This document shows positions 1-64,000 of a DNA stretch of 64,000 bases, piece by piece. The DNA is from a candidate division NC10 bacterium CSP1-5. Its GTDB lineage: Bacteria; Methylomirabilota; Methylomirabilia; Methylomirabilales; CSP1-5. Location of the stretch: the NCBI GenBank assembly GCA_001443495.1, contig LDXR01000015.1:13728-77727 (forward strand), written 5' to 3'. Below the pieces are notes generated by a model. That model saw only the letters and a list, made by a program, of their open reading frames with translations, did not search any database and was not told the DNA's origin. Position numbers and translations under genes: made by a program. The number at the start of each line of letters is the position of its first letter. Within the stretch, counting starts at the first letter, position 1.

Positions 1-2217
1 CGGCACCTCGACATCGGACCGGGTGTCGAAGAGCCTTGGGTGCGGCGTCCGCGGATAGACGGTGAGGAAGGGATTCGTCACCGAGGCCGTCATGTCCGGG
101 AATTTGAACTCGTTCCATGCATCGACCGGGAAGACGATGTCCGAGTACTCGCAGGTCATCGTCCACCACCACTCGCTGGTGGCCCAGAGCTCGATCTTCG
201 GCAGCGTGTTGGCGATGACGTCGTAGGCCCCCTTGGCGTTTCCCAGGATCGAGTTGCTGTTGGTGACGAAGACCGCCTTGGTGGGGGTCGGGATGTGGGT
301 CTTTCCGGTGAACAGCTTCGTCCCCACCCTGAGAGGCCGATCACCGGCGTTATAGTAGTGGACCGACTCCCCCTTCCAGTAAAGGCGGGGGCGCGCCGGC
401 TTGGTCAGGTCCAGCTCGATGTCGAACGGGTTTTCGCCAATGTACTGGGGGAGGCCGTTGAAGAGGGCGGCCCGGTAGTTTCCGGCGTAGCTCCCTACGT
501 TTCCACCCTTCTGGCCGATATTGGCGGTCAGCGCCGCTACCAAGAAGATGGCGCGGTCCTTAAGGTCGGCGTTGAAGAACTGGTTGGGCCCCATCCCCAC
601 GGGGATCAGTGTCCTGGCCTTGTGCTTGGCGATCTCCCGGGCGAGGCTCACAATCGCGGCCTTCGGGGACCACGTCATCTCCGAGACCTGATCGGGGGTA
701 AAGTTCTCGTCCAGGTAGCGGCGCATCAGGGTAAAGAGCGGGGCAACTTTCACCTCCTTGCCGTCAGTGGTCTTGACGGTGAATTCCCCTTCGAGCGCCG
801 GATCGAGACCCGCCCGGTCGAAGTGCTCGCCCACCTGATCGCGGGAGAGGGGCTTTGCGCCGCCGCTCTTCCGGTCCCACACCACGAGGTCCCCCCACTC
901 TTTCCGAAGCCCCTCCGGAATGAGCTGCTTCTCCTGCAGGGCGAACGGCGGCGGGGCTTGGCCGGCCTTGAGGACGGTGGTGAAGTTGGTGAGGTCGGCC
1001 GGCTGATAACCCGGGATCACCTCGCCGGCCCTCAGGAGCTTCAACGTGTCGAGGCGCACCAAGAGTGGCAGGTCGGTGAAGCGCTTGACGAAGGCCTCGT
1101 CGTAGCGCTTCTCGGCGATCAGGACCTGGGCCAGGCCCAAGGCGAAGGCGGGGTCGGTTCCCGGCCGGATGATGATGACCTCGTCGGCCTTGGGGGCCGT
1201 GGCGCTGTACTCCACGGACACCACCACCACCTTGGTCCCCTTGAGACGCGCCTCGGTGAGCCAGTGGCTGTCCGGCATCTTCGTCGCGATCCAGTTCATC
1301 CCCCAGACGATGATGAGCCCAGCATGTTCCGCCGCGGACAAGTCGAAGTCCACCGTTTGCTGGCCGGTGACCATGGGGTGACCGGGCGGCAGATCGGTGT
1401 GCCATGAGTAGTTATCCCACCCGCGGGCGCCCAGGGCCTTGTCGGGGCCAGCCTTGCGAATGTGGCTGTCCAGAAGGGCGAGGGCATTTCCGAAGCGGTA
1501 GTGGCCGTAGATCCGGGTGGCGCCCAGGAGCGGCATCCCGCCACGGACCTTCACCGTCTGGGTGCCGGCTCCCTGGGTCGCCTCCACCATGGCGGGGTCG
1601 TACCCCTGGCCGGTGAGGAGGGCCTGGCCCGCCTCGCCGCTGTAGGTCGTGGCGATGTTCACCAGCCCCTTCGCCGCCACCTCCAGCGCCCGATCCCATG
1701 AGACCTTCACCCACTCGTCGGTACCGCGCTGGAAGAACTCAGCCGGAGGCCGGCCATCGGCATCACGGGGAAACCCCTGCTCCACCCATTTGAGGAATCC
1801 CCGTCTCACCATCGGGGCCTTTACTCGGCGATCGCCATAGAAACGGCGCATCATGGTGAGCCCCTTCTGGCAGCAGCGAGGCTCCCACCGGTGCGTCGCT
1901 TTGTTTCCATACAGGTCCGTAGCCTTGCCGTAGCCGTAGGTGGGCTCGATCCTGACGATCACGCCATTTCTGACATAGGCTTCCAGGAGGCAGTTGTGGG
2001 TATCGTTGGGGGCGCAGAGAAAGACGAACTTCGAATCGTGCCGCCAGATGTCCCGGTAGACAAGCTCCCAGTCCCGGCTTGGATAGTGGGCCAAGGGGTT
2101 ATCGACCTTGACCGGCTCCAGGAACTGACCGAACGCCTCTTCAACATCGTAAAGGGAGGCTGTCGTGGCTCCAACCGTGATGAACTTGAGGAAGTCACGC
2201 CTGCTCAACTGACCCAT
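1..2217 (-). CDS. NxrA-like molybdopterin oxidoreductase, second copy, 3' end outside window
   Basis: Catalytic alpha subunit of a type II DMSO-reductase-family enzyme and paralogue of the full nxrA at 6680-10123. The open frame runs 739 codons from ATG at 2217 to the window edge without a stop, so the C-terminal third is missing here. A GAGGAGG ribosome site precedes the start. The N-terminus SRRDFLKF is a Tat signal, so export is expected. The Fe-S (FS0) ligand set is Cys68-x3-Asp72-x3-Cys76 plus a later Cys in EPRCCQKG. The molybdenum-ligand Asp lies in [13 protein letters not shown], aligning with NarG YCDLPP. It lies downstream of the nxrC-like gene, 346 bp away. Substrate could be nitrite/nitrate or another oxyanion; sequence alone does not decide. 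Confidence 0.85.
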
Positions 2218-2525
2218 CGTGTCCCTCCTCGCGACGCGGATGCGTCACGTCGTGATTGCGAGCGCGGCCTCGCTGCCATCCGCAGGGAGAACTCCGATCT
2301 GTCGGGAAGTCTGGTCGCGTGACCTGCAGGGCGGTGGCCTCCTTTTCGTGCTTAGAGCCCTGAGGGCAGCTTCGTGGAGACGGTGTTGCCGTGGGAATCG
2401 GCGTGCATGGGGAAGCAATGGGGGTGCCACTTTCCCCCCGCCGAGAGTTTCGAACCGTGATACAGGAATGCCTCAGGGCATCTTTTCGCGTGGCGTTCAT
2501 CAGCTTTTTTCTCAAGAGGATCGCG

Positions 2526-2547
2526 CATGAGACATTGCTGTCTCATG
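2526..2547. repeat. perfect 9-bp inverted repeat after nxrC-like gene
   Basis: CATGAGACA and TGTCTCATG are separated by TTGC, starting 17 bp beyond the stop of the nxrC-like gene. It can fold into a hairpin in the transcript, but neither strand has a clear T-tract. It may be a processing or weak termination element between the nxrC-like gene and the second nxrA. The rest of 2218-2525 shows no convincing gene. Confidence 0.45.
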
Positions 2548-2563
2548 GGACGGAGATTTCCAG

Positions 2564-4189
2564 CTATCGCCCCTTCTCAATCTGCAGGCGCTGCCAGACC
2601 GAAACCGTCTTCTGTCCATCCCGATCCCCCTGGGCGCCGTCCCAGACCGCAAAGGCCACGGGGAGGGACTGGCCCGGAGTAAATTGCGTATCCCGGTCGC
2701 CCTGCGACTGCATCTCCCTCACCATGACGACCCGCCACTTCCCTCCCTTCCAGATCCCGCGCCCCTGCACGTTCTGGTCCTCTGTGGGTTGGGATGTCAG
2801 CGTGCCGAAGCCCAAAGCGTTCAGGTCCTCCACTGATGAGCGGCGATTTGGGGTCGAGAGAAGGTTGCCGGCTCCCCAGCCAGTGAGGAACGTCGAATCG
2901 TGGGAAGCCGTCGGTGCCTTCACCTGGGCGGTGACCGAGCTTCCTGGGGGGGCGGTTTGATTAAAGGGGTAAAGGTCAGCCGCCATTCCAGCGTAACGGT
3001 CCTGGAGATCCCGGTACCGTTGCAGGTCGGCTTCCCAATCCGCCTTCCAGTGCCAGATGTTGACCGGGCCGTGCTGATCCCCCATGGTGAAGGAGGGTTC
3101 CGGGTGGCCTGCGCCGTGAACCTCGGCCATCGCGACGGGGAATTGAACGGCGACGGCGTCCCGGAAGTCCTGTGACCGTAATACATCCTGATTGATGATC
3201 GAATCATCCCACTCCAGGAGAAATGCGATCTGCTTTCCGTTGTGGACGGATCTCACCCTCACCTCTTCGACCGGTTGCTTGCGGATCCAGAGCGGTTCGA
3301 GGTGGACCCGGACAAAAGGAATCTTCGACCACGCCACGGCAAAGGGGTCGAGGGGGAGACTGCCCGGCACGAACCTCGAGACGACGGTCCCGGGCTGGCT
3401 CGGGGCCGGCTCCGTCAAGGGCGCTTTCGCCAAGGAGAGGGTGTAATAGGCGAGGGCCCACGTCTCTTCCGGCGTGAGGGAGTCACCGTACGCGGGCATC
3501 GGGGTGCCGCCGATCCCCACCTGAAGTGTCCGGTAGACATCCTGCACGGTGGAACCACGTTTCATACGCCCGGGAACCGTAAAGTCGTACGGGACGATGG
3601 AGTACCCCCATTCGTCCTTCAACGTGGCGGCGGAGGGGCCATCCCCCTTGCCGGAGAGCCCGTGGCAGTCGAAGCAACCGGCCTCTTTGTAGAACTTCTT
3701 CCCGAGGGCCAGCAGTCCGGGGCTCCGCGGTGGCGCCTTCGGGATCGCCACCGGATCTCCGGGGCTCTGTGCCTGGAATACCGGCGAAAGACTCTTGATG
3801 TAGGCCACCACCGCCCACCGGTCCTGCTCGGTGAGGGCGGCCCAGGAGGGCATCGACGTCCCGGCGATCCCATTGGTGATGCTGTTGAACAGGTCCTGAT
3901 CGGTCGGCAAGGTCATCGTCGAGTGGATCTTGAACCGGCCGCTGGTGAAGTCCCTCGGCTTCGGGTAGAGGAGATACGCGGCAGACCCGTCCCCCCGCCC
4001 ATCCGTTCCGTGACAGACGGCGCATTTCTTTTCATACAGTGCTTTGCCCTCAGCGAGGATTTCTGGGGTTGCTTGCGCCTTCTCCCCCGCGGTGGCCGAT
4101 AGGATCCCGTGCATAGCGAACCCGGCCAAGGTAAAAACCAACGCCATCCCGATCCCCCTCCAGACCTTGGCTCCCCTCTTCGCGTCCAT
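2564..4189 (-). CDS. NxrC-like dihaem c / haem b electron-transfer subunit
   Basis: Likely gamma subunit that moves electrons between NxrAB and periplasmic cytochrome c. The 541-aa protein has an N-terminal signal/anchor helix (about residues 10-32) and two cytochrome c domains with CXXCH at Cys56 (CAVCH) and Cys172 (CFDCH). Its C-terminal half (about 260-541) resembles the ethylbenzene-dehydrogenase-type haem b domain found in the gamma subunits of type II DMSO-reductase enzymes. The ATG at 4189 is preferred over an upstream in-frame ATG because GGGAGG precedes it and it overlaps the TAA of the chaperone gene by one base, suggesting coupled translation. Fusing class I cytochromes to the haem b domain is notable. 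Confidence 0.85.
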   Translation of the reverse strand: MDAKRGAKVWRGIGMALVFTLAGFAMHGILSATAGEKAQATPEILAEGKALYEKKCAVCHGTDGRGDGSAAYLLYPKPRDFTSGRFKIHSTMTLPTDQDLFNSITNGIAGTSMPSWAALTEQDRWAVVAYIKSLSPVFQAQSPGDPVAIPKAPPRSPGLLALGKKFYKEAGCFDCHGLSGKGDGPSAATLKDEWGYSIVPYDFTVPGRMKRGSTVQDVYRTLQVGIGGTPMPAYGDSLTPEETWALAYYTLSLAKAPLTEPAPSQPGTVVSRFVPGSLPLDPFAVAWSKIPFVRVHLEPLWIRKQPVEEVRVRSVHNGKQIAFLLEWDDSIINQDVLRSQDFRDAVAVQFPVAMAEVHGAGHPEPSFTMGDQHGPVNIWHWKADWEADLQRYRDLQDRYAGMAADLYPFNQTAPPGSSVTAQVKAPTASHDSTFLTGWGAGNLLSTPNRRSSVEDLNALGFGTLTSQPTEDQNVQGRGIWKGGKWRVVMVREMQSQGDRDTQFTPGQSLPVAFAVWDGAQGDRDGQKTVSVWQRLQIEKGR

Positions 4190-4956
4190 TAGTCTTCCTC
4201 CCTTGGCTCGACGGCGCACAGATCGTCCATTCCACAGGAGAAGCAGCCCCCTTCAGGCTCCTGGGGAATTGGCCTGACATCTCCCTCGTGAAACTGAGCA
4301 GGGTTCACCGCGATCCGCCGGCATTCGGCGGTGATGAACGCCTCCAGGGACGAGCCCACAGACCGATAAAAGCCGTCCGAAGCCTTCCGACTCAGGAGCT
4401 GCGCAAAGAGGGGGGCCCAGCACCCGAGGTGCTCCTCCAGAAACTTCCGCTGGGCATCACGGCAGATCGAGGCCTTCTCTTCCCCGTGGTGGGTCAATGC
4501 ATAGGCCTCCTTAAGGGTTAGAAAGCTCATGAACTCCAGTTCGACGGCGATGTGGTCGAGCCGCTCCTTGGCCCGGTCCGACACCTCGACGCCGAAGGCC
4601 CGGTAGAAACCGGCAATGTCACCTAACCGCTGGGCCTGCTGAAAGACGTGGGCGCTGCCGTATTCGGTCTCGTAGGGAGGACATTCCTGCGAGATGGTAT
4701 GGCCGAAAATCTGCCGATATTGCCCCTGAAGAGCGTCCAGGGACAAGTCGTGCGAGGCCATGGCCGTCAACGCCTCCTGTGCTCCGTCACCATCGAGGAG
4801 GGCCGGGAGGATCGGGCGTAGCTCAGAGATGCTTTCTTTCGTAATGCCCGAAGGGAACGCGTCATTCGGGTAGAGGAGGGCAGCCGAGAGGAGCCGATAG
4901 ACGTGACTCCGCGTTATCGCTTCGTGAATCGCCTGTTCAGTTATTTTCCCCGCCAT
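4189..4956 (-). CDS. TorD/NarJ-like molybdoenzyme assembly chaperone
   Basis: A cytoplasmic maturation chaperone that would hold apo-NxrA during cofactor insertion and Tat export. The 255-aa, mostly helical protein shows the TorD/DmsD-like core, including a CPPYETEYG segment near residue 95 typical of this family. Unusually, the C-terminus carries Cys238-x2-Cys241-x5-Cys247 just before an acidic tail, a possible metal site. A GGAGG site precedes the ATG. It sits between nxrB and the nxrC-like gene and overlaps the latter's start by one base. Confidence 0.85.
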   Translation of the reverse strand: MAGKITEQAIHEAITRSHVYRLLSAALLYPNDAFPSGITKESISELRPILPALLDGDGAQEALTAMASHDLSLDALQGQYRQIFGHTISQECPPYETEYGSAHVFQQAQRLGDIAGFYRAFGVEVSDRAKERLDHIAVELEFMSFLTLKEAYALTHHGEEKASICRDAQRKFLEEHLGCWAPLFAQLLSRKASDGFYRSVGSSLEAFITAECRRIAVNPAQFHEGDVRPIPQEPEGGCFSCGMDDLCAVEPREED

Positions 4957-5066
4957 GCGTCAAGTCCTCCGAGGGCGTTGTCATTTCGATGTATCGACCT
5001 GCGGTCGCCTCTCCGGTCTGGCCACAGCGGACGCGGCATGAACGGGAGGATCGGTGTCTGCCTCAT

Positions 5067-6356
5067 TTAGATAGAGTTCGGATGCTTCGCGGGCCGTGTA
5101 TAGACCGGTTCCTCCACCGTGAGGCGCGCAACCTCTGTACCGTTTTTGTCAAAGCCGATGACCGTATCGTTGTACATGCTCCAGGGCTTACCGTTGATCT
5201 CTGTTTCGAAGACCTTCTTGCCTTCGACGATTTCGTAGCGGAAGATGATCTTCTGGGTCGACCGGAAGAGCTGGAGAACGGCCAGCAGCTCTCGGGACGG
5301 GGCCATGTATTTGTTGACAGCGTCGTCTGCCCCGGGACCGAACATTTGCCGCAGATATGCGCGGGGAACCCACCGGGGCGGCATATAATAAATGTTCGGC
5401 TCGGTCCCAAACTGCGGATAGAGGGGCAGGGCGACCTTTTCCACCTTGACCAAGAAGTAGAGGGGATTTGCCCGATCACCGGCCCAGTCTCCGGTGGTCT
5501 GGTCGATCCGGGCCAGGCCCTGGAGTCGGATCTTGCCCACGCAGGCGGCCATGCAGCGCGTTTCGATGGGGACGCCGTCGGGGGTGATGTGCGGGTCCTT
5601 CCCTTCGATGCGCGGGTAGCAGGCGACACATTTTTCGCTGACGCGCGTGGTGCCTCGGTACATCGCCTTCTTGTAGGGACACCCCTCGACGCACTTTTTG
5701 TACCCGCGGCACCGCGACTGATCGATCAGGACCACCCCGTCCTCCTGTCGCTTGTAAATCGCCTTCCTCGGGCAGGCCGCAAGACAGCCGGGATAGGTGC
5801 AGTGGTTACAGATCCGCTGGAGGTGGAAGAACCACGTCTTGTGTTCCGGGAGCGAGACCCCCTCCTTGCTGAACCCCATGCGGTCCCCTTCGTACGGCGG
5901 CGCGGTATCCTCGAAAATGTTGGGGGCCCGCCACTCCTCGTCACCGGGGATGTACCCGAGCGCCCGGGTGTGCCCCTCCGGCCCGTATCGTTTGACGGCC
6001 GCCTCGAAGATGGTCATCCCCTCAAAGACGCCGTAGGGCCTCTGTGCTCCATCCTTCTGGGAGGGATCCCAGGCGGCCTCGCGTCCCTCGCGCTGGTGGG
6101 CCTCGTCGAGCAGTTGCAGCAGCTTCATGTCCCAAAACTGGGGGTAGCCGCCGTACGGCTTGCTTTCGACGTTGTTCCACCACATGTATTCCTGGCCCTT
6201 GGAAAACGTCCAGGTACTCTTGCAGGCCATGGTGCAGGTCTGGCAACCGATGCAACGATTGGTATTGAAGACGGCGGCGAACTGCCAGCGGGGATGCCGT
6301 TCCTCGTACGGGTAGTGCATCTTTCGGCCGAGCTGCCAGTTGTAGACCGTGGGCAT
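5067..6356 (-). CDS. nxrB: nitrite oxidoreductase beta subunit (four Fe-S clusters)
   Basis: Electron-transfer subunit bound to NxrA. At 429 aa it matches the length I know for Nitrospira NxrB. Four cysteine groups are visible: C35/38/41/45, C183/186/191/195, C216-(Tyr219)-C222-C226 and C243/246/268/272. The group with Tyr219 in CRGYKKC corresponds to NarH CRGWRMC, where an aromatic residue replaces a Cys and gives a 3Fe-4S cluster. There is no own signal peptide, so it would be exported with NxrA by the Tat system. A strong AAGGAGG site precedes the ATG. A chlorate- or nitrate-reductase-type beta subunit is the alternative reading. Confidence 0.88.
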   Translation of the reverse strand: MPTVYNWQLGRKMHYPYEERHPRWQFAAVFNTNRCIGCQTCTMACKSTWTFSKGQEYMWWNNVESKPYGGYPQFWDMKLLQLLDEAHQREGREAAWDPSQKDGAQRPYGVFEGMTIFEAAVKRYGPEGHTRALGYIPGDEEWRAPNIFEDTAPPYEGDRMGFSKEGVSLPEHKTWFFHLQRICNHCTYPGCLAACPRKAIYKRQEDGVVLIDQSRCRGYKKCVEGCPYKKAMYRGTTRVSEKCVACYPRIEGKDPHITPDGVPIETRCMAACVGKIRLQGLARIDQTTGDWAGDRANPLYFLVKVEKVALPLYPQFGTEPNIYYMPPRWVPRAYLRQMFGPGADDAVNKYMAPSRELLAVLQLFRSTQKIIFRYEIVEGKKVFETEINGKPWSMYNDTVIGFDKNGTEVARLTVEEPVYTRPAKHPNSI

Positions 6357-6380
6357 CGCCTTCCTCCTTGAAAAATTGGA

Positions 6381-6656
6381 TCAAGGCTCCCGAGGGCTGT
6401 CCGTCCCTGGAACGCTCCACCGCGATCGCATTTCCTCGATCAAGGCCCTGACGTACTGCTCTCCCTTCTGCTGGTAAATGCGATGGGTGCCGGCGTAGAA
6501 CGGGCTCTGGAAGAGAGAGAAGAGATGCGCGTCGTCGAGCCCCATCTTGACGAACTCTTCAACGATACACGCTGCCATCTCCTCGACATCCCCGTCGGGC
6601 AGGGCCGTACCGACTAGCTCCATCGGATCGTCATCTTCAAACGGCTTTTCCCCCAT
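6381..6656 (-). CDS. unknown 91-aa protein between nxrA and nxrB
   Basis: I do not recognise a family. The protein is small, soluble-looking and acidic at its N-terminus, without signal peptide or cysteines in a metal pattern. It ends in a helical, basic segment (YQQKGEQYVRALIEEMRSRW). A GAGGAAGAGGG stretch lies just upstream of the ATG. It is 23 bp after nxrA and 24 bp before nxrB, so it is almost certainly co-transcribed with them. Its position suggests an assembly or regulatory accessory for the complex; that is inference from context only. Confidence 0.7.
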   Translation of the reverse strand: MGEKPFEDDDPMELVGTALPDGDVEEMAACIVEEFVKMGLDDAHLFSLFQSPFYAGTHRIYQQKGEQYVRALIEEMRSRWSVPGTDSPREP

Positions 6657-6679
6657 TGCCCTCTTCCTCGTGTTTGGGC

Positions 6680-9600
6680 CTAGCGTTTCTTGATCTGGAC
6701 AATCTCCCCTGCCAGGTAGCGCTTCATGAAGTCGCTTTCGTTCCCGGGTGTGAACCCCGTCCGGGCGGGCTCCCAGATTCCTTTGCCGCGCATCCCTCCG
6801 TCCTCCGCTTTGGTGACCTTGACCAGCGTCTCCTTGGGGACGGTGTTGAGGGCATGGTTGTCTGCCTCCCCGCCGAAGAGAAAGCTCATGGTCGCCTTGG
6901 CCTTGTGGAAGAGGGTGTCGGTCTGATGCATCGGCATATGCCAGTTGCGGGTAAGGGATTGCTGGGAGCCGTACCGAAGATTGGCCTGGTAGCCGGTTTC
7001 GGAGAGGGCCAGGCCGTCGGGCCGGGTCTCGTGTGCCTTGACGGTCCGCTCCGTTGCGATATAGGGGGCATGCTTCATCATCACCACCTGGTAGGGATAG
7101 GCCGGGTTGTACCTCACCCGAACCATGCAGCGGCTCACTCGGTAGAAGGGGTCGCTCGGCTTCCAGCCGATGTAGGGACGATCGGCCGGGTTAGCATCCA
7201 GGTAGACGTAGTCGCCGTCATTGATGCCGAGGTCCTTGGCCGCCTGGGGGTTCATATGCAGCTGGTGATCGCCCACGCCGGGCATCCGCTTGTCCATCCG
7301 GTACGGATCGCCGAAGTTCGAATCCCAGATCTGGTTCCAGTCACACACCGACCACTGCGAGTGGACCCGGTGACGGGTCTTGGGAGTCAGGAAGAAGAAC
7401 CGGTAGCCTTTCTCCCACAGGGGGTTCGTGGTCCGCTTCGCGTCGGCCCACGCCATCTTGATGTTCCGGACCGTCCGCTCGTCCCAATGCATCGCATCCG
7501 GCGAGATGCCGTAGTCCTCGGGACGGATATACGGGTTCGTACTCACGATGACGTTGGGAAGATACGGGGTCGCCTCCGGGCCCTCCCGCTGCACGATGAA
7601 GTTTTCGCCGTACTCGATGGCCTCGGGGATGTCGCAGTAGGCGTGGAGCCTCCCCGTGTCGGTGTAGAAGGGGTCGCTGTCGTGGACCTGCTCCCAGAAG
7701 GGGACCCTTGGATAGGTCCGGAAGAGCATCAGGCAGGCGCCGGGCTCTCCGTACTTGCCGGCCATGATCTCGTCGACCCGATAGCCCGCGGTCGTGGAGG
7801 AGGTGTCGAGGAGCTTCTGGATGTAGACCTCCGGCCTTCCTTCGAGGGCGAAGCGCCAGTACGCCGCGAACCGGTGGTCGTTGACGATCGCGCCGAGCTT
7901 CTGGGCCAACTCGGCCAGGATGGTCACATCGTCCTTGCTGTCGTAGAGGGGCTTGATGCCCCCTTTCCAAATCTGGAGGAAAGGGTTGGAACAGGAGGCG
8001 GTGATCTCGGGGGTCTGGAATTCCATCCAGGAGTTGGCCGGCAGGGCGAAGTCGGCATACTCGATGGAGGCGGTCATCTCGATGTCCACGGAGATGATCA
8101 TCTCCACCCGGGGATTGACGTTCTTCAGCATTTCGTAGACATGCTTGGCGTTGTTAATCAGGTTCACGTTGTTGAAAAACATCACCTTGGTGGGCGTAGG
8201 CATGTGGGTCAGCCCGGTGAACACCTTCCGGCCGTACTTGGGCGTGTTGACGATCAGCGGCAGATCCCCGTGGTTCCAGTAGGCCGGCTCCTCGTCCTTG
8301 GTGTACCCCTTCACCTTAACCGCCTGGCCCGGGGCATTCGGATCGAGGTTGGGGTTAAAGGGATCCTCCGCGACCCACCCCTTGAAGCCGGGCCCACTCC
8401 AGGAGGATCCCTGGAAGAGGGCCGCCTTGTAATTCCCCGCCCAGGTATGGGAGCCCGCTCCCGGGACCCCGATGTTGCCGGTGAGCATCAAGGGGAGGTA
8501 GAAGGCCCGGTTAGACAGGGTGGCGTGGAACCAGTGGTTGATCCCCTCGCCGATATGGATGGCCACCGGCTTGATGGTGGCGATGTCCCGGGCGAGCCGC
8601 TGGATGAGCTCCTTCGGGGAATGGGTGATCTCGTGGACCGTGTCGAGGTCGTAGTCCTTGAGATGAATTGTGTACATGGCCCACAGGGTCATCGCCTCGA
8701 CCTCGGTCCCATCTGCGAGTTTGACCTTCCCCTGCCAATCGAGGGTCGGGTCGGTTCCCTGCTGGGCGAGCCTGTCACCTACGTCTTCTCTAGTGAGGGG
8801 CTTCAGGCTTTGGCTTTTTGCATCGAAGACAACAAAGTCCCCGAGCTTCTCGTACTGCTCCTTCGTGAGACCCTGGATCGTGAAGCTGGGGCCGTTCTCG
8901 GGCAGCCGCCCGCGATATCCCGGGAAGACCTCGTGGGCCCTGAGCCGTTTGAGGGTGTCCGTCCGGACAAGGAGCGGGAAATCGGTGAAGCGCTTCACGA
9001 AGGCCGCGTCGTAGTGCCTCTCCTCCATGAGAATTTTGGTGAGGCCCAGGAAGAGGGCGGTATCGGTGTTGGGGCGGATCGGGATCCAGTAGTCGGCCTT
9101 GGCGGCCGGAGGGCTGTATTCTGGCGTGATAACCACGATCTTCGCCCCGCGCTCCATCAGCTCGTTAAAGAAATGGGACTCGGGCATCTTGTTCTCGATC
9201 AAGTTTTTCCCGCACTGGATGTGGAGCTTCGAGAAGCGGAAGTCGTTAAGGTCGACGTCGGACCCCTGCAACCCATGGGAGTAAGGATGGCCCGGCGCCT
9301 GATCGCCGTGCCAGGTATAGTTCGACCAGGTCCGGCCGCCGAGCGCCTGATCGGGTCCCACGCCCCGGACATGGACATCCAACAGGGCCAGCGTGTTGGC
9401 AAAGCGGTACATGCCATACTTTCCGATCACGCCCAGAAGGCCCATACCGCCGCGGCACTTGAAGGTCCGCGTCCCCGCCCCGTGCGTCTCTCGGATCATC
9501 TCCTCCGGGTATCCTTGCTCGCGCAGGCGACGCACGCCCTCTTCGCCGCTATAGCGCCTGGCAATCTGGATCATCCCCTTCGCAATGTACGAGTACGCGT

Positions 9601-10123
9601 CGTCCCAGGAGATTCGCATGAGTTCGTCCGTGCCCCGACTGTCGAACCTGTACTTGGTCTTGTTTGCGGGCGTCAGGTCGGGGAAGCCGTCGTCGGCCCA
9701 CCGCTTCCAGCCTTTACGGACCAAGGGGTATTTCACCCGGTAGGGACCGTAGACCCTTCGGTGCAACGTGTATCCCTTGAGGCATCCCCTCGGGTTCCAG
9801 TGGGGGGTTGCCTTGTTGCCGTAGAGGTCGGCGTAGCGGCTGACGTCGTAGTTCTGCTCGATCCGCATCACCACGCCGTTTCGGACATACGCCCTCAGTC
9901 GGCAGGCATGCGTATCGTTGGGCGAGCAGACGAAGGTAAACGTGCGATCGTAGCCGTACTGATCCCGGTAGATCCGTTCCCACCCTCGATCCGGGTACTC
10001 CGAGAGGGGATTGCCCACCTCGACGGCGGGCTGGAGCAGCCGGAGAGCCCAGGCGTCATCGGCGAGGAAGGCGGTGGCACCGGTCGCGGCCGCTTTCAGA
10101 AAAGTCCTGCGGGTGATTTCCAT
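6680..10123 (-). CDS. nxrA: nitrite oxidoreductase alpha subunit, periplasmic NxrA type
   Basis: Molybdo-bis-MGD catalytic subunit, 1147 aa, matching the length I know for Nitrospira NxrA. The N-terminal TRRTFLKAAATGA is a Tat signal, placing the enzyme in the periplasm. FS0 ligands are Cys66-x3-Asp70-x3-Cys74 and Cys114 (NPRGC); NarG has His-x3-Cys-x3-Cys, so the first two ligands differ. The molybdenum-ligand Asp274 lies in NYTWHGDQAPGHP, aligned to the NarG ligand in YCDLPP. Likely reaction: nitrite oxidation to nitrate, reversible. It heads the nxrA-orf91-nxrB-chaperone-nxrC group. Periplasmic NarG or a (per)chlorate reductase are related alternatives. Confidence 0.9.
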   Translation of the reverse strand: MEITRRTFLKAAATGATAFLADDAWALRLLQPAVEVGNPLSEYPDRGWERIYRDQYGYDRTFTFVCSPNDTHACRLRAYVRNGVVMRIEQNYDVSRYADLYGNKATPHWNPRGCLKGYTLHRRVYGPYRVKYPLVRKGWKRWADDGFPDLTPANKTKYRFDSRGTDELMRISWDDAYSYIAKGMIQIARRYSGEEGVRRLREQGYPEEMIRETHGAGTRTFKCRGGMGLLGVIGKYGMYRFANTLALLDVHVRGVGPDQALGGRTWSNYTWHGDQAPGHPYSHGLQGSDVDLNDFRFSKLHIQCGKNLIENKMPESHFFNELMERGAKIVVITPEYSPPAAKADYWIPIRPNTDTALFLGLTKILMEERHYDAAFVKRFTDFPLLVRTDTLKRLRAHEVFPGYRGRLPENGPSFTIQGLTKEQYEKLGDFVVFDAKSQSLKPLTREDVGDRLAQQGTDPTLDWQGKVKLADGTEVEAMTLWAMYTIHLKDYDLDTVHEITHSPKELIQRLARDIATIKPVAIHIGEGINHWFHATLSNRAFYLPLMLTGNIGVPGAGSHTWAGNYKAALFQGSSWSGPGFKGWVAEDPFNPNLDPNAPGQAVKVKGYTKDEEPAYWNHGDLPLIVNTPKYGRKVFTGLTHMPTPTKVMFFNNVNLINNAKHVYEMLKNVNPRVEMIISVDIEMTASIEYADFALPANSWMEFQTPEITASCSNPFLQIWKGGIKPLYDSKDDVTILAELAQKLGAIVNDHRFAAYWRFALEGRPEVYIQKLLDTSSTTAGYRVDEIMAGKYGEPGACLMLFRTYPRVPFWEQVHDSDPFYTDTGRLHAYCDIPEAIEYGENFIVQREGPEATPYLPNVIVSTNPYIRPEDYGISPDAMHWDERTVRNIKMAWADAKRTTNPLWEKGYRFFFLTPKTRHRVHSQWSVCDWNQIWDSNFGDPYRMDKRMPGVGDHQLHMNPQAAKDLGINDGDYVYLDANPADRPYIGWKPSDPFYRVSRCMVRVRYNPAYPYQVVMMKHAPYIATERTVKAHETRPDGLALSETGYQANLRYGSQQSLTRNWHMPMHQTDTLFHKAKATMSFLFGGEADNHALNTVPKETLVKVTKAEDGGMRGKGIWEPARTGFTPGNESDFMKRYLAGEIVQIKKR

Positions 10124-10214
10124 ACGTCATCCCCCTTTCACCGGGATCCGGTTCTTGCCATCCCGCTCGTTTCGTAATGCTCGATATAAAGCGCGGACTG
10201 GTTCGGGGACCCTT

Positions 10215-11135
10215 TCAACGCGTCCCCTGGCAGACGGTATATCCTTCCACGCATCGCTCGCACGCGCCGAGCTCCGGTTGCCATTCCGGAAAGTCACACT
10301 GGATCAGTTCCACCAGCGGGAGCGGGATCTCTCCGCTTCCCTGTCGGAAGGACCGGGAGGGGAAGCGGCAGAGCGGGCAGCGGGAGCCCGGGAGCGAACG
10401 AATGGTCCCCTCCCACGCCTCGAAGAGGGCTCGACCCGGCTCGGTCGCCATTTCCAAGAGTTGCGGGTGCGATGGCCGGGGCATGTCCCAGGTTCGTCTA
10501 AAGGCCTTCTCCAGCAAGGGAGCGGGAACTCCCCGGTACTGGGCCTCGAACTCCGCCCGGCGTTGGGCCTCGGCGGCGACCGTCTCGCGCCCAGCCTGGA
10601 TGAGGCGGCTATCGATGGTGATGTCCCACAACAGGCGGTAGCGATCTCGAACGAGCGGCTCCTCGGCTAGGTGGATCCCGGGAATCCCCTCGGTGTGCTC
10701 ATAGGCGAAGGTCGGATCCAGCACATCGCTCAGGTGGGTCAGCTCGTGGCGGAGGAGTCGGGTGAGACTGAGCGGGTCAAGAAAGCGACGAGGGAGCAGG
10801 CGGAGGATCGCTGCGGTCCGCCCTGGAAACTGCAGGTCGGCCCCTTCATCCCTAGCGCCCGGGGCCCGCACGACCCACAGGGTCTGGATGTGCTCGCGAA
10901 GCTCGGGAAACTCCGTGAAGGCCGCTTCGATCGGCGCCGCAAGATTCCACCGGCGGAACAGGCGTCGGTGGATCTGCTGGAAAGCCTCCTCACGCGCGGC
11001 GAGGTCGAGGCGGTATGCGGCATCGGTGAGGGCGTGGTACTCGTGGGTAAAGTGCAAATCACCGGTCGCCTCGCGTTCCTGGATCAGCGCCGAGACAACC
11101 GCATCGAGGAGGACCGGCTCATACCGAATCTGCAT
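10215..11135 (-). CDS. unknown protein with HExxH motif and C-terminal CxxC pairs
   Basis: A 306-aa protein I cannot assign. It has His130-Glu131-Leu-Thr-His134 in a helix (LLRHELTHLSD), the classical zinc-metallopeptidase motif. The C-terminal third has two cysteine pairs (CPLC and CERC) that could form a zinc ribbon. No signal peptide or membrane segment is seen. Its start lies inside the end of the Rrf2 regulator gene (17-bp overlap) and nxrA follows 91 bp downstream. It could be a metallopeptidase or a metal-binding maturation factor for NXR. Conservation of the third metal ligand cannot be judged here. Confidence 0.75.
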   Translation of the reverse strand: MQIRYEPVLLDAVVSALIQEREATGDLHFTHEYHALTDAAYRLDLAAREEAFQQIHRRLFRRWNLAAPIEAAFTEFPELREHIQTLWVVRAPGARDEGADLQFPGRTAAILRLLPRRFLDPLSLTRLLRHELTHLSDVLDPTFAYEHTEGIPGIHLAEEPLVRDRYRLLWDITIDSRLIQAGRETVAAEAQRRAEFEAQYRGVPAPLLEKAFRRTWDMPRPSHPQLLEMATEPGRALFEAWEGTIRSLPGSRCPLCRFPSRSFRQGSGEIPLPLVELIQCDFPEWQPELGACERCVEGYTVCQGTR

Positions 11136-11544
11136 CCTCTCCTCCGTTCTGGGCCAGGCTGGCGAGGGTCATGGTCTCCAGGAACTCGGTGAGGTAGGGC
11201 TTGATCTCGCGCCAGCCGGCATGAAGAAGGCACGGGTTCCTGTCACCGCATCGACGCCCCCAGAAGATACAGCGTTCGGTGAGATCTGCTCCCTCGATCG
11301 CCTCCAGCACCTCCCGGAGGCGGATCTGGGAGGGGGCGCGGGCCAGGCAATACCCGCGCTGACGTCCGCGGAAAGACTGGAGCACTCCGTGCCGCGCAAG
11401 CTTCTGAAGGGTCTTGGCCAGGAAGCCGACCGGCAGATCCTTCGCCTCGGCGATCTGGTGCAGCGTCAGGACCGTCGCCGGCGGCTGCTGAGCCAAGTAA
11501 ATCATGGCCTTCAGTCCGTATTCGCTCTCGCGGCTGAGATGCAT
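11119..11544 (-). CDS. Rrf2-family Fe-S transcriptional regulator (NsrR/IscR-like)
   Basis: A 141-aa winged-helix regulator starting MHLSRESEYGLKAMIYLA, the standard Rrf2 N-terminus. Three cysteines at 92, 99 and 105 match the IscR/NsrR cluster-binding positions (92, 98, 104 in IscR), so it probably carries an Fe-S cluster and senses NO, redox or iron status. A GGGGAG site precedes the ATG. It overlaps the upstream membrane-protein gene by 34 bp and the downstream HExxH gene by 17 bp. Its position upstream of nxrA makes it the best candidate local regulator. Confidence 0.88.
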   Translation of the reverse strand: MHLSRESEYGLKAMIYLAQQPPATVLTLHQIAEAKDLPVGFLAKTLQKLARHGVLQSFRGRQRGYCLARAPSQIRLREVLEAIEGADLTERCIFWGRRCGDRNPCLLHAGWREIKPYLTEFLETMTLASLAQNGGEDADSV

Positions 11545-12044
11545 GGGGCTCCCCTGCCATCATCAATAATGACTGTAGCTGTCACGCCCTGAGGTGGCGA
11601 GGAGAGGACCGGATAGTCGAGGGAATGCCCTGGCTCGATCACACCACGATGAAGGAGGGAATAGTGCCGGTAGCGCGCCGGCATGTGGGATCCGACCGAG
11701 GCGATCCCCATTACGAGCAGAAGGAGCGCCACGCGGGCTTCCCAGAAGAAGGGGATCACGAGCAGGAGGGCGAGCTTGACCAGCACCATGATCCCCTTTC
11801 CCAGGAAAACCCAGTAGAAACCAACCGCATAGATCTCTAGTGCCATCAGCCCCAGGCCACTGAGGATGGTGAGGTAGAGGGACACCAACAGCCTTTCCGC
11901 TTCAACGCCAAAGGTGTGACCACCCAGTAGTATTCCAAAGGCGGCTAGGTGAACGGCGCGCAACGCGATGGACATCGCCCGTGATCGGGGCAGGAAGCGC
12001 ATTCGCTCGGGAAGAAACCAGCGACGTCCTCCCTCAATCATCAT
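11511..12044 (-). CDS. small polytopic membrane protein of unknown function
   Basis: A 177-aa protein with about four hydrophobic helices (roughly residues 24-45, 50-72, 75-97 and 103-122), then a soluble tail containing a YRHYSLLHRG segment. Helix order and length loosely recall the CopD-like membrane proteins elsewhere in this window (17623-18027 and 29936-30421), but the similarity is weak. It begins the operon-like string that continues with the Rrf2 regulator. ATG at 12044 or 12041 are both possible. Confidence 0.65.
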   Translation of the reverse strand: MMIEGGRRWFLPERMRFLPRSRAMSIALRAVHLAAFGILLGGHTFGVEAERLLVSLYLTILSGLGLMALEIYAVGFYWVFLGKGIMVLVKLALLLVIPFFWEARVALLLLVMGIASVGSHMPARYRHYSLLHRGVIEPGHSLDYPVLSSPPQGVTATVIIDDGRGAPCISAARANTD

Positions 12045-12117
12045 CTACACCTTCTACCTTAACTGATGCATCTCCGGTCTCAACAGACCTTTCGGCTCTC
12101 TTGACTCTAAAGATAAG

Positions 12118-12178
12118 GCGCGCGAGATTCTCGCGCAATGACACCGGTCGGTCCGAACCATGATCTGCGTCATGGTTC
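12118..12178. promoter_or_regulatory. two inverted repeats in the coxA1 / 11511-12044 intergenic region
   Basis: The 240-bp gap 12045-12284 has no gene. It contains a GCGCGAGA/TCTCGCGC palindrome at about 12119-12136 and a perfect 9-bp inverted repeat, GAACCATGA and TCATGGTTC with a 6-bp spacer, at 12155-12178. On the minus strand both lie after the end of coxA1 and before the start of the membrane-protein/Rrf2 genes. They could be terminator or operator sites; no T-tract follows either. Confidence 0.4.
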
Positions 12179-12284
12179 TTGAAAGTGCGGACCGCGGCCT
12201 ACCGGGGTGTCTTGGGGCGCGTGTGGGTGGGAAGAGGAAGCGGCGAACGGTAGAGGTGGGTGTAGCAGGCGGGTGTCGGACCTC

Positions 12285-14021
12285 CTACCCGGCTGTCGCC
12301 GGTCGCGCTTGCACCGGGCGGTCCTGGGGGAACCAGTCCTCGGGGGCCTCCGGTGAGCTGTACTCGTAGGGGCCACGGTGGACCACCGGGATGACCTCGA
12401 AGTTGCTGTGGGGGGGCGGTGACGGGGTGGTCCACTCTAACGTATTGGCCGCCCAGGGATTCGAAGCCGCTTTTTCGCCCGCCCAGAGGCTCCAGAGGAA
12501 GTTGACGACGAAGGGGAGCTGGCCCAAGAAGAGGAGGATCGCGCCGATCGTGATGAAGATGTTGAGCGGCTGGAGCGGCTTCAGGAAGTCATACTGCAGG
12601 GGGTTCGCGATCCGCCGCATCATCCCTCCGGCGCCGAGGAAGAACATGGGAAAGAAGACGGCGTTGAAGAATACGAAGGTCATCCAGAAATGAATCTTCC
12701 CCAGGGTCTCGTGCATCATGCGGCCGAACATTTTTGGGTACCAGTAGTAGATCGCGGCGAAACCGCCGAAGAAAATCGCGCTGAACAGTGTGTAGTGGAA
12801 GTGAGCCACGACGAAGTAGGTGTCGTGGATGTAGATGTCGGCGGGTGCCGAGCCGTTGAAGATGCCGGTCAGGCCCCCCACGATGAAGACGGTCAGGGTC
12901 CCCAGGGCAAAAAGCATCGGTGTCGGGAACCGGATCGATCCCCGCCAGAGGGTGGCGATCATGGCGAAGACGATGATGGCGAACGGGACGGAGATGAGGA
13001 TCGTGGTGATACTGAACGGCATCGCCAGCCGGGGATCCATGCCGCTCGGGAACATATGGTGGGCCCAGACGAGGAAGCTCAGGAGGCCCGCGGCGATGGT
13101 CGAGTAGACGATGGGGCGATAGCCGAAGATCGGCTTTCGGGAAAAGACGGGGAGGATCTCCAGCGAGGCGCCCATCCCGGGCAGCATGATGACGTAGACC
13201 TCCGGGTGGCCGAAGAACCAGAAGAGGTGTTGCCACAGGAGCGGTTGGCCGCCGCCCTCCGGCAGGAAGAAGCTGGTCCCCGCCAGCCGGTCAAGCAGCA
13301 GCATCACGGCCCCTGCGATGAGGGGTCCCACGGAGAGCATGAACAGGACGGCGGCGGTGAACTGCATCCAGATCATGAGGGGCAGTCGGAATAGGGAAAG
13401 GCCGGGCGCCCGCATGTTGATGGTGGTCGTGAGAAAGTTGATTCCACCCATGAGGAATGAGGCGAACTCGAGGGCGAGGGCGATGATCCACAGGTTCTGT
13501 CCCCACTCCACCCCCGTGTAGATCGCTTTGGCGGAAAGGGGCGGATAGGCGGTCCAACCCGAGGCCGCGGCGCCACCGGGGACGAAGAAGGAAATGAGGA
13601 GCACGAGGGAGGACAGGGCCAGAGTCCAGACAGAGAGCATGTTGAGTCGGGGGAAGGCCATGTCCCGGGCGCCGATCATGAGGGGGATGAGAAAGTTGCC
13701 GAACGCTCCCAAGAGAATGGGCATGGCGACGAAGAAGACCATGATCGTGCCATGCATCGTCACCACCATGTTGTAAAACTCGGGGGGCACGATGCCCCCG
13801 ACCATGGAGGGCTCGGGTACCCAGCCGAACCCCGGCACCGCCGTGTCAGGATACGCCAGTTGCCACCGCATCACATAGGCCAGCAGGCCCCCCACGATGG
13901 CCCAGAAGAGCCCGATGGCGAGGTACTGCTTGGCGATCGTCTTATGATCTGTGGAGAAGACATACGTGCGCCAGAGGCCCAGCGCCTCGTCATGGGCATG
14001 GGGCTTTATGGACTCGCTCAT
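12285..14021 (-). CDS. haem-copper oxidase subunit I, K-channel lysine missing (CoxA1)
   Basis: A 578-aa A-type subunit I. All metal ligands are present: His90 and His409 (low-spin haem), His407 (high-spin haem), His272, His321 and His322 (CuB). Tyr276 follows in HPEVY, the cross-linked Tyr position. D-channel residues Asn109, Asp120, Asn127 and Glu274 are conserved. The K-channel stretch, VPTGIK in Rhodobacter, reads VPFAII: Thr359 is replaced by Phe347 and Lys362 by Ile350. The paralogue at 31379-33136 keeps the lysine. It overlaps coxB1 by 4 bp (ATGA), and no subunit III follows. Oxygen reduction by a standard mechanism is therefore uncertain. Confidence 0.92.
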   Translation of the reverse strand: MSESIKPHAHDEALGLWRTYVFSTDHKTIAKQYLAIGLFWAIVGGLLAYVMRWQLAYPDTAVPGFGWVPEPSMVGGIVPPEFYNMVVTMHGTIMVFFVAMPILLGAFGNFLIPLMIGARDMAFPRLNMLSVWTLALSSLVLLISFFVPGGAAASGWTAYPPLSAKAIYTGVEWGQNLWIIALALEFASFLMGGINFLTTTINMRAPGLSLFRLPLMIWMQFTAAVLFMLSVGPLIAGAVMLLLDRLAGTSFFLPEGGGQPLLWQHLFWFFGHPEVYVIMLPGMGASLEILPVFSRKPIFGYRPIVYSTIAAGLLSFLVWAHHMFPSGMDPRLAMPFSITTILISVPFAIIVFAMIATLWRGSIRFPTPMLFALGTLTVFIVGGLTGIFNGSAPADIYIHDTYFVVAHFHYTLFSAIFFGGFAAIYYWYPKMFGRMMHETLGKIHFWMTFVFFNAVFFPMFFLGAGGMMRRIANPLQYDFLKPLQPLNIFITIGAILLFLGQLPFVVNFLWSLWAGEKAASNPWAANTLEWTTPSPPPHSNFEVIPVVHRGPYEYSSPEAPEDWFPQDRPVQARPATAG

Positions 14022-14746
14022 GGCCTTCTATCCTCCGGCTCACCGCTGATCGCTGACAGCCGAGCGCTGCTGCTCTGCGGGGAGGGCCAGGTGCGCTTCA
14101 GCCATGCCTCGTAGTCGTCGGCGGAGTGGACGGTGAGGTGCCCCACCATGCCTGAGTGCCCGAATCCGCACAGCTCAGCGCAAGGAATTTCGTACACCCC
14201 GGGCTTGGTGGCTTCAAACCAGGCCTCGATCTCTCGGCCCGGTACGACATCCTGCTTCAGGCGCAGGTTGGGGAGAAAGAAGCTGTGGATCACATCCTTC
14301 GATTTCAGGGTCACGCGCGCGACCTTACCGACGGGGACGTGTAACTCGTTGTCCAATTGCAAATCATCCGCCGTCCCGAACTGCCCGTCCGGCCCAGGAT
14401 AGAGGATCTCCCAATTGAACTGCTTGGCGGTCAATTGGACCCGGACATCAGCAGGGGGCATGTGGCCCTTGACCGCCTCCCAGACCTCCGCCCCACGAAA
14501 GTCGATCCAGAGATCCAGTCCCAAAACGATCACCACTGGAACGAGAATCCAGGCGCTCTGGTCTAAGGTGTTTCCATGGACGTAGGTGGCCGGGCGGCCT
14601 TCGCGGCGGCGATACAGGAAGAGGAACAGGACAATGGTTCCAAGCGTAAGGAAAAACCAGGCCCCGGTGATGTAATAGATCAGATACAGAATGGAGTCGA
14701 TATCTCCACCGTAAGTAGAGACATTCTCGGGAAGCCAACTCAGCAT
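14018..14746 (-). CDS. cytochrome c oxidase subunit II with CuA (CoxB1)
   Basis: Delivers electrons from cytochrome c through CuA. Two N-terminal membrane helices are followed by a cupredoxin domain with CAELCGFGHSGM (two Cys, His, Met) and an upstream His in VIHSFFLP. An inserted loop PGPDGQFGTADD precedes the DNELHVP strand, as in the second copy. I chose ATG at 14746 because MLSWLPENVSTYGG aligns with the start of CoxB2. An upstream ATG at 14845 lacks a ribosome site. The C-terminal 20 residues are encoded by a 7-bp-period repeat (14041-14075), so the tail looks appended. Confidence 0.88.
   Translation of the reverse strand: MLSWLPENVSTYGGDIDSILYLIYYITGAWFFLTLGTIVLFLFLYRRREGRPATYVHGNTLDQSAWILVPVVIVLGLDLWIDFRGAEVWEAVKGHMPPADVRVQLTAKQFNWEILYPGPDGQFGTADDLQLDNELHVPVGKVARVTLKSKDVIHSFFLPNLRLKQDVVPGREIEAWFEATKPGVYEIPCAELCGFGHSGMVGHLTVHSADDYEAWLKRTWPSPQSSSARLSAISGEPEDRRP
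14041..14075. repeat. heptameric degenerate tandem repeat inside coxB1 3' end
   Basis: Units on the plus strand: CACCGCT, GATCGCT, GACAGCC, GAGCGCT, GCTGCTC. The period is 7 bp with strong variation between units. It belongs to the same class as the intergenic repeats at 30440, 50378, 50465, 50521, 53815, 56149 and 63549. Confidence 0.6.
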
Positions 14747-14999
14747 TCGGAGATCTCCGGCGTTTTCGGGGTTCACGTGTAACAACCGGCCCGGATCAGG
14801 TCCGAGAATCCGACTGCCCCCCGCAGACAAGACCACACGTTTCATATCGTTTCAATGACGAGGGTCAGCGAGAAAGCTGATCCTGATCATGTCGATGCCG
14901 GGGACGGGCTGCCCCGTATGCGGGACCGAACTGGGCCCGCGAACAGGGCAACGCCTGTAGGATCTGCGTCTGGTTTGGTGGGGTGCGGCAGATCAGGCC

Positions 15000-15143
15000 T
15001 CAGAGAAGGGCCCGGAGTCGCTCCGGGGACTTGAGGATGAGGCGCCGCCCGTGCACTTCGAGGAGCCCTTCCTGACGGAATTGACTCAGGAGCCGCACGG
15101 CCGTCTCCGGGCTGAGACCGGCCAAAGCAGCAAGCTTCCCGCC
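15000..15143 (-). pseudogene. C-terminal HTH remnant of a Crp/Fnr-family regulator
   Basis: An open stretch ending with TGA at 15000-15002 encodes about 47 residues matching the winged-helix end of Crp/Fnr proteins (LAALAGLSPETAVRLL, then QEGLLEVHGRRLIL). A TAA at 15144-15146 lies directly upstream in frame, and only 50 bp separate it from the GYD gene, so the cyclic-nucleotide-like sensor domain is absent. It is most simply a truncated gene between coxB1 and the GYD gene. A short functional HTH from a TTG start is possible but unlikely. Confidence 0.6.
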
Positions 15144-15193
15144 TTATCGTGCCACTGGTTGAGGCGCAGCCTGACTCTGCCTCGCCGCTCTGG

Positions 15194-15487
15194 CTATGGG
15201 ATCCCCTTGAGGATTTCCGCCATCTCTTTGGCGGAATAGGCCCTCAGGGTCTCGGTCTTGACGTTCCCCAAGGTGCCCAGGGCCAACATGAGGCGGCTGA
15301 TGGTGTGGTCGTCCGGGGCCTCCATGATCACCACCACGTCGTACCGCCCCATGGTCCAATGAATCTCCCTGACCTTCACCTTGGTTTTCTGCGCGAGCGC
15401 CTGGAACGCCTCGGCCCGCCTGGTCGTCTCCTTGACCTTTCGGATCCCCTGATCGGTCCAATTGAGCAGGCTGACATATATCGGCAT
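15194..15487 (-). CDS. GYD-domain protein
   Basis: A 97-aa protein starting MPIYVSLLNWTDQGI and containing GRYDVVVIMEAPDD, the signature region of the GYD family (small alpha/beta proteins of unknown role). An AGGAGGG site sits just before the ATG at 15487; a longer upstream reading lacks one. It lies 159 bp after hemH on the same strand. No catalytic residues can be assigned. Confidence 0.8.
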   Translation of the reverse strand: MPIYVSLLNWTDQGIRKVKETTRRAEAFQALAQKTKVKVREIHWTMGRYDVVVIMEAPDDHTISRLMLALGTLGNVKTETLRAYSAKEMAEILKGIP

Positions 15488-15646
15488 CGCCCTCCTCCTT
15501 CTCTTGGCGCCTCTAATGCGCCCGGCCACTATACCTCGATCTCCAGTTCCTCGATCATCCGATGGCCCTCTGACCCCTTCTCCCCCGGGGGACCCGTTCA
15601 CGAAGATGGACGCATGCAGGGCCGGAGCTTCCCCGTCAACATGCTT

Positions 15647-16591
15647 TCAGAATCCGACGTTCTTTTCGCCGCGAGATGCGGCGGCGGTCGCCTGCAACAC
15701 CTCCTCGGCCAGTCCCTCGAGAAACTCGGGATCCAAGTTCAGCGACTCGGTCCGGCGGAGCGTGAGGCCGAGCTCCCGGGCTTTGGCCTGGGCCTCCAGG
15801 TCGATATCGTAGAGGATTTCCAGGTGATCGGCCACGAAGCCGATGGGAACCACCAGCACCTGCGAACGCCCTTCCCCTTTGAGGTCCTCGAGCACATCGA
15901 GGAGATCCGGCCCCAGCCAGGGAAACGGGGTCTTCCCGGCGCTCTGGTAGGCTCGGCGCCAGTGGGAGAGGGCCAGGCGCTCGGCCAGGGCTCGGGCCGT
16001 CTCCTCGAGACGCGTGGGATAGGGATCTTGCCTGGCGAGAATCCCCTCGGGGAGGCTGTGGGCCGTAAAGAGCACCACGGTCTGGTCGGCCCCCGGCGCG
16101 GGGAAAGCGGCCAGCTCTCGCTCAATTCTCCTCGCGAGAGCCGAGAGATAGAGAGGATTCAGGTGCCAGCTCCGGATGACGTGCGCCTTCACCTCCGGGT
16201 GCGCCTCGAGGACCTCTCGCGCGTACCGCAGGTAATCGTCGATGATCATTTTTGACTCATGGGGAGCCAGGACCAGGGCCACCATCTCATGAACACCATC
16301 GCGGAGCATCTCCGCCACTACCTCGGCGATGAAGGGCGGGGAGTGTTTCATGGCGAGATAGACCTGGAAGCGCCCCGGCGCCCTCCGATCGAGGGCCTCC
16401 TGAAGCGCCTTGGCCTGAGACTCGGTGATCTGATAGAGCGGCGACACCCCCCCGATGGCCTGGTAGCGTTCGGTGAGCTCCTCCACCTCTTCCTCGGTTG
16501 GCTTCCGTCCCCGGCGGATATGGGTGAAGTATGCCTCCACCTCGCCCAGGCTCCTCGGCGTCCCGTAGGCCATGAGCAGCACCCCGATCAT
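15647..16591 (-). CDS. hemH: ferrochelatase, coproporphyrin-type (CpfC-like)
   Basis: Inserts ferrous iron into a porphyrin. The 314-aa protein has LMAYGTP, THIRRGRKP, AIGGVSPLYQITESQ, TAHSLPEGI and GFVADHLEILYDID, closely resembling Bacillus subtilis HemH as I recall it. That enzyme acts on coproporphyrin III, so the same substrate is plausible here. The ATG at 16591 overlaps the hemE stop as ATGA, giving a coupled hemE-hemH unit like the start of the Bacillus hemEHY operon. No hemY follows. Protoporphyrin ferrochelatase remains possible. Confidence 0.9.
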   Translation of the reverse strand: MIGVLLMAYGTPRSLGEVEAYFTHIRRGRKPTEEEVEELTERYQAIGGVSPLYQITESQAKALQEALDRRAPGRFQVYLAMKHSPPFIAEVVAEMLRDGVHEMVALVLAPHESKMIIDDYLRYAREVLEAHPEVKAHVIRSWHLNPLYLSALARRIERELAAFPAPGADQTVVLFTAHSLPEGILARQDPYPTRLEETARALAERLALSHWRRAYQSAGKTPFPWLGPDLLDVLEDLKGEGRSQVLVVPIGFVADHLEILYDIDLEAQAKARELGLTLRRTESLNLDPEFLEGLAEEVLQATAAASRGEKNVGF

Positions 16592-17616
16592 CCTCTGGCT
16601 CCTTGGGCGTGGACCCAATCCACCAGGCGCGCAACCCGCTCTGGCGGGGTGGCGGGAAGGATGCCATGGCCGAGGTTGAAAATGTGGCCGACGAGCATCC
16701 GCCCTTCCCCCACGATCGTCGAGGCCTTCGCCAACAGGTCCTCTTCATGGCCGAGGAGCAGGGTAGGGTCGAGGTTCCCCTGGAGGGCGTAGGTGTTGTC
16801 GAAGATTCCCTTCGCCTGAGTCAGGGAGACCCGCCAGTCCACCCCCATCACCTCCACAGGCAGGGTGACGAACTCGGGGAAGAGGTGAGCGCTTGCCGTG
16901 CTGAAGTAGATCCGAGGCACCCCATTGCCGACCTGCTCGAGCTGCGCGTTGAGGTAGGGTTTGACCCGTTCGCGGAAGTCCTGCGGCGAAAGGACACCCA
17001 CCCAGGAATCAAAGATCTGGACCATCTGGACCCCCGCCTCGATCTGCCCCTTGAGGTACAGGGCGAGATTATCGGCGAGTCGTTTCATCAGGCCCTCCCA
17101 CTCCCGAGGATATGTGTGGAGAAAGGCCCGCGTCCGGGGATAGTCACGAGAGGGCTTGCCTTCGATCAGGTAGGAGGCAAAGGTGAAGGGTCCGCCGGTA
17201 AAGCCGATGAGCGGACGATCCAGCTCGCGGCGGAGGAGGCGGATGGCATGAAAGGTGAACTCCACCCCGCCGAGATCCAGGGGTGGCAGCACGGCCAGCT
17301 CCGCGGGTGTGAGGGCCTTTTGCAACACGGGGCCTCTCCCCTCGACCAGATCAAAGGACACCCCCATCCCCCAGAGGGGGACCAGGAGATCCGAGAACAG
17401 GATCGCTGCATCGAGATCGAAGCGGCGGAGCGGCTGGAGCGTGGCCTCGACCGTGAGTTCCGGTGCCCGGCAGATCTCCTCCATCGAGTGTCTTTCTCGC
17501 AGCTGCCGGTACTCCGGGAGGTACCGGCCCGCCTGACGCATGATCCAGATGGGCGTCGTGTCTACAGGCTTTCGGCGGGCTGCGTTGAGAATCCGTTCAC
17601 GCATTTTTCCCACCAC
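16588..17616 (-). CDS. hemE: uroporphyrinogen III decarboxylase
   Basis: Converts uroporphyrinogen III to coproporphyrinogen III in the cytoplasm. At 342 aa it has normal length. The N-terminal PIWIMRQAGRYLPEYR motif, GFTGGPFTFASY and the C-terminal GNLDP segment are characteristic of HemE. It overlaps hemH by 4 bp. It is followed upstream by a small CopD-like membrane protein on the same strand only 6 bp away, so the two may share a transcript. Confidence 0.95.
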   Translation of the reverse strand: MVGKMRERILNAARRKPVDTTPIWIMRQAGRYLPEYRQLRERHSMEEICRAPELTVEATLQPLRRFDLDAAILFSDLLVPLWGMGVSFDLVEGRGPVLQKALTPAELAVLPPLDLGGVEFTFHAIRLLRRELDRPLIGFTGGPFTFASYLIEGKPSRDYPRTRAFLHTYPREWEGLMKRLADNLALYLKGQIEAGVQMVQIFDSWVGVLSPQDFRERVKPYLNAQLEQVGNGVPRIYFSTASAHLFPEFVTLPVEVMGVDWRVSLTQAKGIFDNTYALQGNLDPTLLLGHEEDLLAKASTIVGEGRMLVGHIFNLGHGILPATPPERVARLVDWVHAQGARG

Positions 17617-17622
17617 GTCGCA

Positions 17623-18027
17623 TCACCCTCGCATCCGGACCGACAGGTACAGGATCACGATGCCCAGGATTAGATTCGTCCGCCCGATCTGGAGCGCGGC
17701 GGTGAAGAAACCCCCCTTTCGCCGAGCGGCGGTGGGCGCAATCCAGAAGTCGTGGAGGACCTTGAGCACAAGGGCGATGCCCACGAGCGTGAGCTTCAGT
17801 GACAGGGGCCACCCACGCCAGTCCCATCCGCGTTGCACTAAATACGCCCCCGTCGTGAGCAGTAGGGCAAAGGCGATCCAGGAGAGGACCCGGAACGTTC
17901 TGCCGAGCTCGCGCATGGCGGGGGGGGTCGTCCGGAGCCGCGGGGCCACGGCGAAGAAGAGGATGTTTCCCCCGATCCACGCGACAGCCGAAAGCAAGTG
18001 CAGAAACAGCATGCTGGGATAGATCAT
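17623..18027 (-). CDS. CopD-like four-helix membrane protein
   Basis: A 134-aa protein with about four transmembrane helices, starting with FLHLLSAVAWIGGNILFF. This HxxxxxxWxGG helix is shared with CopD/DUF2214-type proteins and with the protein at 29936-30421. The histidine could bind haem or copper. It is 6 bp upstream of hemE, suggesting a link to haem synthesis or oxidase assembly. No specific role can be assigned. Confidence 0.7.
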   Translation of the reverse strand: MIYPSMLFLHLLSAVAWIGGNILFFAVAPRLRTTPPAMRELGRTFRVLSWIAFALLLTTGAYLVQRGWDWRGWPLSLKLTLVGIALVLKVLHDFWIAPTAARRKGGFFTAALQIGRTNLILGIVILYLSVRMRG

Positions 18028-18072
18028 GGCTCGCTCCGATAGGTTGGGGTCTCGCGTGCACGGCTGGCGGCC

Positions 18073-18564
18073 CTACGTCTCGGGATGGGGGACGAGTTCG
18101 AGGAGGACCCGATTTCCCCATCCGAAGTGTTCCTCTGAAAGGACAAAGACGCGCTCCGCCAGGAACCGAAAGCACCGGAGATCGAGACTTTCCTGGACCA
18201 CGGCCCGAATAGAGAAACGTCTCCGGGCCCGGGGGAACCGACGGAGGTAGATCCGGATGGCCCGGAGCGCCTCTGTCTCCCGCAAGAGCGCCACCGTTCC
18301 CTCCATCTGGAGACCCCGAAGGGGTCGCGTGTCGTTGGGATGGATGGCCGCAGCCACTCGGGGTCGCGCCGACAGATTCTGCACGTGGCGGGTGGAGAGG
18401 CGGGACATAAAATAGAGGGAAACCCCCGAGGCGGTGGGTTCCCGGGCGTAAATGACGGGCGTGGCCCAGGGACCGTCTGCTCCCCAGGTCGCGAGGGTCA
18501 TGATCCGGTTCTCCTCGAGAAGGGAGAAACAGACCTCACGAAGCAGCGTGGGGTCCCGGGACAT
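18073..18564 (-). CDS. pyridoxamine 5'-phosphate oxidase-fold protein
   Basis: A 163-aa protein with the split-barrel flavin/haem-binding fold: an N-terminal LLEENRIMTLATWGADGPWATPV strand pair and a central LYFMSRLSTRHVQNL segment, then GLQMEGTVALL. Family members bind FMN, F420 or haem. Its neighbours hemE, hemH and hemQ make a haem-related role attractive, but nothing in the sequence proves it. It lies between the CopD-like gene and hemQ on the same strand. Confidence 0.75.
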   Translation of the reverse strand: MSRDPTLLREVCFSLLEENRIMTLATWGADGPWATPVIYAREPTASGVSLYFMSRLSTRHVQNLSARPRVAAAIHPNDTRPLRGLQMEGTVALLRETEALRAIRIYLRRFPRARRRFSIRAVVQESLDLRCFRFLAERVFVLSEEHFGWGNRVLLELVPHPET

Positions 18565-18597
18565 CGCCGCGCACGGGATCAGTGGGTATGGGGTTCT

Positions 18598-19263
18598 TCA
18601 CTGGGGGTCTTCCTCGCCGAAGACCTCATGGAGCACGTCCTGGAGCGGCCCATGCCGCCCGGTGAAGATCGGGGTGTCGCGGCGGGTGTACAGTCGACCC
18701 GCCGTGCTCCGGAGGGCGGTGACCAGCTCGGAAAAGCGTTTCAGGTCATCCGTTTCGTATCCCACCACGAACTCCCAGTCAGCAATCCCGGTAGAGTAGA
18801 CCAGCACCTGGTCGATCTCTGTGAAGGCGTGCCCCACCCGAGCGTGGTCCTTCATCATGGCCCGCCGGTCATCGGCAGAAAGCTGGTACCAGTCATGGGT
18901 CTTGATGAACGGGTAGACCACCAGATAGCGTTTCCGTTCTCCTGGCACCTGGACGCTGATGCCGCTCTGGCCGGTGTACTGCGAGGGGCGCACGTAGCCC
19001 CAGAGGCTCGCCGTCAGTTCCAGGTTCGTCCGGAGAAAGCGGCCGCCCACCCATTGATAGGCCTCGATCTCATCCGTCGCCAGCCAGAATCCCAGGTCCG
19101 CCGAGGCGCGGAGCCCCACAAGGCTGTAGGGGTACAGCGCCACGACCCCTGGGAATTTCTGGGCTTCTTCCGTCGCACGCCGGACCTGCTCCCTCATCTC
19201 GGGCGTGCGCAGCCCTTGGGGAACCCGGAAATAGAGAAACCCATGCACCTGTATCTCAGTCAT
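18598..19263 (-). CDS. hemQ: HemQ/ChdC-like coprohaem decarboxylase of the chlorite dismutase family
   Basis: A 221-aa chlorite-dismutase-family protein. His140 (MMKDH) is the likely proximal haem ligand. Where true chlorite dismutases have the distal Arg before the STG motif, Gln152 is found here (DQVLVYSTG), and Tyr117 (VVYPF) matches the catalytic Tyr region of coprohaem decarboxylases. My alignment has a one-residue shift between His and Gln, so the Gln match is probable, not certain. The ATG at 19263 has a GAGGGAG site. With hemE and a Bacillus-type hemH nearby, coprohaem decarboxylation to haem b is the likely role. Confidence 0.82.
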   Translation of the reverse strand: MTEIQVHGFLYFRVPQGLRTPEMREQVRRATEEAQKFPGVVALYPYSLVGLRASADLGFWLATDEIEAYQWVGGRFLRTNLELTASLWGYVRPSQYTGQSGISVQVPGERKRYLVVYPFIKTHDWYQLSADDRRAMMKDHARVGHAFTEIDQVLVYSTGIADWEFVVGYETDDLKRFSELVTALRSTAGRLYTRRDTPIFTGRHGPLQDVLHEVFGEEDPQ

Positions 19264-19542
19264 TTTGCCGTCTCCCTCCTCAGGGGGTGACACAAACCCG
19301 CATCGTACTATATGCCCCGAGGCCATCCGGGGTCAACCGAATCTGTGGAGGGGAGGCGGTCTTGATCTTGCATGGGGAGGAGCGATCCGGCCCGAATCAT
19401 GCTATGGTATGGGGAGCGGCGACGCAAGCAGTCGGGGTGCAGACAAGGGCCTTGCGCGCGTCGTTTCAATGGGCGACAACCATACACAGGAAGCGCTGGC
19501 CGACGCCGGCCAGTGCCTCCCAGCGATGAACGGAACTGAGCA

Positions 19543-21528
19543 ATGACGCAGCGAGTGGAGATTTCATGTTGCCCGCAGCCTGAGGGTGTACTCGAGCGGC
19601 GGGTGGCGGAGCCCGGCTTTGCGCCGCGGCCTTCCCCCGAGGACGCTGGGGCGTCGCAACGGCGCCGGATGGCGGTCCTCACCGCCGTCTGCTTGCTCGC
19701 GCTGGCGGCAGGCGCACTCCTCGAGCTCGTCTCCGGGGTTCCCCGGGTCGCCCCACTCGCCTTTTTCGTCCTCGCATATCTGTCCGGTGGGTACTACAGC
19801 ACCAGGAACGCCATTGCCGCCCTGCGCGAAAGGACCGTTGACGTCAACCTCCTCATGGTGACGGCAGCCGTCGGCGCCGCCACGATCGATTACTGGCAGG
19901 AGGGGGCGGTGCTGATGTTCCTCTTCTCGCTCTCGAACACGTTAGAGTCGTTTGCGATGGCCCGGACACGGCGGGCCATCACTCAACTGATGACGCTCAG
20001 TCCTGAGGACGCCCGGGTCCGCCGCAACGGTGAGGAGGTCCGCGTGCCGGTCGCGGAGCTCCGGGTGGGTGAGGTCGTGATCGTCGGGCCCACGGAGCGC
20101 ATCCCGATCGACGGGGAGGTGCTGGCAGGGCGGTCGGGGGTCGATGAGTCTCCCATCACGGGCGAGTCGATTCCGGTGGGGAAGGGGCCGGGCGATGGGG
20201 TGTACGCCGGCTCCCTCAATCAGCAAGGAGTGCTCGAGATCCGGATGAGCCGTCCGGCCTCCGAAAGCACCCTCGCCCGCGTGATCCGCCTCGTGGAAGA
20301 GGCTCAGAGTCAGAAGGCCGAGGCGCAGCACCTGACCGAGTGGATCGGCCGCTACTACACGGCGGTGGTTCTGGGGGGTGCGTCCCTGTTCATCCTGATC
20401 CCGCCGCTCTTCCTCGGATGGCCCTTCGTGCTGACCTTCTATCGGGCGATGACGCTCTTGGTAGTCGCCTCGCCCTGCGCCCTCGTGATCTCTATCCCGG
20501 CGGCCGTCCTTTCCGCCATTGCCGGCGGCGCCCGCGACGGGATCCTTTTCAAGGGAGGGGTCACCCTCGAACAGGCGGCAGCGGTCCGGGTCGTGGCGCT
20601 CGACAAGACGGGGACCCTGACCGAGGGCAAGCCACGCGTGACCGATGTCCTTGCGCTGGACCAGGAGGACGGCGCTGCGGTGCTTGGTCTGGCGGCTGCC
20701 GTCGAGGTCCGCTCGGAACATCATCTGGGCAAGGCGGTGGTCGAGGCAGCGGGCGAGCGCGGGTTGCCCGTGGTTCCGGCCGAAGAGATCGAGACCTTCC
20801 CGGGGCGCGGGATCTGCGGGGTGGTGCAGGGGCGGCGCGTCTGGGTGGGGAATCAGGGGTTGATGCGCGAGACCGGCGTGGGGTTCGACGGCGTGGTGCT
20901 ATCGCGGATCCAGGCGCTCGAGTCTCAGGGGAAAACCGTCGTCGTGGTCGGCGCCGAGCGCCCGCTCGGGTTGATCGCGGTCGCCGATACGGTCCGGCCG
21001 GCAGCCCGCCGGGTCGTGGAGGAGCTCCGGCGCCAGGGGATCACCCATCTGGTGATGCTGACCGGGGACAACGCGCGTGTCGCCAATGCGGTCGCGGCGG
21101 AGATCGGGATTTCCGAGTGGCGCGCGGGGCTCTTGCCGGAGCAGAAGGTGGCGGCGGTGCGTGAACTCGTTGCCACCCGCGGTCCGGTCGCGATGGTCGG
21201 AGACGGCGTCAATGATGCGCCGGCCCTGGCCGCGGCGACCGTCGGAGTGACCATGGGCGGGGCGGCAACCGATGTGGCGCTCGAGACCGCGGATGTCGTC
21301 CTGATGGCTGACGATCTGACGAAGCTGCCGCGGGCCCTGGAGCTGAGCCGCCGCTGCCGGCGGGTGGTCCTGCAGAATCTCGGGTTCGCGGGGTTGGTGA
21401 TCCTGGGACTGGTGACCTCGACTTTGATCGGGTGGATGACGCTCCCCGTCGGCGTCGTGGGTCACGAGGGGAGCACCCTGCTCGTCGTCTTGAACGGCCT
21501 CCGACTCTTGCGCCGTCCCACCATCTGA
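19543..21528 (+). CDS. P1B-4-type heavy-metal-transporting ATPase
   Basis: An inner-membrane metal exporter of 661 aa. SPC at residues 310-312, DKTGT with phosphorylated Asp354, TGES, TGDN and GDGVNDAPAL are present. The last helix carries HEGST at 641-645, which with SPC defines the P1B-4 group (Co, Zn or ferrous iron). There is no N-terminal CxxC metal-binding domain, only a Cys-Cys near residue 9-10. The nucleotide-binding motif usually written SEHP reads SEHH here (about 392-395), losing the proline. It is transcribed away from hemQ across a 279-bp gap in which I see no gene. Confidence 0.92.
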   Translation: MTQRVEISCCPQPEGVLERRVAEPGFAPRPSPEDAGASQRRRMAVLTAVCLLALAAGALLELVSGVPRVAPLAFFVLAYLSGGYYSTRNAIAALRERTVDVNLLMVTAAVGAATIDYWQEGAVLMFLFSLSNTLESFAMARTRRAITQLMTLSPEDARVRRNGEEVRVPVAELRVGEVVIVGPTERIPIDGEVLAGRSGVDESPITGESIPVGKGPGDGVYAGSLNQQGVLEIRMSRPASESTLARVIRLVEEAQSQKAEAQHLTEWIGRYYTAVVLGGASLFILIPPLFLGWPFVLTFYRAMTLLVVASPCALVISIPAAVLSAIAGGARDGILFKGGVTLEQAAAVRVVALDKTGTLTEGKPRVTDVLALDQEDGAAVLGLAAAVEVRSEHHLGKAVVEAAGERGLPVVPAEEIETFPGRGICGVVQGRRVWVGNQGLMRETGVGFDGVVLSRIQALESQGKTVVVVGAERPLGLIAVADTVRPAARRVVEELRRQGITHLVMLTGDNARVANAVAAEIGISEWRAGLLPEQKVAAVRELVATRGPVAMVGDGVNDAPALAAATVGVTMGGAATDVALETADVVLMADDLTKLPRALELSRRCRRVVLQNLGFAGLVILGLVTSTLIGWMTLPVGVVGHEGSTLLVVLNGLRLLRRPTI

Positions 21529-21749
21529 GCTTCGCGGACATCTCTCAGGCTCCATCTCAGGGTGGCCTCCCTCGCAGGTGGTCCGGGGCCGCTGGTGTTC
21601 GAACACCCCATGAAACTCGCATGCAAATGGGCCTTGTGTCTCGGAGGAGAGCGGGGTATCCTACGCCTGGCGTGACCGAAGCGCTGTTCGGTGACATGCG
21701 CGGCTTGGACTTTTGGACCTACGGGAGAGGGCTTCATACGGAGACGCGG

Positions 21750-22208
21750 ATGCGCGTTGAAGACTGGATGCGGCGGAGACCGGTGACCATCTCGCCGCAG
21801 GAGACCCTCCGGACCGCCTGGCGCATCATTCGCGAGCACCGGATCCGGCACTTGCCGGTCGTGGAACAGGGTCGATTGGTCGGGATCGTCACCGACCGGG
21901 ACCTCCGGCACGCGCTTCCCTCCCGGGCGGCGAGCCTCGAGGTGCACGAGATCCCGTACCTGGCCGAAAAGGTCCGCATCTGGGAGGTCATGGCCCGCGC
22001 TGTCGTGACCATCCATCGCGAGGCGCCGGTCGAAGAGGCCGCCCACCTCCTCTTGAAATACCGGATCGGGGGCCTGCCGGTCGTCAAGGGAGAAATCCTC
22101 GTCGGCATCATTACGAAGACTGATCTATTGCGGGCCCTCATCCATCGGAAGCAGGGGCAGGCCCCGCGCCAACCCTCCCGCAAGACAGCCCGAAAAGCTC
22201 GGTCGTAG
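21750..22208 (+). CDS. tandem CBS-domain protein
   Basis: A 152-aa protein made of two CBS domains (about residues 1-60 and 75-135), each with the GLPVV/HLPVV and GIVTDRDL/GIITKTDL signatures. CBS pairs bind adenine nucleotides and regulate partner proteins. The ATG at 21750 (MRVEDWM) is typical for the family and has GGAGA 5 bp upstream; longer upstream readings look non-coding. A basic C-terminal tail follows. The partner is unknown. Confidence 0.85.
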   Translation: MRVEDWMRRRPVTISPQETLRTAWRIIREHRIRHLPVVEQGRLVGIVTDRDLRHALPSRAASLEVHEIPYLAEKVRIWEVMARAVVTIHREAPVEEAAHLLLKYRIGGLPVVKGEILVGIITKTDLLRALIHRKQGQAPRQPSRKTARKARS

Positions 22209-22256
22209 CGCGCCCGCAGCGTCGGTGGAGATTGACTCTCGAAGGGATGCGCGGCC

Positions 22257-22511
22257 ATGCGCCTCGTCGGAGAAGTTCGTGATGGGCGATTCATCCGCCG
22301 GTTGACCCGCTTCTCTGGTGAGGCCCTTCTCGGTCAGAGGCGCGTGCGCGCCCACATTCCCCATTCAGGACGACTGGGAGAACTCCTCGTTCCGGGAAGG
22401 CGCGTCCTCCTCCGCCGAGAGAGGGGAAAGAGTCGGAAGACAGCACATGATCTCGTCCATGCCCTTCCCGTTTTTCTCACACGTGAAGGCGACGTGGTCG
22501 AGAGGAAATAA
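22257..22511 (+). CDS. truncated SfsA-like protein (N-terminal domain only)
   Basis: An 84-aa frame with GEVRDGRFIRRLTRF, AHIPHSGRLGELL and GRRVLLR resembles the N-terminal OB-like domain of SfsA, which is normally about 230-240 aa. After about residue 68 the similarity ends and a stop follows. The stop overlaps the next start (TAATG), so translation may be coupled to the NnrS-like gene. Either a decayed sfsA or a retained short domain; I cannot find the rest of SfsA nearby. Confidence 0.55.
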   Translation: MRLVGEVRDGRFIRRLTRFSGEALLGQRRVRAHIPHSGRLGELLVPGRRVLLRRERGKSRKTAHDLVHALPVFLTREGDVVERK

Positions 22512-23923
22512 TGAGTACCCTACCAGTTATTTCCGATCCCAAAACCACGCAGGCCGAGTTTCAGATCGGCTACATCTGGGTGGCCCTCGCCACCGCAGTA
22601 TTTGCCGGATTTGCCATCGGCGCCCATCTGGCGTTTATCATTGGATTCGATTTTTCCCTCGGGAGGGGGTTTGCCGGCCTGGTCCAGACGCATGGGCACG
22701 TACAACTCGTCGGCTGGGCCGGTCTCTTCATGATTGGGATCAGCCTTCACATTATTCCGCGGCTGGCGAGCGTCCCGATAGCCAACCCCCGATGGATCCC
22801 ACGGATCCTGTGGCTCATGGCGGGGGGCCTCTTGCTTCGCAGTCTTGCCCATCCGACCCTCGCGTATCGCGGCGAGAGCGCCTTTGGATACTGGGCCGTG
22901 GTGGGTTCGGGTCTCTTGGAGTGGGGCGGCGTAGGAATCTACGTGACCCTGCTTCTCCGGACCCTGCGAGGCGTCAGAGATGCCAAGAGGCAACCGGCGC
23001 TCTTGTCAGTTCGGCCCTTTTTCGCCACCATGTTGGCCGGCTGGATGCTCTATGCGTCGATCAACCTTCTGCTGCTCTTCGACATGGCTTGGCGCGGGGA
23101 CGTGGTGATGGACCCGGCCTGGAATCAATTCGACATTGAGATCTTTATCGGTCTCGTGTTGCTTCCCGTGGCCTTCGCTTTTTCGTCCCGCATGCTTCCC
23201 TTATATCTCGCACTCCGTGCTCCGGACTGGCCGGTCCGCGGGACGGCATACGCCTATGTCGTCTCCCTGGCTGTCCAGGTGATCCCATCGATCCCCCTCG
23301 TTTCCGGACTGGATCCCGAGGTCGCCCGCATCGTATCCAGTCTAGGATCGCTCCTCAAAGGAGGGGTCATCCTCTGGTTTGTGTGGCAGCTGGACATCCT
23401 GACACGGTGCTGGGATGCGTGGACGGTGAAACGGGAGGTTGCGCCGCTCCCCGACAAGCGGCCCGCGCGGTGGGGCCTGCCGGATTATGGAGAATTCGGC
23501 CGGTTTGAACGATTGGTGTATGCGGCGTACACCTGGCTCGTCCTTGCCGCACTTTTCGAGATGCTCGTCGGAGGGGCCAGCCTGTTGGGGAACCCGCTGC
23601 CGATCGCCACGGACGCCATCCGGCACATGGTCCTCCTGGGCTTCATCACCCACCTGATCTTCGGCGTGTCGGTCCGTGTGATCCCAGGCTTGCTCAAGAA
23701 GCGATGTGTGGCCAGTGTCCGATTAGTGGATGCAACCTTTTGGCTGGGGAGTACAGCGGCGGCCTGCCGCGTACTGCCTTTGCTTGCCCCGTCGAGTCTC
23801 ATCGACGCGGTTCCCGGAAGCGCCCTCATTGCGCAAGCCGCCTTCGGCTTTTCGGGGATGATCGGGTTGGTGGCCGTCACGTGCCTGGCCATGAACTTGT
23901 GGAAGACGGCGGTGGCGGAATGA
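22511..23923 (+). CDS. NnrS-like multi-helix membrane protein
   Basis: A 470-aa protein with about twelve hydrophobic helices. The segment QTHGHVQLVGWAGLFMIGI, and later RHMVLLGFITHLIFGVSVRV, recall NnrS, a haem/copper membrane protein linked to NO stress in denitrifiers. Conserved histidines in helices 2, 3 and 10 could bind haem. It begins at the TAATG junction with the SfsA fragment. The match is from motif recognition only, so the assignment is moderate; a divergent haem-copper-oxidase-like subunit is the alternative. Confidence 0.6.
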   Translation: MSTLPVISDPKTTQAEFQIGYIWVALATAVFAGFAIGAHLAFIIGFDFSLGRGFAGLVQTHGHVQLVGWAGLFMIGISLHIIPRLASVPIANPRWIPRILWLMAGGLLLRSLAHPTLAYRGESAFGYWAVVGSGLLEWGGVGIYVTLLLRTLRGVRDAKRQPALLSVRPFFATMLAGWMLYASINLLLLFDMAWRGDVVMDPAWNQFDIEIFIGLVLLPVAFAFSSRMLPLYLALRAPDWPVRGTAYAYVVSLAVQVIPSIPLVSGLDPEVARIVSSLGSLLKGGVILWFVWQLDILTRCWDAWTVKREVAPLPDKRPARWGLPDYGEFGRFERLVYAAYTWLVLAALFEMLVGGASLLGNPLPIATDAIRHMVLLGFITHLIFGVSVRVIPGLLKKRCVASVRLVDATFWLGSTAAACRVLPLLAPSSLIDAVPGSALIAQAAFGFSGMIGLVAVTCLAMNLWKTAVAE

Positions 23924-24043
23924 GGGGTACGGTGGCAGATCCCCGAACGGCGCGGGGACAGGCCGCCGGAGCTCATTCGCCTCAGGCGGGGCCGACGACT
24001 GAGGCCCAGCACGCCGCACGGGGTGACGGGGGCGCTTTTGCTC

Positions 24044-24072
24044 TTGACATTGCCGGTGCTTCTCGTTAGAAA
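24044..24072 (+). promoter_or_regulatory. candidate sigma-70 promoter for the Rieske/cytochrome b operon
   Basis: TTGACA at 24044-24049 and TAGAAA at 24067-24072 with a 17-bp spacer, about 117 bp before the Rieske gene. The -35 is perfect, the -10 matches four of six. The remainder of 23924-24188 contains no gene that I can support. Confidence 0.5.
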
Positions 24073-24188
24073 AAGAGACCGAGAAGTTGGCCCGTCGATC
24101 CAGGCCTCGACGACATCACGGATGAGATGCGTCCCCGCCCAGGAGGAGCGGGCGGGGCGTTCGTCTGAGCAGGGGATTTAGGAAAGCA

Positions 24189-24749
24189 GTGGCGAGGGAC
24201 ACCGGAGTCGACATCGGGAAGCTCGGCGCGGAGGCCGAGGAGGAAGGCGAGGCGACGATTTGGTCGCGGCGGGATTTCCTCTCCCTGACGGCGTGGGGCG
24301 GGGTGCTCGCCTTTCTTGCCACCGTCTCGGTTGCCTTCCTGCGCTTCATGTTCCCGCGGGTCCTGTTCGAGCCGGACCCCCGGTTCAACGCCGGGCAGCC
24401 GGATACCTACCAGTCGGGGACGGTGGATGACCGGTTCAAGCAGTCTCACCGCACCTGGGTCGTCCGGTACGAGGACGGGAGCTTCTTCGCGATGCTGGCC
24501 ATCTGCACTCACCTCGGGTGCACGCCGAACTGGATCCCGGCCGACCGCAAATACAAGTGCCCGTGCCACGGCAGCGGCTACTATATGAGCGGGTTTAATT
24601 ACGAAGGACCAGCCCCGCGCCCCATGGACCGCGTGAAGCTCACGCTCAGCCCGGAAGGGGACCTGTTGGTCGACAGATCGATCCTGTACAGCATGAGGCC
24701 GGGTGAGGACCCGGACGAACAATACCCGGAGAGTCTCCTCAGGGTGTAG
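24189..24749 (+). CDS. Rieske iron-sulfur protein of a cytochrome bc complex
   Basis: Carries the 2Fe-2S centre that takes electrons from quinol. The 186-aa protein has CTHLGC and CPCHGS cluster motifs near residues 103 and 120-125. The N-terminal SRRDFLSLTAWGG plus helix looks like a Tat signal anchor, usual for Rieske proteins. A GTG start at 24189 follows a weak AGGAAAG site. It leads the operon with cytochrome b, subunit IV-like and octahaem cytochrome genes (22-44 bp gaps). Confidence 0.94.
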   Translation: MARDTGVDIGKLGAEAEEEGEATIWSRRDFLSLTAWGGVLAFLATVSVAFLRFMFPRVLFEPDPRFNAGQPDTYQSGTVDDRFKQSHRTWVVRYEDGSFFAMLAICTHLGCTPNWIPADRKYKCPCHGSGYYMSGFNYEGPAPRPMDRVKLTLSPEGDLLVDRSILYSMRPGEDPDEQYPESLLRV

Positions 24750-24770
24750 GGGATCCACGAGGGAGAGGGC

Positions 24771-25544
24771 ATGATCAAGCGGCTGAAGGATCTGAAAAAA
24801 ACGATCCTCGAATCTCAGGTCTGGCGCTCGATGTTCCGCCATGATTACGCCGACACCCCGCGGAACCGGACGCTCCAGATCATGTCGAACGTCTGGATGC
24901 ATCTCCATCCGCCCAAGGTCCGGCGCCATGCCATCCGCATCCGGTTTACCTGGTGCATGGGGGGGATCACCTTTCTCCTCTTCCTCGTCCTGACGGTGAC
25001 GGGGGTGGTCCTGATGTTCTATTACCGGCCGGTGGCGGAGTACGCGTATGCCGATATGAAGTATCTCCAGTTTGACGTGCCCTTCGGGATGCTTGTCCGC
25101 AACATGCACCGGTGGGCAGCCCACGGCATGGTCATCACCGTGTGGCTCCACATGTTTCGGGTCTTCATGACCGGCTCCTACAAGTCGCCGCGTGAGTTCA
25201 ACTGGGTCATCGGGGTCATCCTCCTGACCCTCACCCTGCTCCTCTCCTTTACCGGCTATCTGCTCCCGTGGGACCAGCTCTCCATCTGGGCGGTCACCGT
25301 GGGAACCAACATGGCCAGAGCGACGCCGCTCCTCGGTCACGAGGGTCCCTTCGCCCAGGTCGCCGGCGTGACGCCACGGTACGATGCCCGCGCCTTTCTC
25401 CTGGGCGGGACGATCGTGGGCCCCCCGACTTTGCTCCGGTTTTACGTGTTGCATTGTATCTTTTTGCCCATCCTGGCCAGCCTGTTGATGATCGTGCACT
25501 TCTGGCGCATTCGGAAGGACGGAGGAATCTCGGGTCCGCTCTAA
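24771..25544 (+). CDS. cytochrome b, N-terminal (b6-type) subunit
   Basis: A 257-aa membrane subunit with four helices that would bind two b haems and form the quinol site. Histidine pairs are seen in [22 protein letters not shown] (first pair) and in the third/fourth helices ([23 protein letters not shown]). The split arrangement, with the C-terminal helices on the next gene, follows the b6/subunit IV pattern rather than fused cytochrome b. An extended soluble N-terminus of about 55 residues precedes the first helix. Confidence 0.93.
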
Positions 25545-25587
25545 GGCACGCGAGGCATCGCACCCGTTTCCCAGTGGAGGGTGAAGG

Positions 25588-26403
25588 ATGGCCGAGGCAC
25601 CAGGCCGGGCGGCGGTAGCCGAAAAGGCGAAGGCAGCGCCGAAGCCCAAGATCAAGCCGATCGAAGACAGGGTCCATTGCTGGCCCTACCTCGTCCGGTC
25701 GGAGTATGTCTGCTCCATCATCATCACAGCCCTGCTGATGGTCTGGTCGATCGGCATCGACGCCCCCATGGAGGAGCCGGCCAATCCGACCAACACGCCG
25801 AACCCGTCGAAGGCCCCCTGGTACTTCCTGGGTCTCCAGGAGATGCTCGTCTACTTCGACCCGTGGATGGCCGGCGTGGTCCTTCCCAGCCTGATCATCG
25901 TGGGGCTGATGGTGATCCCGTTCATCGATATCAATCCGAGAGGGAACGGCTATTACACCTTCCAGGAGCGGAAGTTTGCGGTGACCATGTTTCTCTTCGG
26001 ATTCCTGATCCTCTGGGTCAGCCTCATCGTCACCGGGGTCTTTCTCCGGGGTCCCGGATGGAACCTCTTCTGGCCCTGGGAGGTGTGGGATCCGCACAAG
26101 GTCGTCGCCTTGACGAATGTCGATCTGCCGTACTGGGGACCGTTCAAGGTTCTGGGGAATCCCAAGATCTTCGATGTGGAGCTTTTGGGACTGACCCTGG
26201 TCACCCTCTACCTGATCGTACTGCCGGTGGCCTTCTGGTTCTGGAAGAGCAAGACGAGTCCGATCCTGCAGGAACTGGGCCCCCTGCGATACGGGATCGT
26301 CGCGTTCCTGTTTCTCACGATGATGGGGCTCCCCATTAAGATGGTCTTGCGCATCGCCTTCAACATTAAATATCTCTGGGTCACCCCCTGGTTTAATGTC
26401 TGA
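25588..26403 (+). CDS. cytochrome b, C-terminal (subunit IV-like) protein
   Basis: A 271-aa partner of the preceding cytochrome b. An Ala/Lys-rich N-terminal tail (about 1-30) is followed by a helix and the PSKAPWYFLGLQEMLVYFDPW segment, in place of the PEWY-containing ef loop of bc complexes (Pro-Trp-Tyr here). Further helices end the protein, giving more membrane segments than a three-helix subunit IV. It lies 43 bp after cytochrome b. Confidence 0.9.
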   Translation: MAEAPGRAAVAEKAKAAPKPKIKPIEDRVHCWPYLVRSEYVCSIIITALLMVWSIGIDAPMEEPANPTNTPNPSKAPWYFLGLQEMLVYFDPWMAGVVLPSLIIVGLMVIPFIDINPRGNGYYTFQERKFAVTMFLFGFLILWVSLIVTGVFLRGPGWNLFWPWEVWDPHKVVALTNVDLPYWGPFKVLGNPKIFDVELLGLTLVTLYLIVLPVAFWFWKSKTSPILQELGPLRYGIVAFLFLTMMGLPIKMVLRIAFNIKYLWVTPWFNV

Positions 26404-26438
26404 CCGCGCTGGTCCGTAGCGACTTCACGCGAGGAGCA

Positions 26439-29165
26439 ATGCACCCGATGCCGCGGCGGCAGTTTGTGCCCGACGAAAAGCGCTCGCTCCGGGGCATCTT
26501 CTTCATCTCCAGCATGGTCTTGGTCGGGACGACCGTCTGGGCCCTGTGGGACGAGTCGGTCTCGCGGCGGCCCTGGATCCGATACCAGACCGCGTTCAAG
26601 CAACTGGAATACCAGACGGTCCAGCGGGAGCTGGAGGAGGCCCGCGCGCGGCTGGATCAGCCCGAGGTACAGACGAGGCTCGAGAAGCTACGCGAGGAGC
26701 TCAGGTGGGCCGAGGAGGCCCGACGGGGACCGGACTATCAGGCCGCCGTCAAGGAGGTCGAGGGACGGAAGGCGGCGTACGACGCCATCAATCAGGAGCT
26801 GCGATTTACCCGGAGCGAGCTGGACGAGGCTTACTACTGGAGTGACAAGGCGAAGCACGAGGGGCGGGATTATACCGCCGAACTCGCCGAGGTGAATCGG
26901 CTGAAAGAGTTGGAGCGCAAGCTCGAGCCTGAGGCGGAGGACGCGAAGCAGCAGCTCGAGGCGGCCAAGGAACGGGTGAAGAAGCTCGACCGGGCCGTGC
27001 AAGAGGTGCGGGACAAGATCAAGGGATTCACCGCGGAGGCCCTCCGCCTGGAACAGCGCCTGGAGGCCATCCGGACGCGTCCGCTGGAAGTGAAACAGGT
27101 GGTGCTGGACGGGCTGGATAAGAATGAATTTGACGTCTTCGTCCTCCGGGTGGACCGGTGCGAGACCTGTCATCTCGGGATCGACCGGCCGGGATTCGAG
27201 AACGCCCCGCCACCCTTTCGGACCCACCCAAATCGCGAGGCCATCCTGGGGAAACACCCGGTAAGCCGGTTCGGCTGTACGGTCTGCCATGAGGGGCAGG
27301 GGACGGCCCTCGATTTCGAATGGAGGGTTGAGGGTCGGATCCCTGATACCCCCCATGGCCTCGGCAGGGAGTACGGTGGCAGTCCCAACATCCTCTGGGA
27401 TTTCCCGCTGCTCCGGGGTGAGATGGTCGAGTCGTCGTGCCGGAAATGCCACCTGGACCGGACCGAGTTCGCCGCCGCGATCAAGATAGGCGAGGGCCAG
27501 GGGGCCAAGGTGGAATGGATCGACCTGGCCCCCACCTTGACCAAGGGACTCGGCATGTTCGAGATCCTGGGCTGTTATGGGTGTCATCCGGTCGAGGGGT
27601 ACAAGGAGGCAGCCAAGGTGGGCCCGGAGCTCACCCGGATTGTCAACAAGGTTGAACCCGGATGGCTCATCCAGTGGATCCAGAATCCCCAGTCCTATCT
27701 CCCCCATACCCGGATGCCCAACTTCGGCCTGTCCAAAGAGCAGGCCACCGCCATCGCCGCGTATCTCCTGGCAAGGTCAGAGCCGGATCCGCCTGTGGCG
27801 GGTCGCTATAACCCTGGCGCCTCGCCAGAGAGAGGGAAGCAGATCTTTGAGCGGGTTGGTTGCCTCGGTTGTCATGCGATGCGGGCGGTCTATGAGGAGA
27901 AGGAGCCCCGGAGCCTGTTCAAGATGGTCGGCCGGGACCACGCCCCGGATCTCAGCAACGTGGCCACGAAGATCAAGGATCCCCAGTGGCTCTTCCGCTG
28001 GCTGAAAAACCCCAAGGCCATCCGGCCGCAGACCCCCATGCCGAACCTGCGCCTGACCGATGAAGAGGCGAGCGCGCTGACGGCCTTTCTCATGATGCGG
28101 GGAGAGCGCCAGGCGAGGCCGCAGACCCTCGTGGAAGAGCTCAAGAGGAAGGAACGGATCGAGGAGGGGCGTGGGCTGATCGGGCTCAGGGGCTGCTTCG
28201 GGTGTCACGAGATTCGGGGCTTTGAGACCGCCCAGCGGATCGCACCCGATCTCAGCGATTTCGGGCACAAGCGGCTGCTCCAGCTCTCCTTTGGCGACGC
28301 CGTCCAGGTCCACCATACCTGGGAGGACTGGACCTTTTGGAAGCTCAAGAATCCCCAGATCTACGCCACCGATCGGGAGCAGCTCCGCATGCCCAACTTC
28401 GGATTCTCCGATGACGAGGTCAAGACGCTCCGGGTGCTCGCGAAGAGTTTTGCCGCTACCGAGGTTTCCAGGCGGTATCGTGAAGAGACGACCGCGGAGC
28501 GGATCGCCGTCGGCAAGGGGCAACGCCTGGTGCGGAGCTACAACTGCGTGGGGTGCCATGTCATCGAGGGAAAGGGGGGAGATATCCGTGTCCGGTACGA
28601 CGGGCGATTGAATGAAGCGCCGCCTCCCCTCGTCTTAATCGAGGGAACCTTGAGCGAGGGGGAAAAGGTCCAGGCCAGGTGGCTCTTCGAGTTTCTCCAC
28701 CGGCCGACGCCCATCCGGCCCTGGTTGCAGATTCGGATGCCGACGTTCGGTCTCAGCGACAGGGAGGTGGCGGGGCTCGCGAGCTATTTCGTCGCCCGGG
28801 CGGGACGCAAGGTCCCCTTCGAGTTCGTCCCTCCGGTGGATGAGCTCAGGCGAGAGATGGTGGAAGCGGGGAGGCGGCTCGCGTCGAAGGAGTACTTCTC
28901 CTGCGGGAGCTGTCACGTGGAGGGGGACAAGAAGCCGGAGGGGCCTCCGGAGGGGTGGGCACCAGATTTTTCGCTGGCGCGCCGACGTCTCCGGTCCGAG
29001 TGGGTCGTTACCTGGCTCAAGGACCCGCAAAAGGTGCAACCCGGGACCCAGATGCCGAGCTTCTTCCTCGATGAGACTTCCGGGCCGGACGAGATCCTGG
29101 GGGGAGATGAACAGAAGCAGATTTTGGCCTTGCGGGAGTATCTGTTAAGCCTCGGACGGCAGTAA
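26439..29165 (+). CDS. membrane-anchored octahaem cytochrome c with coiled coil
   Basis: A 908-aa protein taking the place of cytochrome c1/f in this bc-type operon. An N-terminal helix (about 15-35) anchors it. Residues about 45-215 are highly charged and heptad-like, a long coiled coil. Eight CXXCH sites follow: CETCH, CTVCH, CRKCH, CYGCH, CLGCH, CFGCH, CVGCH and CGSCH. Each of several repeats ends with a distal Met in motifs like TRMPNFGLS, TPMPNLRL and IRMPTFGLS, so the second half looks like tandem class I cytochrome domains. It would pass electrons from the Rieske centre to soluble carriers. Confidence 0.88.
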   Translation: MHPMPRRQFVPDEKRSLRGIFFISSMVLVGTTVWALWDESVSRRPWIRYQTAFKQLEYQTVQRELEEARARLDQPEVQTRLEKLREELRWAEEARRGPDYQAAVKEVEGRKAAYDAINQELRFTRSELDEAYYWSDKAKHEGRDYTAELAEVNRLKELERKLEPEAEDAKQQLEAAKERVKKLDRAVQEVRDKIKGFTAEALRLEQRLEAIRTRPLEVKQVVLDGLDKNEFDVFVLRVDRCETCHLGIDRPGFENAPPPFRTHPNREAILGKHPVSRFGCTVCHEGQGTALDFEWRVEGRIPDTPHGLGREYGGSPNILWDFPLLRGEMVESSCRKCHLDRTEFAAAIKIGEGQGAKVEWIDLAPTLTKGLGMFEILGCYGCHPVEGYKEAAKVGPELTRIVNKVEPGWLIQWIQNPQSYLPHTRMPNFGLSKEQATAIAAYLLARSEPDPPVAGRYNPGASPERGKQIFERVGCLGCHAMRAVYEEKEPRSLFKMVGRDHAPDLSNVATKIKDPQWLFRWLKNPKAIRPQTPMPNLRLTDEEASALTAFLMMRGERQARPQTLVEELKRKERIEEGRGLIGLRGCFGCHEIRGFETAQRIAPDLSDFGHKRLLQLSFGDAVQVHHTWEDWTFWKLKNPQIYATDREQLRMPNFGFSDDEVKTLRVLAKSFAATEVSRRYREETTAERIAVGKGQRLVRSYNCVGCHVIEGKGGDIRVRYDGRLNEAPPPLVLIEGTLSEGEKVQARWLFEFLHRPTPIRPWLQIRMPTFGLSDREVAGLASYFVARAGRKVPFEFVPPVDELRREMVEAGRRLASKEYFSCGSCHVEGDKKPEGPPEGWAPDFSLARRRLRSEWVVTWLKDPQKVQPGTQMPSFFLDETSGPDEILGGDEQKQILALREYLLSLGRQ

Positions 29166-29187
29166 CCCGAAAAGGAGTGGAGGTGCG

Positions 29188-29889
29188 ATGCGAAAGAATG
29201 TGACGATCGTGGTGCTCGTGGGGTTTGGTCTCGGGCTGTGGGCTCTGGCGAGCGGTCCCGCCGACAGTGCTGCTGGCGGGGCGATTACCGGCGTGGTGAA
29301 GTTTGCCGGCGATCCGCCCGCCGTGAAGGAGATTCCGCCCACCAAGGACAAGCAGGTCTGCGGCAAGGGGCCTATCTTCGATGAGAGCCTCGTCGTGGAC
29401 AAGGCGAGCAAGGGGATCCAGTGGGCCGTGGTCTCGGTCGAAGGGGCCAAGGGGAAGGGGGAAAGCAAAGGGGCGACCTTTGATCAGCAGGGCTGCACGT
29501 TTCGCCCCCACGTCCTCGTCACGCCCCCCGGCAAGGTCACGGTCCTGAACAGTGACGGCATCCTGCACAACTTCCACAGCCACGGGAAGAAGAACCCGGC
29601 TCTCAACCAGGCCCAGCCCGGCTTTCGGAAGAAGATGGAGGTGGAATTCAAACAGGCCGAGATCTTCAAGGTCACCTGCGACGCCCATCCGTGGATGACC
29701 GGGTGGATCGTGGTGTCGGAGAATCCATACGTGGCCGTGACCGACCAGAAGGGCGGCTTCAAGATTGAGAATGTGCCACCGGGGACGTACAGCCTCGAGA
29801 TCTGGCACGAGACCCTCGGGCCGACGAAGCAACAAGTGACGGTCAAGGCCGGCGAGACGGTCACGGTCGCCCTCGAGTTGAAGAAGTAG
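29188..29889 (+). CDS. periplasmic cupredoxin with carboxypeptidase-regulatory-like domain
   Basis: A 233-aa exported protein (signal helix about 4-24). Its plastocyanin-like core has His in ILHNFHSH and the VTCDAHPWM loop, giving the His-Cys-His-Met set of a type 1 copper site. A C-terminal beta-sandwich (VTDQKGGFKIENVPPGTY) is of the carboxypeptidase-regulatory/CNA-B-like type. An AAGGAGTGGAGG site precedes the ATG. It is 22 bp after the octahaem cytochrome gene, so it may be its soluble electron acceptor. Confidence 0.85.
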   Translation: MRKNVTIVVLVGFGLGLWALASGPADSAAGGAITGVVKFAGDPPAVKEIPPTKDKQVCGKGPIFDESLVVDKASKGIQWAVVSVEGAKGKGESKGATFDQQGCTFRPHVLVTPPGKVTVLNSDGILHNFHSHGKKNPALNQAQPGFRKKMEVEFKQAEIFKVTCDAHPWMTGWIVVSENPYVAVTDQKGGFKIENVPPGTYSLEIWHETLGPTKQQVTVKAGETVTVALELKK

Positions 29890-29935
29890 CACCCAGGGCT
29901 GCGACCCGGGCCGCCGTCGCCGCGAGGGGGCAGGC

Positions 29936-30421
29936 CTGAATCTGCTGATCCTCTGGATCCACGTCCTTGCTGTCATCGCGTGGGTGGGGGGCATGGTATT
30001 TCTCCTGACGGTCCTTGCCCCCGTCTTCCACGGCACGCTCCCCGCTCGGGAAGAGATCCAGATCGCGTACGCCGCGGGCAGGCGCTATCAGTTCGTGGTA
30101 GCGCGGGCGATGGAGCTTTTGCTCGTCACGGGCGCCCTGGCCATCTTTATCCGTGGGGGGAAAGGGGCCGGCCTCTCGCAGGGCTTTTGGAAGATCCTGG
30201 GGGTCAAGGTGCTCGGATTTCTGCTGATGGCGGGCCTCCAGACCTGGCAGCGGATCTCGATGAATCGCCAGCTTGCCCCCCTGCTGATTGCTGGAGGCGG
30301 CGGAATTCTCGGCGAGCAGCAGTGGCGTGCCATCCAATCCCGGATGACGCGGGTGACACGATGGAACCTGGGCATCGCGGTGGCGATGGTTCTCTTGGGT
30401 CTCATGTTGCGAGGACGCTAG
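29936..30421 (+). CDS. CopD-like four-helix membrane protein
   Basis: A hydrophobic protein of about 145-161 aa. The reading frame has a GTG at 29984, but the preceding codons encode LNLLILWIHVLAVIAWVGG, the expected first helix with the HxxxxxxWxGG motif seen in 17623-18027. No ATG, GTG or TTG is available upstream, so I suggest a CTG start at 29936 behind GAGGGGG; this is uncertain. Function is unknown. Its location after a cupredoxin gene hints at copper or haem handling. Confidence 0.65.
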   Translation: MNLLILWIHVLAVIAWVGGMVFLLTVLAPVFHGTLPAREEIQIAYAAGRRYQFVVARAMELLLVTGALAIFIRGGKGAGLSQGFWKILGVKVLGFLLMAGLQTWQRISMNRQLAPLLIAGGGGILGEQQWRAIQSRMTRVTRWNLGIAVAMVLLGLMLRGR

Positions 30422-30439
30422 GGAGCTCGGGGCCAGCAG

Positions 30440-30488
30440 CCTTCTAGCCGCTGGTTGCTGATAGCTGACAGCCGGTTGCTGACTGCTT
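30440..30488. repeat. heptameric degenerate tandem repeat
   Basis: Units CCTTCTA, GCCGCTG, GTTGCTG, ATAGCTG, ACAGCCG, GTTGCTG, ACTGCTT in strict 7-bp register, just upstream of the cox promoter. The shared core is CTG at unit ends. It belongs to a dispersed class in this window. Confidence 0.65.
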
Positions 30489-30496
30489 AGAAAAGC

Positions 30497-30526
30497 TTGA
30501 CAATTCCAGTCATTCACCAGTAAGAT
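30497..30526 (+). promoter_or_regulatory. candidate sigma-70 promoter of the second cox operon
   Basis: TTGACA at 30497-30502 and TAAGAT at 30521-30526, spacer 18 bp, ending about 105 bp before coxB2. It directly abuts the heptameric repeat. Confidence 0.6.
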
Positions 30527-30630
30527 TCCGCCCGGTTTCTCGGACCGTTGAGATTCGTCCAGATTGCTCGTCGGATCACGTCCCTGCCAGGACCCAGACA
30601 GAGGATCGCGCGCACGACGGAGAGAGCCCC

Positions 30631-31299
30631 ATGTGGGATATGTTAAGCTGGCTGCCGGAGAATGTCTCCACATACGGCGGCGAGATCGACTCCCTCTTTT
30701 ACATCATCTATTATATTACCGGCGTGGCCTTCCTCCTCGTGGCGTTCGCCATGATCGCCTTTGTCATCATGTTCCGGCATCGGGAGGGTCGCCGCGCCAC
30801 GTACCTGCACGGCAATACCGTAATTGAGATCACCTGGACCATTGTCACCGCCGTGATCTTTGTCGTGCTCGCCTTTATGAGCCAGCCCCTCTGGGGAAGG
30901 ATCAAGCAAGAGGTCCCACCGACGGATCTGCAGGTCCGCATCACCGCCAAGCAGTTCAACTGGGAGATCGTCTATCCCGGGCCGGACGGGAAGTTCGACA
31001 CGGCGGACGATCTGCAAGTCGACAACGAGCTGCACGTCCCGGTCAATCGGGCTGTGCATGTCTTCCTGGCCTCGAAGGATGTCATTCACAGCTTTTTCCT
31101 TCCGCAGCTTCGACTGAAACAGGATGCCGTTCCCGGCCGCGTGATCCAGGCCTGGTTCCAGGCGACCAAGACCGGCAGGTATGAGATCCCCTGTGCCGAG
31201 CTGTGCGGGTTCGGGCACTCCGGGATGCTCGGCTACCTGACCGTGTACTCCCCCGAAGAGTACAGCAAGTGGGTCAAGGAGCAATGGCCTTCCCGGTGA
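30631..31299 (+). CDS. cytochrome c oxidase subunit II with CuA (CoxB2)
   Basis: A 222-aa CuA subunit with two N-terminal helices (about 17-42 and 65-87). The CuA ligands are His in VIHSFFLPQ and CAELCGFGHSGM. The loop PGPDGKFDTADD is an acidic insertion before DNELHVP, shared with CoxB1. The ATG is preceded by GGAGAGAG. It starts the complete cox operon and is 79 bp upstream of coxA2. Confidence 0.93.
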   Translation: MWDMLSWLPENVSTYGGEIDSLFYIIYYITGVAFLLVAFAMIAFVIMFRHREGRRATYLHGNTVIEITWTIVTAVIFVVLAFMSQPLWGRIKQEVPPTDLQVRITAKQFNWEIVYPGPDGKFDTADDLQVDNELHVPVNRAVHVFLASKDVIHSFFLPQLRLKQDAVPGRVIQAWFQATKTGRYEIPCAELCGFGHSGMLGYLTVYSPEEYSKWVKEQWPSR

Positions 31300-31378
31300 C
31301 CTAGGGCGGGGAGGGATACTCGAGGGGAAGGATTGCGCAGACGCGGGTTGATCGAGGCGATTCTCACAGGAGTGGTGG

Positions 31379-33136
31379 ATGATGAGTGAATCTGCGGGGG
31401 TCCACGCCGTGCATGGGGCACACGTCCATCATGAAGAGCTGGGCTTTGTGCGCACGTACGTCTTTGCGACAGATCATAAGATGATCGGCAGGCAGTTCCT
31501 CTTCCTCGGCCTCTTCATGTTGGTGATCGGCGGCCTGTTGGCGATGTTGATGCGCTGGCAGCTCGGCTGGCCAGAGACGCCGGTGCCCGGAATGGGTTGG
31601 GTGCCGGAACCGTACATGTTCGAGGGGATCGTCCCGCCGCAGACCTACAACATGCTCTTCACCATGCACGCCACGATCATGATCTTCTTCGCGGTCATGC
31701 CCATCATGATCGGCTGTTTCGGCAATTTCCTCATCCCGCTCATGATCGGCGCCCGGGACATGGCCTTTCCCGTCCTAAACATGCTCTCCTTCTGGAGCGG
31801 CGCGGTGGGGGGGGTGGTGATGCTGGCGGGGTTCTTCGTCCCCGGGGGACACGCGGCCAGCGGCTGGACCGCGTACGCGCCGCTCAGCGCCAGTGCGATC
31901 TACACCGGGGTGGACTGGGGCCAGAACCTCTGGAATATCAGCCTCATTATCGTTGGTGCCTCTTCGCTCATGGGGTCGATCAACTACATCACGACCATCA
32001 TCAATATGCGGGCCCCGGGCATGACCTGGTTCCGGCTCCCGCTCGTGATCTGGTCCCTCTTCGTCACCGCGATCCTCCTCTTGCTGGCCCTGCCGGTGCT
32101 GACCGCGGCGCTGGCCATGCTCCTGGCCGATCGGATGCTCGGGACCCACTTTTTCCTCCCTGCCGGTGGGGGTGAGCCCCTGCTGTGGCAGCACCTGTTC
32201 TGGTACTTCGGGCATCCGGAGGTCTACGTCCTGGTCCTTCCCGCCATGGGGGTCACCTCGGATGTCCTCTCCACCTTCTCGCGCAAGCCGATTTTCGGCT
32301 ACCGCGCCATGGCCATGTCCATGATTTCCATCGGCTTCCTCAGTTGGATCGTGTGGGGTCATCACATGTTTCTCAGCGGGATGAATCCGGCGTTGGGAAC
32401 CGCCTTCATGATGTCGACGATGGTGATCGCGGTCCCCTCAGCCATCAAGACCTTTAACTGGCTCGGCACGCTGTGGGGAGGCTCGATTCGGTTGACCACG
32501 CCAATGCTGAATGGTCTCGCGTTTGTGTCCATCTTCGTGATCGGAGGGCTGAGTGGCGTCTTCATGGCGTCGACCCCGGTGGACATTTTCATCCACGACA
32601 CGTACTTCATCGTGGCCCATTTCCACTACGTCGTCGCGGGCATCGTCTTTGGCCTGTTCGCGGCCGTCTACTATTGGTTTCCCAAGATGTTTGGCCGGAT
32701 GATGAACGAGACGCTCGGGAAGATCCACTTTGTCCTCACCTTCATCTTCTTTAACGCCACCTTCTTTCCGATGCACTTCCTTGGCGTGGCCGGACACATG
32801 CGGCGGATCTGGAATCCCCTCCAGTACGAGTTTCTCCAGCCGCTTCAGGGGATGAATCAATTCATCAGTGTGAGTGCGTTCCTCCTCGGCCTCTCGCAGA
32901 TCCTGTTCCTCGTCAACTTCTTCTGGAGCCTGTTTGCTGGGAAGAAGGCGGAGGTGAATCCCTGGCATGCCAATACCTTGGAATGGGCGGCTCCCTCTCC
33001 GCCGCCACACGGCAACTGGGGGGAACATCTCCCGGTCGTGCACCACGGCCCGTACGAGTACAGTGTACCGGGCGTGGAGGAAGACTATCTGCCGCAGACG
33101 ACGCCGCATGCCCTCCCCGTAACGGCGGGGCATTGA
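31379..33136 (+). CDS. cytochrome c oxidase subunit I, A1 type (CoxA2)
   Basis: A 585-aa subunit I with full canonical sites: His97 (low-spin haem), His279/His328/His329 (CuB), Glu281 and Tyr283 in HPEVY, and the VAHFHY haem ligands. D-channel Asn116, Asp127 and Asn134 are present. The K-channel segment reads VPSAIK with Lys357, unlike CoxA1. Predicted to be a proton-pumping oxygen reductase. An AGGAG site precedes two consecutive ATG codons; the first is used here. Confidence 0.94.
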   Translation: MMSESAGVHAVHGAHVHHEELGFVRTYVFATDHKMIGRQFLFLGLFMLVIGGLLAMLMRWQLGWPETPVPGMGWVPEPYMFEGIVPPQTYNMLFTMHATIMIFFAVMPIMIGCFGNFLIPLMIGARDMAFPVLNMLSFWSGAVGGVVMLAGFFVPGGHAASGWTAYAPLSASAIYTGVDWGQNLWNISLIIVGASSLMGSINYITTIINMRAPGMTWFRLPLVIWSLFVTAILLLLALPVLTAALAMLLADRMLGTHFFLPAGGGEPLLWQHLFWYFGHPEVYVLVLPAMGVTSDVLSTFSRKPIFGYRAMAMSMISIGFLSWIVWGHHMFLSGMNPALGTAFMMSTMVIAVPSAIKTFNWLGTLWGGSIRLTTPMLNGLAFVSIFVIGGLSGVFMASTPVDIFIHDTYFIVAHFHYVVAGIVFGLFAAVYYWFPKMFGRMMNETLGKIHFVLTFIFFNATFFPMHFLGVAGHMRRIWNPLQYEFLQPLQGMNQFISVSAFLLGLSQILFLVNFFWSLFAGKKAEVNPWHANTLEWAAPSPPPHGNWGEHLPVVHHGPYEYSVPGVEEDYLPQTTPHALPVTAGH

Positions 33137-33147
33137 GGACTGCCCGA

Positions 33148-34971
33148 ATGGCGCAAGACCCTCGGGTCGCATCCGATCACAACAGATGGATCCATCGGTT
33201 CTCCCTGCTCACTGCGGGGGCGACTTTTGTCCTGGTCGTTGCCGGCGGCCTGGTCACCAGCACGGGCTCAGGCCTTGCGGTCCCCGATTGGCCGACGACG
33301 TTCGGGCACAACATGTTTCTGTATCCCTGGTCGAAAATGGTCGGCGGGATCTTGATCGAGCACGGACATCGGCTGATTGGCGCAGGCGTCGGCCTCCTGA
33401 CGCTGGCTGTGGCCGTGTGGCTGTGGATCGCGGATCCGCGAGGATGGCTTCGCTGGCTGGGGGTCATCGCCCTCGGTGCGGTGATCGTGCAAGGGATCCT
33501 CGGGGGTCTTCGGGTCGTCCTGGTTGAACGAACACTAGCCGTTGTCCACGCGGCCCTGGCCCAGGCCTTTTTTGCCCTGACGGTCAGCGTGGCGTTCTTT
33601 ACCTCCGACGAGGGGAGGGAAGGACCACCCCAGGCGCCTGTCACCGATGCCGTGGTCTTACGCCGCCTCGCCCTCCTCACGATGGGCTGTATCTATCTCC
33701 AGTCAATGATCGGCGCCGTGCTGCGGCACACGGGCGGAGGACTTGGCGCGCACCTGATCTTTGCTCTGGTGGTGGCCACCGTGATCGTGTATCTCACCGG
33801 CCGCATCCTGAGAAATCACCGGGACCTGCCGAGACTGGTCCTTCCCGGTGCGCTCCTTGGCGGGCTGTTGATCGTGCAACTTCTCCTGGGTCTCGGGTCT
33901 ATCTGGAGCAGGTTCGTCACGCCGGCGGCGGCCGTGCCCGCCCGTTTCATGGTGACGCTCACAACGTTGCACGTGGCCGCCGGGGCGTTGATGCTGGCCA
34001 CGTGCCTCGTCCTGACCCTTCGCGTCTATCGGCTGTTGCCCTCCCGGGTGCCTGCGGTCGGTCGTGCACGCCGCGCCCATCCGATAGGGAGGTCGGGGCA
34101 GGCACACGCCCGAGGCCGCCTCTCCGACTTTCTGGCACTGACCAGGCCCCGGGTGGTGGTCATGGTCCTGGTCACGACCCTCGTCGGGTTCTACCTGGGC
34201 TCGGTGGGGGCGCCGGACTATCTCCGGCTGGTCTCTACGCTGATTGGCCTGGGACTCGCGGCGGGTGGAACGCTGGCGTTGAACCAATACCTCGAGCAGG
34301 ACGTCGACGCGCGGATGGAGCGCACGCGACGTCGGCCATTACCGGATGGGAGGCTGGAGCCCAGGGAGGCGCTCCTCTTCGGTGCGGTGATCACCGGCGG
34401 CGGGCTCCTCTTCCTCGCCCTCGTTGTGAACCTCCTGAGTGCGGGCGTGACGGCGGTCAGTGTGGGGAGCTATCTCTTTCTCTATACGCCCCTGAAGCGC
34501 AAGACCTCGCTCTGCAGCATCGTGGGGGCCGTCCCTGGCGCGCTGCCGCCGGTCATTGGGTGGGCAGCAGCCCGAGGCGGGCTGGGGGCTGAGGCCTGGG
34601 TCCTCTTTGCCATTCTGTTCCTCTGGCAGATTCCTCATTCCCTCGCCATTGCCCGGCTCTATCGGGACGACTACGCGCGGGCCGGCATCCGGCTCCTCCC
34701 GGTCATCGAGCCGGACGGCGGGAGTACGGGGCGCCAGATTGTCAGCAACTGCCTGGCCCTGCTTGCCGTGGGCTCGCTGCCGACACTCATCGGGTTGGCG
34801 GGATCGGTCTATTTCGTCGGCGCCTTCGTCCTCGGGGTCGGGTTCCTCGGGTGTGGCATCGGGCTCGCCATTTCCCGCTCGGAGACGGCTGCGCGCCGCC
34901 TCCTCCTCGCCTCCCTGGTGTATCTGCCGGCGCAGCTCGGGCTCATGGCACTGGATAAGGTGCCGTTCTAG
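33148..34971 (+). CDS. haem A synthase - haem O synthase fusion (CtaA-CtaB)
   Basis: A single 607-aa membrane protein for haem A synthesis. The N-terminal half (about 1-310) is CtaA-like: TGSGLAVPDWPTTFG, IEHGHRLIGA and later histidines in LRHTGGG and LTTLHVAAGA. The C-terminal half (about 330-607) is the UbiA-type farnesyltransferase CtaB: LNQYLEQDVDARMERTRRRP is the prenyl-diphosphate-binding region, with LFAILFLWQIPHSLAIA downstream. ATG at 33148 has GAGG upstream and begins 11 bp after coxA2. Fusion would couple haem O formation to its oxidation. Confidence 0.93.
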   Translation: MAQDPRVASDHNRWIHRFSLLTAGATFVLVVAGGLVTSTGSGLAVPDWPTTFGHNMFLYPWSKMVGGILIEHGHRLIGAGVGLLTLAVAVWLWIADPRGWLRWLGVIALGAVIVQGILGGLRVVLVERTLAVVHAALAQAFFALTVSVAFFTSDEGREGPPQAPVTDAVVLRRLALLTMGCIYLQSMIGAVLRHTGGGLGAHLIFALVVATVIVYLTGRILRNHRDLPRLVLPGALLGGLLIVQLLLGLGSIWSRFVTPAAAVPARFMVTLTTLHVAAGALMLATCLVLTLRVYRLLPSRVPAVGRARRAHPIGRSGQAHARGRLSDFLALTRPRVVVMVLVTTLVGFYLGSVGAPDYLRLVSTLIGLGLAAGGTLALNQYLEQDVDARMERTRRRPLPDGRLEPREALLFGAVITGGGLLFLALVVNLLSAGVTAVSVGSYLFLYTPLKRKTSLCSIVGAVPGALPPVIGWAAARGGLGAEAWVLFAILFLWQIPHSLAIARLYRDDYARAGIRLLPVIEPDGGSTGRQIVSNCLALLAVGSLPTLIGLAGSVYFVGAFVLGVGFLGCGIGLAISRSETAARRLLLASLVYLPAQLGLMALDKVPF

Positions 34972-35031
34972 GTGGGCGATGGTATTGGTTGACTATTGAA
35001 GAGAGTTGGAAGGGGCATTCGCCGAGGAGAT

Positions 35032-35738
35032 GCATAAGGGTCGTGCGATATCACGAGGAGTCGAGACCCCGGTCATCGATAAGAGTGCAGAGGATCTGGC
35101 TCCGGAACGTCTCCGGTTCGACGGGGGCCCGCCCCCGGAATTCCCCCGAGATCCATTCGGCCGCGGGGAAGGGTGGCCGCGGCCAGCCGGCGGTCAGCAA
35201 TGCCCGCCTGGGCATGCTGATCTTCCTGGGGGCCGAGGCGATGTTCTTCGCCGGGCTGATCGGTGCGTTTCTGGTGTTCCGCTTCGGGAGTGCGACGTGG
35301 CCCCCTCCCGGCCAGCCCTATCTGCCGGTGGGCGTGACGGGGGTCAACACCATCATCCTGTTGTTCAGCGCATACACGATGGGCCGGGCACTCCGTGCCA
35401 TCCGCCGCGGGGACCGCCAGGGGCTCGTTCGAGGCCTTCTGGTCACGGCGCTCCTCGGGACGATCTTCCTGGGGGTGCAGGGATATGAATGGATTCGGCT
35501 GGTCCACTTTGGGTTCACCTTGTCGAGCGGCACGTATGGCGCGACGTTTTATACTCTCATCGGGGTCCACGGGCTCCACGTGTTCGGCGCCGTGCTCTGG
35601 CTGTTGGTCGTCCTGGCGGGGGCCAGGGCACATCGGTTCTCGGCGACACGACATGCGGCCCTGACTCTCTGCGGGATGTACTGGTACTTCGTGGTGGCCC
35701 TGTGGCCGTTGCTGTTCACCTTGGTCTACTTGAGCTGA
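35032..35738 (+). CDS. cytochrome c oxidase subunit III with apparent frameshift near 35160-35195
   Basis: The C-terminal 175 residues (from NARLGMLIFLGAEAMFFAGL) are a clear five-helix CoxC. In that frame the upstream residues look non-coding. In the frame shifted by one, ATG at 35032 gives a plausible cytoplasmic N-terminus (KSAEDLAPERLRFDGGPPPE, then FPRDPFGRGEG) that then turns to nonsense. Joining the two frames within the G-rich stretch 35157-35195 restores a normal CoxC. This may be a sequencing error, a real inactivating indel or programmed slippage. A second intact coxC lies at 36110. Confidence 0.7.
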
Positions 35739-35755
35739 GCCCAGAGGAGGATGGT

Positions 35756-36043
35756 GTGGGGGACGGCGTGCGCATGATGCGTCGGTGTCGGGCCCTCGGA
35801 ATGGGGATGGCAGCGCTGCTGCTGATCCCGGCGGCGGGGCACGCGTGTTCCGTCTGTGGGGGTGCGGCGATGGGCACCGATGCAGGGACGGGCTTCAACA
35901 CGAGCCTCTTTTTTCTCATCGCGATGCCGTATGTCGTTGTCGGTGCCATCGCCGGCTGGCTGCTCTACAGGTACTGGCGCGCCTCCGGGCAGCGGAGGAA
36001 GGCGCCCGCCCAGCATGTGACATCGCTTCACCACGTCGAGTGA
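35756..36043 (+). CDS. small exported membrane protein of the cox operon
   Basis: A 95-aa protein with an N-terminal signal helix ending near GHACSVCGG and one further transmembrane helix (about 53-75), then a basic tail. The Cys-Ser-Val-Cys just after the signal could hold copper or serve as a thiol pair. GTG at 35756 has a GAGGAGG site; ATG at 35774 is the alternative. It lies between two coxC genes, so an oxidase assembly role is likely but unproven. Confidence 0.65.
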   Translation: MGDGVRMMRRCRALGMGMAALLLIPAAGHACSVCGGAAMGTDAGTGFNTSLFFLIAMPYVVVGAIAGWLLYRYWRASGQRRKAPAQHVTSLHHVE

Positions 36044-36109
36044 CCATCGGGCTGAATGGGGGTCGGGAGATAACCTGACCTCGGCAGAACAGGGGAGAAA
36101 GGAGCGGGG

Positions 36110-36694
36110 ATGGAACACGCTGCAGGGGTCGAGGAGTTTCCCAGATTTGAGACATCGAAGATGGGCGTGTGGATCTTCCTGTTCTCGGAGGTCCTCCTCT
36201 TCGGTGGGTTGTTCGCCACGTATGCCGTTTTCCGCAGCCTCTTCGTCCAGGATTTTGCGCGGGATCACCGGGAACTGGACGTCACCTTGGGGGCGATCAA
36301 CACCGTGGTCCTGCTCTGCAGCAGCTTGTCCGTAGCGTTGGGCGTGGCCTCCATCCAGCGCGGCAAGACACGTCCGTTGAAACTGTGTCTCGGGATCACG
36401 ATTCTCCTCGGGCTCGTCTTTCTCGTCATTAAGTATTTCGAGTATAGCGGAAAGTTCGCTCATGGCATCTATCCGTGGACGAGCAGTTTCTTTTCGATTT
36501 ACTTTCTCATGACGGGGATTCACGGGGCCCATGTGCTGGGTGGGTTGGTCGCCCTAAGTCTCGTGCTGTATTGGACCTTTCAGGGACGCTTTTCCGCGAC
36601 GAACTATGTCCGCGTTGAGGGAACGGCGCTGTACTGGCACCTGGTCGACATCGTCTGGATCTATCTCTTTCCCTTGCTCTATCTGGTCGCATAG
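36110..36694 (+). CDS. cytochrome c oxidase subunit III (second copy)
   Basis: A 194-aa five-helix subunit III. FETSKMGVWIFLFSEVLLFGGLF, FEYSGKFAHGIYPW, TGIHGAHVLGG and LYWHLVDIVWIYLFPLLYLV are the recognisable family segments. An AAAGGAG site precedes the ATG. Two distinct subunit III genes in one operon may give alternative complexes, or this copy may replace the frameshifted one. Confidence 0.92.
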   Translation: MEHAAGVEEFPRFETSKMGVWIFLFSEVLLFGGLFATYAVFRSLFVQDFARDHRELDVTLGAINTVVLLCSSLSVALGVASIQRGKTRPLKLCLGITILLGLVFLVIKYFEYSGKFAHGIYPWTSSFFSIYFLMTGIHGAHVLGGLVALSLVLYWTFQGRFSATNYVRVEGTALYWHLVDIVWIYLFPLLYLVA

Positions 36695-36732
36695 GTGAGA
36701 CCTGACAGGAAGAATGGAAAGGAGGATATCGC

Positions 36733-37032
36733 GTGGGTACTCCGGGTTCCGGCCACTCCGTGCAGCCCTACTGGATCTATAACGCGGTCTGGATCGCGCT
36801 TCTCGTATTCACCGTTGTGACCGTCGTAGCGGCGCAGATCAACCTCGGGGGGTGGAACGTCCCGCTCGCGCTGGCCATTGCGTCGACCAAGGCGGTCCTG
36901 GTCGGCCTGTTTTTCATGCACCTCCGCTTTGAGGGAAGGTGGGTCTGGGGTTTCGCCGTCTTCTCCATCTTCCTCCTACTTCCCGTGATCGCCGTCACCG
37001 TGATGGACGCGCTACACGGGCTCGTCCGGTGA
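36733..37032 (+). CDS. prokaryotic cytochrome c oxidase subunit IV (COX4-like)
   Basis: A 99-aa three-helix protein. YWIYNAVWIALLVFTVVTV, ASTKAVLVGLFFMHLRFEG and the third helix match the COX4_pro family, including the characteristic K-x-xLVxxFFMHLR segment. It starts with GTG at 36733 behind AAAGGAGG. It is 38 bp after the second coxC. Confidence 0.88.
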   Translation: MGTPGSGHSVQPYWIYNAVWIALLVFTVVTVVAAQINLGGWNVPLALAIASTKAVLVGLFFMHLRFEGRWVWGFAVFSIFLLLPVIAVTVMDALHGLVR

Positions 37033-37134
37033 AAGGCAGGCCGGCCCTTGGGGTTCCTCCCCGACGGGTAGCGCCTTCCCAGCGGCGCCTTTCCAGAAGC
37101 TCCTTATGCACCTCGTCGTTCTGTCTCGGAAAGA

Positions 37135-37716
37135 GTGATCGTGGTCCTGCGGTCTGATGACCGGTTCTTCCGTGGTGAGGCGAGCAGGAGAGACCGCTGG
37201 CTTCTCTCCGCCATTGGCCTGGTCTCCCTTCTCGTCGTGCTGGGCATAGGGTTCATCCTGTTAGGCCGCCAGCCGGCGGTGAAGGGTGAATATCGTGCGT
37301 CGGCCCTGCCCGCGGTCAACGCCTTCCTCAATGGGACGAGCGCCGTCCTTCTGGCGGTGGGCTATCTCTTCATCCGACGAAAAAGAGTCACCGCTCACAA
37401 GTGTTGCATGGGAACCGCGTTCGGCGTTTCCTGCCTCTTTCTGGTGTCGTATCTGGTCCATCACTATCAGGTGGGCTCGGTACCCTTTTCCGGGCAGGGG
37501 TGGATTCGCTCGGTGTATCTTGTCTTTCTCATCTCCCACATTACCCTTGCCGCCTTCATCGTGCCCTTAGCCCTGGCCACCATCTACCGCGCGCTCGGCG
37601 AACAGTTCGATCGGCACAAGAGAATTGCCCGGTGGACCCTTCCGATCTGGCTCTACGTCTCGGTGACTGGCGTGATTGTCTACATCATGCTCTACCAGCT
37701 CTACCCGCCGCGGTAG
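37135..37716 (+). CDS. DUF420 membrane protein (CtaM-like oxidase assembly factor)
   Basis: A 193-aa protein with about five helices. LPAVNAFLNGTSAVLLAVGY, HKCCMGTAFGVSCLFLVSYLVHH and WTLPIWLYVSVTGVIVYIMLYQ are the DUF420 signature segments. Members such as CtaM are needed for aa3 oxidase maturation in Firmicutes, which fits the location. The start is GTG at 37135; an ATG start is not available close by. Confidence 0.88.
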   Translation: MIVVLRSDDRFFRGEASRRDRWLLSAIGLVSLLVVLGIGFILLGRQPAVKGEYRASALPAVNAFLNGTSAVLLAVGYLFIRRKRVTAHKCCMGTAFGVSCLFLVSYLVHHYQVGSVPFSGQGWIRSVYLVFLISHITLAAFIVPLALATIYRALGEQFDRHKRIARWTLPIWLYVSVTGVIVYIMLYQLYPPR

Positions 37717-37814
37717 ATCGAGCCAGCCCCTGAGTAAGGCCGGTCCCATCCGGCGACATGCGGGACCGCCATGTGGGCATCGCGGAGGAGGGTGCGGGTG
37801 AGCAGGGGGAAGGC

Positions 37815-38234
37815 ATGCCGTCGGATTCCGTCTATGCTAGAATGATAGCGGGAAGACCGGTGGAATTAGGCAGGATTCGACATCTCCGATCCGTTCTAGG
37901 CAGGGGCCTCAGCTTGAGATGCCCGAGGTGCGGTGCTGCCCCGCTGTTCCGGGGTCTCTTCTCGATGTACCAGGACTGCCTCTCGTGTGATCTTCGATTT
38001 GAACGAGAGCAGGGGTATTTTGTCGGGGCGATCTATATCAATTATGCGGTGACCGCCGTCATCGCCATCGCCGGGTATTTCGGGCTCGATCATTTCATCG
38101 GACTCTCCCTCGCCCCGCAGCTCATCCTGTGGGGTTCCTTCGCCGTCTGGTTTCCGCTTGTCTTCTTCCGCTATTCGAGGAGCCTATGGCTGAGCCTCGA
38201 CTATATCTTCAACCCCGAGGGTCCGGGGGTGTGA
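37815..38234 (+). CDS. DUF983 membrane protein with zinc-ribbon
   Basis: A 139-aa protein. CPRCGAAPLFRGLF and CLSC near residue 55 form a four-cysteine ribbon, followed by two membrane helices. This is the DUF983 layout, often next to cox genes. The ATG at 37815 has a GGGGAAGG site. Its stop overlaps the GTG start proposed for the ABC ATPase by 4 bp (GTGA). Confidence 0.85.
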   Translation: MPSDSVYARMIAGRPVELGRIRHLRSVLGRGLSLRCPRCGAAPLFRGLFSMYQDCLSCDLRFEREQGYFVGAIYINYAVTAVIAIAGYFGLDHFIGLSLAPQLILWGSFAVWFPLVFFRYSRSLWLSLDYIFNPEGPGV

Positions 38235-39208
38235 GCGGCGCAGCGGACCGCGAGGGTGAGCGACGCGGATCGGCAATGGGCACTCCAGCGGTGGACGTGG
38301 AGGACCTTCGCTACGCGTACCGAGATCGGGAGGCGCTCGCCGGCGTGACGTTCGCCATCCCACCCGGAGAGATTTTCGGCTTCCTCGGCCCAAACGGCAG
38401 TGGCAAGACGACCCTGTTCAAGATTCTTTCTACGCTCATGCCTCCGACCGGCGGGCGCGCGCGCGTCTTCGGCCATGATCTCGCGCACGAGCCCGAGGCG
38501 GTACGGCCGCGCTTGGGGATCGTGTTTCAGGTCCCGAGCCTCGATCCGAAGCTCACGGTCATGGAAAACCTCCTCCACCACGGACATTGTTATGGCTTGC
38601 AGGGGCAGGCCCTCCGGAGCCGAGCGCGGTCAAGCCTCGAGCGGCTCGGGGTAGAGGATCGTGCCCGTGATCTGGTGGAGACGCTGTCGGGGGGGCTCCG
38701 GCGGCGAACCGAGCTGGCCAAGGTCTTGGTGCACCGGCCAGACCTCTTGGTTTTGGACGAACCCAGCACGGGTCTGGATCCAGGCGCCCGGCAGGATTTC
38801 AACGCCACCCTGCGCCGGTTACGCCAGGAGGAGAACGTCACCATTCTGCTCACGACCCATCTCATCGAGGAGGCGGAGCGGTGTGACCGGGTGGGTGTGC
38901 TGCACGGGGGGAGGCTGGTGGCGCTGGGAGAGCCGGATGCGTTGAAGGGGACCGTCGGCGGTGACGTGGTGGTGATCGATGCCCACAACCCCGTGGAGCT
39001 GCAGGGGAAGATCCGCGAGCGGTTCGGGTGTCAGCCGGTCTTGGTTGACGGCGCCCTGCGCCTGGAACGCCCCGGGGGGCATGAGTTCGTCCGGGAGGTC
39101 GTCGACGCCTTTCCCGGCGCGGTGAAATCCGCGGCCTTTGGGAGGCCGACACTGGAAGACGTCTTTATCCGCCTGACCGGCCGGCGCCTGTGGAGCGGTG
39201 AAGCGTAG
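38231..39208 (+). CDS. ABC-type transporter ATP-binding subunit (ABC-2/DrrA type)
   Basis: Cytoplasmic ATPase of about 325 aa. Walker A GPNGSGKTT, signature LSGGLRRR, Walker B DLLVLDEPS and the switch His in LLTTHLIEEAE are present. The C-terminal extension (GKIRERFG... PTLEDVFIRLTGR) is typical of the DrrA/CcmA-like group. GTG at 38231 overlaps the DUF983 stop and follows GAGGG; ATG at 38276 is the alternative. It pairs with the permease that overlaps its end by 11 bp. Confidence 0.92.
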   Translation: MSGAADREGERRGSAMGTPAVDVEDLRYAYRDREALAGVTFAIPPGEIFGFLGPNGSGKTTLFKILSTLMPPTGGRARVFGHDLAHEPEAVRPRLGIVFQVPSLDPKLTVMENLLHHGHCYGLQGQALRSRARSSLERLGVEDRARDLVETLSGGLRRRTELAKVLVHRPDLLVLDEPSTGLDPGARQDFNATLRRLRQEENVTILLTTHLIEEAERCDRVGVLHGGRLVALGEPDALKGTVGGDVVVIDAHNPVELQGKIRERFGCQPVLVDGALRLERPGGHEFVREVVDAFPGAVKSAAFGRPTLEDVFIRLTGRRLWSGEA

Positions 39209-39998
39209 CGGATCACATACGCAATTCCTTCTCCCCATGGTGACACTCTGGTGGAGGGAGATGGTCCGTTTTTGCCGCCAGCGGAGTCGCCTGGTGGGGG
39301 CGTTCGGGCAACCCCTGCTCTTCTGGGTCCTGCTCGGCGGAGGGTTCAGTGCTTCATTTCGTCCCCCGGGAGCTCCGGAAGGGACTGGCTATGCCGAGTA
39401 CTTCTACCCCGGCATTGTTGCCCTGGTCCTGTTGTTCACGGCCATCTTCGCCACGATCTCCATCGTGGAGGACCGCCGGGAGGGATTCTTGCAGGCGATC
39501 CTTGTGGCCCCCGTGGGGCGCGGGAGCATCGTGCTCGGTCAGGCACTGGGGGGGGCCACCTTGGCGCTGCTCCAGGGGGTCCTCTTGCTCCTCCTCGCGC
39601 CGGCCGCCGGCATCTCGCTCACGGTGGTCTCAGCCCTCGCGGCCGCAGGAGTGATGTTTCTCGTGGCCTTCGGTCTCACGAGCCTGGGGCTGGTGATCGC
39701 GTGGCGGATCGATTCGACCCAAGGATTCCACGCGATCATGAACCTGATCCTGATCCCCATCTGGCTCCTGTCCGGCGCCTTCTTTCCCGCCTCGGGTGTT
39801 CCGGTGTGGTTGCAGTGGGCCATGAGGCTGAACCCATTGACATACGGCGTGGCGGCCTTGCGGCGGTGCCTGTACTTGGAGAACCCCGCTCTCGCCGGGG
39901 ACGTGGCCCCACTCCTCCCCTCGCTTCTCCTGACGCTGCTGTTCGGCGTTGTGGCTTTTGGGGCGGCGGCGGCCAGTGCCCGCCGGAGCGCGACCTGA
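39198..39998 (+). CDS. ABC-2 type permease
   Basis: A 266-aa membrane protein with six helices, partner of the preceding ATPase. It has the ABC-2 segment around YFYPGIVALVLLFTAIFATI and IVEDRREGFLQAILVAPVGR, and a late IPIWLLSGAFFPAS helix. GTG at 39198 lies within the ATPase 3' end. Substrate is unknown. Location after the cox assembly genes suggests cofactor or copper handling, by context only. From the stop to 40107 I see only a short hydrophobic frame. Confidence 0.9.
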   Translation: MKRSGSHTQFLLPMVTLWWREMVRFCRQRSRLVGAFGQPLLFWVLLGGGFSASFRPPGAPEGTGYAEYFYPGIVALVLLFTAIFATISIVEDRREGFLQAILVAPVGRGSIVLGQALGGATLALLQGVLLLLLAPAAGISLTVVSALAAAGVMFLVAFGLTSLGLVIAWRIDSTQGFHAIMNLILIPIWLLSGAFFPASGVPVWLQWAMRLNPLTYGVAALRRCLYLENPALAGDVAPLLPSLLLTLLFGVVAFGAAAASARRSAT

Positions 39999-40107
39999 TG
40001 CCTAACCAAGCTGTCGGCGCACCGGCTCGAATCCATTCTCGTCTGGCTGCTGGCGCTGGTCGGGGTCACCATGATCGGGCAGGGGATCGTCTGACCTGAG
40101 GGGAGCA

Positions 40108-40599
40108 CTACACGGCAAGGCGGTAGTCGCGCATCAGCTCTCTGAGCCGCTTGGCATTGATAAGCTCAAGGGGAGGCCCCTCGACCACCTTGGAGATCTC
40201 CTCGGCGAAGAAGCCGGTGGTGATGAAGATGCCTTTCGCGGCCTGCTCGCCCTTGACCTGGTCCCGGAGAAGGTTCACGCGGGCTGCGGCGACGAAGCCG
40301 TCCTCGGGATGGGTGCAGTGGACGACGAAATCACCCCCGGTAATCGGCTGGGGATTGACGGCTGCGATCTCCAGCTCCCGCGGCCTGTTCCGGACATAGG
40401 AGCTGACCACGAGGCCCATCTCCTCAACCAGGGTGAGGCAGAGTCGCTCAAAGTCTTCCATGGTCAGATGCGCAAAGCCGGACGCCGCCTCCGGGCGGCG
40501 CCCCTCTCGTTCGACCGCCGGCCTGCTGGGTTTGGCAAAGACCAGGACCCCAATCAAGACGAAGCCCATGGCCAGAGAGAGCAGGACGAGCAGAAACAT
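40108..40599 (-). CDS. membrane-anchored Mrr/PD-(D/E)XK-like protein, active site degenerate
   Basis: A 163-aa protein with one N-terminal helix (1-22) and a cytoplasmic domain resembling the Mrr-type restriction-endonuclease fold (LTMEDFERLCLTLVEEMGL near 45, KGIFITTGFFAEEISKVVEG near 125). The catalytic strand that should read like GxDxxxxxxxxxxxxVQCK is EIAAVNPQPITGGDFVVHCTH, so the acidic-lysine triad is not evident. It is probably not an active nuclease. The neighbouring small membrane protein on the same strand is 7 bp upstream. Confidence 0.6.
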   Translation of the reverse strand: MFLLVLLSLAMGFVLIGVLVFAKPSRPAVEREGRRPEAASGFAHLTMEDFERLCLTLVEEMGLVVSSYVRNRPRELEIAAVNPQPITGGDFVVHCTHPEDGFVAAARVNLLRDQVKGEQAAKGIFITTGFFAEEISKVVEGPPLELINAKRLRELMRDYRLAV

Positions 40600-40606
40600 C
40601 GTGGGC

Positions 40607-40774
40607 CTACTTGATCATATCCTCGTAGATCTCGTCCTCGCGCCCCTCTTCAATGAGCCGATCATTTTTGAAGGCCTGCTTGAGAGCGACGTAGAGGCAG
40701 ATCGCCGCCGAGATCAACAAGATCGTGATGGGAATGTTATCGGGCCGGCTGAGGGTGAAGATGAACTGCTCCAT
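40607..40774 (-). CDS. 55-aa single-helix membrane protein
   Basis: A tiny protein with a hydrophobic helix (about 14-32, PITILLISAAICLYVALKQA) and a charged cytoplasmic tail ending EEGREDEIYEDMIK. The ATG at 40774 has a GGAGGGA site. No family recognised. It is translated 7 bp upstream of the Mrr-like gene on the same strand and is divergent from the membrane protein/TPR pair at 40926. Confidence 0.6.
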   Translation of the reverse strand: MEQFIFTLSRPDNIPITILLISAAICLYVALKQAFKNDRLIEEGREDEIYEDMIK

Positions 40775-40925
40775 GGCTCGGTCCCTCCGGGTGTGGTGGA
40801 AGGATTCTAGCCGGATCCCCCCGGTATTGCAAGGTCGTTCTCCCCTCCGCCGAGCCCGCACCGCCCGCCGGTTTGACACCCTGCTGGCCCTCCGCTATAG
40901 TGGGAAAGTTTTTCGCGTCGGGGGG

Positions 40926-41099
40926 ATGTCCATGTTTTATTTGGGCCGAGGACTGCAGGTCATAGGCATGGCGAATCTGGTGGTGGCCTTCTTCGTCGGG
41001 ATCACTGAGGAGCACGGCATGGGGCCCGAGATGGTTCTCCTGGGGATCGGCGCGGTCGTGTTCATGCTGGGCTGGATGCTTGAGCGGAAAGCAGGATGA
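40926..41099 (+). CDS. 57-aa two-helix membrane protein
   Basis: A small hydrophobic protein with two helices (about 5-25 and 35-53). An in-frame ATG at 40926 follows a G-rich stretch; a second in-frame ATG lies two codons on. Its stop overlaps the ATG of the TPR gene (ATGA at 41096-41099), so the two are coupled. Function unknown. Confidence 0.6.
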   Translation: MSMFYLGRGLQVIGMANLVVAFFVGITEEHGMGPEMVLLGIGAVVFMLGWMLERKAG

Positions 41100-42148
41100 G
41101 GCACCTTCTGCTGCCATGGATCACCGGAGTCTTGGTGGGGTCTCTTTCGCTGGCGCACGCCTCGCCCGGGGCGGAAGAGAAGGCGACGCAGAACTACCAG
41201 CGGGCGGAAGCGCTTCGCCTGGCGGGAAGGCTCGAGGCGGCCATCAGCGGGTACCGTGAGACGCTCCAGGGCTTCCCGGAGCATCCGGCTGCCTTCGATC
41301 GCCTTCGGGAGATCTACAATAGGATCCACGCTTTCGCGCTGACCCGTGAGCTCCTTGAGACCGCCGTCGCCCGACAGGAGGACGACTTCATTGCGTGGAA
41401 CCTCTTGGGGGTTCTCTACGGGCGGGACCGACGATGGGATGAAGCGCTTCAAGCGTTTGCGCGGAGCCTGAACGCCGAGCCGCGAGCGGCCGATGCCCTG
41501 GTCAACCGCGGCTGGGTCCTGCTGGAGCTGCGCCGTTATGAGGACGCCATGACTGCCTTCGAGGCGGCGCTCCAGCTCCAACCCCGGATGGCCCGGGCGC
41601 ACGCCGGGCTCGGGAGCGCCATGGTCGAGGCGCGGGGGGACTACCGCGAGGGGATGAGTCGTTATCTCACCGCCGTCAAGCTGGACCCCGAGAATCCCGC
41701 CCTGCTAAACGACCTGGGTTGGCTTTCCTACAAGATGAATCGTTATCCGGAGGCCGTTGCGGCTCTCGAAAAGGCGGCCGCTTTGGATCCAAAGGACCCG
41801 ATGATCGAGACCAACCTAGGGCTTGCGTACCAGAAGGCGGGTAGAGGAGAGGAGGCGATCGCGCATTTCGAACGCGCGCTCGCCATCAATCCGGAATACA
41901 CGCTGGCGCTGTACGGATTGGGGAAGGCACATGAATCCCGAGGTCAGTACCCCGAGGCCCTCCAGGCCTACCGCCGGGCGTGGCGGCAGAGTGGCAACGA
42001 TCTCTATCTGCTCCTCTGGCTTCAGGCCTATATGGCGAGCCACGGGCAGGTGATGATCCTCTTCCTCTCCGTCTTTGTCGTCGCCCTCGCGGTGATCGTC
42101 GTGCGCACCTTTCGAGGGCGAAGGACCCCCGCCACCCAGAAGGGATAG
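41096..42148 (+). CDS. TPR-repeat protein, exported and C-terminally anchored
   Basis: A 350-aa protein: signal helix (1-22), then about seven TPR units (residues about 30-305, for example WNLLGVLYGRDRRWDEALQA and LGLAYQKAGRGEEAIAHFER), then one C-terminal membrane helix (about 315-336) and a basic end. It would form a periplasmic scaffold for protein contacts. Its stop codon TAG abuts the stop of the convergent ferredoxin-fusion gene with no spacing. Confidence 0.85.
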   Translation: MRHLLLPWITGVLVGSLSLAHASPGAEEKATQNYQRAEALRLAGRLEAAISGYRETLQGFPEHPAAFDRLREIYNRIHAFALTRELLETAVARQEDDFIAWNLLGVLYGRDRRWDEALQAFARSLNAEPRAADALVNRGWVLLELRRYEDAMTAFEAALQLQPRMARAHAGLGSAMVEARGDYREGMSRYLTAVKLDPENPALLNDLGWLSYKMNRYPEAVAALEKAAALDPKDPMIETNLGLAYQKAGRGEEAIAHFERALAINPEYTLALYGLGKAHESRGQYPEALQAYRRAWRQSGNDLYLLLWLQAYMASHGQVMILFLSVFVVALAVIVVRTFRGRRTPATQKG

Positions 42149-43582
42149 CTACCGCTTCTTCGCCGCCAGGGCCTGCAGCATGCGCTCGGCCTCGCGGATA
42201 CGCGGCGACTCGATCTCCCACCGGTCCGTCCAAGAGAAGCGGCGCGGCCTCAGCGAGGCGGCACCAAACTCCTTGGGGCGGAGGGATTCGAGGTGGCGGA
42301 CCTCGGCCCAGGAGCGGGCCAGCTTCACGATGGCCAATGCGCCGAAGAGGGCGAACGTTCCCGCCAAGAGGTTAAACCCGAGGAAGGGCATGAAGCCCTC
42401 AGGGGTGAAGGGTGCGTTGAGGAGGTCGTGCAGCGTCGGGGTGCCAACGGGCGAGACGCCATACCTCAAGGCGTACAGGAGTCCGCCGGCTGCGCAGACC
42501 CCCGCAATCCCAAAGGCGGCCACCGCCCCTGGGATCTGGGCACGGGTCCGGCCCCGCTGCCGTCCGATCTCCATCTGGAGTCGAATCCTGCCGACCCGAT
42601 CGACAATGGCGTTCGCCAGCTCCATCTTCTGGCGGAGCGCCACATTTTTCTTCTCGAGGTCTTGAAGGGTATAGTCCCGCTTTCCAACGGCCTTCGCGAT
42701 ATCATCGAACAGAGTGGTTGCGGTCTGCTCGGCCAGGGTCAGTTCCTCCGTGTCTGCTGCCCGCGTCCCACTTTCAAAGTCGATGAGGCTGTAGAGGACC
42801 TCTTGGGACCGTTTGAAGGAGGGGTCGGGAGCGACACGCTGTGGCTCTGCCTCCTGACGCTGGCCCGCCGCGGGCGCCGCCGCCTTGGCCTCTGCTGGCT
42901 TGGCGGCAGGAGTGGCTTGGGGCTTTACTGCCGGGGCGGACGGTGCCCCAGTACCCGTCCGCCCGTCAGCTTTTCCCAGGAGTATCCTGATCGCCGCGGC
43001 TGCGGCTTCGGCGGCGCGAGCCGCCGCTTCGGCCGCCGCCGCCGCCGCCTCGGCCATTTGCGCAAACGCGTCGGCTGAGACGGTGCCTGCCCGAGGGGGC
43101 GCAGCCGCTGCTGGGGCCGCGGGCGCTGCTGAGGGCGCCGCCGCCTTGGGTGCCTCCGCTTTGGGCGGTGGGGCCGGTGCCGCTGCCTTTGGCGGGGCTC
43201 CCGCCTCAGCCTTGGGTGCGGGCGGGGCGGGGCCGCCGAAACCCGCCGGGGGCGGTGGCAATGTGATGGTCTTGCCATCCACGGTAAAGGTATGGGCGAA
43301 ATTATCCTGCTCTCCCTGCATCGCTTTGGTCAAGGCGTGCGGGGCATTTGTGTAATCGAACTTGTAGTTCTTCGGGGTATACGATTTCCACTGCTCGGGG
43401 ACGCTGTCTTCGGGGAAGATCGCGGTGACCGGGCAGACCGGCTCGCAGGCCGCGCAGTCGATGCACTCTTCGGGGTGGATGTAGAGTTGGTCGGTCCCCT
43501 CGTAAAAACATTCGACGGGACAGACCTCGACGCAGGCCCGGTCCTTGGTGCCGATACACGGCTCACAGACGATATAAGTCAT
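42149..43582 (-). CDS. 7Fe ferredoxin fused to Ala/Pro linker, coiled coil and two membrane helices
   Basis: A 477-aa fusion. Residues 1-100 are an FdxA-type ferredoxin: Cys9-x7-Cys17-x3-Cys21-Pro and Cys40-x2-Cys43-x2-Cys46-x3-Cys50-Pro, for one 3Fe-4S and one 4Fe-4S cluster. Residues about 105-265 are a low-complexity Ala/Pro/Lys linker containing an Ala-rich helix. Residues about 300-365 form a charged coiled coil. Two membrane helices follow (about 368-392 and 415-437), then a basic cytoplasmic tail. A GGAGGGGAGG site precedes the ATG. The layout suggests a ferredoxin tethered to the membrane; I know of no named family with it. Confidence 0.85.
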
Positions 43583-43839
43583 ATTCCTCCCCTCCCTTAT
43601 CTTAAATTCAATTCTGACCGGGTCTGAGGATGATAGTAGTGCATGAAGGCTTTGTCGAGTGCGTTGGTATTCTATTGGCTTCCCATGATCGAGGCAAGAA
43701 AAATTATATGCCCTTTTGCATTATTTTTCAATGAATTGCGATGTCTTTATGTGATCTGCCTGAGCTTCGATTCGGGGAGGGCTCGACACAGAGATGAAGA
43801 GGGGATGGGAAAAAATCTGCCCGCTTATTCATTTTTTCC

Positions 43840-43920
43840 TTGACAAACCACAACATGTTGTAGCATATTGAGTGCGTCTCCACTAAATCTTGTGGAAAAA
43901 GCTGTGGATAAGTTGTGGAG
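43840..43920 (+). promoter_or_regulatory. nrdJ control region: -35/-10, palindrome and three DnaA-box-like motifs
   Basis: TTGACA at 43840-43845 and CATATT at 43864-43869 form a likely promoter (18-bp spacer). A perfect 12-bp palindrome ACAACATGTTGT (43850-43861) occupies the spacer, a good repressor site (NrdR-like in position). Downstream lie TGTGGAAAA (43891-43899), TGTGGATAA (43903-43911, a perfect DnaA box) and TTGTGGAG (43913-43920), spaced 11-12 bp apart. The upstream gap 43583-43839 is AT-rich and holds no gene. Confidence 0.6.
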
Positions 43921-43990
43921 TCCGTGGGGAGAGGCTGCGGAACACAGAGATTCTCATTGCAGATATTCTCACCGTGAGAGGAGGCTGGGG

Positions 43991-46336
43991 ATGACGGAAA
44001 GCTCGCGGCAAGTGGCCAGCGAGAAGGGACGAGGAGCGGTGTTTCTGCAGCGGTTCCCCAACCCGCCTGCCAGGAAAGGGGACTGGTCCGAGTCCGCCCT
44101 TCGGGTCATACGGGAGCGGTACCTGGCCCGGCAAGGAGACAAGGTCCTGGAGACCCCTGAGGGGATGTGCTGGCGGGTCGCGGTCGAGATCGCGTCCGCA
44201 GAAGAGAAATGGGGGAAATCGGCTGAGGAGATGTGCGAGATCGCCGGTCGGTTTTACGATCTCATGGTTGATGGCGTCTTCCTCCCCAACTCTCCAACGC
44301 TGATGAACGCCGGGAAGCAGAATGGCCTCCAATACTCGGCGTGCTACGTCCTCCCGGTAGGGGACAGCATGGAGGAGATCTTCGAGGCAGTGAAGGCGGC
44401 CGCCATTATCCACAAGTCAGGAGGGGGGACGGGCTTCGCCTTTTCTCGGCTGCGGGCGAAAGACGCCGTCGTCCGCTCGACGGGGGGCAAGGCCTCCGGC
44501 CCGGTGAGTTTCCTGCGGGTCTTTAACGGGGCCACCGAGGCGGTGAAGCAGGGAGGGACCCGGCGGGGGGCCAATATGGGGATCCTGCGTGTGGATCACC
44601 CCGATGTCCTCGAGTTCATCGAGTCAAAGCTCGACGGGGGGATCACCAATTTCAACATCTCTGTGGCGATCACCGAGAAGTTCATGGAGGCACTCAGGCG
44701 GGACGCGGAGTACGAGCTGATGACCCCTGAGACGAAGAAGGTGGTGGGGAGGCTCAAGGCGCGGGAGGTCTTCGACCGCATCGTGAAGGCCGCGTGGCGC
44801 ACCGGGGATCCCGGCCTCTTCTTCATCGATCGGTGTAACGCCGGCCGCGCGAATCCCACCCCGACTCTTGCCGAGGTCGAGGCCACGAACCCCTGTGGAG
44901 AGCAGCCCCTGTATCCCAATGAGGCCTGCAATTTGGGCTCGATCAATGTGGCGAAGTTCTTCAAGGCGGCCGCGGGCAACGGGAAAATGCATCTCGATTG
45001 GGATGGCCTCGAGCGGGTGGTCCGGTTGAGCGTCCGGTTTCTGGATGACGTTATCGAGGCCAACCCCTATCCCCTGCCGGAGATCGATGCGTCGGTGAAG
45101 ACCAATCGGCGCATCGGCCTCGGGGTGATGGGCTGGGCAGACCTCCTGTTCGAGCTGGGTGTCCCCTACGACAGCGACGAGGCCTTGAGTCTGGCTGGCG
45201 AGGCCATGCGGTTCATCGAAGAGAAAGGGCATGACGAGTCGGCTTGCCTTGCCGAGGAGCGGGGCCACTTTCCCAGCTGGCCCCGGAGCATCTACCGGGA
45301 CGAGCGGCCACTGCGGAACTCGACCGTGACCACCATTGCCCCCACCGGCACCATCTCCATCATCGCCAACTGCTCCTCCGGGATCGAGCCGGTTTTTGCC
45401 CTGGCCTTCAGCCACATCGTGGGCGATCGGCACCTAACCTTTGTGAACCCCATCTTCGAGCGGGTGGCCAAGGCCGGGGGCTTTTATAGCGAGGAGCTGA
45501 TGAAGGCGGTGGCCGAGCGCGGCACGGTCCGAGGCCTGACGGGAATCCCCGACGAGGTCCAGCGGGTCTTCGTCACCGCCCACGAAGTCGGGACCGACTG
45601 GCACGTCCGGATGCAGGCGGCCTTTCAGCAGTACACCGATAACGGCGTCTCGAAGACGATTAACCTGCCTCATTCGGCCACCGAGGAGGATGTAGCCAGG
45701 GCGTATCTCTTGGCCTATGAACTCGGGTGCATCGGGATCACCGTCTTCCGGGATGGGTGCAAGGGGAATCAGGTGCTGCACGTGGGCACGAAGAAGAAGG
45801 ACGAGGCCACGGCTACGAAGGCCGTCGAGGTCGGGACCGGCATGCAGCCGAGACCCGATGCCCTCGCCGGGAAGACCTATCGGATGCAGACCCCGGTCGG
45901 GACGGCCTTTATCACGGTCAATGATAACGGCAAGGGCGGCAGAGAGCCGTTCGAGGTGTTCGTGAGCGTCGGAAAGGCCGGCAGCGAGACCATGGCCCAT
46001 GCCGAGGCGCTCGGGCGCCTGATCTCGCTGATCCTTCGACTCCCGCTCCCCGAAGGGGTGTCCGCCCGGGATCGGGTGGCCGAAATCATCGGACAGCTGA
46101 GTGGGATTGGCGGGGGGAGGCCGCTGGGGTTTGGGCGAAAGCGGGTCCTATCACTTCCGGATGCCCTGGCCCAAGCGTTGGCGAAACACATCGGACTGAC
46201 GGAGGTGACGGAGCAGAAGCGGACGGACGGGGCGCTGACGAAGGTCGGCGATCTGTGCCCGGACTGCCAACAGGCGACCCTGGTCAATGAGGAAGGGTGT
46301 CGGAAATGTCACTCCTGCGGCTTCAGCGAATGCTAA
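43991..46336 (+). CDS. nrdJ: adenosylcobalamin-dependent class II ribonucleotide reductase
   Basis: Makes deoxynucleotides without oxygen. The 781-aa protein has ATNPCGEQPLYPNEACNLGS with the catalytic Cys/Glu, PTGTISIIANCSSGIEP and a C-terminal CPDC...CRKCHSCG zinc-ribbon typical of NrdJ. The ATG at 43991 follows GAGAGGAGG and is preferred over a GTG 123 bp upstream that would place DnaA-box-like sites inside the coding region. It requires B12. Small proteins of unknown function follow. Confidence 0.94.
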   Translation: MTESSRQVASEKGRGAVFLQRFPNPPARKGDWSESALRVIRERYLARQGDKVLETPEGMCWRVAVEIASAEEKWGKSAEEMCEIAGRFYDLMVDGVFLPNSPTLMNAGKQNGLQYSACYVLPVGDSMEEIFEAVKAAAIIHKSGGGTGFAFSRLRAKDAVVRSTGGKASGPVSFLRVFNGATEAVKQGGTRRGANMGILRVDHPDVLEFIESKLDGGITNFNISVAITEKFMEALRRDAEYELMTPETKKVVGRLKAREVFDRIVKAAWRTGDPGLFFIDRCNAGRANPTPTLAEVEATNPCGEQPLYPNEACNLGSINVAKFFKAAAGNGKMHLDWDGLERVVRLSVRFLDDVIEANPYPLPEIDASVKTNRRIGLGVMGWADLLFELGVPYDSDEALSLAGEAMRFIEEKGHDESACLAEERGHFPSWPRSIYRDERPLRNSTVTTIAPTGTISIIANCSSGIEPVFALAFSHIVGDRHLTFVNPIFERVAKAGGFYSEELMKAVAERGTVRGLTGIPDEVQRVFVTAHEVGTDWHVRMQAAFQQYTDNGVSKTINLPHSATEEDVARAYLLAYELGCIGITVFRDGCKGNQVLHVGTKKKDEATATKAVEVGTGMQPRPDALAGKTYRMQTPVGTAFITVNDNGKGGREPFEVFVSVGKAGSETMAHAEALGRLISLILRLPLPEGVSARDRVAEIIGQLSGIGGGRPLGFGRKRVLSLPDALAQALAKHIGLTEVTEQKRTDGALTKVGDLCPDCQQATLVNEEGCRKCHSCGFSEC

Positions 46337-46350
46337 CACGAGGGGGGCGC

Positions 46351-46656
46351 ATGGGCGAGGAGCATCTGCTGACGACGACTGCAGAAGCCTTTCTGACAGA
46401 GCAGCTCGAGGGGCGGAGGCGGGCCGAGCGGCTTGAAGGGGTCTTGCGACGGGTCCTCCATCGGATGGTCCCGGCAGGAGTGGACCTTCTCGTTCTCGAC
46501 GTGGGCAAGGGAGAATGTCTGGTGGCGCTCCGGCACGCGCACAACCTGATTCAGATCCGGTTCTGGCAGGGGCTGGTGGACGAGATTCTGACCGATCCGG
46601 ATGCCGCCATCCAGCACGTCCTCGAGCGGATCCTCGTGGGAGCGTTGGAGCCGTGA
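46351..46656 (+). CDS. hypothetical 101-aa protein downstream of nrdJ
   Basis: No family recognised. The protein is soluble and helical, with the central sequence VDLLVLDVGKGECLVALRHAHNLIQI. A GAGGGGGG site precedes the ATG at 46351, 14 bp after nrdJ, so it is probably co-transcribed. No metal-binding motif or membrane segment is visible. Confidence 0.6.
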   Translation: MGEEHLLTTTAEAFLTEQLEGRRRAERLEGVLRRVLHRMVPAGVDLLVLDVGKGECLVALRHAHNLIQIRFWQGLVDEILTDPDAAIQHVLERILVGALEP

Positions 46657-46689
46657 TCGCCGGGAAGGAAGAGGGGGTGAGAGCCGGCT

Positions 46690-46881
46690 GTGGATGAAGG
46701 CTGGAGCGATGTCGAGATCCGGGCCCTGAGGGAGCGGATTGCCATGGAGCGTCGCCGGGCAGACCTCAAGGCCATGGCCCAGCGGAAGCAGCCGCGTCCC
46801 TTGGTCCCGAGGCGGGCGTTGCCGAAGGAGGTGCGTCGCCCGGCAGGCGCGATGCCGAGAAGAAGGCGCCTGGCCAGCTAG
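46690..46881 (+). CDS. hypothetical 63-aa basic protein
   Basis: A short, Arg-rich frame starting with GTG at 46690; the ribosome site GAGGGGG lies 12 bp upstream, rather far. Composition (many Arg, Pro) is compatible with a small nucleic-acid-binding protein or a chance frame. It follows the 101-aa gene on the same strand. Support is weak. Confidence 0.35.
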   Translation: MDEGWSDVEIRALRERIAMERRRADLKAMAQRKQPRPLVPRRALPKEVRRPAGAMPRRRRLAS

Positions 46882-46999
46882 GACCGTTTCAACTGTTCGT
46901 GCCCGCATCCTTGCGGTACCGTTGCAGGAAGATAGGCTGGCCACATTCGGCTCAGCACGTTGGAACGGCATTGGAGGAGGTGAATCTTCGTAGGCTGCG

Positions 47000-47022
47000 G
47001 AGAGGCGGAAGCCTCTTTTTTT
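47000..47022 (+). terminator. rho-independent terminator of the nrdJ transcript
   Basis: AGAGGC-GGAA-GCCTCT hairpin (47001-47016) running into a T-tract (47015-47022). The stem is perfect with a GNRA-type loop. The segment 46882-46999 before it and 47023-47151 after it show no supported gene. Confidence 0.85.
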
Positions 47023-47151
47023 GTTGTCTTTCAGCCCGGGTTTTGCTTTATTGGGCCCAGGCTGTCTCAGCCCGGTCGGGTGAGATTGGCATGATCCTTG
47101 TAACTTCCGCTACCAGGAGGGGGCGGCGTTTTTTCGAGGGGAGCCGACTTC

Positions 47152-47631
47152 GTGGACCGATCGTTCCCGGAGATCCACGGACTGAGGGCAATCCGCATCT
47201 GGCACGGGATACCGCAGGCGTTCCTCGTCATCCTTCTGGGCGTGCTGGCGCCCCACATTGCGGTAGGAGTGGAGCAACCCGGCCGCGAGGCGGTTCCGAC
47301 CGCGGTGGTCCGGGCCTATCTCCAGGCCCTCTTGGATGGGGATTATAACGAGGCGTATGGCCATCTCTCCTCCAAGTGGCATAACGGAAGATCCCGAAAA
47401 GATTGGGTGGAACAGCTCAGACGCCAGGACATCAGGCCCCGGTCCGAGGTTCTCTTCTTGCGCGTCAATCCCGCCATCGTCCGCGGCGAGGAGGCGACGG
47501 TGGTGATCAGCTTTCACCTGAAGACCCCGGAGGGCAAGAAGGTGAGCCGGCAGACCTACGACCTGGTCCGGGAGCAGGGGCGCTGGCGGATCGACGAGTT
47601 CAAGGTCTTCGACGCCCCCCTCGAGAAGTAG
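47152..47631 (+). CDS. exported NTF2-like (DUF4878-type) protein
   Basis: A 159-aa protein with an N-terminal signal helix (about 16-40) and a soluble domain with VVRAYLQALLDGDYNEAYGHLSSKWH and REQGRWRIDEFKVFD, typical of NTF2-like/lumazine-binding-like folds. GTG at 47152 follows GAGGGGAG. It probably acts in the periplasm; ligand unknown. It precedes dcd by 120 bp. Confidence 0.6.
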   Translation: MDRSFPEIHGLRAIRIWHGIPQAFLVILLGVLAPHIAVGVEQPGREAVPTAVVRAYLQALLDGDYNEAYGHLSSKWHNGRSRKDWVEQLRRQDIRPRSEVLFLRVNPAIVRGEEATVVISFHLKTPEGKKVSRQTYDLVREQGRWRIDEFKVFDAPLEK

Positions 47632-47751
47632 CTTCCGCGCCCCCCTCGACCCGGCCATCGTCTCCTGCTCGGGCAGCCTGTCCTCGCTATAGGGCCAGGC
47701 AGGGCAGTCTTCCTGCTGAAAAGTACCACGACTCGAGGAAAGGGAGGGGGT

Positions 47752-48306
47752 ATGGGGATCAAGGCAGACGCGTGGATCCGGAGGATGGCACTCACGCACA
47801 AGATGATTGACCCCTTCGTCGACTCCCAGGTCCGGGACGGGGTGATCTCCTACGGCCTCTCGTCGTACGGCTACGACATCCGGGTCGCGGATCAATTCAA
47901 GATCTTCACCAACATCAACACGAGCATCGTGGATCCGAAGAACTTCAACCCGCAATCGTTCGTCGACTTTCAGGGAGCGATCTGCATCATCCCCCCCAAC
48001 TCCTTCGCCTTGGCCCGGACCGTTGAATACTTCCGGATTCCCAGAAACGTCCTGACCATCTGTGTGGGGAAGTCCACCTATGCGCGGTGCGGCATCATCG
48101 TAAACGTGACCCCCTTTGAGCCCGAGTGGGAAGGGCATGCCACTCTTGAGATATCTAACACGACACCCCTGCCCGCCCGGATCTATGCAGGAGAGGGGAT
48201 CGCCCAGGTGATCTTCTTTGAGGCCGATCAGGTCTGCGAGCGTTCCTACGCGGACAAGCAGGGCAAGTACCAAGGCCAGCAGGAGATCACGCTGCCCCGC
48301 ATCTAG
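47752..48306 (+). CDS. dcd: dCTP deaminase
   Basis: Deaminates dCTP to dUTP for thymidylate supply. The 184-aa protein has the trimeric dUTPase-like fold motifs [35 protein letters not shown] with the catalytic Glu in the TPFEPEWEG loop, and [22 protein letters not shown] precedes the ATG. It lies in the nucleotide-metabolism stretch after nrdJ. A bifunctional deaminase-dUTPase is possible in this family. Confidence 0.93.
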
Positions 48307-48309
48307 GCC

Positions 48310-48338
48310 TTGACAAGGTCGGTCCAAGCTGTGATAAA
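48310..48338 (+). promoter_or_regulatory. promoter of tRNA-Val
   Basis: TTGACA at 48310-48315 and GATAAA at 48333-48338 with a 17-bp spacer, ending 18 bp before the tRNA 5' end. Confidence 0.65.
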
Positions 48339-48356
48339 GAATTGCTCACAGGGCCT

Positions 48357-48432
48357 GGGCGGTTAGCTCAGCCGGGAGAGCGCTGTCTTCACACGGCAGA
48401 GGCCACTGGTTCGATCCCAGTACCGCCCACCA
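48357..48432 (+). tRNA. tRNA-Val (anticodon CAC)
   Basis: Full cloverleaf: acceptor GGGCGGT pairs with ACCGCCC, D-arm AGCTCAGCCGGGAGAGC, anticodon stem CTGTC/GGCAG around loop TTCACAC (anticodon CAC, reading GUG), T-arm CTGGTTCGATCCCAG, and an encoded CCA 3' end. Confidence 0.95.
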
Positions 48433-48437
48433 GAAAA

Positions 48438-48470
48438 TGAAAGGCCCGGGGCCTCCCGGGCCTTTCATTT
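48438..48470 (+). terminator. terminator hairpin after tRNA-Val
   Basis: A perfect 13-bp inverted repeat, TGAAAGGCCCGGG and CCCGGGCCTTTCA with loop GCCT, begins 6 bp after the tRNA CCA end; ATTTGA follows. Confidence 0.8.
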
Positions 48471-48616
48471 GACACCCACCGCATCCCGTGGTACAAAATA
48501 ATCGATAGTCCCAAGGGATTGCCCGACACGTAGGCAAGACCTAGGGGTCGGCGGCGGTCACTTGGGGCATATTCTTTGCGGGTCCATTCGGTCTGCGGGG
48601 GTGCAGGAGCTGTGAG

Positions 48617-49297
48617 ATGAGCGGGCGGTTACAGGCGAGCCGGACCTCGCTCCGCCGGTATTTTGTCACCGGCCTGGTCATTGTCCTGCCGACCTTACTC
48701 ACGCTCTACATCGTCTGGATTCTCTTCGGCCTGATAGGGGGGCTGGTCTCTCCGTTCCTCGGGGTCATCCTCCGCGACGTCGTGGCCACGGATTTGGCGG
48801 CACCGCTGACCACCCTGTTAAGCGTCCTCGTCACCGCCACCCTGATCTGCCTCGTGGGAGTGACCGGGACCCTCTTCAGCCAGCGGATCTTCCAATGGGC
48901 CGAGACCCTCTTCGCGCGCATCCCCGTGGTCCGGGGAATTTACACGTCTGTCCGGCAACTCATCGACCTGTTCGCGGTGAAGGATGCCTCGTTCAAAAAG
49001 GTGGCCCTAGTGGAGTTTCCCCGCGAGGGGATCTACAGCCTCTGCTTCATTACCAGCCGCCGGCGGTTTGATATTCCGGGTCGACCCGGTCGCGCCGTCT
49101 CTGTCTTGATCCCCACCGCACCGGTCCCCACCGCCGGGTTCTTCCTGCTGGTGCCCGAGGAGGAGATCATCCCCGTCGACATCTCCGTGGATGAGGCAAT
49201 GAAGATGATCATCTCGGGTGGCACTATTACGCCCCCCGATCGAAAGCCTCTCGCCGAGACCGCTCAGGACCTCACCCGGGAAAAGATCAGCCGCTGA
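48617..49297 (+). CDS. DUF502 family membrane protein
   Basis: A 226-aa protein with two N-terminal helices (about 16-38 and 58-82) and a soluble domain: ARIPVVRGIYTSVRQLID, VALVEFPREGIYSLCFIT and TAPVPTAGFFLLVPEEEIIP are the DUF502 signature. GAGCTGTGAG precedes the ATG. The function of the family is unknown. It converges on ychF, the two stops overlapping by 11 bp. Confidence 0.9.
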   Translation: MSGRLQASRTSLRRYFVTGLVIVLPTLLTLYIVWILFGLIGGLVSPFLGVILRDVVATDLAAPLTTLLSVLVTATLICLVGVTGTLFSQRIFQWAETLFARIPVVRGIYTSVRQLIDLFAVKDASFKKVALVEFPREGIYSLCFITSRRRFDIPGRPGRAVSVLIPTAPVPTAGFFLLVPEEEIIPVDISVDEAMKMIISGGTITPPDRKPLAETAQDLTREKISR

Positions 49298-50363
49298 ACC
49301 GCACCGTCAGGATATCGCCGTCCCGGACGCAGTACTCCTTTCCTTCCAGCCGTACGCGCCCCTGCTTGCGCGCCACCGCCATGGATCCGGCCCCCTCGAG
49401 GTCCTCGAGGGCGATAACCTCGGCCTTGATGAAACCTCGCGCCATGTCGGTGTGGATGGTGGCAGCCGCCTCCAGCGCGGTCGCCCCCCGAGGGATTACC
49501 CAGGCCCGCAGCTCCTCCCCGACCACGGTGAAGAAGGTGATCAAATCCATAAGGTCGAGGCAGTGGCGGAGGACCGAGGGGGATTCAAGGGTCTCGAGCC
49601 CGAGCGCTCGCGAAAACTCCTGCTGCTCTTCGCCTGGGAGTTGACTCAGTTCCCACTCGGTCTTGGCCGCGAGGCGGCACCAGCCGGTCCGAGGCGCGGT
49701 CGCCTTTTCCTGCAGGCGCGCCCAGACCGGGTCCGCGCTCCCAAGCCTTTCTTCCCCGATGTTGAGAAGCAGGAGGAGCGGTTTGAGCGTCAGGAGCGCG
49801 TACCCCCGCAGGCTCTTCGCCTCAGCCGCGGTGAGGGCCATGTGGCGGAGGCCGTGCTCCTTCATCAGCATCCCCCGGCAGCGTTCGAGGAGGGGCTGCT
49901 CCTGATGCCCTTCGCCCTTTTGGCCCTTGCGAACGTCGTCGGCGATCCGGTCGATCCGTTTCTCGACGACGGCGAGATCGGCCAGTAGGAGTAAGGTGTC
50001 GAGGAGGGCAAGATCGCGTACGGGGTCGAGAGATTCCTCCTCATGAGGCACCCGCGCATCCTCGAAGTGCCGGATCACGTGCAGGATCACATCGACCTGC
50101 CGCAGCTCTGCCAGCAAAGACCCCTCGGCATCGCCACCCTTCCCCGCTCGGCCGAGGGAGGGAAAGTCCAGCACCTCGAGGGTGACGAGAGTGATCTTCT
50201 TGGGGCGGAAGAGGTTTACGAGGCGGTCCAGGCGAGGCTCGAGGACCTTCGCGATCCCGACCGTCGGGGCCGGGCCTTTGGCCGGCGGGGGACTCTGACC
50301 TGTCAGCAGGGAGAAGACGGTGCTCTTCCCGGCGTGCGGCAGTCCGATGATCCCGATCCGCAT
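49287..50363 (-). CDS. ychF: YchF-like OBG-family GTPase/ATPase with TGS domain
   Basis: A 358-aa nucleotide-binding protein. The P-loop GLPHAGKST replaces the usual GLPNVGKST. HVIRHFED and the C-terminal TGS region (GATALEAAATIHTDMARGFIKAEVI) match YchF, a ribosome-associated translation/stress factor. LNIGEE stands in place of the NxxE base-specificity motif that makes YchF prefer ATP. The P-loop and inner segment are more divergent than in housekeeping YchF, so it may be a paralogue. Confidence 0.85.
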   Translation of the reverse strand: MRIGIIGLPHAGKSTVFSLLTGQSPPPAKGPAPTVGIAKVLEPRLDRLVNLFRPKKITLVTLEVLDFPSLGRAGKGGDAEGSLLAELRQVDVILHVIRHFEDARVPHEEESLDPVRDLALLDTLLLLADLAVVEKRIDRIADDVRKGQKGEGHQEQPLLERCRGMLMKEHGLRHMALTAAEAKSLRGYALLTLKPLLLLLNIGEERLGSADPVWARLQEKATAPRTGWCRLAAKTEWELSQLPGEEQQEFSRALGLETLESPSVLRHCLDLMDLITFFTVVGEELRAWVIPRGATALEAAATIHTDMARGFIKAEVIALEDLEGAGSMAVARKQGRVRLEGKEYCVRDGDILTVRFSG

Positions 50364-50377
50364 GGGGCTCCTTCGGA

Positions 50378-50419
50378 TGACCGGTGACCGACGACCGATG
50401 ACAGCAGAGCCGCGACCAT
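50378..50419. repeat. heptameric degenerate tandem repeat
   Basis: Units TGACCGG, TGACCGA, CGACCGA, TGACAGC, AGAGCCG, CGACCAT in 7-bp register, immediately upstream of the ychF start on the minus strand. Confidence 0.65.
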
Positions 50420-50464
50420 TCGCTGCTCATTCGTATCATCCACGCTTCACAACTGTCAATTTTC

Positions 50465-50562
50465 GGTTCAGGGTTGAGGGTTCAGGGTTCAGGGGGGGAG
50501 ACAAACCGTCCTGAAAAGGCCTTAACCATGAACCATGAACCATGATCCATGAACCCTGAAGG
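50465..50562. repeat. facing pair of heptameric repeats forming a possible stem-loop
   Basis: GGTTCAG, GGTTGAG, GGTTCAG, GGTTCAG at 50465-50492 faces CTTAACC, ATGAACC, ATGAACC, ATGATCC, ATGAACC, CTGAAGG at 50521-50562. The right array is largely the reverse complement of the left, so the transcript could fold into a long imperfect hairpin with a loop of about 28 nt. It lies between divergent ychF and mtaB. Confidence 0.65.
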
Positions 50563-50616
50563 CCTTGCAAATCGAGTCGGCTGTGGTAACGTGGGGGCTT
50601 GCGGGAGGATGGCACC

Positions 50617-52014
50617 GTGCGCATAGCCTTCGCCACGTCAGGGTGCCGGCAGAACCAGTTCGAGACCGACATCATGGTCGATCAGGCCCGGACGGCGGGC
50701 CTGACCCCGGTCCCCTTCACGCACCCGGCCGAGGTCTACGTGATCAATACCTGCACGGTGACCGAGCGGGCCGATGCCGATGCGCGTGGCCTCATCCGCC
50801 AGGCCATCCGGCAGAGCCCCACGGCCTTTGTGGTCGTCACCGGCTGCTATGCGCAAGCCGCCCCCGAGCGGATTGCGGCCATTGACGGGGTCGATCTGAT
50901 CCTGGGCAATGTCGAGAAGATGGAGCTGATGCGGCACTTGAGGACCGCCGGCTGGGAGGTCCAGGATCTCGAGCGCGATCGCCCTCGGAAGCAGGGGATC
51001 CACATCCGTGTCGGCGATATCGGGGCGGTGCGCACCTTTCAGGCTGCGCCAGCGCCGGAGCGGCCGGATCGGACGCGTCCCTTCTTGAAGATCCAGGACG
51101 GGTGCGACTTCGCCTGTACCTTCTGTATCATCCCGGCGGTCCGGGGCCCGAATCGCAGCCTTCCCCCTGATCGGGTGGTGGAAGAGGGCCGGCGCCTCGC
51201 CGCGGGTGGGCATCCTGAGATCGTCCTGACCGGAATCAACCTGGGGACCTATGGATGGGATCTGAGACCGAGGATGTTCTTGTCGGCGCTGCTGCAGCGC
51301 CTGCTGGACGAGACGGCGATCCCGCGGATCCGGTTGAGCTCGCTCCATCCCCACGAGATCAAACCGGAGATGGTTCGACTCTTCGGCGCTTCGCCCCGCC
51401 TCTGTCGCAATGTCCACCTGGCCCTGCAGAGTGGCGACGACGAGATCCTCAAACGGATGGCCCGCAGTTACCGGTCGCGGCACTTCCGGGAGGTGGTGGA
51501 GTCCCTTCACCAGGCGGTGCCGGGGATCGCCATCGGGGTGGATGTGATCGTCGGCTTTCCCGGAGAGACCGAGGCGGCGTTCGAAAATACCCGCCATCTC
51601 CTTGACGAGCTCCCCGTCAGCTACTTCCACGTCTTCACCTATTCCCGCCGTTCCGGCACGAAGGCGGCGGGAATGCCCGACCAGGTTCCCGCCGAGACCA
51701 AGGCCCGCCGCAACCGCATTCTGCGGCAGCTCGGCGAGCAGAAGTTTCTCGCCTTCAAGCAGAGTGTCGTGGGGCAGACGCTTCCGGTGGTGGTGCTGGG
51801 TGAGCGGGATTGCGAGACCGGTCTCCTCCACGGGGTGAGCGACAACTATCTGGGCATCCTCTTTGGGGGGCCGGACGGCCTACGGGGCAGGCTGGTGGAT
51901 GTGCGGGTCGAGGGGATGGGCGGACGGGGCATGCTCTCTGGTCGCGTGCCAACCGGCGGTGCCGCGCCGCAGCCGCCGCTCCAACGCCCACTGCCGCTTG
52001 TGGCGGGATGCTGA
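50617..52014 (+). CDS. mtaB: tRNA (t6A37) methylthiotransferase
   Basis: Radical SAM enzyme that methylthiolates t6A37 in tRNA. The 465-aa protein has the N-terminal UPF0004 domain (TSGCRQNQFETDIM, NTCTVTERADADAR), the CDFACTFCIIP radical-SAM cluster motif and a C-terminal TRAM-like end. Sequence style (R-x-GDIG, RGPNRSLPP) favours MtaB over MiaB or RimO. GTG at 50617 is used because GGGAGG lies upstream. Confidence 0.9.
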   Translation: MRIAFATSGCRQNQFETDIMVDQARTAGLTPVPFTHPAEVYVINTCTVTERADADARGLIRQAIRQSPTAFVVVTGCYAQAAPERIAAIDGVDLILGNVEKMELMRHLRTAGWEVQDLERDRPRKQGIHIRVGDIGAVRTFQAAPAPERPDRTRPFLKIQDGCDFACTFCIIPAVRGPNRSLPPDRVVEEGRRLAAGGHPEIVLTGINLGTYGWDLRPRMFLSALLQRLLDETAIPRIRLSSLHPHEIKPEMVRLFGASPRLCRNVHLALQSGDDEILKRMARSYRSRHFREVVESLHQAVPGIAIGVDVIVGFPGETEAAFENTRHLLDELPVSYFHVFTYSRRSGTKAAGMPDQVPAETKARRNRILRQLGEQKFLAFKQSVVGQTLPVVVLGERDCETGLLHGVSDNYLGILFGGPDGLRGRLVDVRVEGMGGRGMLSGRVPTGGAAPQPPLQRPLPLVAGC

Positions 52015-52015
52015 C

Positions 52016-52882
52016 ATGGCAGAGCCGGTGATCGGCATCATCGGAGGGAGCGGGCTGTACGAGATGGAAGGGATCACCCACCTGCGGGAGGAGCGGGTCA
52101 TGACCCCGTTCGGCGATCCCTCCGATGCCTATATCCTCGGTCGCCTGGACGGGCACACGGTCGCCTTCCTCGCTCGCCACGGTCGGGGGCATCGACTGCT
52201 CCCCTCGGAACTCAACTTTCGGGCGAATGTCTATGGATTCAAGGTGCTCGGGGTCCAGTGGATCATCTCGGCCTCGGCGGTGGGGAGCATGCGGGAGGAG
52301 ATCCGCCCGTCGGATATCGTCATCCCCGATCAGTTCTTTGATCGCACCCGGGCGAGGACGAGCACCTTCTTTGGCGACGGGGTCGTGGCCCACGTGAGTT
52401 TCGCCGATCCCGTCTGTCCTGACCTGAGCGATCTGCTCTACGGGGCCGGCCGCGACCTCGGTGCCCGCATGCACAAAGGGGGGACATATCTCTGCATGGA
52501 GGGCCCCCAGTTCTCGACCCGGGCGGAGTCCCGCATCTACCGCAGCTGGGGCGTGGACGTAATCGGGATGACCAATCTGCAGGAGGCGAAACTCAGCCGC
52601 GAGGCGGAAATGTGCTACGCCACCATGGCGCTCGTCACCGATTACGACGTCTGGCACGAGGCGGAAGGGGATGTAACGGTGGAGAAGGTCATCGCGATTC
52701 TGCACAAGAACGTGGCGACCGCCAAGAGGATCGTCCGAAGCGTGATCCACAAGATCCGGCCGGGCCGGTCCTGCGGCTGCGCGTCGGCCCTGAAGGATGC
52801 CATCATCACCGCCCCCCAGGCCATCCCGGAGGCCACCAAAAAGAAGCTCTGGCCCATCGTCGGGAAATACCTGGGCCCGTAA
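52016..52882 (+). CDS. mtnP: S-methyl-5'-thioadenosine phosphorylase
   Basis: Splits methylthioadenosine for methionine and adenine salvage. The 288-aa protein has GIIGGSGLYEM, LARHGRGHRLLPSELNFRAN with the phosphate-binding residues, YLCMEGPQFSTRAES and GMTNLQEAKLSREAEMCY. It begins 1 bp after the mtaB stop. Pairing with a radical SAM enzyme that produces SAM by-products is sensible. Confidence 0.93.
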   Translation: MAEPVIGIIGGSGLYEMEGITHLREERVMTPFGDPSDAYILGRLDGHTVAFLARHGRGHRLLPSELNFRANVYGFKVLGVQWIISASAVGSMREEIRPSDIVIPDQFFDRTRARTSTFFGDGVVAHVSFADPVCPDLSDLLYGAGRDLGARMHKGGTYLCMEGPQFSTRAESRIYRSWGVDVIGMTNLQEAKLSREAEMCYATMALVTDYDVWHEAEGDVTVEKVIAILHKNVATAKRIVRSVIHKIRPGRSCGCASALKDAIITAPQAIPEATKKKLWPIVGKYLGP

Positions 52883-52899
52883 CGCATCGAGGACACGAC

Positions 52900-53808
52900 A
52901 TGGAGATCTTGGTCGTCGGATCGGTGGCCCTCGACACGGTCACGACTCCCTTTGGCGACGCGAGGGAGGTGCTGGGGGGTTCGGCGACCTACTTTGCCTC
53001 GAGTGCCAGCTTCTTCGCCCCCGTGAGCGTGGTGGCGGTGGTGGGTGAGGACTTCCCGATGGAGGCGCTGGAGTTTCTGAGAAGGCGAGAAGTCGATCTC
53101 ACCGGACTCGAGCGGCGGCCCGGGCGGACCTTCCGATGGCGGGGAGAGTACGGCTTTGCCCTGAATGAGGCGAAGACCCTGGAGACCCAGTTGAATGTCT
53201 TCGCCGAATTCCATCCGCGGCTGCCCGAGCCCTACCGCGAGCGGGAGGTGGTCTTCCTGGCGAACATCGATCCGGACCTCCAGCGCGAGGTCCTGACGCA
53301 GGTGCTCTCTCCCCGCCTCGTCGCCGCTGATACCATGAACTTCTGGATCCAGGGCAAGCCGGAGGCGTTACGCCAGACCCTGAAACAGGTCCAGATTCTC
53401 ATCATCAACGACGCCGAGGCCCGGATGTTGGCCGAGGAGCCGAATCTGGTCCGGGCGGCCAAGACGATCCTCGGCTGGGGCCCCCGCTCGTTGATCATCA
53501 AGCGCGGAGAGTACGGGGCCCTCAGCTTTTCAGACGGAGGGTGGTTCGCGGCCCCCGCCCTTCCCCTGGAAAACGTCTACGACCCCACCGGCGCGGGTGA
53601 TGCCTTTGCCGGAGGGTTTCTGGGGTTTCTGGCCAGCACGCGGAATTTCGATGAGGCGAATCTCCGCCGGGCCGTCATCATGGGCTCGGTTATGGCCTCC
53701 TTTGCGGTGGAGGCCTTCTCGCTCCAGAGGCTGCAGCACCTCACCTACCCCGAGATTGAGTCCCGCTACCGGCAGTTCAAGCAGCTCGCCCACTTTGAAG
53801 ATCTCTAG
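52900..53808 (+). CDS. PfkB-family carbohydrate/nucleoside kinase
   Basis: A 302-aa ribokinase-fold kinase. VGSVALDTVTTP and GGSATYFA at the N-terminus and DPTGAGDAFAGGFLGFLA, with the catalytic Asp, at the C-terminus are present. The substrate is not evident. The atypical GSATYFASSASFF start and adjacency to mtnP (17 bp) raise a nucleoside or 5-methylthioribose-like substrate as a possibility. Confidence 0.88.
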   Translation: MEILVVGSVALDTVTTPFGDAREVLGGSATYFASSASFFAPVSVVAVVGEDFPMEALEFLRRREVDLTGLERRPGRTFRWRGEYGFALNEAKTLETQLNVFAEFHPRLPEPYREREVVFLANIDPDLQREVLTQVLSPRLVAADTMNFWIQGKPEALRQTLKQVQILIINDAEARMLAEEPNLVRAAKTILGWGPRSLIIKRGEYGALSFSDGGWFAAPALPLENVYDPTGAGDAFAGGFLGFLASTRNFDEANLRRAVIMGSVMASFAVEAFSLQRLQHLTYPEIESRYRQFKQLAHFEDL

Positions 53809-53814
53809 GCGAAA

Positions 53815-53905
53815 GTGCTGAGGACTGAGGACTGAGTGCTGAGCATTGAGGACTGAGCTTGAGCGCTCCCCCCATTTCAGAACACCCGACACCCAACATC
53901 CCGGC
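53815..53905. repeat. heptameric degenerate tandem repeats (two arrays)
   Basis: GTGCTGA, GGACTGA, GGACTGA, GTGCTGA, GCATTGA, GGACTGA, GCTTGAG at 53815-53863, then AACACCC, GACACCC, AACATCC at 53881-53901. Both keep 7-bp register, with different unit sequences. They begin 7 bp after the kinase stop. Confidence 0.7.
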
Positions 53906-54003
53906 CCTGGCACGCGGATTGCTCGTCCCATCACAGGCCATGCCAGTCGTCTCCTTTCGGGCTGCTGCATACCCTGGGTGATGTGACGGGAGCATCGGAA
54001 GGC

Positions 54004-56163
54004 ATGAACGAGCGGAAGGGCCTCGCCGAAAAAGTTGCTGGCTTCCTGGGATCGAGTCCGGCCATCGCGTCGCCAGCCCCAAAGGGCACTGCGTGTTGCC
54101 GTGCGATCGACATCGCCCTGGGGGTTTTGATTGCCGCCATCCCCCTGGTCTATTCTTTTCTCGCACCCGGGTCGCTCAAATGGGCCATTCTCGGGATCCT
54201 CGCGCCAGCCACGACCTTCCTGTGGCTCTGGGGAGGGTGTGGCCGGCCCTTCCGCCCCCTTCCGAAGCTGGCCGCCCCCCTTTTCACCCTGCTGCTCGTC
54301 TCCGGACTCTCGCTCCTGCAGGCGATCAACCTCTATTCCGGCCTTCAGCGCATGGCCTTTCTGCTCTTCCTGTTCCTCCTCTACCTCACGGTGGCCTACG
54401 CCTCTCACCCCGATCGGCAAGAGACGCTCATCCGGACTCTTCTGCTGACCCTGCTCGTTGTGAGCAGCCTCTCCCTTTACGACTGCACCGTCGGAGTGCC
54501 CTTGATGGTCGATGGCCCGATAGAGATGATCCACCGGCTCTTCGGCAATACGAATTACGGAGCAGCCTACCTGCTCACGGTCATCCCCCTCGGCATGGCC
54601 TACACTCTTGCCGCATCCCGGAGCTGGGAGAAGACCGTCTACGGGACGACCCTCTTCCTCTCTATGACGCTTCTCATTCATTCGATGGTCCGGGGGGCCT
54701 GGGTCGGCATTTGGATCGGCCTGTGGATCCTCGTCCGGGTGTACTTCTCTTCGGAGCGGCGGCTCGGTAGCTTCTGGAGCGCACCCCACCGATCGCAGAT
54801 TGGTCCACTCCTCCTCCTCGGTTCGGCCGTCCTGTTCGCCGTCGCGCTGTGGCCCCTGTGTCTACCTGGCCTGACCTCTTTCGGCAAGCGGGTGGTAAGC
54901 ATCTTCGATCCTGGGTCAGATAGCCTCCAGGTGCGTTGGGCCTATTGGGAGGGTACGCTCCGGTTGATCCGGGATCACATCTGGACCGGGGTCGGGGTCG
55001 GCAATTTCGCGCTGGCATTCGTCCCATATCGATCTCGGTTCATCTACCGGAATCCCGGCGTGCAGATTGAGCATCCCCACAATGAATATCTCAACCTGTG
55101 GGCAGAGCTCGGGCCTCTCGGCCTGCTCGTCGCCCTCTGGCTTCTCTTCAGGGTTGTCCGACTAGGCCGGCATCTGGCCGGTCGCGCCGAGGTGAGGAGG
55201 GAAGTCCTCGCTGGGGTCCTGGGCGGACTCGCCGCCACCGCCGCCTACGCCACTCTTTTCTACGTCGTGCATGTTCCTGCCTCTGCCGTGAATGTCGCCA
55301 TCCTCCTCGGCATGCTCGACGGGATGGATCGCGAGGTCGGCCCGGGGGAGCGCGGAAGGCCGGTCCGCCTGGCCGTTCTCCTTCCTGGAATTCTGGTCTT
55401 GGGTCTCCTCTACTTTCAGTATTTCCTTCGCCCCCTGGCCGGAGAGGTTCACTATTTTCTCGCCCAAGGGGAACTCCGGGACGGGCGGATGGAGGCGAGC
55501 CTGAGCCGGCTCGAGCGGAGCCTCGAGTGGAACCCCCAATACTATTTGGCTCGGTATCGGCGGGCCCAGATCTTTTCGGTGCAGGGGAGATACCAGGAAG
55601 TAATCCAGGAGGCGCAGGAAATGTTGCAGATCCACCCTAAGTCGGAGATTGCGTACTGGGCCATGGGGGCCGCCTATGTCAAGCTCGGGGAAAAGCCCAA
55701 GGCCAAGGCGATGTTTCTTCAAGCCCTGACTGTCAATCCCGATTTCCCCCACGCCCTCAACAATCTCGGGATCCTCGCCGCAGAGGAGGGTCGGATCGCC
55801 GAGGCCGAGGCACTGTTCCTCCGGGCCAATGGGATCCTGGGGCGGAGCGACGCGAGCCCCTATATCAATCTGGGAGGCCTCTACGAGAGGACCGGCCGCA
55901 CGAGAGAAGCCCTGCGGATGTACGAGACCGCCGCAGCCATTCAACCCAAGTCCGGCTCACAATGGTTCCACGTTGCCCGGTTGAGAGCCCTGACTGGCGA
56001 TCCCGGCGGGGCCTATGCGGCGCTCGCCAGGGCGATAGAGCTGGATGAACGGTGGCGGGCGCGGGCGGCCAAGGACCCGGCCTTCGCAGCCATGCGCGAG
56101 AGCGATTCACAGATGCGGACTCTGCTTCGTCCGTCTAGCGACGAGCCGGGTGTTGGGTATTAG
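54004..56163 (+). CDS. O-antigen ligase (WaaL/Wzy)-like membrane protein with C-terminal TPR domain
   Basis: A 719-aa protein. The N-terminal part (about 30-480) has ten or more helices with a large periplasmic loop around GVGVGNFALAFVPYRSRFI and IEHPHNEYLNLWAELG, the Wzy_C/WaaL signature. Residues about 510-700 are TPR repeats (for example YWAMGAAYVKLGEKPKAKAMFLQAL). Such hybrids act as glycan ligases or pilin glycosyl ligases; the type IV pilus genes nearby make the latter worth noting. The last codons and TAG derive from the adjoining heptameric repeat. Confidence 0.85.
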   Translation: MNERKGLAEKVAGFLGSSPAIASPAPKGTACCRAIDIALGVLIAAIPLVYSFLAPGSLKWAILGILAPATTFLWLWGGCGRPFRPLPKLAAPLFTLLLVSGLSLLQAINLYSGLQRMAFLLFLFLLYLTVAYASHPDRQETLIRTLLLTLLVVSSLSLYDCTVGVPLMVDGPIEMIHRLFGNTNYGAAYLLTVIPLGMAYTLAASRSWEKTVYGTTLFLSMTLLIHSMVRGAWVGIWIGLWILVRVYFSSERRLGSFWSAPHRSQIGPLLLLGSAVLFAVALWPLCLPGLTSFGKRVVSIFDPGSDSLQVRWAYWEGTLRLIRDHIWTGVGVGNFALAFVPYRSRFIYRNPGVQIEHPHNEYLNLWAELGPLGLLVALWLLFRVVRLGRHLAGRAEVRREVLAGVLGGLAATAAYATLFYVVHVPASAVNVAILLGMLDGMDREVGPGERGRPVRLAVLLPGILVLGLLYFQYFLRPLAGEVHYFLAQGELRDGRMEASLSRLERSLEWNPQYYLARYRRAQIFSVQGRYQEVIQEAQEMLQIHPKSEIAYWAMGAAYVKLGEKPKAKAMFLQALTVNPDFPHALNNLGILAAEEGRIAEAEALFLRANGILGRSDASPYINLGGLYERTGRTREALRMYETAAAIQPKSGSQWFHVARLRALTGDPGGAYAALARAIELDERWRARAAKDPAFAAMRESDSQMRTLLRPSSDEPGVGY

Positions 56164-56271
56164 GTGTTAGGTGTTCGGTCGCTTCGATATGCGCTGAAGC
56201 ATGCCAGCCTTCTAGCCTCCTAGCGTCCTAGCATCCCAGCCACTAACCACCAGCCACGAACCACTAAATCA
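56149..56271. repeat. heptameric degenerate tandem repeats overlapping the ligase stop
   Basis: GGTGTTG, GGTATTA, GGTGTTA, GGTGTTC, GGTCGCT at 56149-56183 include the ligase stop codon. A second array CCAGCCT, TCTAGCC, TCCTAGC at 56204-56224 and a third CCAGCCA, CTAACCA, CCAGCCA, CGAACCA, CTAAATC at 56236-56270 follow. Confidence 0.7.
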
Positions 56272-56345
56272 CTGAGTCGTAACCGTCTTGCCTGCACAAA
56301 AAACTGGGGTATAATACAAGATCGACTCCACGCGCTGGAGGAAAC

Positions 56346-58979
56346 ATGGCGGCGGATGCCATCATCATCCGAGGAGCCCGGGAACATAACCTCAAATCGA
56401 TCGATCTCGAGATCCCCCGCGGGAAGCTGGTGGTGATCACCGGGGTTTCGGGATCGGGGAAGTCCTCCCTGGCCTTTGATACCATCTATGCCGAGGGCCA
56501 GCGCCGGTATGTCGAGTCCCTCTCGGCGTACGCCCGGCAGTTCCTCGAGCAGATGGATAAACCCGATGTGGACCTGATCGAGGGGCTCTCCCCGGCCATC
56601 TCCATCGAACAGAAGACCACCAGCAAGAACCCCCGCTCCACCGTGGCGACCGTGACCGAGATCTACGACTATCTCCGGCTCCTGTTCGCCCGGGTGGGCA
56701 AGCCGACCTGTTACCAGTGCGGCAAGCCCATCACCTCGCAGACGGTCGGGCAGATCGTCGATCAGATCCTCAACCAGCCCGAGGGGACGCGCTTCCAGAT
56801 CCTCGCCCCCGTGGTCCGGGGGCGGAAAGGGGAGTACCGGCACATCTTTGCCCAGATGCGCCGCGAGGGATACGCCCGGGCCCGCGTGAATGGCAGGGTT
56901 CGGGACCTGGACGAAGAGATCGCCCTGGACAAGCACAAGAAGCACACCATCGAAGTGGTCGTCGATCGGCTCGTGATCCGTCCGGATCTCCGGCGCCGGC
57001 TGGCCGATTCCCTCGAGACCGCCCTGCGTCTCGGCGAGGGAATCGTCACCGTGAACGTGCTGGGCGAGCAGGAAAAGGACCACACCTTCTCCGAGCGGCT
57101 CGCCTGCATCGACTGCGGCGTGAGCTACCCCGAGGTCAGCCCCCGGATCTTCTCCTTCAACAACCCGCACGGCGCCTGCACCTCGTGCGGCGGACTGGGG
57201 ACCGCGCTCGATGCGCGCCTCGAGCGGGAAGGGGAGGCGGATTTCCTCGGGGCAAGCCTGCAGTCGCTGGACCGCCGCTACAAGTTTACCGAGTCCGCCC
57301 GGGTGCGGGAGCAGATCGAGACCTATGTGGACCGCCTCTCGACGCTGCGGCCCTGCCCGAGCTGCCAGGGGACGCGCCTTCGGCCGGAATCGTTAGCGAT
57401 CAAGGTCGCCGACCTGAGCATCGCCGCGGTCACCCGGTTTTCAGTGAAGGAGGCCCTGAGGTTTTTTACGGACGTCCACTTGAGCGAGAAGGACCAGGAG
57501 ATTGCCCGGAGGATTCTCAAGGAGATACGCGAGCGGCTCGGGTTTCTCGTCAACGTAGGTCTGGACTATTTGACGCTCGAGCGGACGGCGGCCACACTGG
57601 CGGGGGGCGAGGCCCAACGGATCCGCCTGGCTACCCAGATCGGCTCGAGCCTCGTCGGGGTCCTCTATATCCTGGACGAGCCCAGCATCGGGCTGCACCA
57701 GCGCGATCACATCCGGCTCCTGGGCACCCTCAGGCGCCTGCGCGACATCGGGAATACGGTGATCGTGGTCGAGCATGATGAAGAGACGATCCAGAGCGCC
57801 GACTTTGTCATCGATCTCGGTCCGGGGGCCGGGGTCTCGGGCGGTACCGTGGTCGCGTGCGGCACGCCCCGCGACATCATTGCCTGCAAGGCGTCGCTCA
57901 CCGGGCGCTATCTGGCGCGGGAACTCGAGATCCCGGTCCCGCGGGTGCGGCGCCCGCCGACCGGGCTCTACCTGACCATCGCGGGTGCCCGGGAGCACAA
58001 TCTCAAAGGGATCGAGGTCGAGGTCCCCCTCGGCCTCTTCACCTGCGTCACGGGCGTCTCGGGCTCCGGGAAGAGCACGCTGGTCACCGACATCTTGAAG
58101 CGGGCCCTCTCTGTGCATCTGTACGACTCGCGGGAGCGACCGGGGGCCCACGACAAGATCCTGGGGATCGAACACATCGACAAGGTGATCGATATCGATC
58201 AGTCGCCGATCGGGCGGACCCCCCGCTCGAACCCCGCGACCTATACCGGGGTCTTCGGCCTCATTAGAGATCTCTATGCCCTCACGCCGGAGGCGCGGAT
58301 GCGGGGGTACAGGCCGGGGCGGTTCAGCTTCAACGTGAAAGGGGGGCGGTGCGAGGCCTGCGAGGGGGACGGGATCATCCGGATCGAGATGCACTTCCTT
58401 CCCGATATCTACGTGACCTGCGAGGTCTGCCGGGGAGCGCGCTACAACCGGGAGACCCTCGAGATCCAGTACAAGGGCAAGAGCATCGCCCACGTGCTGG
58501 ATATGACCGTGGAGGAGGCCCTGCACTTTTTCGAGAACGTCCCGCGGATCAAGGAGAAGCTCAAGACCCTCGCCGACGTGGGGTTGGGGTACATCAAGCT
58601 GGGCCAGCCGGCCACCACGCTGTCGGGCGGCGAGGCGCAGCGGGTCAAGCTGTCCCGCGAGCTCTCGCGGCGGGGGACCGGCCGGACCCTGTATCTGCTC
58701 GACGAGCCGACGACAGGGCTCCACTTCCACGACATCCGCCAGCTCCTCGAGGTCCTCCATCGCCTGGCCGATGCAGGCAACACCGTGCTGGTCATCGAAC
58801 ACAACCTCGAGGTGATCAAGACCGCCGACTGGATCATCGACCTGGGACCCGAAGGGGGGGATGACGGGGGATTCGTCGTCGCCTGCGGCACTCCCGAACA
58901 GGTGGCCGAGGTCGAGCGCTCGTTTACCGGCCAGTTCCTCCGCCGGGTGCTGGGACGGTCTCGCACGCCAAAAAAATAA
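56346..58979 (+). CDS. uvrA: UvrA excinuclease ABC subunit, compact form
   Basis: Damage-recognition ATPase of nucleotide excision repair. The 877-aa protein has two ABC ATPase modules ([14 protein letters not shown] and [13 protein letters not shown]), the LAGGEAQR and LSGGEAQR signatures and zinc modules CYQCG...CTSCGG and CEAC...CEVC. It is shorter than E. coli UvrA (940 aa): between CGGLG and DRRYKFTES only about 30 residues remain where E. coli has over 100. All catalytic motifs are kept, so it is probably functional. Confidence 0.95.
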
Positions 58980-59012
58980 GCGGAGGGATTGCGAAAAACC
59001 TCCCTCCGCTTA
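58969..59012 (-). terminator. rho-independent terminator of the pilin gene
   Basis: TAAGCGGAGGG (58977-58987) and CCCTCCGCTTA (59002-59012) form an 11-bp stem. Read on the minus strand it is followed by a TTATTTTTTT tract, so it ends the pilin transcript. It may also slow uvrA transcription from the other side. Confidence 0.85.
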
Positions 59013-59035
59013 CCTTCTTGTCTGTGATCGCGAGG

Positions 59036-59521
59036 CTACAGCCGGCTCACCTTGCAGTCGTCATTGATCGCCGTCCAGGCATCGGCGGCAGCGCAGGTGG
59101 TGTCGAGGCCACCGTCGATGACGGGGGGCAGTGCCGGTGTGCTAGTTCCCGCCACTGCCAGCCACCACCGGAACCCCGCGCCACCCGGGATGTTGTACGG
59201 GCCACTCGGTGGATAGTTGGGGCTCGACGCGAGCTCGACTTCCAGGTCGGTCACGTCGCCGGCGACGAATACGGCGCCAGCCGCCGTGCCGTTGCCAATG
59301 GCATAAACGTAGGCCCCATTGTTCAGGATCTGGTCGGCGAAGTCGAGCTGGACGGCTGCCCGCCCCGCATCGAGGGTCGCCTGGGCGCTGGCCCGAATTG
59401 CCTGGTCCCTCAGGTCCACGTACCTCGGGATAGCGATCGCGGCCAGGACGCCGAGCAGGATGATGATGATCACCAGCTCGATCAGGGTAAAGCCTTGTTT
59501 GTTCTTGAGGAAACGGAGCAT
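59036..59521 (-). CDS. type IV pilin-like protein (MSHA/pseudopilin type)
   Basis: A 161-aa major or minor pilin. The prepilin cleavage site KNKQGFTLIELV gives a short leader ending in Gly, followed by the N-terminal hydrophobic helix LGVLAAIAIPRYVDLRDQA. The globular part has two late cysteines (TTCAAAD and DDCKV), suggesting a C-terminal disulfide loop. It is the last gene of the pilus string, 142 bp after pilC, and has its own strong terminator. Confidence 0.9.
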   Translation of the reverse strand: MLRFLKNKQGFTLIELVIIIILLGVLAAIAIPRYVDLRDQAIRASAQATLDAGRAAVQLDFADQILNNGAYVYAIGNGTAAGAVFVAGDVTDLEVELASSPNYPPSGPYNIPGGAGFRWWLAVAGTSTPALPPVIDGGLDTTCAAADAWTAINDDCKVSRL

Positions 59522-59663
59522 TGTACTCTTTGCCTCCTTTTTATGTTTCGGTGTTTATAGGGTGTCCGATTTTCGGTCACCCTTGTTTGGGCACTATTAG
59601 GGATACTTGCAAGAGCCGGACCACCTTAGCTTTTCCGAGCAATCACCCCCCTTTACTCCGTCT

Positions 59664-60878
59664 TCACTTCTGGACGAGCTTGACCATGTCCCAGAGCGGC
59701 AAAAAGACGGCAAGCGCCAAAACCAGCACGAGGCCCGCGACCGTAGCCAACAGGATCGGCTCGATGATCGTCGGCAGGTTCTTGATGGTGTGATTGGCCT
59801 CGTTCTCGTAATGGGTTGCGATCGCGTTGAGTAGCGTGTCGAGCGCCCCGGTCTTCTCCCCAACGGCGACCATCTCGGTCAGGAGCGATGGGAAGACGGT
59901 ACTGCGGCCGAGCGGCGCGGCCAGCGATTCTCCCCCTTCCACCGCCCGCCGGGCGCGGAGGAGATCCCGGCCGATCACGGTGTTGCCGATGGCCCGCGAC
60001 GTGAGGTCGAGGGCCTGGATGAGCGGGATGCCGGTGGTGATCATGGTCGCCAGGAGCTGGCCTAGGCGGGAAAAGGTCAGCTTCTTGACCAGGGGGCCGA
60101 CCACCGGGATCTTGAGCTTCCAGGCGTCCCAGGTCTCCCTGCCCCAGGGCTTCCGGAGCGCCCACCGGACTCCGACGACCGCGAGGACGATGCCAACCAG
60201 CAGGGCCGGCCAGGCGACCTGCATGAACGATCCGAGACCGATGACCATCCGGGTCGGCAAAGGAAGTCTCGCGTTGAACGCGGTATAGAACGTGGCAAAT
60301 TTGGGGATCACGAAGGTGATCAGGATGACGATGCCGATCCCTAATGTGATGAGGACAAAAAGCGGATAGCGAAAGGCGGACGAGACCCGCCGCCGCGTTT
60401 CGAGATCGTTTTCCAGCATGATGCCGACGCGATCGAGCGCCTGATCCAGGAAACCTCCCTCCTCGGCGGCGCGGACGGTATGGATGTAGATTTCCGAAAA
60501 GGTCCGGGGGTGGTAGGTCAGGGCCTCGGAGAAGCTCATGCCCCCCTCCACGCGGCGCTGGATGGCGTCGAGGATGACGCGCAGGGTCGGGTTCTGGGTC
60601 TCCCGGTGGAGCGCACCTAACGACTCGGTCAGACTGATGCCTGCCTTGACGAGCGTGGTCATCTGGCGCGTGAAAAAGATGAGGTCTTCGGCCCGAACGC
60701 GCTGTTCCCGTTTCGGGAGGGCCTTGAGGGGGATGCGGACGCGCTCCCGGGTGATGGTGATCGGAATGACGCCCGCCTGGCTGAGTCGCAGCGCCACCGC
60801 CTCGGGAGTCTCCGCATCCATGGTCCCCATCACCGGGGCCCCCTGCACGTTACGGCCCTTGTACGCGAACCGGCTCAT
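59664..60878 (-). CDS. pilC: inner-membrane platform protein PilC/GspF
   Basis: Platform of the pilus assembly machine. The 404-aa protein has the two T2SSF domains (about 65-190 and 270-395), each with a TLVKAGISLTESLG/TMITTGIPLIQALDL motif, and three membrane helices. Its ATG overlaps the pilP stop (ATGA). No assembly ATPase gene (pilB) lies in the window. Confidence 0.92.
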   Translation of the reverse strand: MSRFAYKGRNVQGAPVMGTMDAETPEAVALRLSQAGVIPITITRERVRIPLKALPKREQRVRAEDLIFFTRQMTTLVKAGISLTESLGALHRETQNPTLRVILDAIQRRVEGGMSFSEALTYHPRTFSEIYIHTVRAAEEGGFLDQALDRVGIMLENDLETRRRVSSAFRYPLFVLITLGIGIVILITFVIPKFATFYTAFNARLPLPTRMVIGLGSFMQVAWPALLVGIVLAVVGVRWALRKPWGRETWDAWKLKIPVVGPLVKKLTFSRLGQLLATMITTGIPLIQALDLTSRAIGNTVIGRDLLRARRAVEGGESLAAPLGRSTVFPSLLTEMVAVGEKTGALDTLLNAIATHYENEANHTIKNLPTIIEPILLATVAGLVLVLALAVFLPLWDMVKLVQK

Positions 60879-61396
60879 TGGAAGAACTCCTTCTGGACCA
60901 CGGGGATGAACCGGCTCTCCCCGCCCTTCTCGAGGTCGATGCCGCTCCTGGTGATGCGCACAACGCGGGCCCCATCCACATCGTCGCCAGGGCGCACCAC
61001 ACGGTCATTGACCACGGCCTTGCAACCCTGGGCGGTGCAGACGATGCCCGTGATTCTGTATCCCGCGAATCGGTCTGACCCTTTGGGGCCGCTGGGGGCC
61101 CATTTTGTCCCGATTTCAAAGGGGTCGCGCTTCCCCCAGGGTTGGTCAGGAGGGGGTGGGGGTGCGAGGCGCGGCGCGGCGGTGGCGGTGGGAACAGCGG
61201 CAGGTGCAGCAGGTACAGCGGATGGAGTCGGCGGAGGGGTTGGCCCGGGGACGCTGGCGACCGCTGGCGCATCCGGAGCCTTGCCCGAGGACCGTGGGGC
61301 TTTGCTGCCTGACATCTGGTCCAAGACGAGGATGACGGCGGCCAAAATGGTGACCACCAGGAGGATCTTCGAGCGTCGATTCATCTGCTGCTTCAT
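60875..61396 (-). CDS. pilP: PilP-like pilus assembly lipoprotein/anchored protein
   Basis: A 173-aa protein with an N-terminal helix (about 9-27), a Pro/Ala-rich linker (30-85) and a small beta domain (RDPFEIG, ITGIVCTAQGCKAVVNDRVVRPGDDVDGARVVRI) as in PilP/GspC-type subunits. No lipobox Cys is evident, so it would be helix-anchored rather than lipidated. It overlaps pilO and pilC by 4 bp on each side. Confidence 0.8.
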   Translation of the reverse strand: MKQQMNRRSKILLVVTILAAVILVLDQMSGSKAPRSSGKAPDAPAVASVPGPTPPPTPSAVPAAPAAVPTATAAPRLAPPPPPDQPWGKRDPFEIGTKWAPSGPKGSDRFAGYRITGIVCTAQGCKAVVNDRVVRPGDDVDGARVVRITRSGIDLEKGGESRFIPVVQKEFFQ

Positions 61397-61935
61397 TGCG
61401 ACACCTCCTGCCGCATCCAGGTCTTGAGCACTACGTTCATGCGGAGAGATGGTTCTCCCGGCTTGACGGCCTGCAACTTGAGATCACTGACCGAGAAGAG
61501 AATCGGACCCTCGAACAGCTCCTCCAGATATTTTCCTAGCTCGAGATACTTCCCTTCGACAATCAGGTCGGCGGAGATCTGTCCGTGCTGGACCGGGTCA
61601 GGCCCTTTGGGGGTGAACGAGGCGATCCGAACGCCCAGGCGCTTGCTCGGGCGAGAGATCTCCCCGAAGAGCGTGGAGACGCCGCCGGGTGGCAGCAAGC
61701 GGGCCCGGATCTTCTCCAAGCGGGTCCGGGCCTCTTCCAGGCCCTCTCTCCCCTTCGGGATTGCCTTCAGGGCCTCCGTGATCTTCTGGTTTTCACGCGA
61801 GAGCCGCGCGGCCTCCGCGGCGAGACGCGCCCGCTCTGTGGCGGTGGGACCCAGGAGGAAGAGGTACATGGCGACCGCCGCCAGCGCCAGCCCACCCAGG
61901 ATCACCATTTCTCGCTTGCTGAGGTTCATCGTCAT
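61393..61935 (-). CDS. pilO: PilO-like pilus alignment protein
   Basis: A bitopic protein of about 180 aa: short cytoplasmic start, one helix (MVILGGLALAAVAMYLFLLGP), a coiled coil (about 30-70) and a ferredoxin-like periplasmic domain. ATG at 61935 overlaps the pilMN stop (ATGA); GTG at 61941 and ATG at 61929 are alternatives. Works with PilM, PilN and PilP. Confidence 0.82.
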   Translation of the reverse strand: MTMNLSKREMVILGGLALAAVAMYLFLLGPTATERARLAAEAARLSRENQKITEALKAIPKGREGLEEARTRLEKIRARLLPPGGVSTLFGEISRPSKRLGVRIASFTPKGPDPVQHGQISADLIVEGKYLELGKYLEELFEGPILFSVSDLKLQAVKPGEPSLRMNVVLKTWMRQEVSQ

Positions 61936-63416
61936 TTCCACGCCACGACGAGGTCAAAGACCAGGGTCCGCTGCGGATACCCCGACTGTTCCTGCGAGGA
62001 TCCGAGCTGGACCGTCCCGAAGTAGGGGGATTCGGAGAGGCCAGCCATGAACTCGGAGAGCGCAACCTCCGGCGGATCCGCGTCCGCGAAGACCAGGCCC
62101 TTCACCTTGAGACCTCGAACCCCGTCCGCTTCGAGCGCGGTGAGACTGACCGTCGGAGGGGTGACGCTGCTCAGGACCTTGAGCGCGCCCAGCCAGCGGC
62201 GGCTAAAGGCTACCGGCTCCTCATAGATGCTCAGCGCGGGGGAGAGGGAGGCCCCTATCTGCTGGAAACGGCGGATTTCCTCGCTCGCAGAGCTCACGCG
62301 CTCCCAGGCGGCCTGCTGCTCGACCAGCTCCCGCTGCTTGTATCGCACGCTGACCAGCTCGAATCCCGTCCAGACGGCCGTCCCGAGGAAGAGGGCCGCG
62401 ACCGCAGCTCTCAGGCCGGTCCGGAGGACCTTCCTTTGCTTGCCGTAGCGGACCTCGCGGGGCAGCAGGTTCACCTTTGACGCATCAAAGATAATCCCCG
62501 CAGCGGCCGCGAGGGTTGAGGGCAGCGCCTCGTTCTTGCCCATGGGGAGGACGGCATTCAGATTCACCGGCTCCACGGGGATGCCGATGGCTTCACTCAG
62601 GGCGGATTGGACCCGCTCGAGGTCCTGGACGGACCCGGCGACCAAGAGACGCTGAATCTTCTCGCCCGAGAATCGCTCCTGATAATAGGCGAGGGAGAGC
62701 CAGATCTCGTCGATGAGGCGGGGGAGCGACCCCTTGGCTGCTGCGTCCGCCTTTTGGCTGGGGCCTTCCTCGGCGGTCAGCGTGCGGACGAGATGCAGGT
62801 CGCGGCCGTGAAAGAAGATCAGGGTGGCCAGATGGGGGCGAAGATCGAGGAAGAGGATCGTCTCCTTTCCCTTGACCGGCAAGGCCTGGAGGAGCCCACT
62901 GAGGGCGAGCGGGAGGAGGCTGACCTGGACCAAGTTGAGCCCGGCCGCTTGAAGAATGTCCAGCGACTCGTTGAGGGTCGAACGCCTGACGGCGGCCACC
63001 AGGACCGTCTGCTGATCCTGGTCCCCCGGCTTTGCGCCAAGAGCATGGTCGTCCAGGACCGCATCCGCGAGGGGAAATGGCATCTCCCGCACGACGGACC
63101 ACCGCACCGCATTGGGGAGCTCCTTGGCGGGAAGGGGCGGGAGGTCGAGCGGCAGGGTCACCGTCGAAGGTCCGGAGAGGAGGAGACGCGTCTCTTTCGC
63201 CGTGATCCCCTGGCTCGTGAGCAGCTTCTGAAGGCCCTCGGTTGCGGCCTGGCGATAGGACCTTCCATTGGAGCGATCCACCATGGCGGCGCCCCACTTG
63301 ACGAAAGGCCCCTGCGTTGAGGGGCTGACCTCAAGGACCCGAATCGCGGTCGGGTCCAGGTCCACCACGAGGAAAGGCTTTGACCAGCGATCCTGCTTGA
63401 CCGGCGTCTGAACCAT
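61932..63416 (-). CDS. PilM-PilN fusion protein
   Basis: A protein of about 494 aa. Residues 1-320 are an actin-like PilM/GspL domain (FLVVDLDPTAIRVLEVS, ILFLDLRPHLATLIFFHGRDL). After a NLLPREVRYGKQRKV segment comes the membrane helix and coiled coil of PilN, then its periplasmic domain. In most bacteria these are two genes. A GTG 66 bp further upstream is an alternative start; neither start has a strong ribosome site. Confidence 0.85.
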   Translation of the reverse strand: MVQTPVKQDRWSKPFLVVDLDPTAIRVLEVSPSTQGPFVKWGAAMVDRSNGRSYRQAATEGLQKLLTSQGITAKETRLLLSGPSTVTLPLDLPPLPAKELPNAVRWSVVREMPFPLADAVLDDHALGAKPGDQDQQTVLVAAVRRSTLNESLDILQAAGLNLVQVSLLPLALSGLLQALPVKGKETILFLDLRPHLATLIFFHGRDLHLVRTLTAEEGPSQKADAAAKGSLPRLIDEIWLSLAYYQERFSGEKIQRLLVAGSVQDLERVQSALSEAIGIPVEPVNLNAVLPMGKNEALPSTLAAAAGIIFDASKVNLLPREVRYGKQRKVLRTGLRAAVAALFLGTAVWTGFELVSVRYKQRELVEQQAAWERVSSASEEIRRFQQIGASLSPALSIYEEPVAFSRRWLGALKVLSSVTPPTVSLTALEADGVRGLKVKGLVFADADPPEVALSEFMAGLSESPYFGTVQLGSSQEQSGYPQRTLVFDLVVAWK

Positions 63417-63548
63417 GATCGGTTTGTGAATGCCTCGCAGTTCTGCTAGGGATTTTGCGGACTTGTCCCCTGATCCTGGCACTCGAAATAAGATGTAGCA
63501 AATTAGGTGCCAAGGTGAGGCTGCGGGCGCCGACAGGCGAGCGGCCAG

Positions 63549-63647
63549 TGTTGAGGGCTAAAGGGATGAGTGCTGAGGGCTGAGGTCTGAGCGTCATCGG
63601 TCTCCGGTCATCGGAGTATTGACGCTCACTCCTCAGTCCTCGGGGCT
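63549..63647. repeat. heptameric degenerate repeats with internal hairpin
   Basis: GTGTTGA, GGGCTAA (63549-63562), GTGCTGA, GGGCTGA, GGTCTGA (63570-63590), TCATCGG, TCTCCGG, TCATCGG (63594-63614), then CACTCCT, CAGTCCT, CGGGGCT (63627-63647). TGAGCGTCA (from 63588) pairs perfectly with TGACGCTCA (from 63620), so the element can fold with the middle array as loop. The gap 63417-63698 holds no other gene. Confidence 0.65.
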
Positions 63648-63698
63648 GCCTAGTACACCTCGCGCCAGTTCATCAGAGGGACAGATCCCTGCCCTTCG

Positions 63699-64000
63699 TT
63701 ATCGCGGACGCCAGGAAAGCACCTTCAGCGCGCCGCCCACGCCGCCGAGCTGTTCCACGTATTGCTTGATGGCAGCACAGTTGTAGTTCACCGTGGCCCC
63801 ACTCCATACGCCCACTTCTGTGTCCTCAGATCCTGATGGAGGCCCATTGTCCGCCGCCAAAAGAGCGCCGTGGAGGACTTGACTGCCGGTGCCCTCTATC
63901 GACATTTCTGCCCCACCATAGGCCACGATCAACCCATGGAATTCAAAGGACGTTTTCAAATTCACCCGGCCGACCATGATCAGGATCCCATACCCCGTGA
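63699..64000 (-). CDS. C-terminal end of a PilX-like pilus assembly protein, partial
   Basis: The open frame enters from the window edge and ends with a stop at 63699. The visible 100 residues (GILIMVGRVNLKTSFEFHGLIVAYGG, shown in part, then MSIEGTGSQVLHGALLAAD) have the beta-helical look of the C-terminal domain of PilX/DUF7305-type proteins encoded with pilus genes. A late Cys is in YNCAAIKQYVE. The start lies outside the window. Confidence 0.65.
   Translation of the reverse strand, partial: TGYGILIMVGRVNLKTSFEFHGLIVAYGGAEMSIEGTGSQVLHGALLAADNGPPSGSEDTEVGVWSGATVNYNCAAIKQYVEQLGGVGGALKVLSWRPR

Follow-up and report, generated by a model that had tools for sequence, protein, structure and literature searches.

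The lysine of the K-channel is a textbook requirement of A-family haem-copper oxidases, and its mutation blocks reduction of haem a3. How, then, might an oxidase operate whose subunit I carries no such lysine? The question is raised by two minus-strand genes in the window (i.e. the whole 64,000-nucleotide stretch of DNA analysed here), which stems from CSP1-5, an NC10/Methylomirabilota bacterium with a genome of 2.77 Mb and, as nearest relative, a genome annotated as Ca. Methylomirabilis sp. (L004). The first gene, coxA1 (12285..14021), encodes an A-family subunit I of 578 residues with an ATG start, recognised by profile (PF00115, E=7e-146), alignment and an AF2 model. Its start overlaps the stop of coxB1 (14018..14845), which encodes a subunit II with CuA ligands (PF00116, and above the TIGR02866 cut-off). 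We put the probability at roughly one in two that CoxA1B1 is an aa3-type cytochrome c oxidase that reduces O2 and takes up its K-channel proton by another route.

Residues were mapped onto P. denitrificans COX1 (the sequence of PDB 1ar1), the reference's own landmark residues being confirmed. The original prediction held that all haem and CuB ligands, the Tyr of the HPEVY motif and the D-channel residues Asn109, Asp120, Asn127 and Glu274 are retained in CoxA1, and the alignment agrees: H90, H272, H321, H322, H407, H409 and Y276 are invariant over 61 homologues, Y276 corresponds to Y280 of P. denitrificans, and N109/D120/N127/E274 correspond to D-channel N113/D124/N131/E278. From the A1 D-channel set (D124, N113, N131, N199, Y35, S134, S193 and E278) CoxA1 lacks only S193, replaced by a Phe that is also seen in some K-bearing Acidobacteria. 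The predicted CuA site is likewise present, its His/Cys/Cys/His/Met ligands being kept in 34 of 34 subunit II sequences from the main clade of lysine-lacking (K-less) enzymes. The AF2 model of CoxA1 (mean pLDDT 89.9, pTM 0.91) finds its best PDB matches by Foldseek in the Rhodobacter and Paracoccus cytochrome c oxidases (TM 0.83-0.92), the top one being the K362M structure 3om3. The model confirms the cytochrome c oxidase fold and carries no information on the proton route. CoxA1 scores 619.6 against the CtaD_CoxA equivalog TIGR02891, below the curated cut-off of 670.75, as does the K-bearing paralogue CoxA2 (648.5).

At the K-channel, L287, F347 and I350 stand at P. denitrificans S291, T351 and K354, equivalent to Rhodobacter S299, T359 and K362 (minus-strand codons 13161..13163 for L287 and 12972..12983 for F347-I350). 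The loss of Thr359 and Lys362 had been predicted, and the actual loss is larger, as Ser299 and the channel-entrance Glu of subunit II are also gone; in addition, position 348 has changed from Ala to Ser, a Glu (E185) has entered the D-channel and an Asp (D111) lies in TM2 of CoxB1. Q96 of CoxB1 (14558..14560, minus strand) takes the place of the entrance Glu (E101-II in Rhodobacter), which is retained by nine of 34 main-clade members as compared with all 54 K-bearing sequences. Judged by alignment, the whole lower K-channel, comprising this Glu together with the Lys, Thr, Ser and Trp of subunit I, is gone in CoxA1 and across its clade. The possibility that the lysine has moved elsewhere in helix VIII, named at the outset as grounds for refutation, was ruled out within subunit I: the helix reads ISVPFAIIVF in CoxA1 as compared with IAVPSAIKTF, the invariant Pro fixes the register, and there is no basic residue close by. 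The paralogue 17 kb away, used as a control, does keep its lysine as predicted (VPSAIK; coxA2 at 31379..33136, plus strand, with its partner coxB2 at 30631-31299).

Chance and sequencing or annotation error can be discarded as the source of the K-less state, since many genomes have it, 42 sequences of a single clade share it (some at ~55% identity), and comparison of CoxA1 with its nearest relative gives dN 0.068 and dS 0.85. The corresponding dN/dS of ~0.08 shows CoxA1 to be under strong purifying selection. This selection, as well as the conservation of the new acidic residues described below, speaks against a slow or auxiliary oxidase (for O2 scavenging, or peroxidase-like) in which K-channel loss is tolerated at low turnover. 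Such a role would fit the presence of an additional K-bearing A-family or other haem-copper enzyme in most K-less hosts, and K-channel mutants still carry out the oxidative phase (PMC12901375). However, the K-less enzyme L129 is the only A-family oxidase in its genome (G026, probably that of Ca. Methylomirabilis oxyfera), and we regard the slow-oxidase explanation as improbable.

K-less CoxA proteins were found, counting the full-length matches retrieved, in ~20 of the 60 NC10 relatives searched, and in seven of 18 genomes in a search of the Nitrospinota-type phylum. Their hosts include Deltaproteobacteria, Nitrospinota/NOB MAGs, Tectomicrobia, SAR324, Bdellovibrionota, Opitutales and others. 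In the phylogeny CoxA1 is nested among K-bearing family A enzymes. The main K-less clade has 42 members, from NC10, Nitrospinota, Deltaproteobacteria, Bdellovibrionota and Opitutales, and forms one branch (SH-aLRT 100; 100/100 in a careful tree of 54 rows). L194 branches at its base, and the two together are the sister group of the CoxA2-like K-bearing enzymes, with more K-bearing groups outside. L194 (G027:C65) is itself K-less, lies between the K-bearing and the E185-bearing clades, and has an nxrA gene on the same contig. A further 13 K-less sequences are placed elsewhere in the tree, intermixed with K-bearing Acidobacteria. Supported branches force at least four changes of K-state, and a single origin was recovered in 0 of 200 bootstrap trees; the acidobacterial cases may be either losses or regains.

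Two residue changes accompany the loss of the lysine throughout and can be considered candidate replacements; a third is confined to the main clade. Across 112 CoxA sequences, position 348 (P. denitrificans numbering) is Ala or Gly in 59/59 K-bearing and Ser or Thr in 53/53 K-less enzymes; every enzyme with a hydrophobic residue at 354 has the Ser or Thr. CoxA1 has S344 here (12990..12992, minus strand), at the position of Rhodobacter A356, one of the residues delimiting the K-channel (PMC10341450). The second change lies in subunit II, where an Asp or Glu is found inside TM2 in all 47 K-less but none of the 54 K-bearing sequences, 11-12 residues ahead of the Trp at the periplasmic end of the helix. 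In CoxB1 this carboxylate is D111 (14513..14515, minus strand), 11 residues before Trp122. Further K-less enzymes (L190, L194, L196, L197 and L199) and further K-bearing sequences follow the same rule. Helix periodicity and depth suggest that D111 faces subunit I, the depth (near residue 348) being approximate because TM2 of the main-clade K-less enzymes has ~4 extra residues.

The third residue, E185 of CoxA1 (13467..13469, minus strand; P. denitrificans 189), occupies the position of Rhodobacter S197, which is among those delimiting the D-channel (PMC10341450). A Glu at this position is absent from 59/59 K-bearing CoxA and is invariant in the 42-member K-less clade only, where the Rhodobacter S201 position has also become Phe. 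L194, which has lost the lysine and has Ser348 and the TM2 acid, has no Glu at 189, and E185 therefore seems to be a later addition. As it is confined to the main clade, and missing from L194 and the 13 other K-less enzymes, E185 was rejected as a general stand-in for the lysine.

Fisher p-values for these associations are tiny, though they count sequences without correction for descent; with only four K-state switches the covariation cannot reach significance once descent is taken into account (sign test, p=0.25 with 3 pairs). Two relatives of the same class, L191 and L193, count against the covariation model. Both carry K354Q along with D124N, keep T351 and S291, and have neither gained Ser348 (Ala is retained) nor any subunit II acid that could be seen. 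By their sequences they form a separate type, in which the two proton channels are both altered in another manner.

How could a proton reach the active site of CoxA1B1? Canonical enzymes depend strictly on the K path for a single proton, that of the O to E step in which the oxidised site is first reduced (PMC12901375), hence a substitute has to carry one proton per cycle. We propose that, with the lower K-channel dismantled from the entrance Glu onwards, D111 in TM2 of subunit II would lie roughly level with Ser344, newly gained on the side of helix VIII that faces the K-channel, and would pass a proton on to Tyr276 for reduction of the haem a3-CuB site. Among the candidates for the route, the subunit II carboxylate together with Ser/Thr348 ranks first. 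An acidic residue of subunit II is thus the likely functional substitute for the lysine, one that inspection of subunit I alone cannot reveal. E185, predicted to lie below E274, would have arisen afterwards in the clade of the window, where it may raise the capacity of the D-channel or alter pumping. More generally, and a little more tentatively than for CoxA1B1 itself, family A may have replaced its K-channel repeatedly by a relay from a TM2 carboxylate of subunit II via a helix VIII hydroxyl to the active-site Tyr, with one large clade then adding a second D-channel Glu. The expectation that the proton path has changed in this family is well supported by the clade-wide loss of the lower K-channel and the candidate replacements that appear alongside. 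Two further observations weigh against a rerouted oxidase, namely the precedent of R. sphaeroides and P. denitrificans, where haem a3 reduction requires the lysine (PMC12901375), and a local gene cluster without subunit III.

The main rival to the subunit II route has no K-channel replacement at all: every proton would arrive via the D-channel, aided by E185 as a second buried carboxylate, while the subunit II Asp would merely form a pair with some other residue, the nearly invariant R331 being one possibility. Such an enzyme might not pump, to judge from acidic mutations at other D-channel positions that cause decoupling. Canonical enzymes already route 7/8 protons through the D-channel, and D-channel decoupling mutations rescue an early step in lysine mutants (PMC12901375); moreover, E185 is invariant in the main clade and missing from all K-bearing enzymes. 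However, it is the subunit II acid and Ser/Thr348 that accompany lysine loss, and the D-channel Glu is lacking in L194 as well as in every one of the 13 other K-less enzymes, so that it is not needed for that loss. Exclusive use of the D-channel is unlikely in our judgement, although it deserves to be taken seriously.

The aa3 oxidases of Paracoccus and Rhodobacter (A1 type) share with CoxA1B1 the fold (~42% identity over the model), the His ligands, the Tyr, the GHPEVY D-channel and CuA. They differ in having the K-channel Lys, Thr, Ser and Trp, in the entrance Glu-II (Gln in CoxB1), and in lacking Ser348, the TM2-II acid, the Glu at S197 and the Phe at S201. Proton uptake also departs from the two-channel A type in the B and C types (ba3, cbb3), which have no active D-channel and use a K-analogue; CoxA1 keeps the D-channel N, D, N and E and has lost the lower K path, and on sequence it falls outside both types. 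Loss of the K-channel within family A is already known from archaea, according to the accessible portion of a 2021 study, which describes archaeal COX1 without the canonical K-channel, seven losses under one scenario, and K-channel variants (PMC8239418). That portion describes no subunit II carboxylate, Ser/Thr348 or the present bacterial clade.

The closest described counterpart is the aa3 oxidase of Ca. M. oxyfera (Damo_1162-1166 in the accessible text of PMC6094997), which belongs to the same K-less clade if, as is probable, the genome carrying L129 is that of M. oxyfera. Unlike that of CoxA1, its cluster includes a subunit III gene as well as a small COX4-like one, and has no nxr neighbours. 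In its account of NC10 CSP1-5, the same text has the nar/nxr genes running to XU15_C0015G0018 and labels the oxidase at G0022-23 'A1' and that at G0039-42 'A2'. Counting genes from nxrA in the window reproduces these numbers (nxrA 18, coxA/B 22-23, second cox 39-42), so that coxA1/coxB1 are very probably XU15_C0015G0022-23, for which the available text gives the type label and, as far as found there, no comment on the K-channel. For this K-less clade of bacteria, its D-channel Glu and the carboxylate in subunit II, a search of the open literature returned no description; priority is uncertain, a 2020 review by the author of PMC8239418 lying outside that search.

If correct, the proposed rerouting means that oxidases in nature can do without the K-channel lysine, and provides suppressors of the classic K362M defect that are ready for use. 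With a wide natural family that lacks the lysine and has covarying residues, the question of why there are two channels becomes testable by residue swaps. The family is also of interest for NC10 and Nitrospinota bacteria, where cytochrome oxidase genes are usually listed by type alone. The pattern suggests that the K-less enzyme was re-plumbed in the course of evolution, and that it has neither become defunct nor switched substrate.

A different substrate, such as NO, had been put forward in the original prediction. The surroundings of the locus lend this some appeal: the minus strand carries, in order, coxB1, coxA1, a gene for a 177-aa membrane protein, an Rrf2-family regulator with three Cys (11119..11544, identified by profile match), a gene for a 306-aa protein, nxrA, nxrB, narJ and an EB_dh/cytochrome c gene. 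The nxrA/narG-type molybdopterin subunit (6680..10123; PF00384, TIGR03479 sub-threshold) belongs to the same gene run, as do its accessory genes (2564..6356) for the 4Fe-4S beta subunit (5067-6356), the NarJ-type chaperone (4189-4956) and the EB_dh/cytochrome c protein (2564-4219). Both the nitrite/nitrate oxidoreductase-type neighbours and the NC10 and Nitrospinota hosts would suit an NO reductase or NO-handling enzyme of nitrogen-cycling bacteria, and the Rrf2 family includes NO sensors. However, CoxA1B1 keeps the D-channel, CuA and the cross-linking Tyr, a residue missing in typical NO reductases. The NOR motifs H-X-arom-X-E and HH-X-arom-arom-X17-E (PMC3084760) are absent, CoxA1 having HPEVY and HHMFP instead. 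Clusters of relatives contain coxC and ctaA/ctaB, the clade also occurs in Bdellovibrionota, Opitutales and SAR324, and M. oxyfera is listed, in the accessible text of PMC6094997, with one cytochrome c oxidase beside separate qNOR, sNOR and gNOR genes. NO as the substrate is thus unsupported and we consider it very unlikely; the retained Tyr276 and CuA, the coxC and ctaA/ctaB genes of relatives, the absence of NOR motifs, the family A placement and the cytochrome c oxidase fold favour an O2-reducing cytochrome c oxidase.

Electrons for such an oxidase would probably come from cytochrome c, and in CSP1-5 plausibly from the adjoining nitrite oxidoreductase-type complex. A locus from another family of the order (L119) has nxrA, nxrB, narJ, a homologue of the 306-aa protein, rrf2, coxB1, coxA1, coxC, ctaA and ctaB, showing that the linkage is conserved in places. 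Neighbouring nxr and cox genes occur in G009 and in the further K-less case G027, and an Rrf2 gene adjoins K-less coxBA at at least nine other loci. The majority of K-less loci have no nxr neighbour, and an exclusive tie to nitrite oxidation is not supported, given that a K-bearing oxidase adjoins nxr in G021 and that the K-less enzyme of M. oxyfera occurs without such an nxr.

Subunit III had been reported as missing, which holds for the local CoxA1 cluster and not beyond it: in relatives coxC immediately follows coxA, and within the window the CoxA2 cluster has two COX3 genes (34989-35738 and 36110-36694, plus strand). The coxC genes adjoining K-less coxA fall into a separate clade and hence appear to be dedicated partners; ctaA/ctaB are present in several K-less clusters. 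Neither COX3 gene of the window falls in this clade, and the one at 36110 is accordingly not supported as a displaced partner of CoxA1. A COX3 search of the genome gave no match beyond these two.

Several other genes of the window merit mention. The 306-aa protein (10215-11135, minus strand), encoded between nxrA and rrf2, has an HExxH motif (HELTH) and C-terminal Cys pairs, and no Pfam match. Part of a second NxrA/NarG-type subunit (window 1-2210, minus strand; G000:C15:12501-15938) is 47% identical to that at 6680-10123. A single 662-aa ORF (32983-34971, plus strand) looks like a CtaA-CtaB fusion, combining haem A and haem O synthases. A 470-aa membrane protein (22511-23923, plus strand), upstream of Rieske/cytochrome b genes, has a sub-threshold COX1 match (PF00115, 33.1 vs 34.8 bits). 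Finally, a chlorite dismutase-family protein (18598-19326, minus strand) adjoins hemE/hemH-like genes and may be HemQ, not a true chlorite dismutase.
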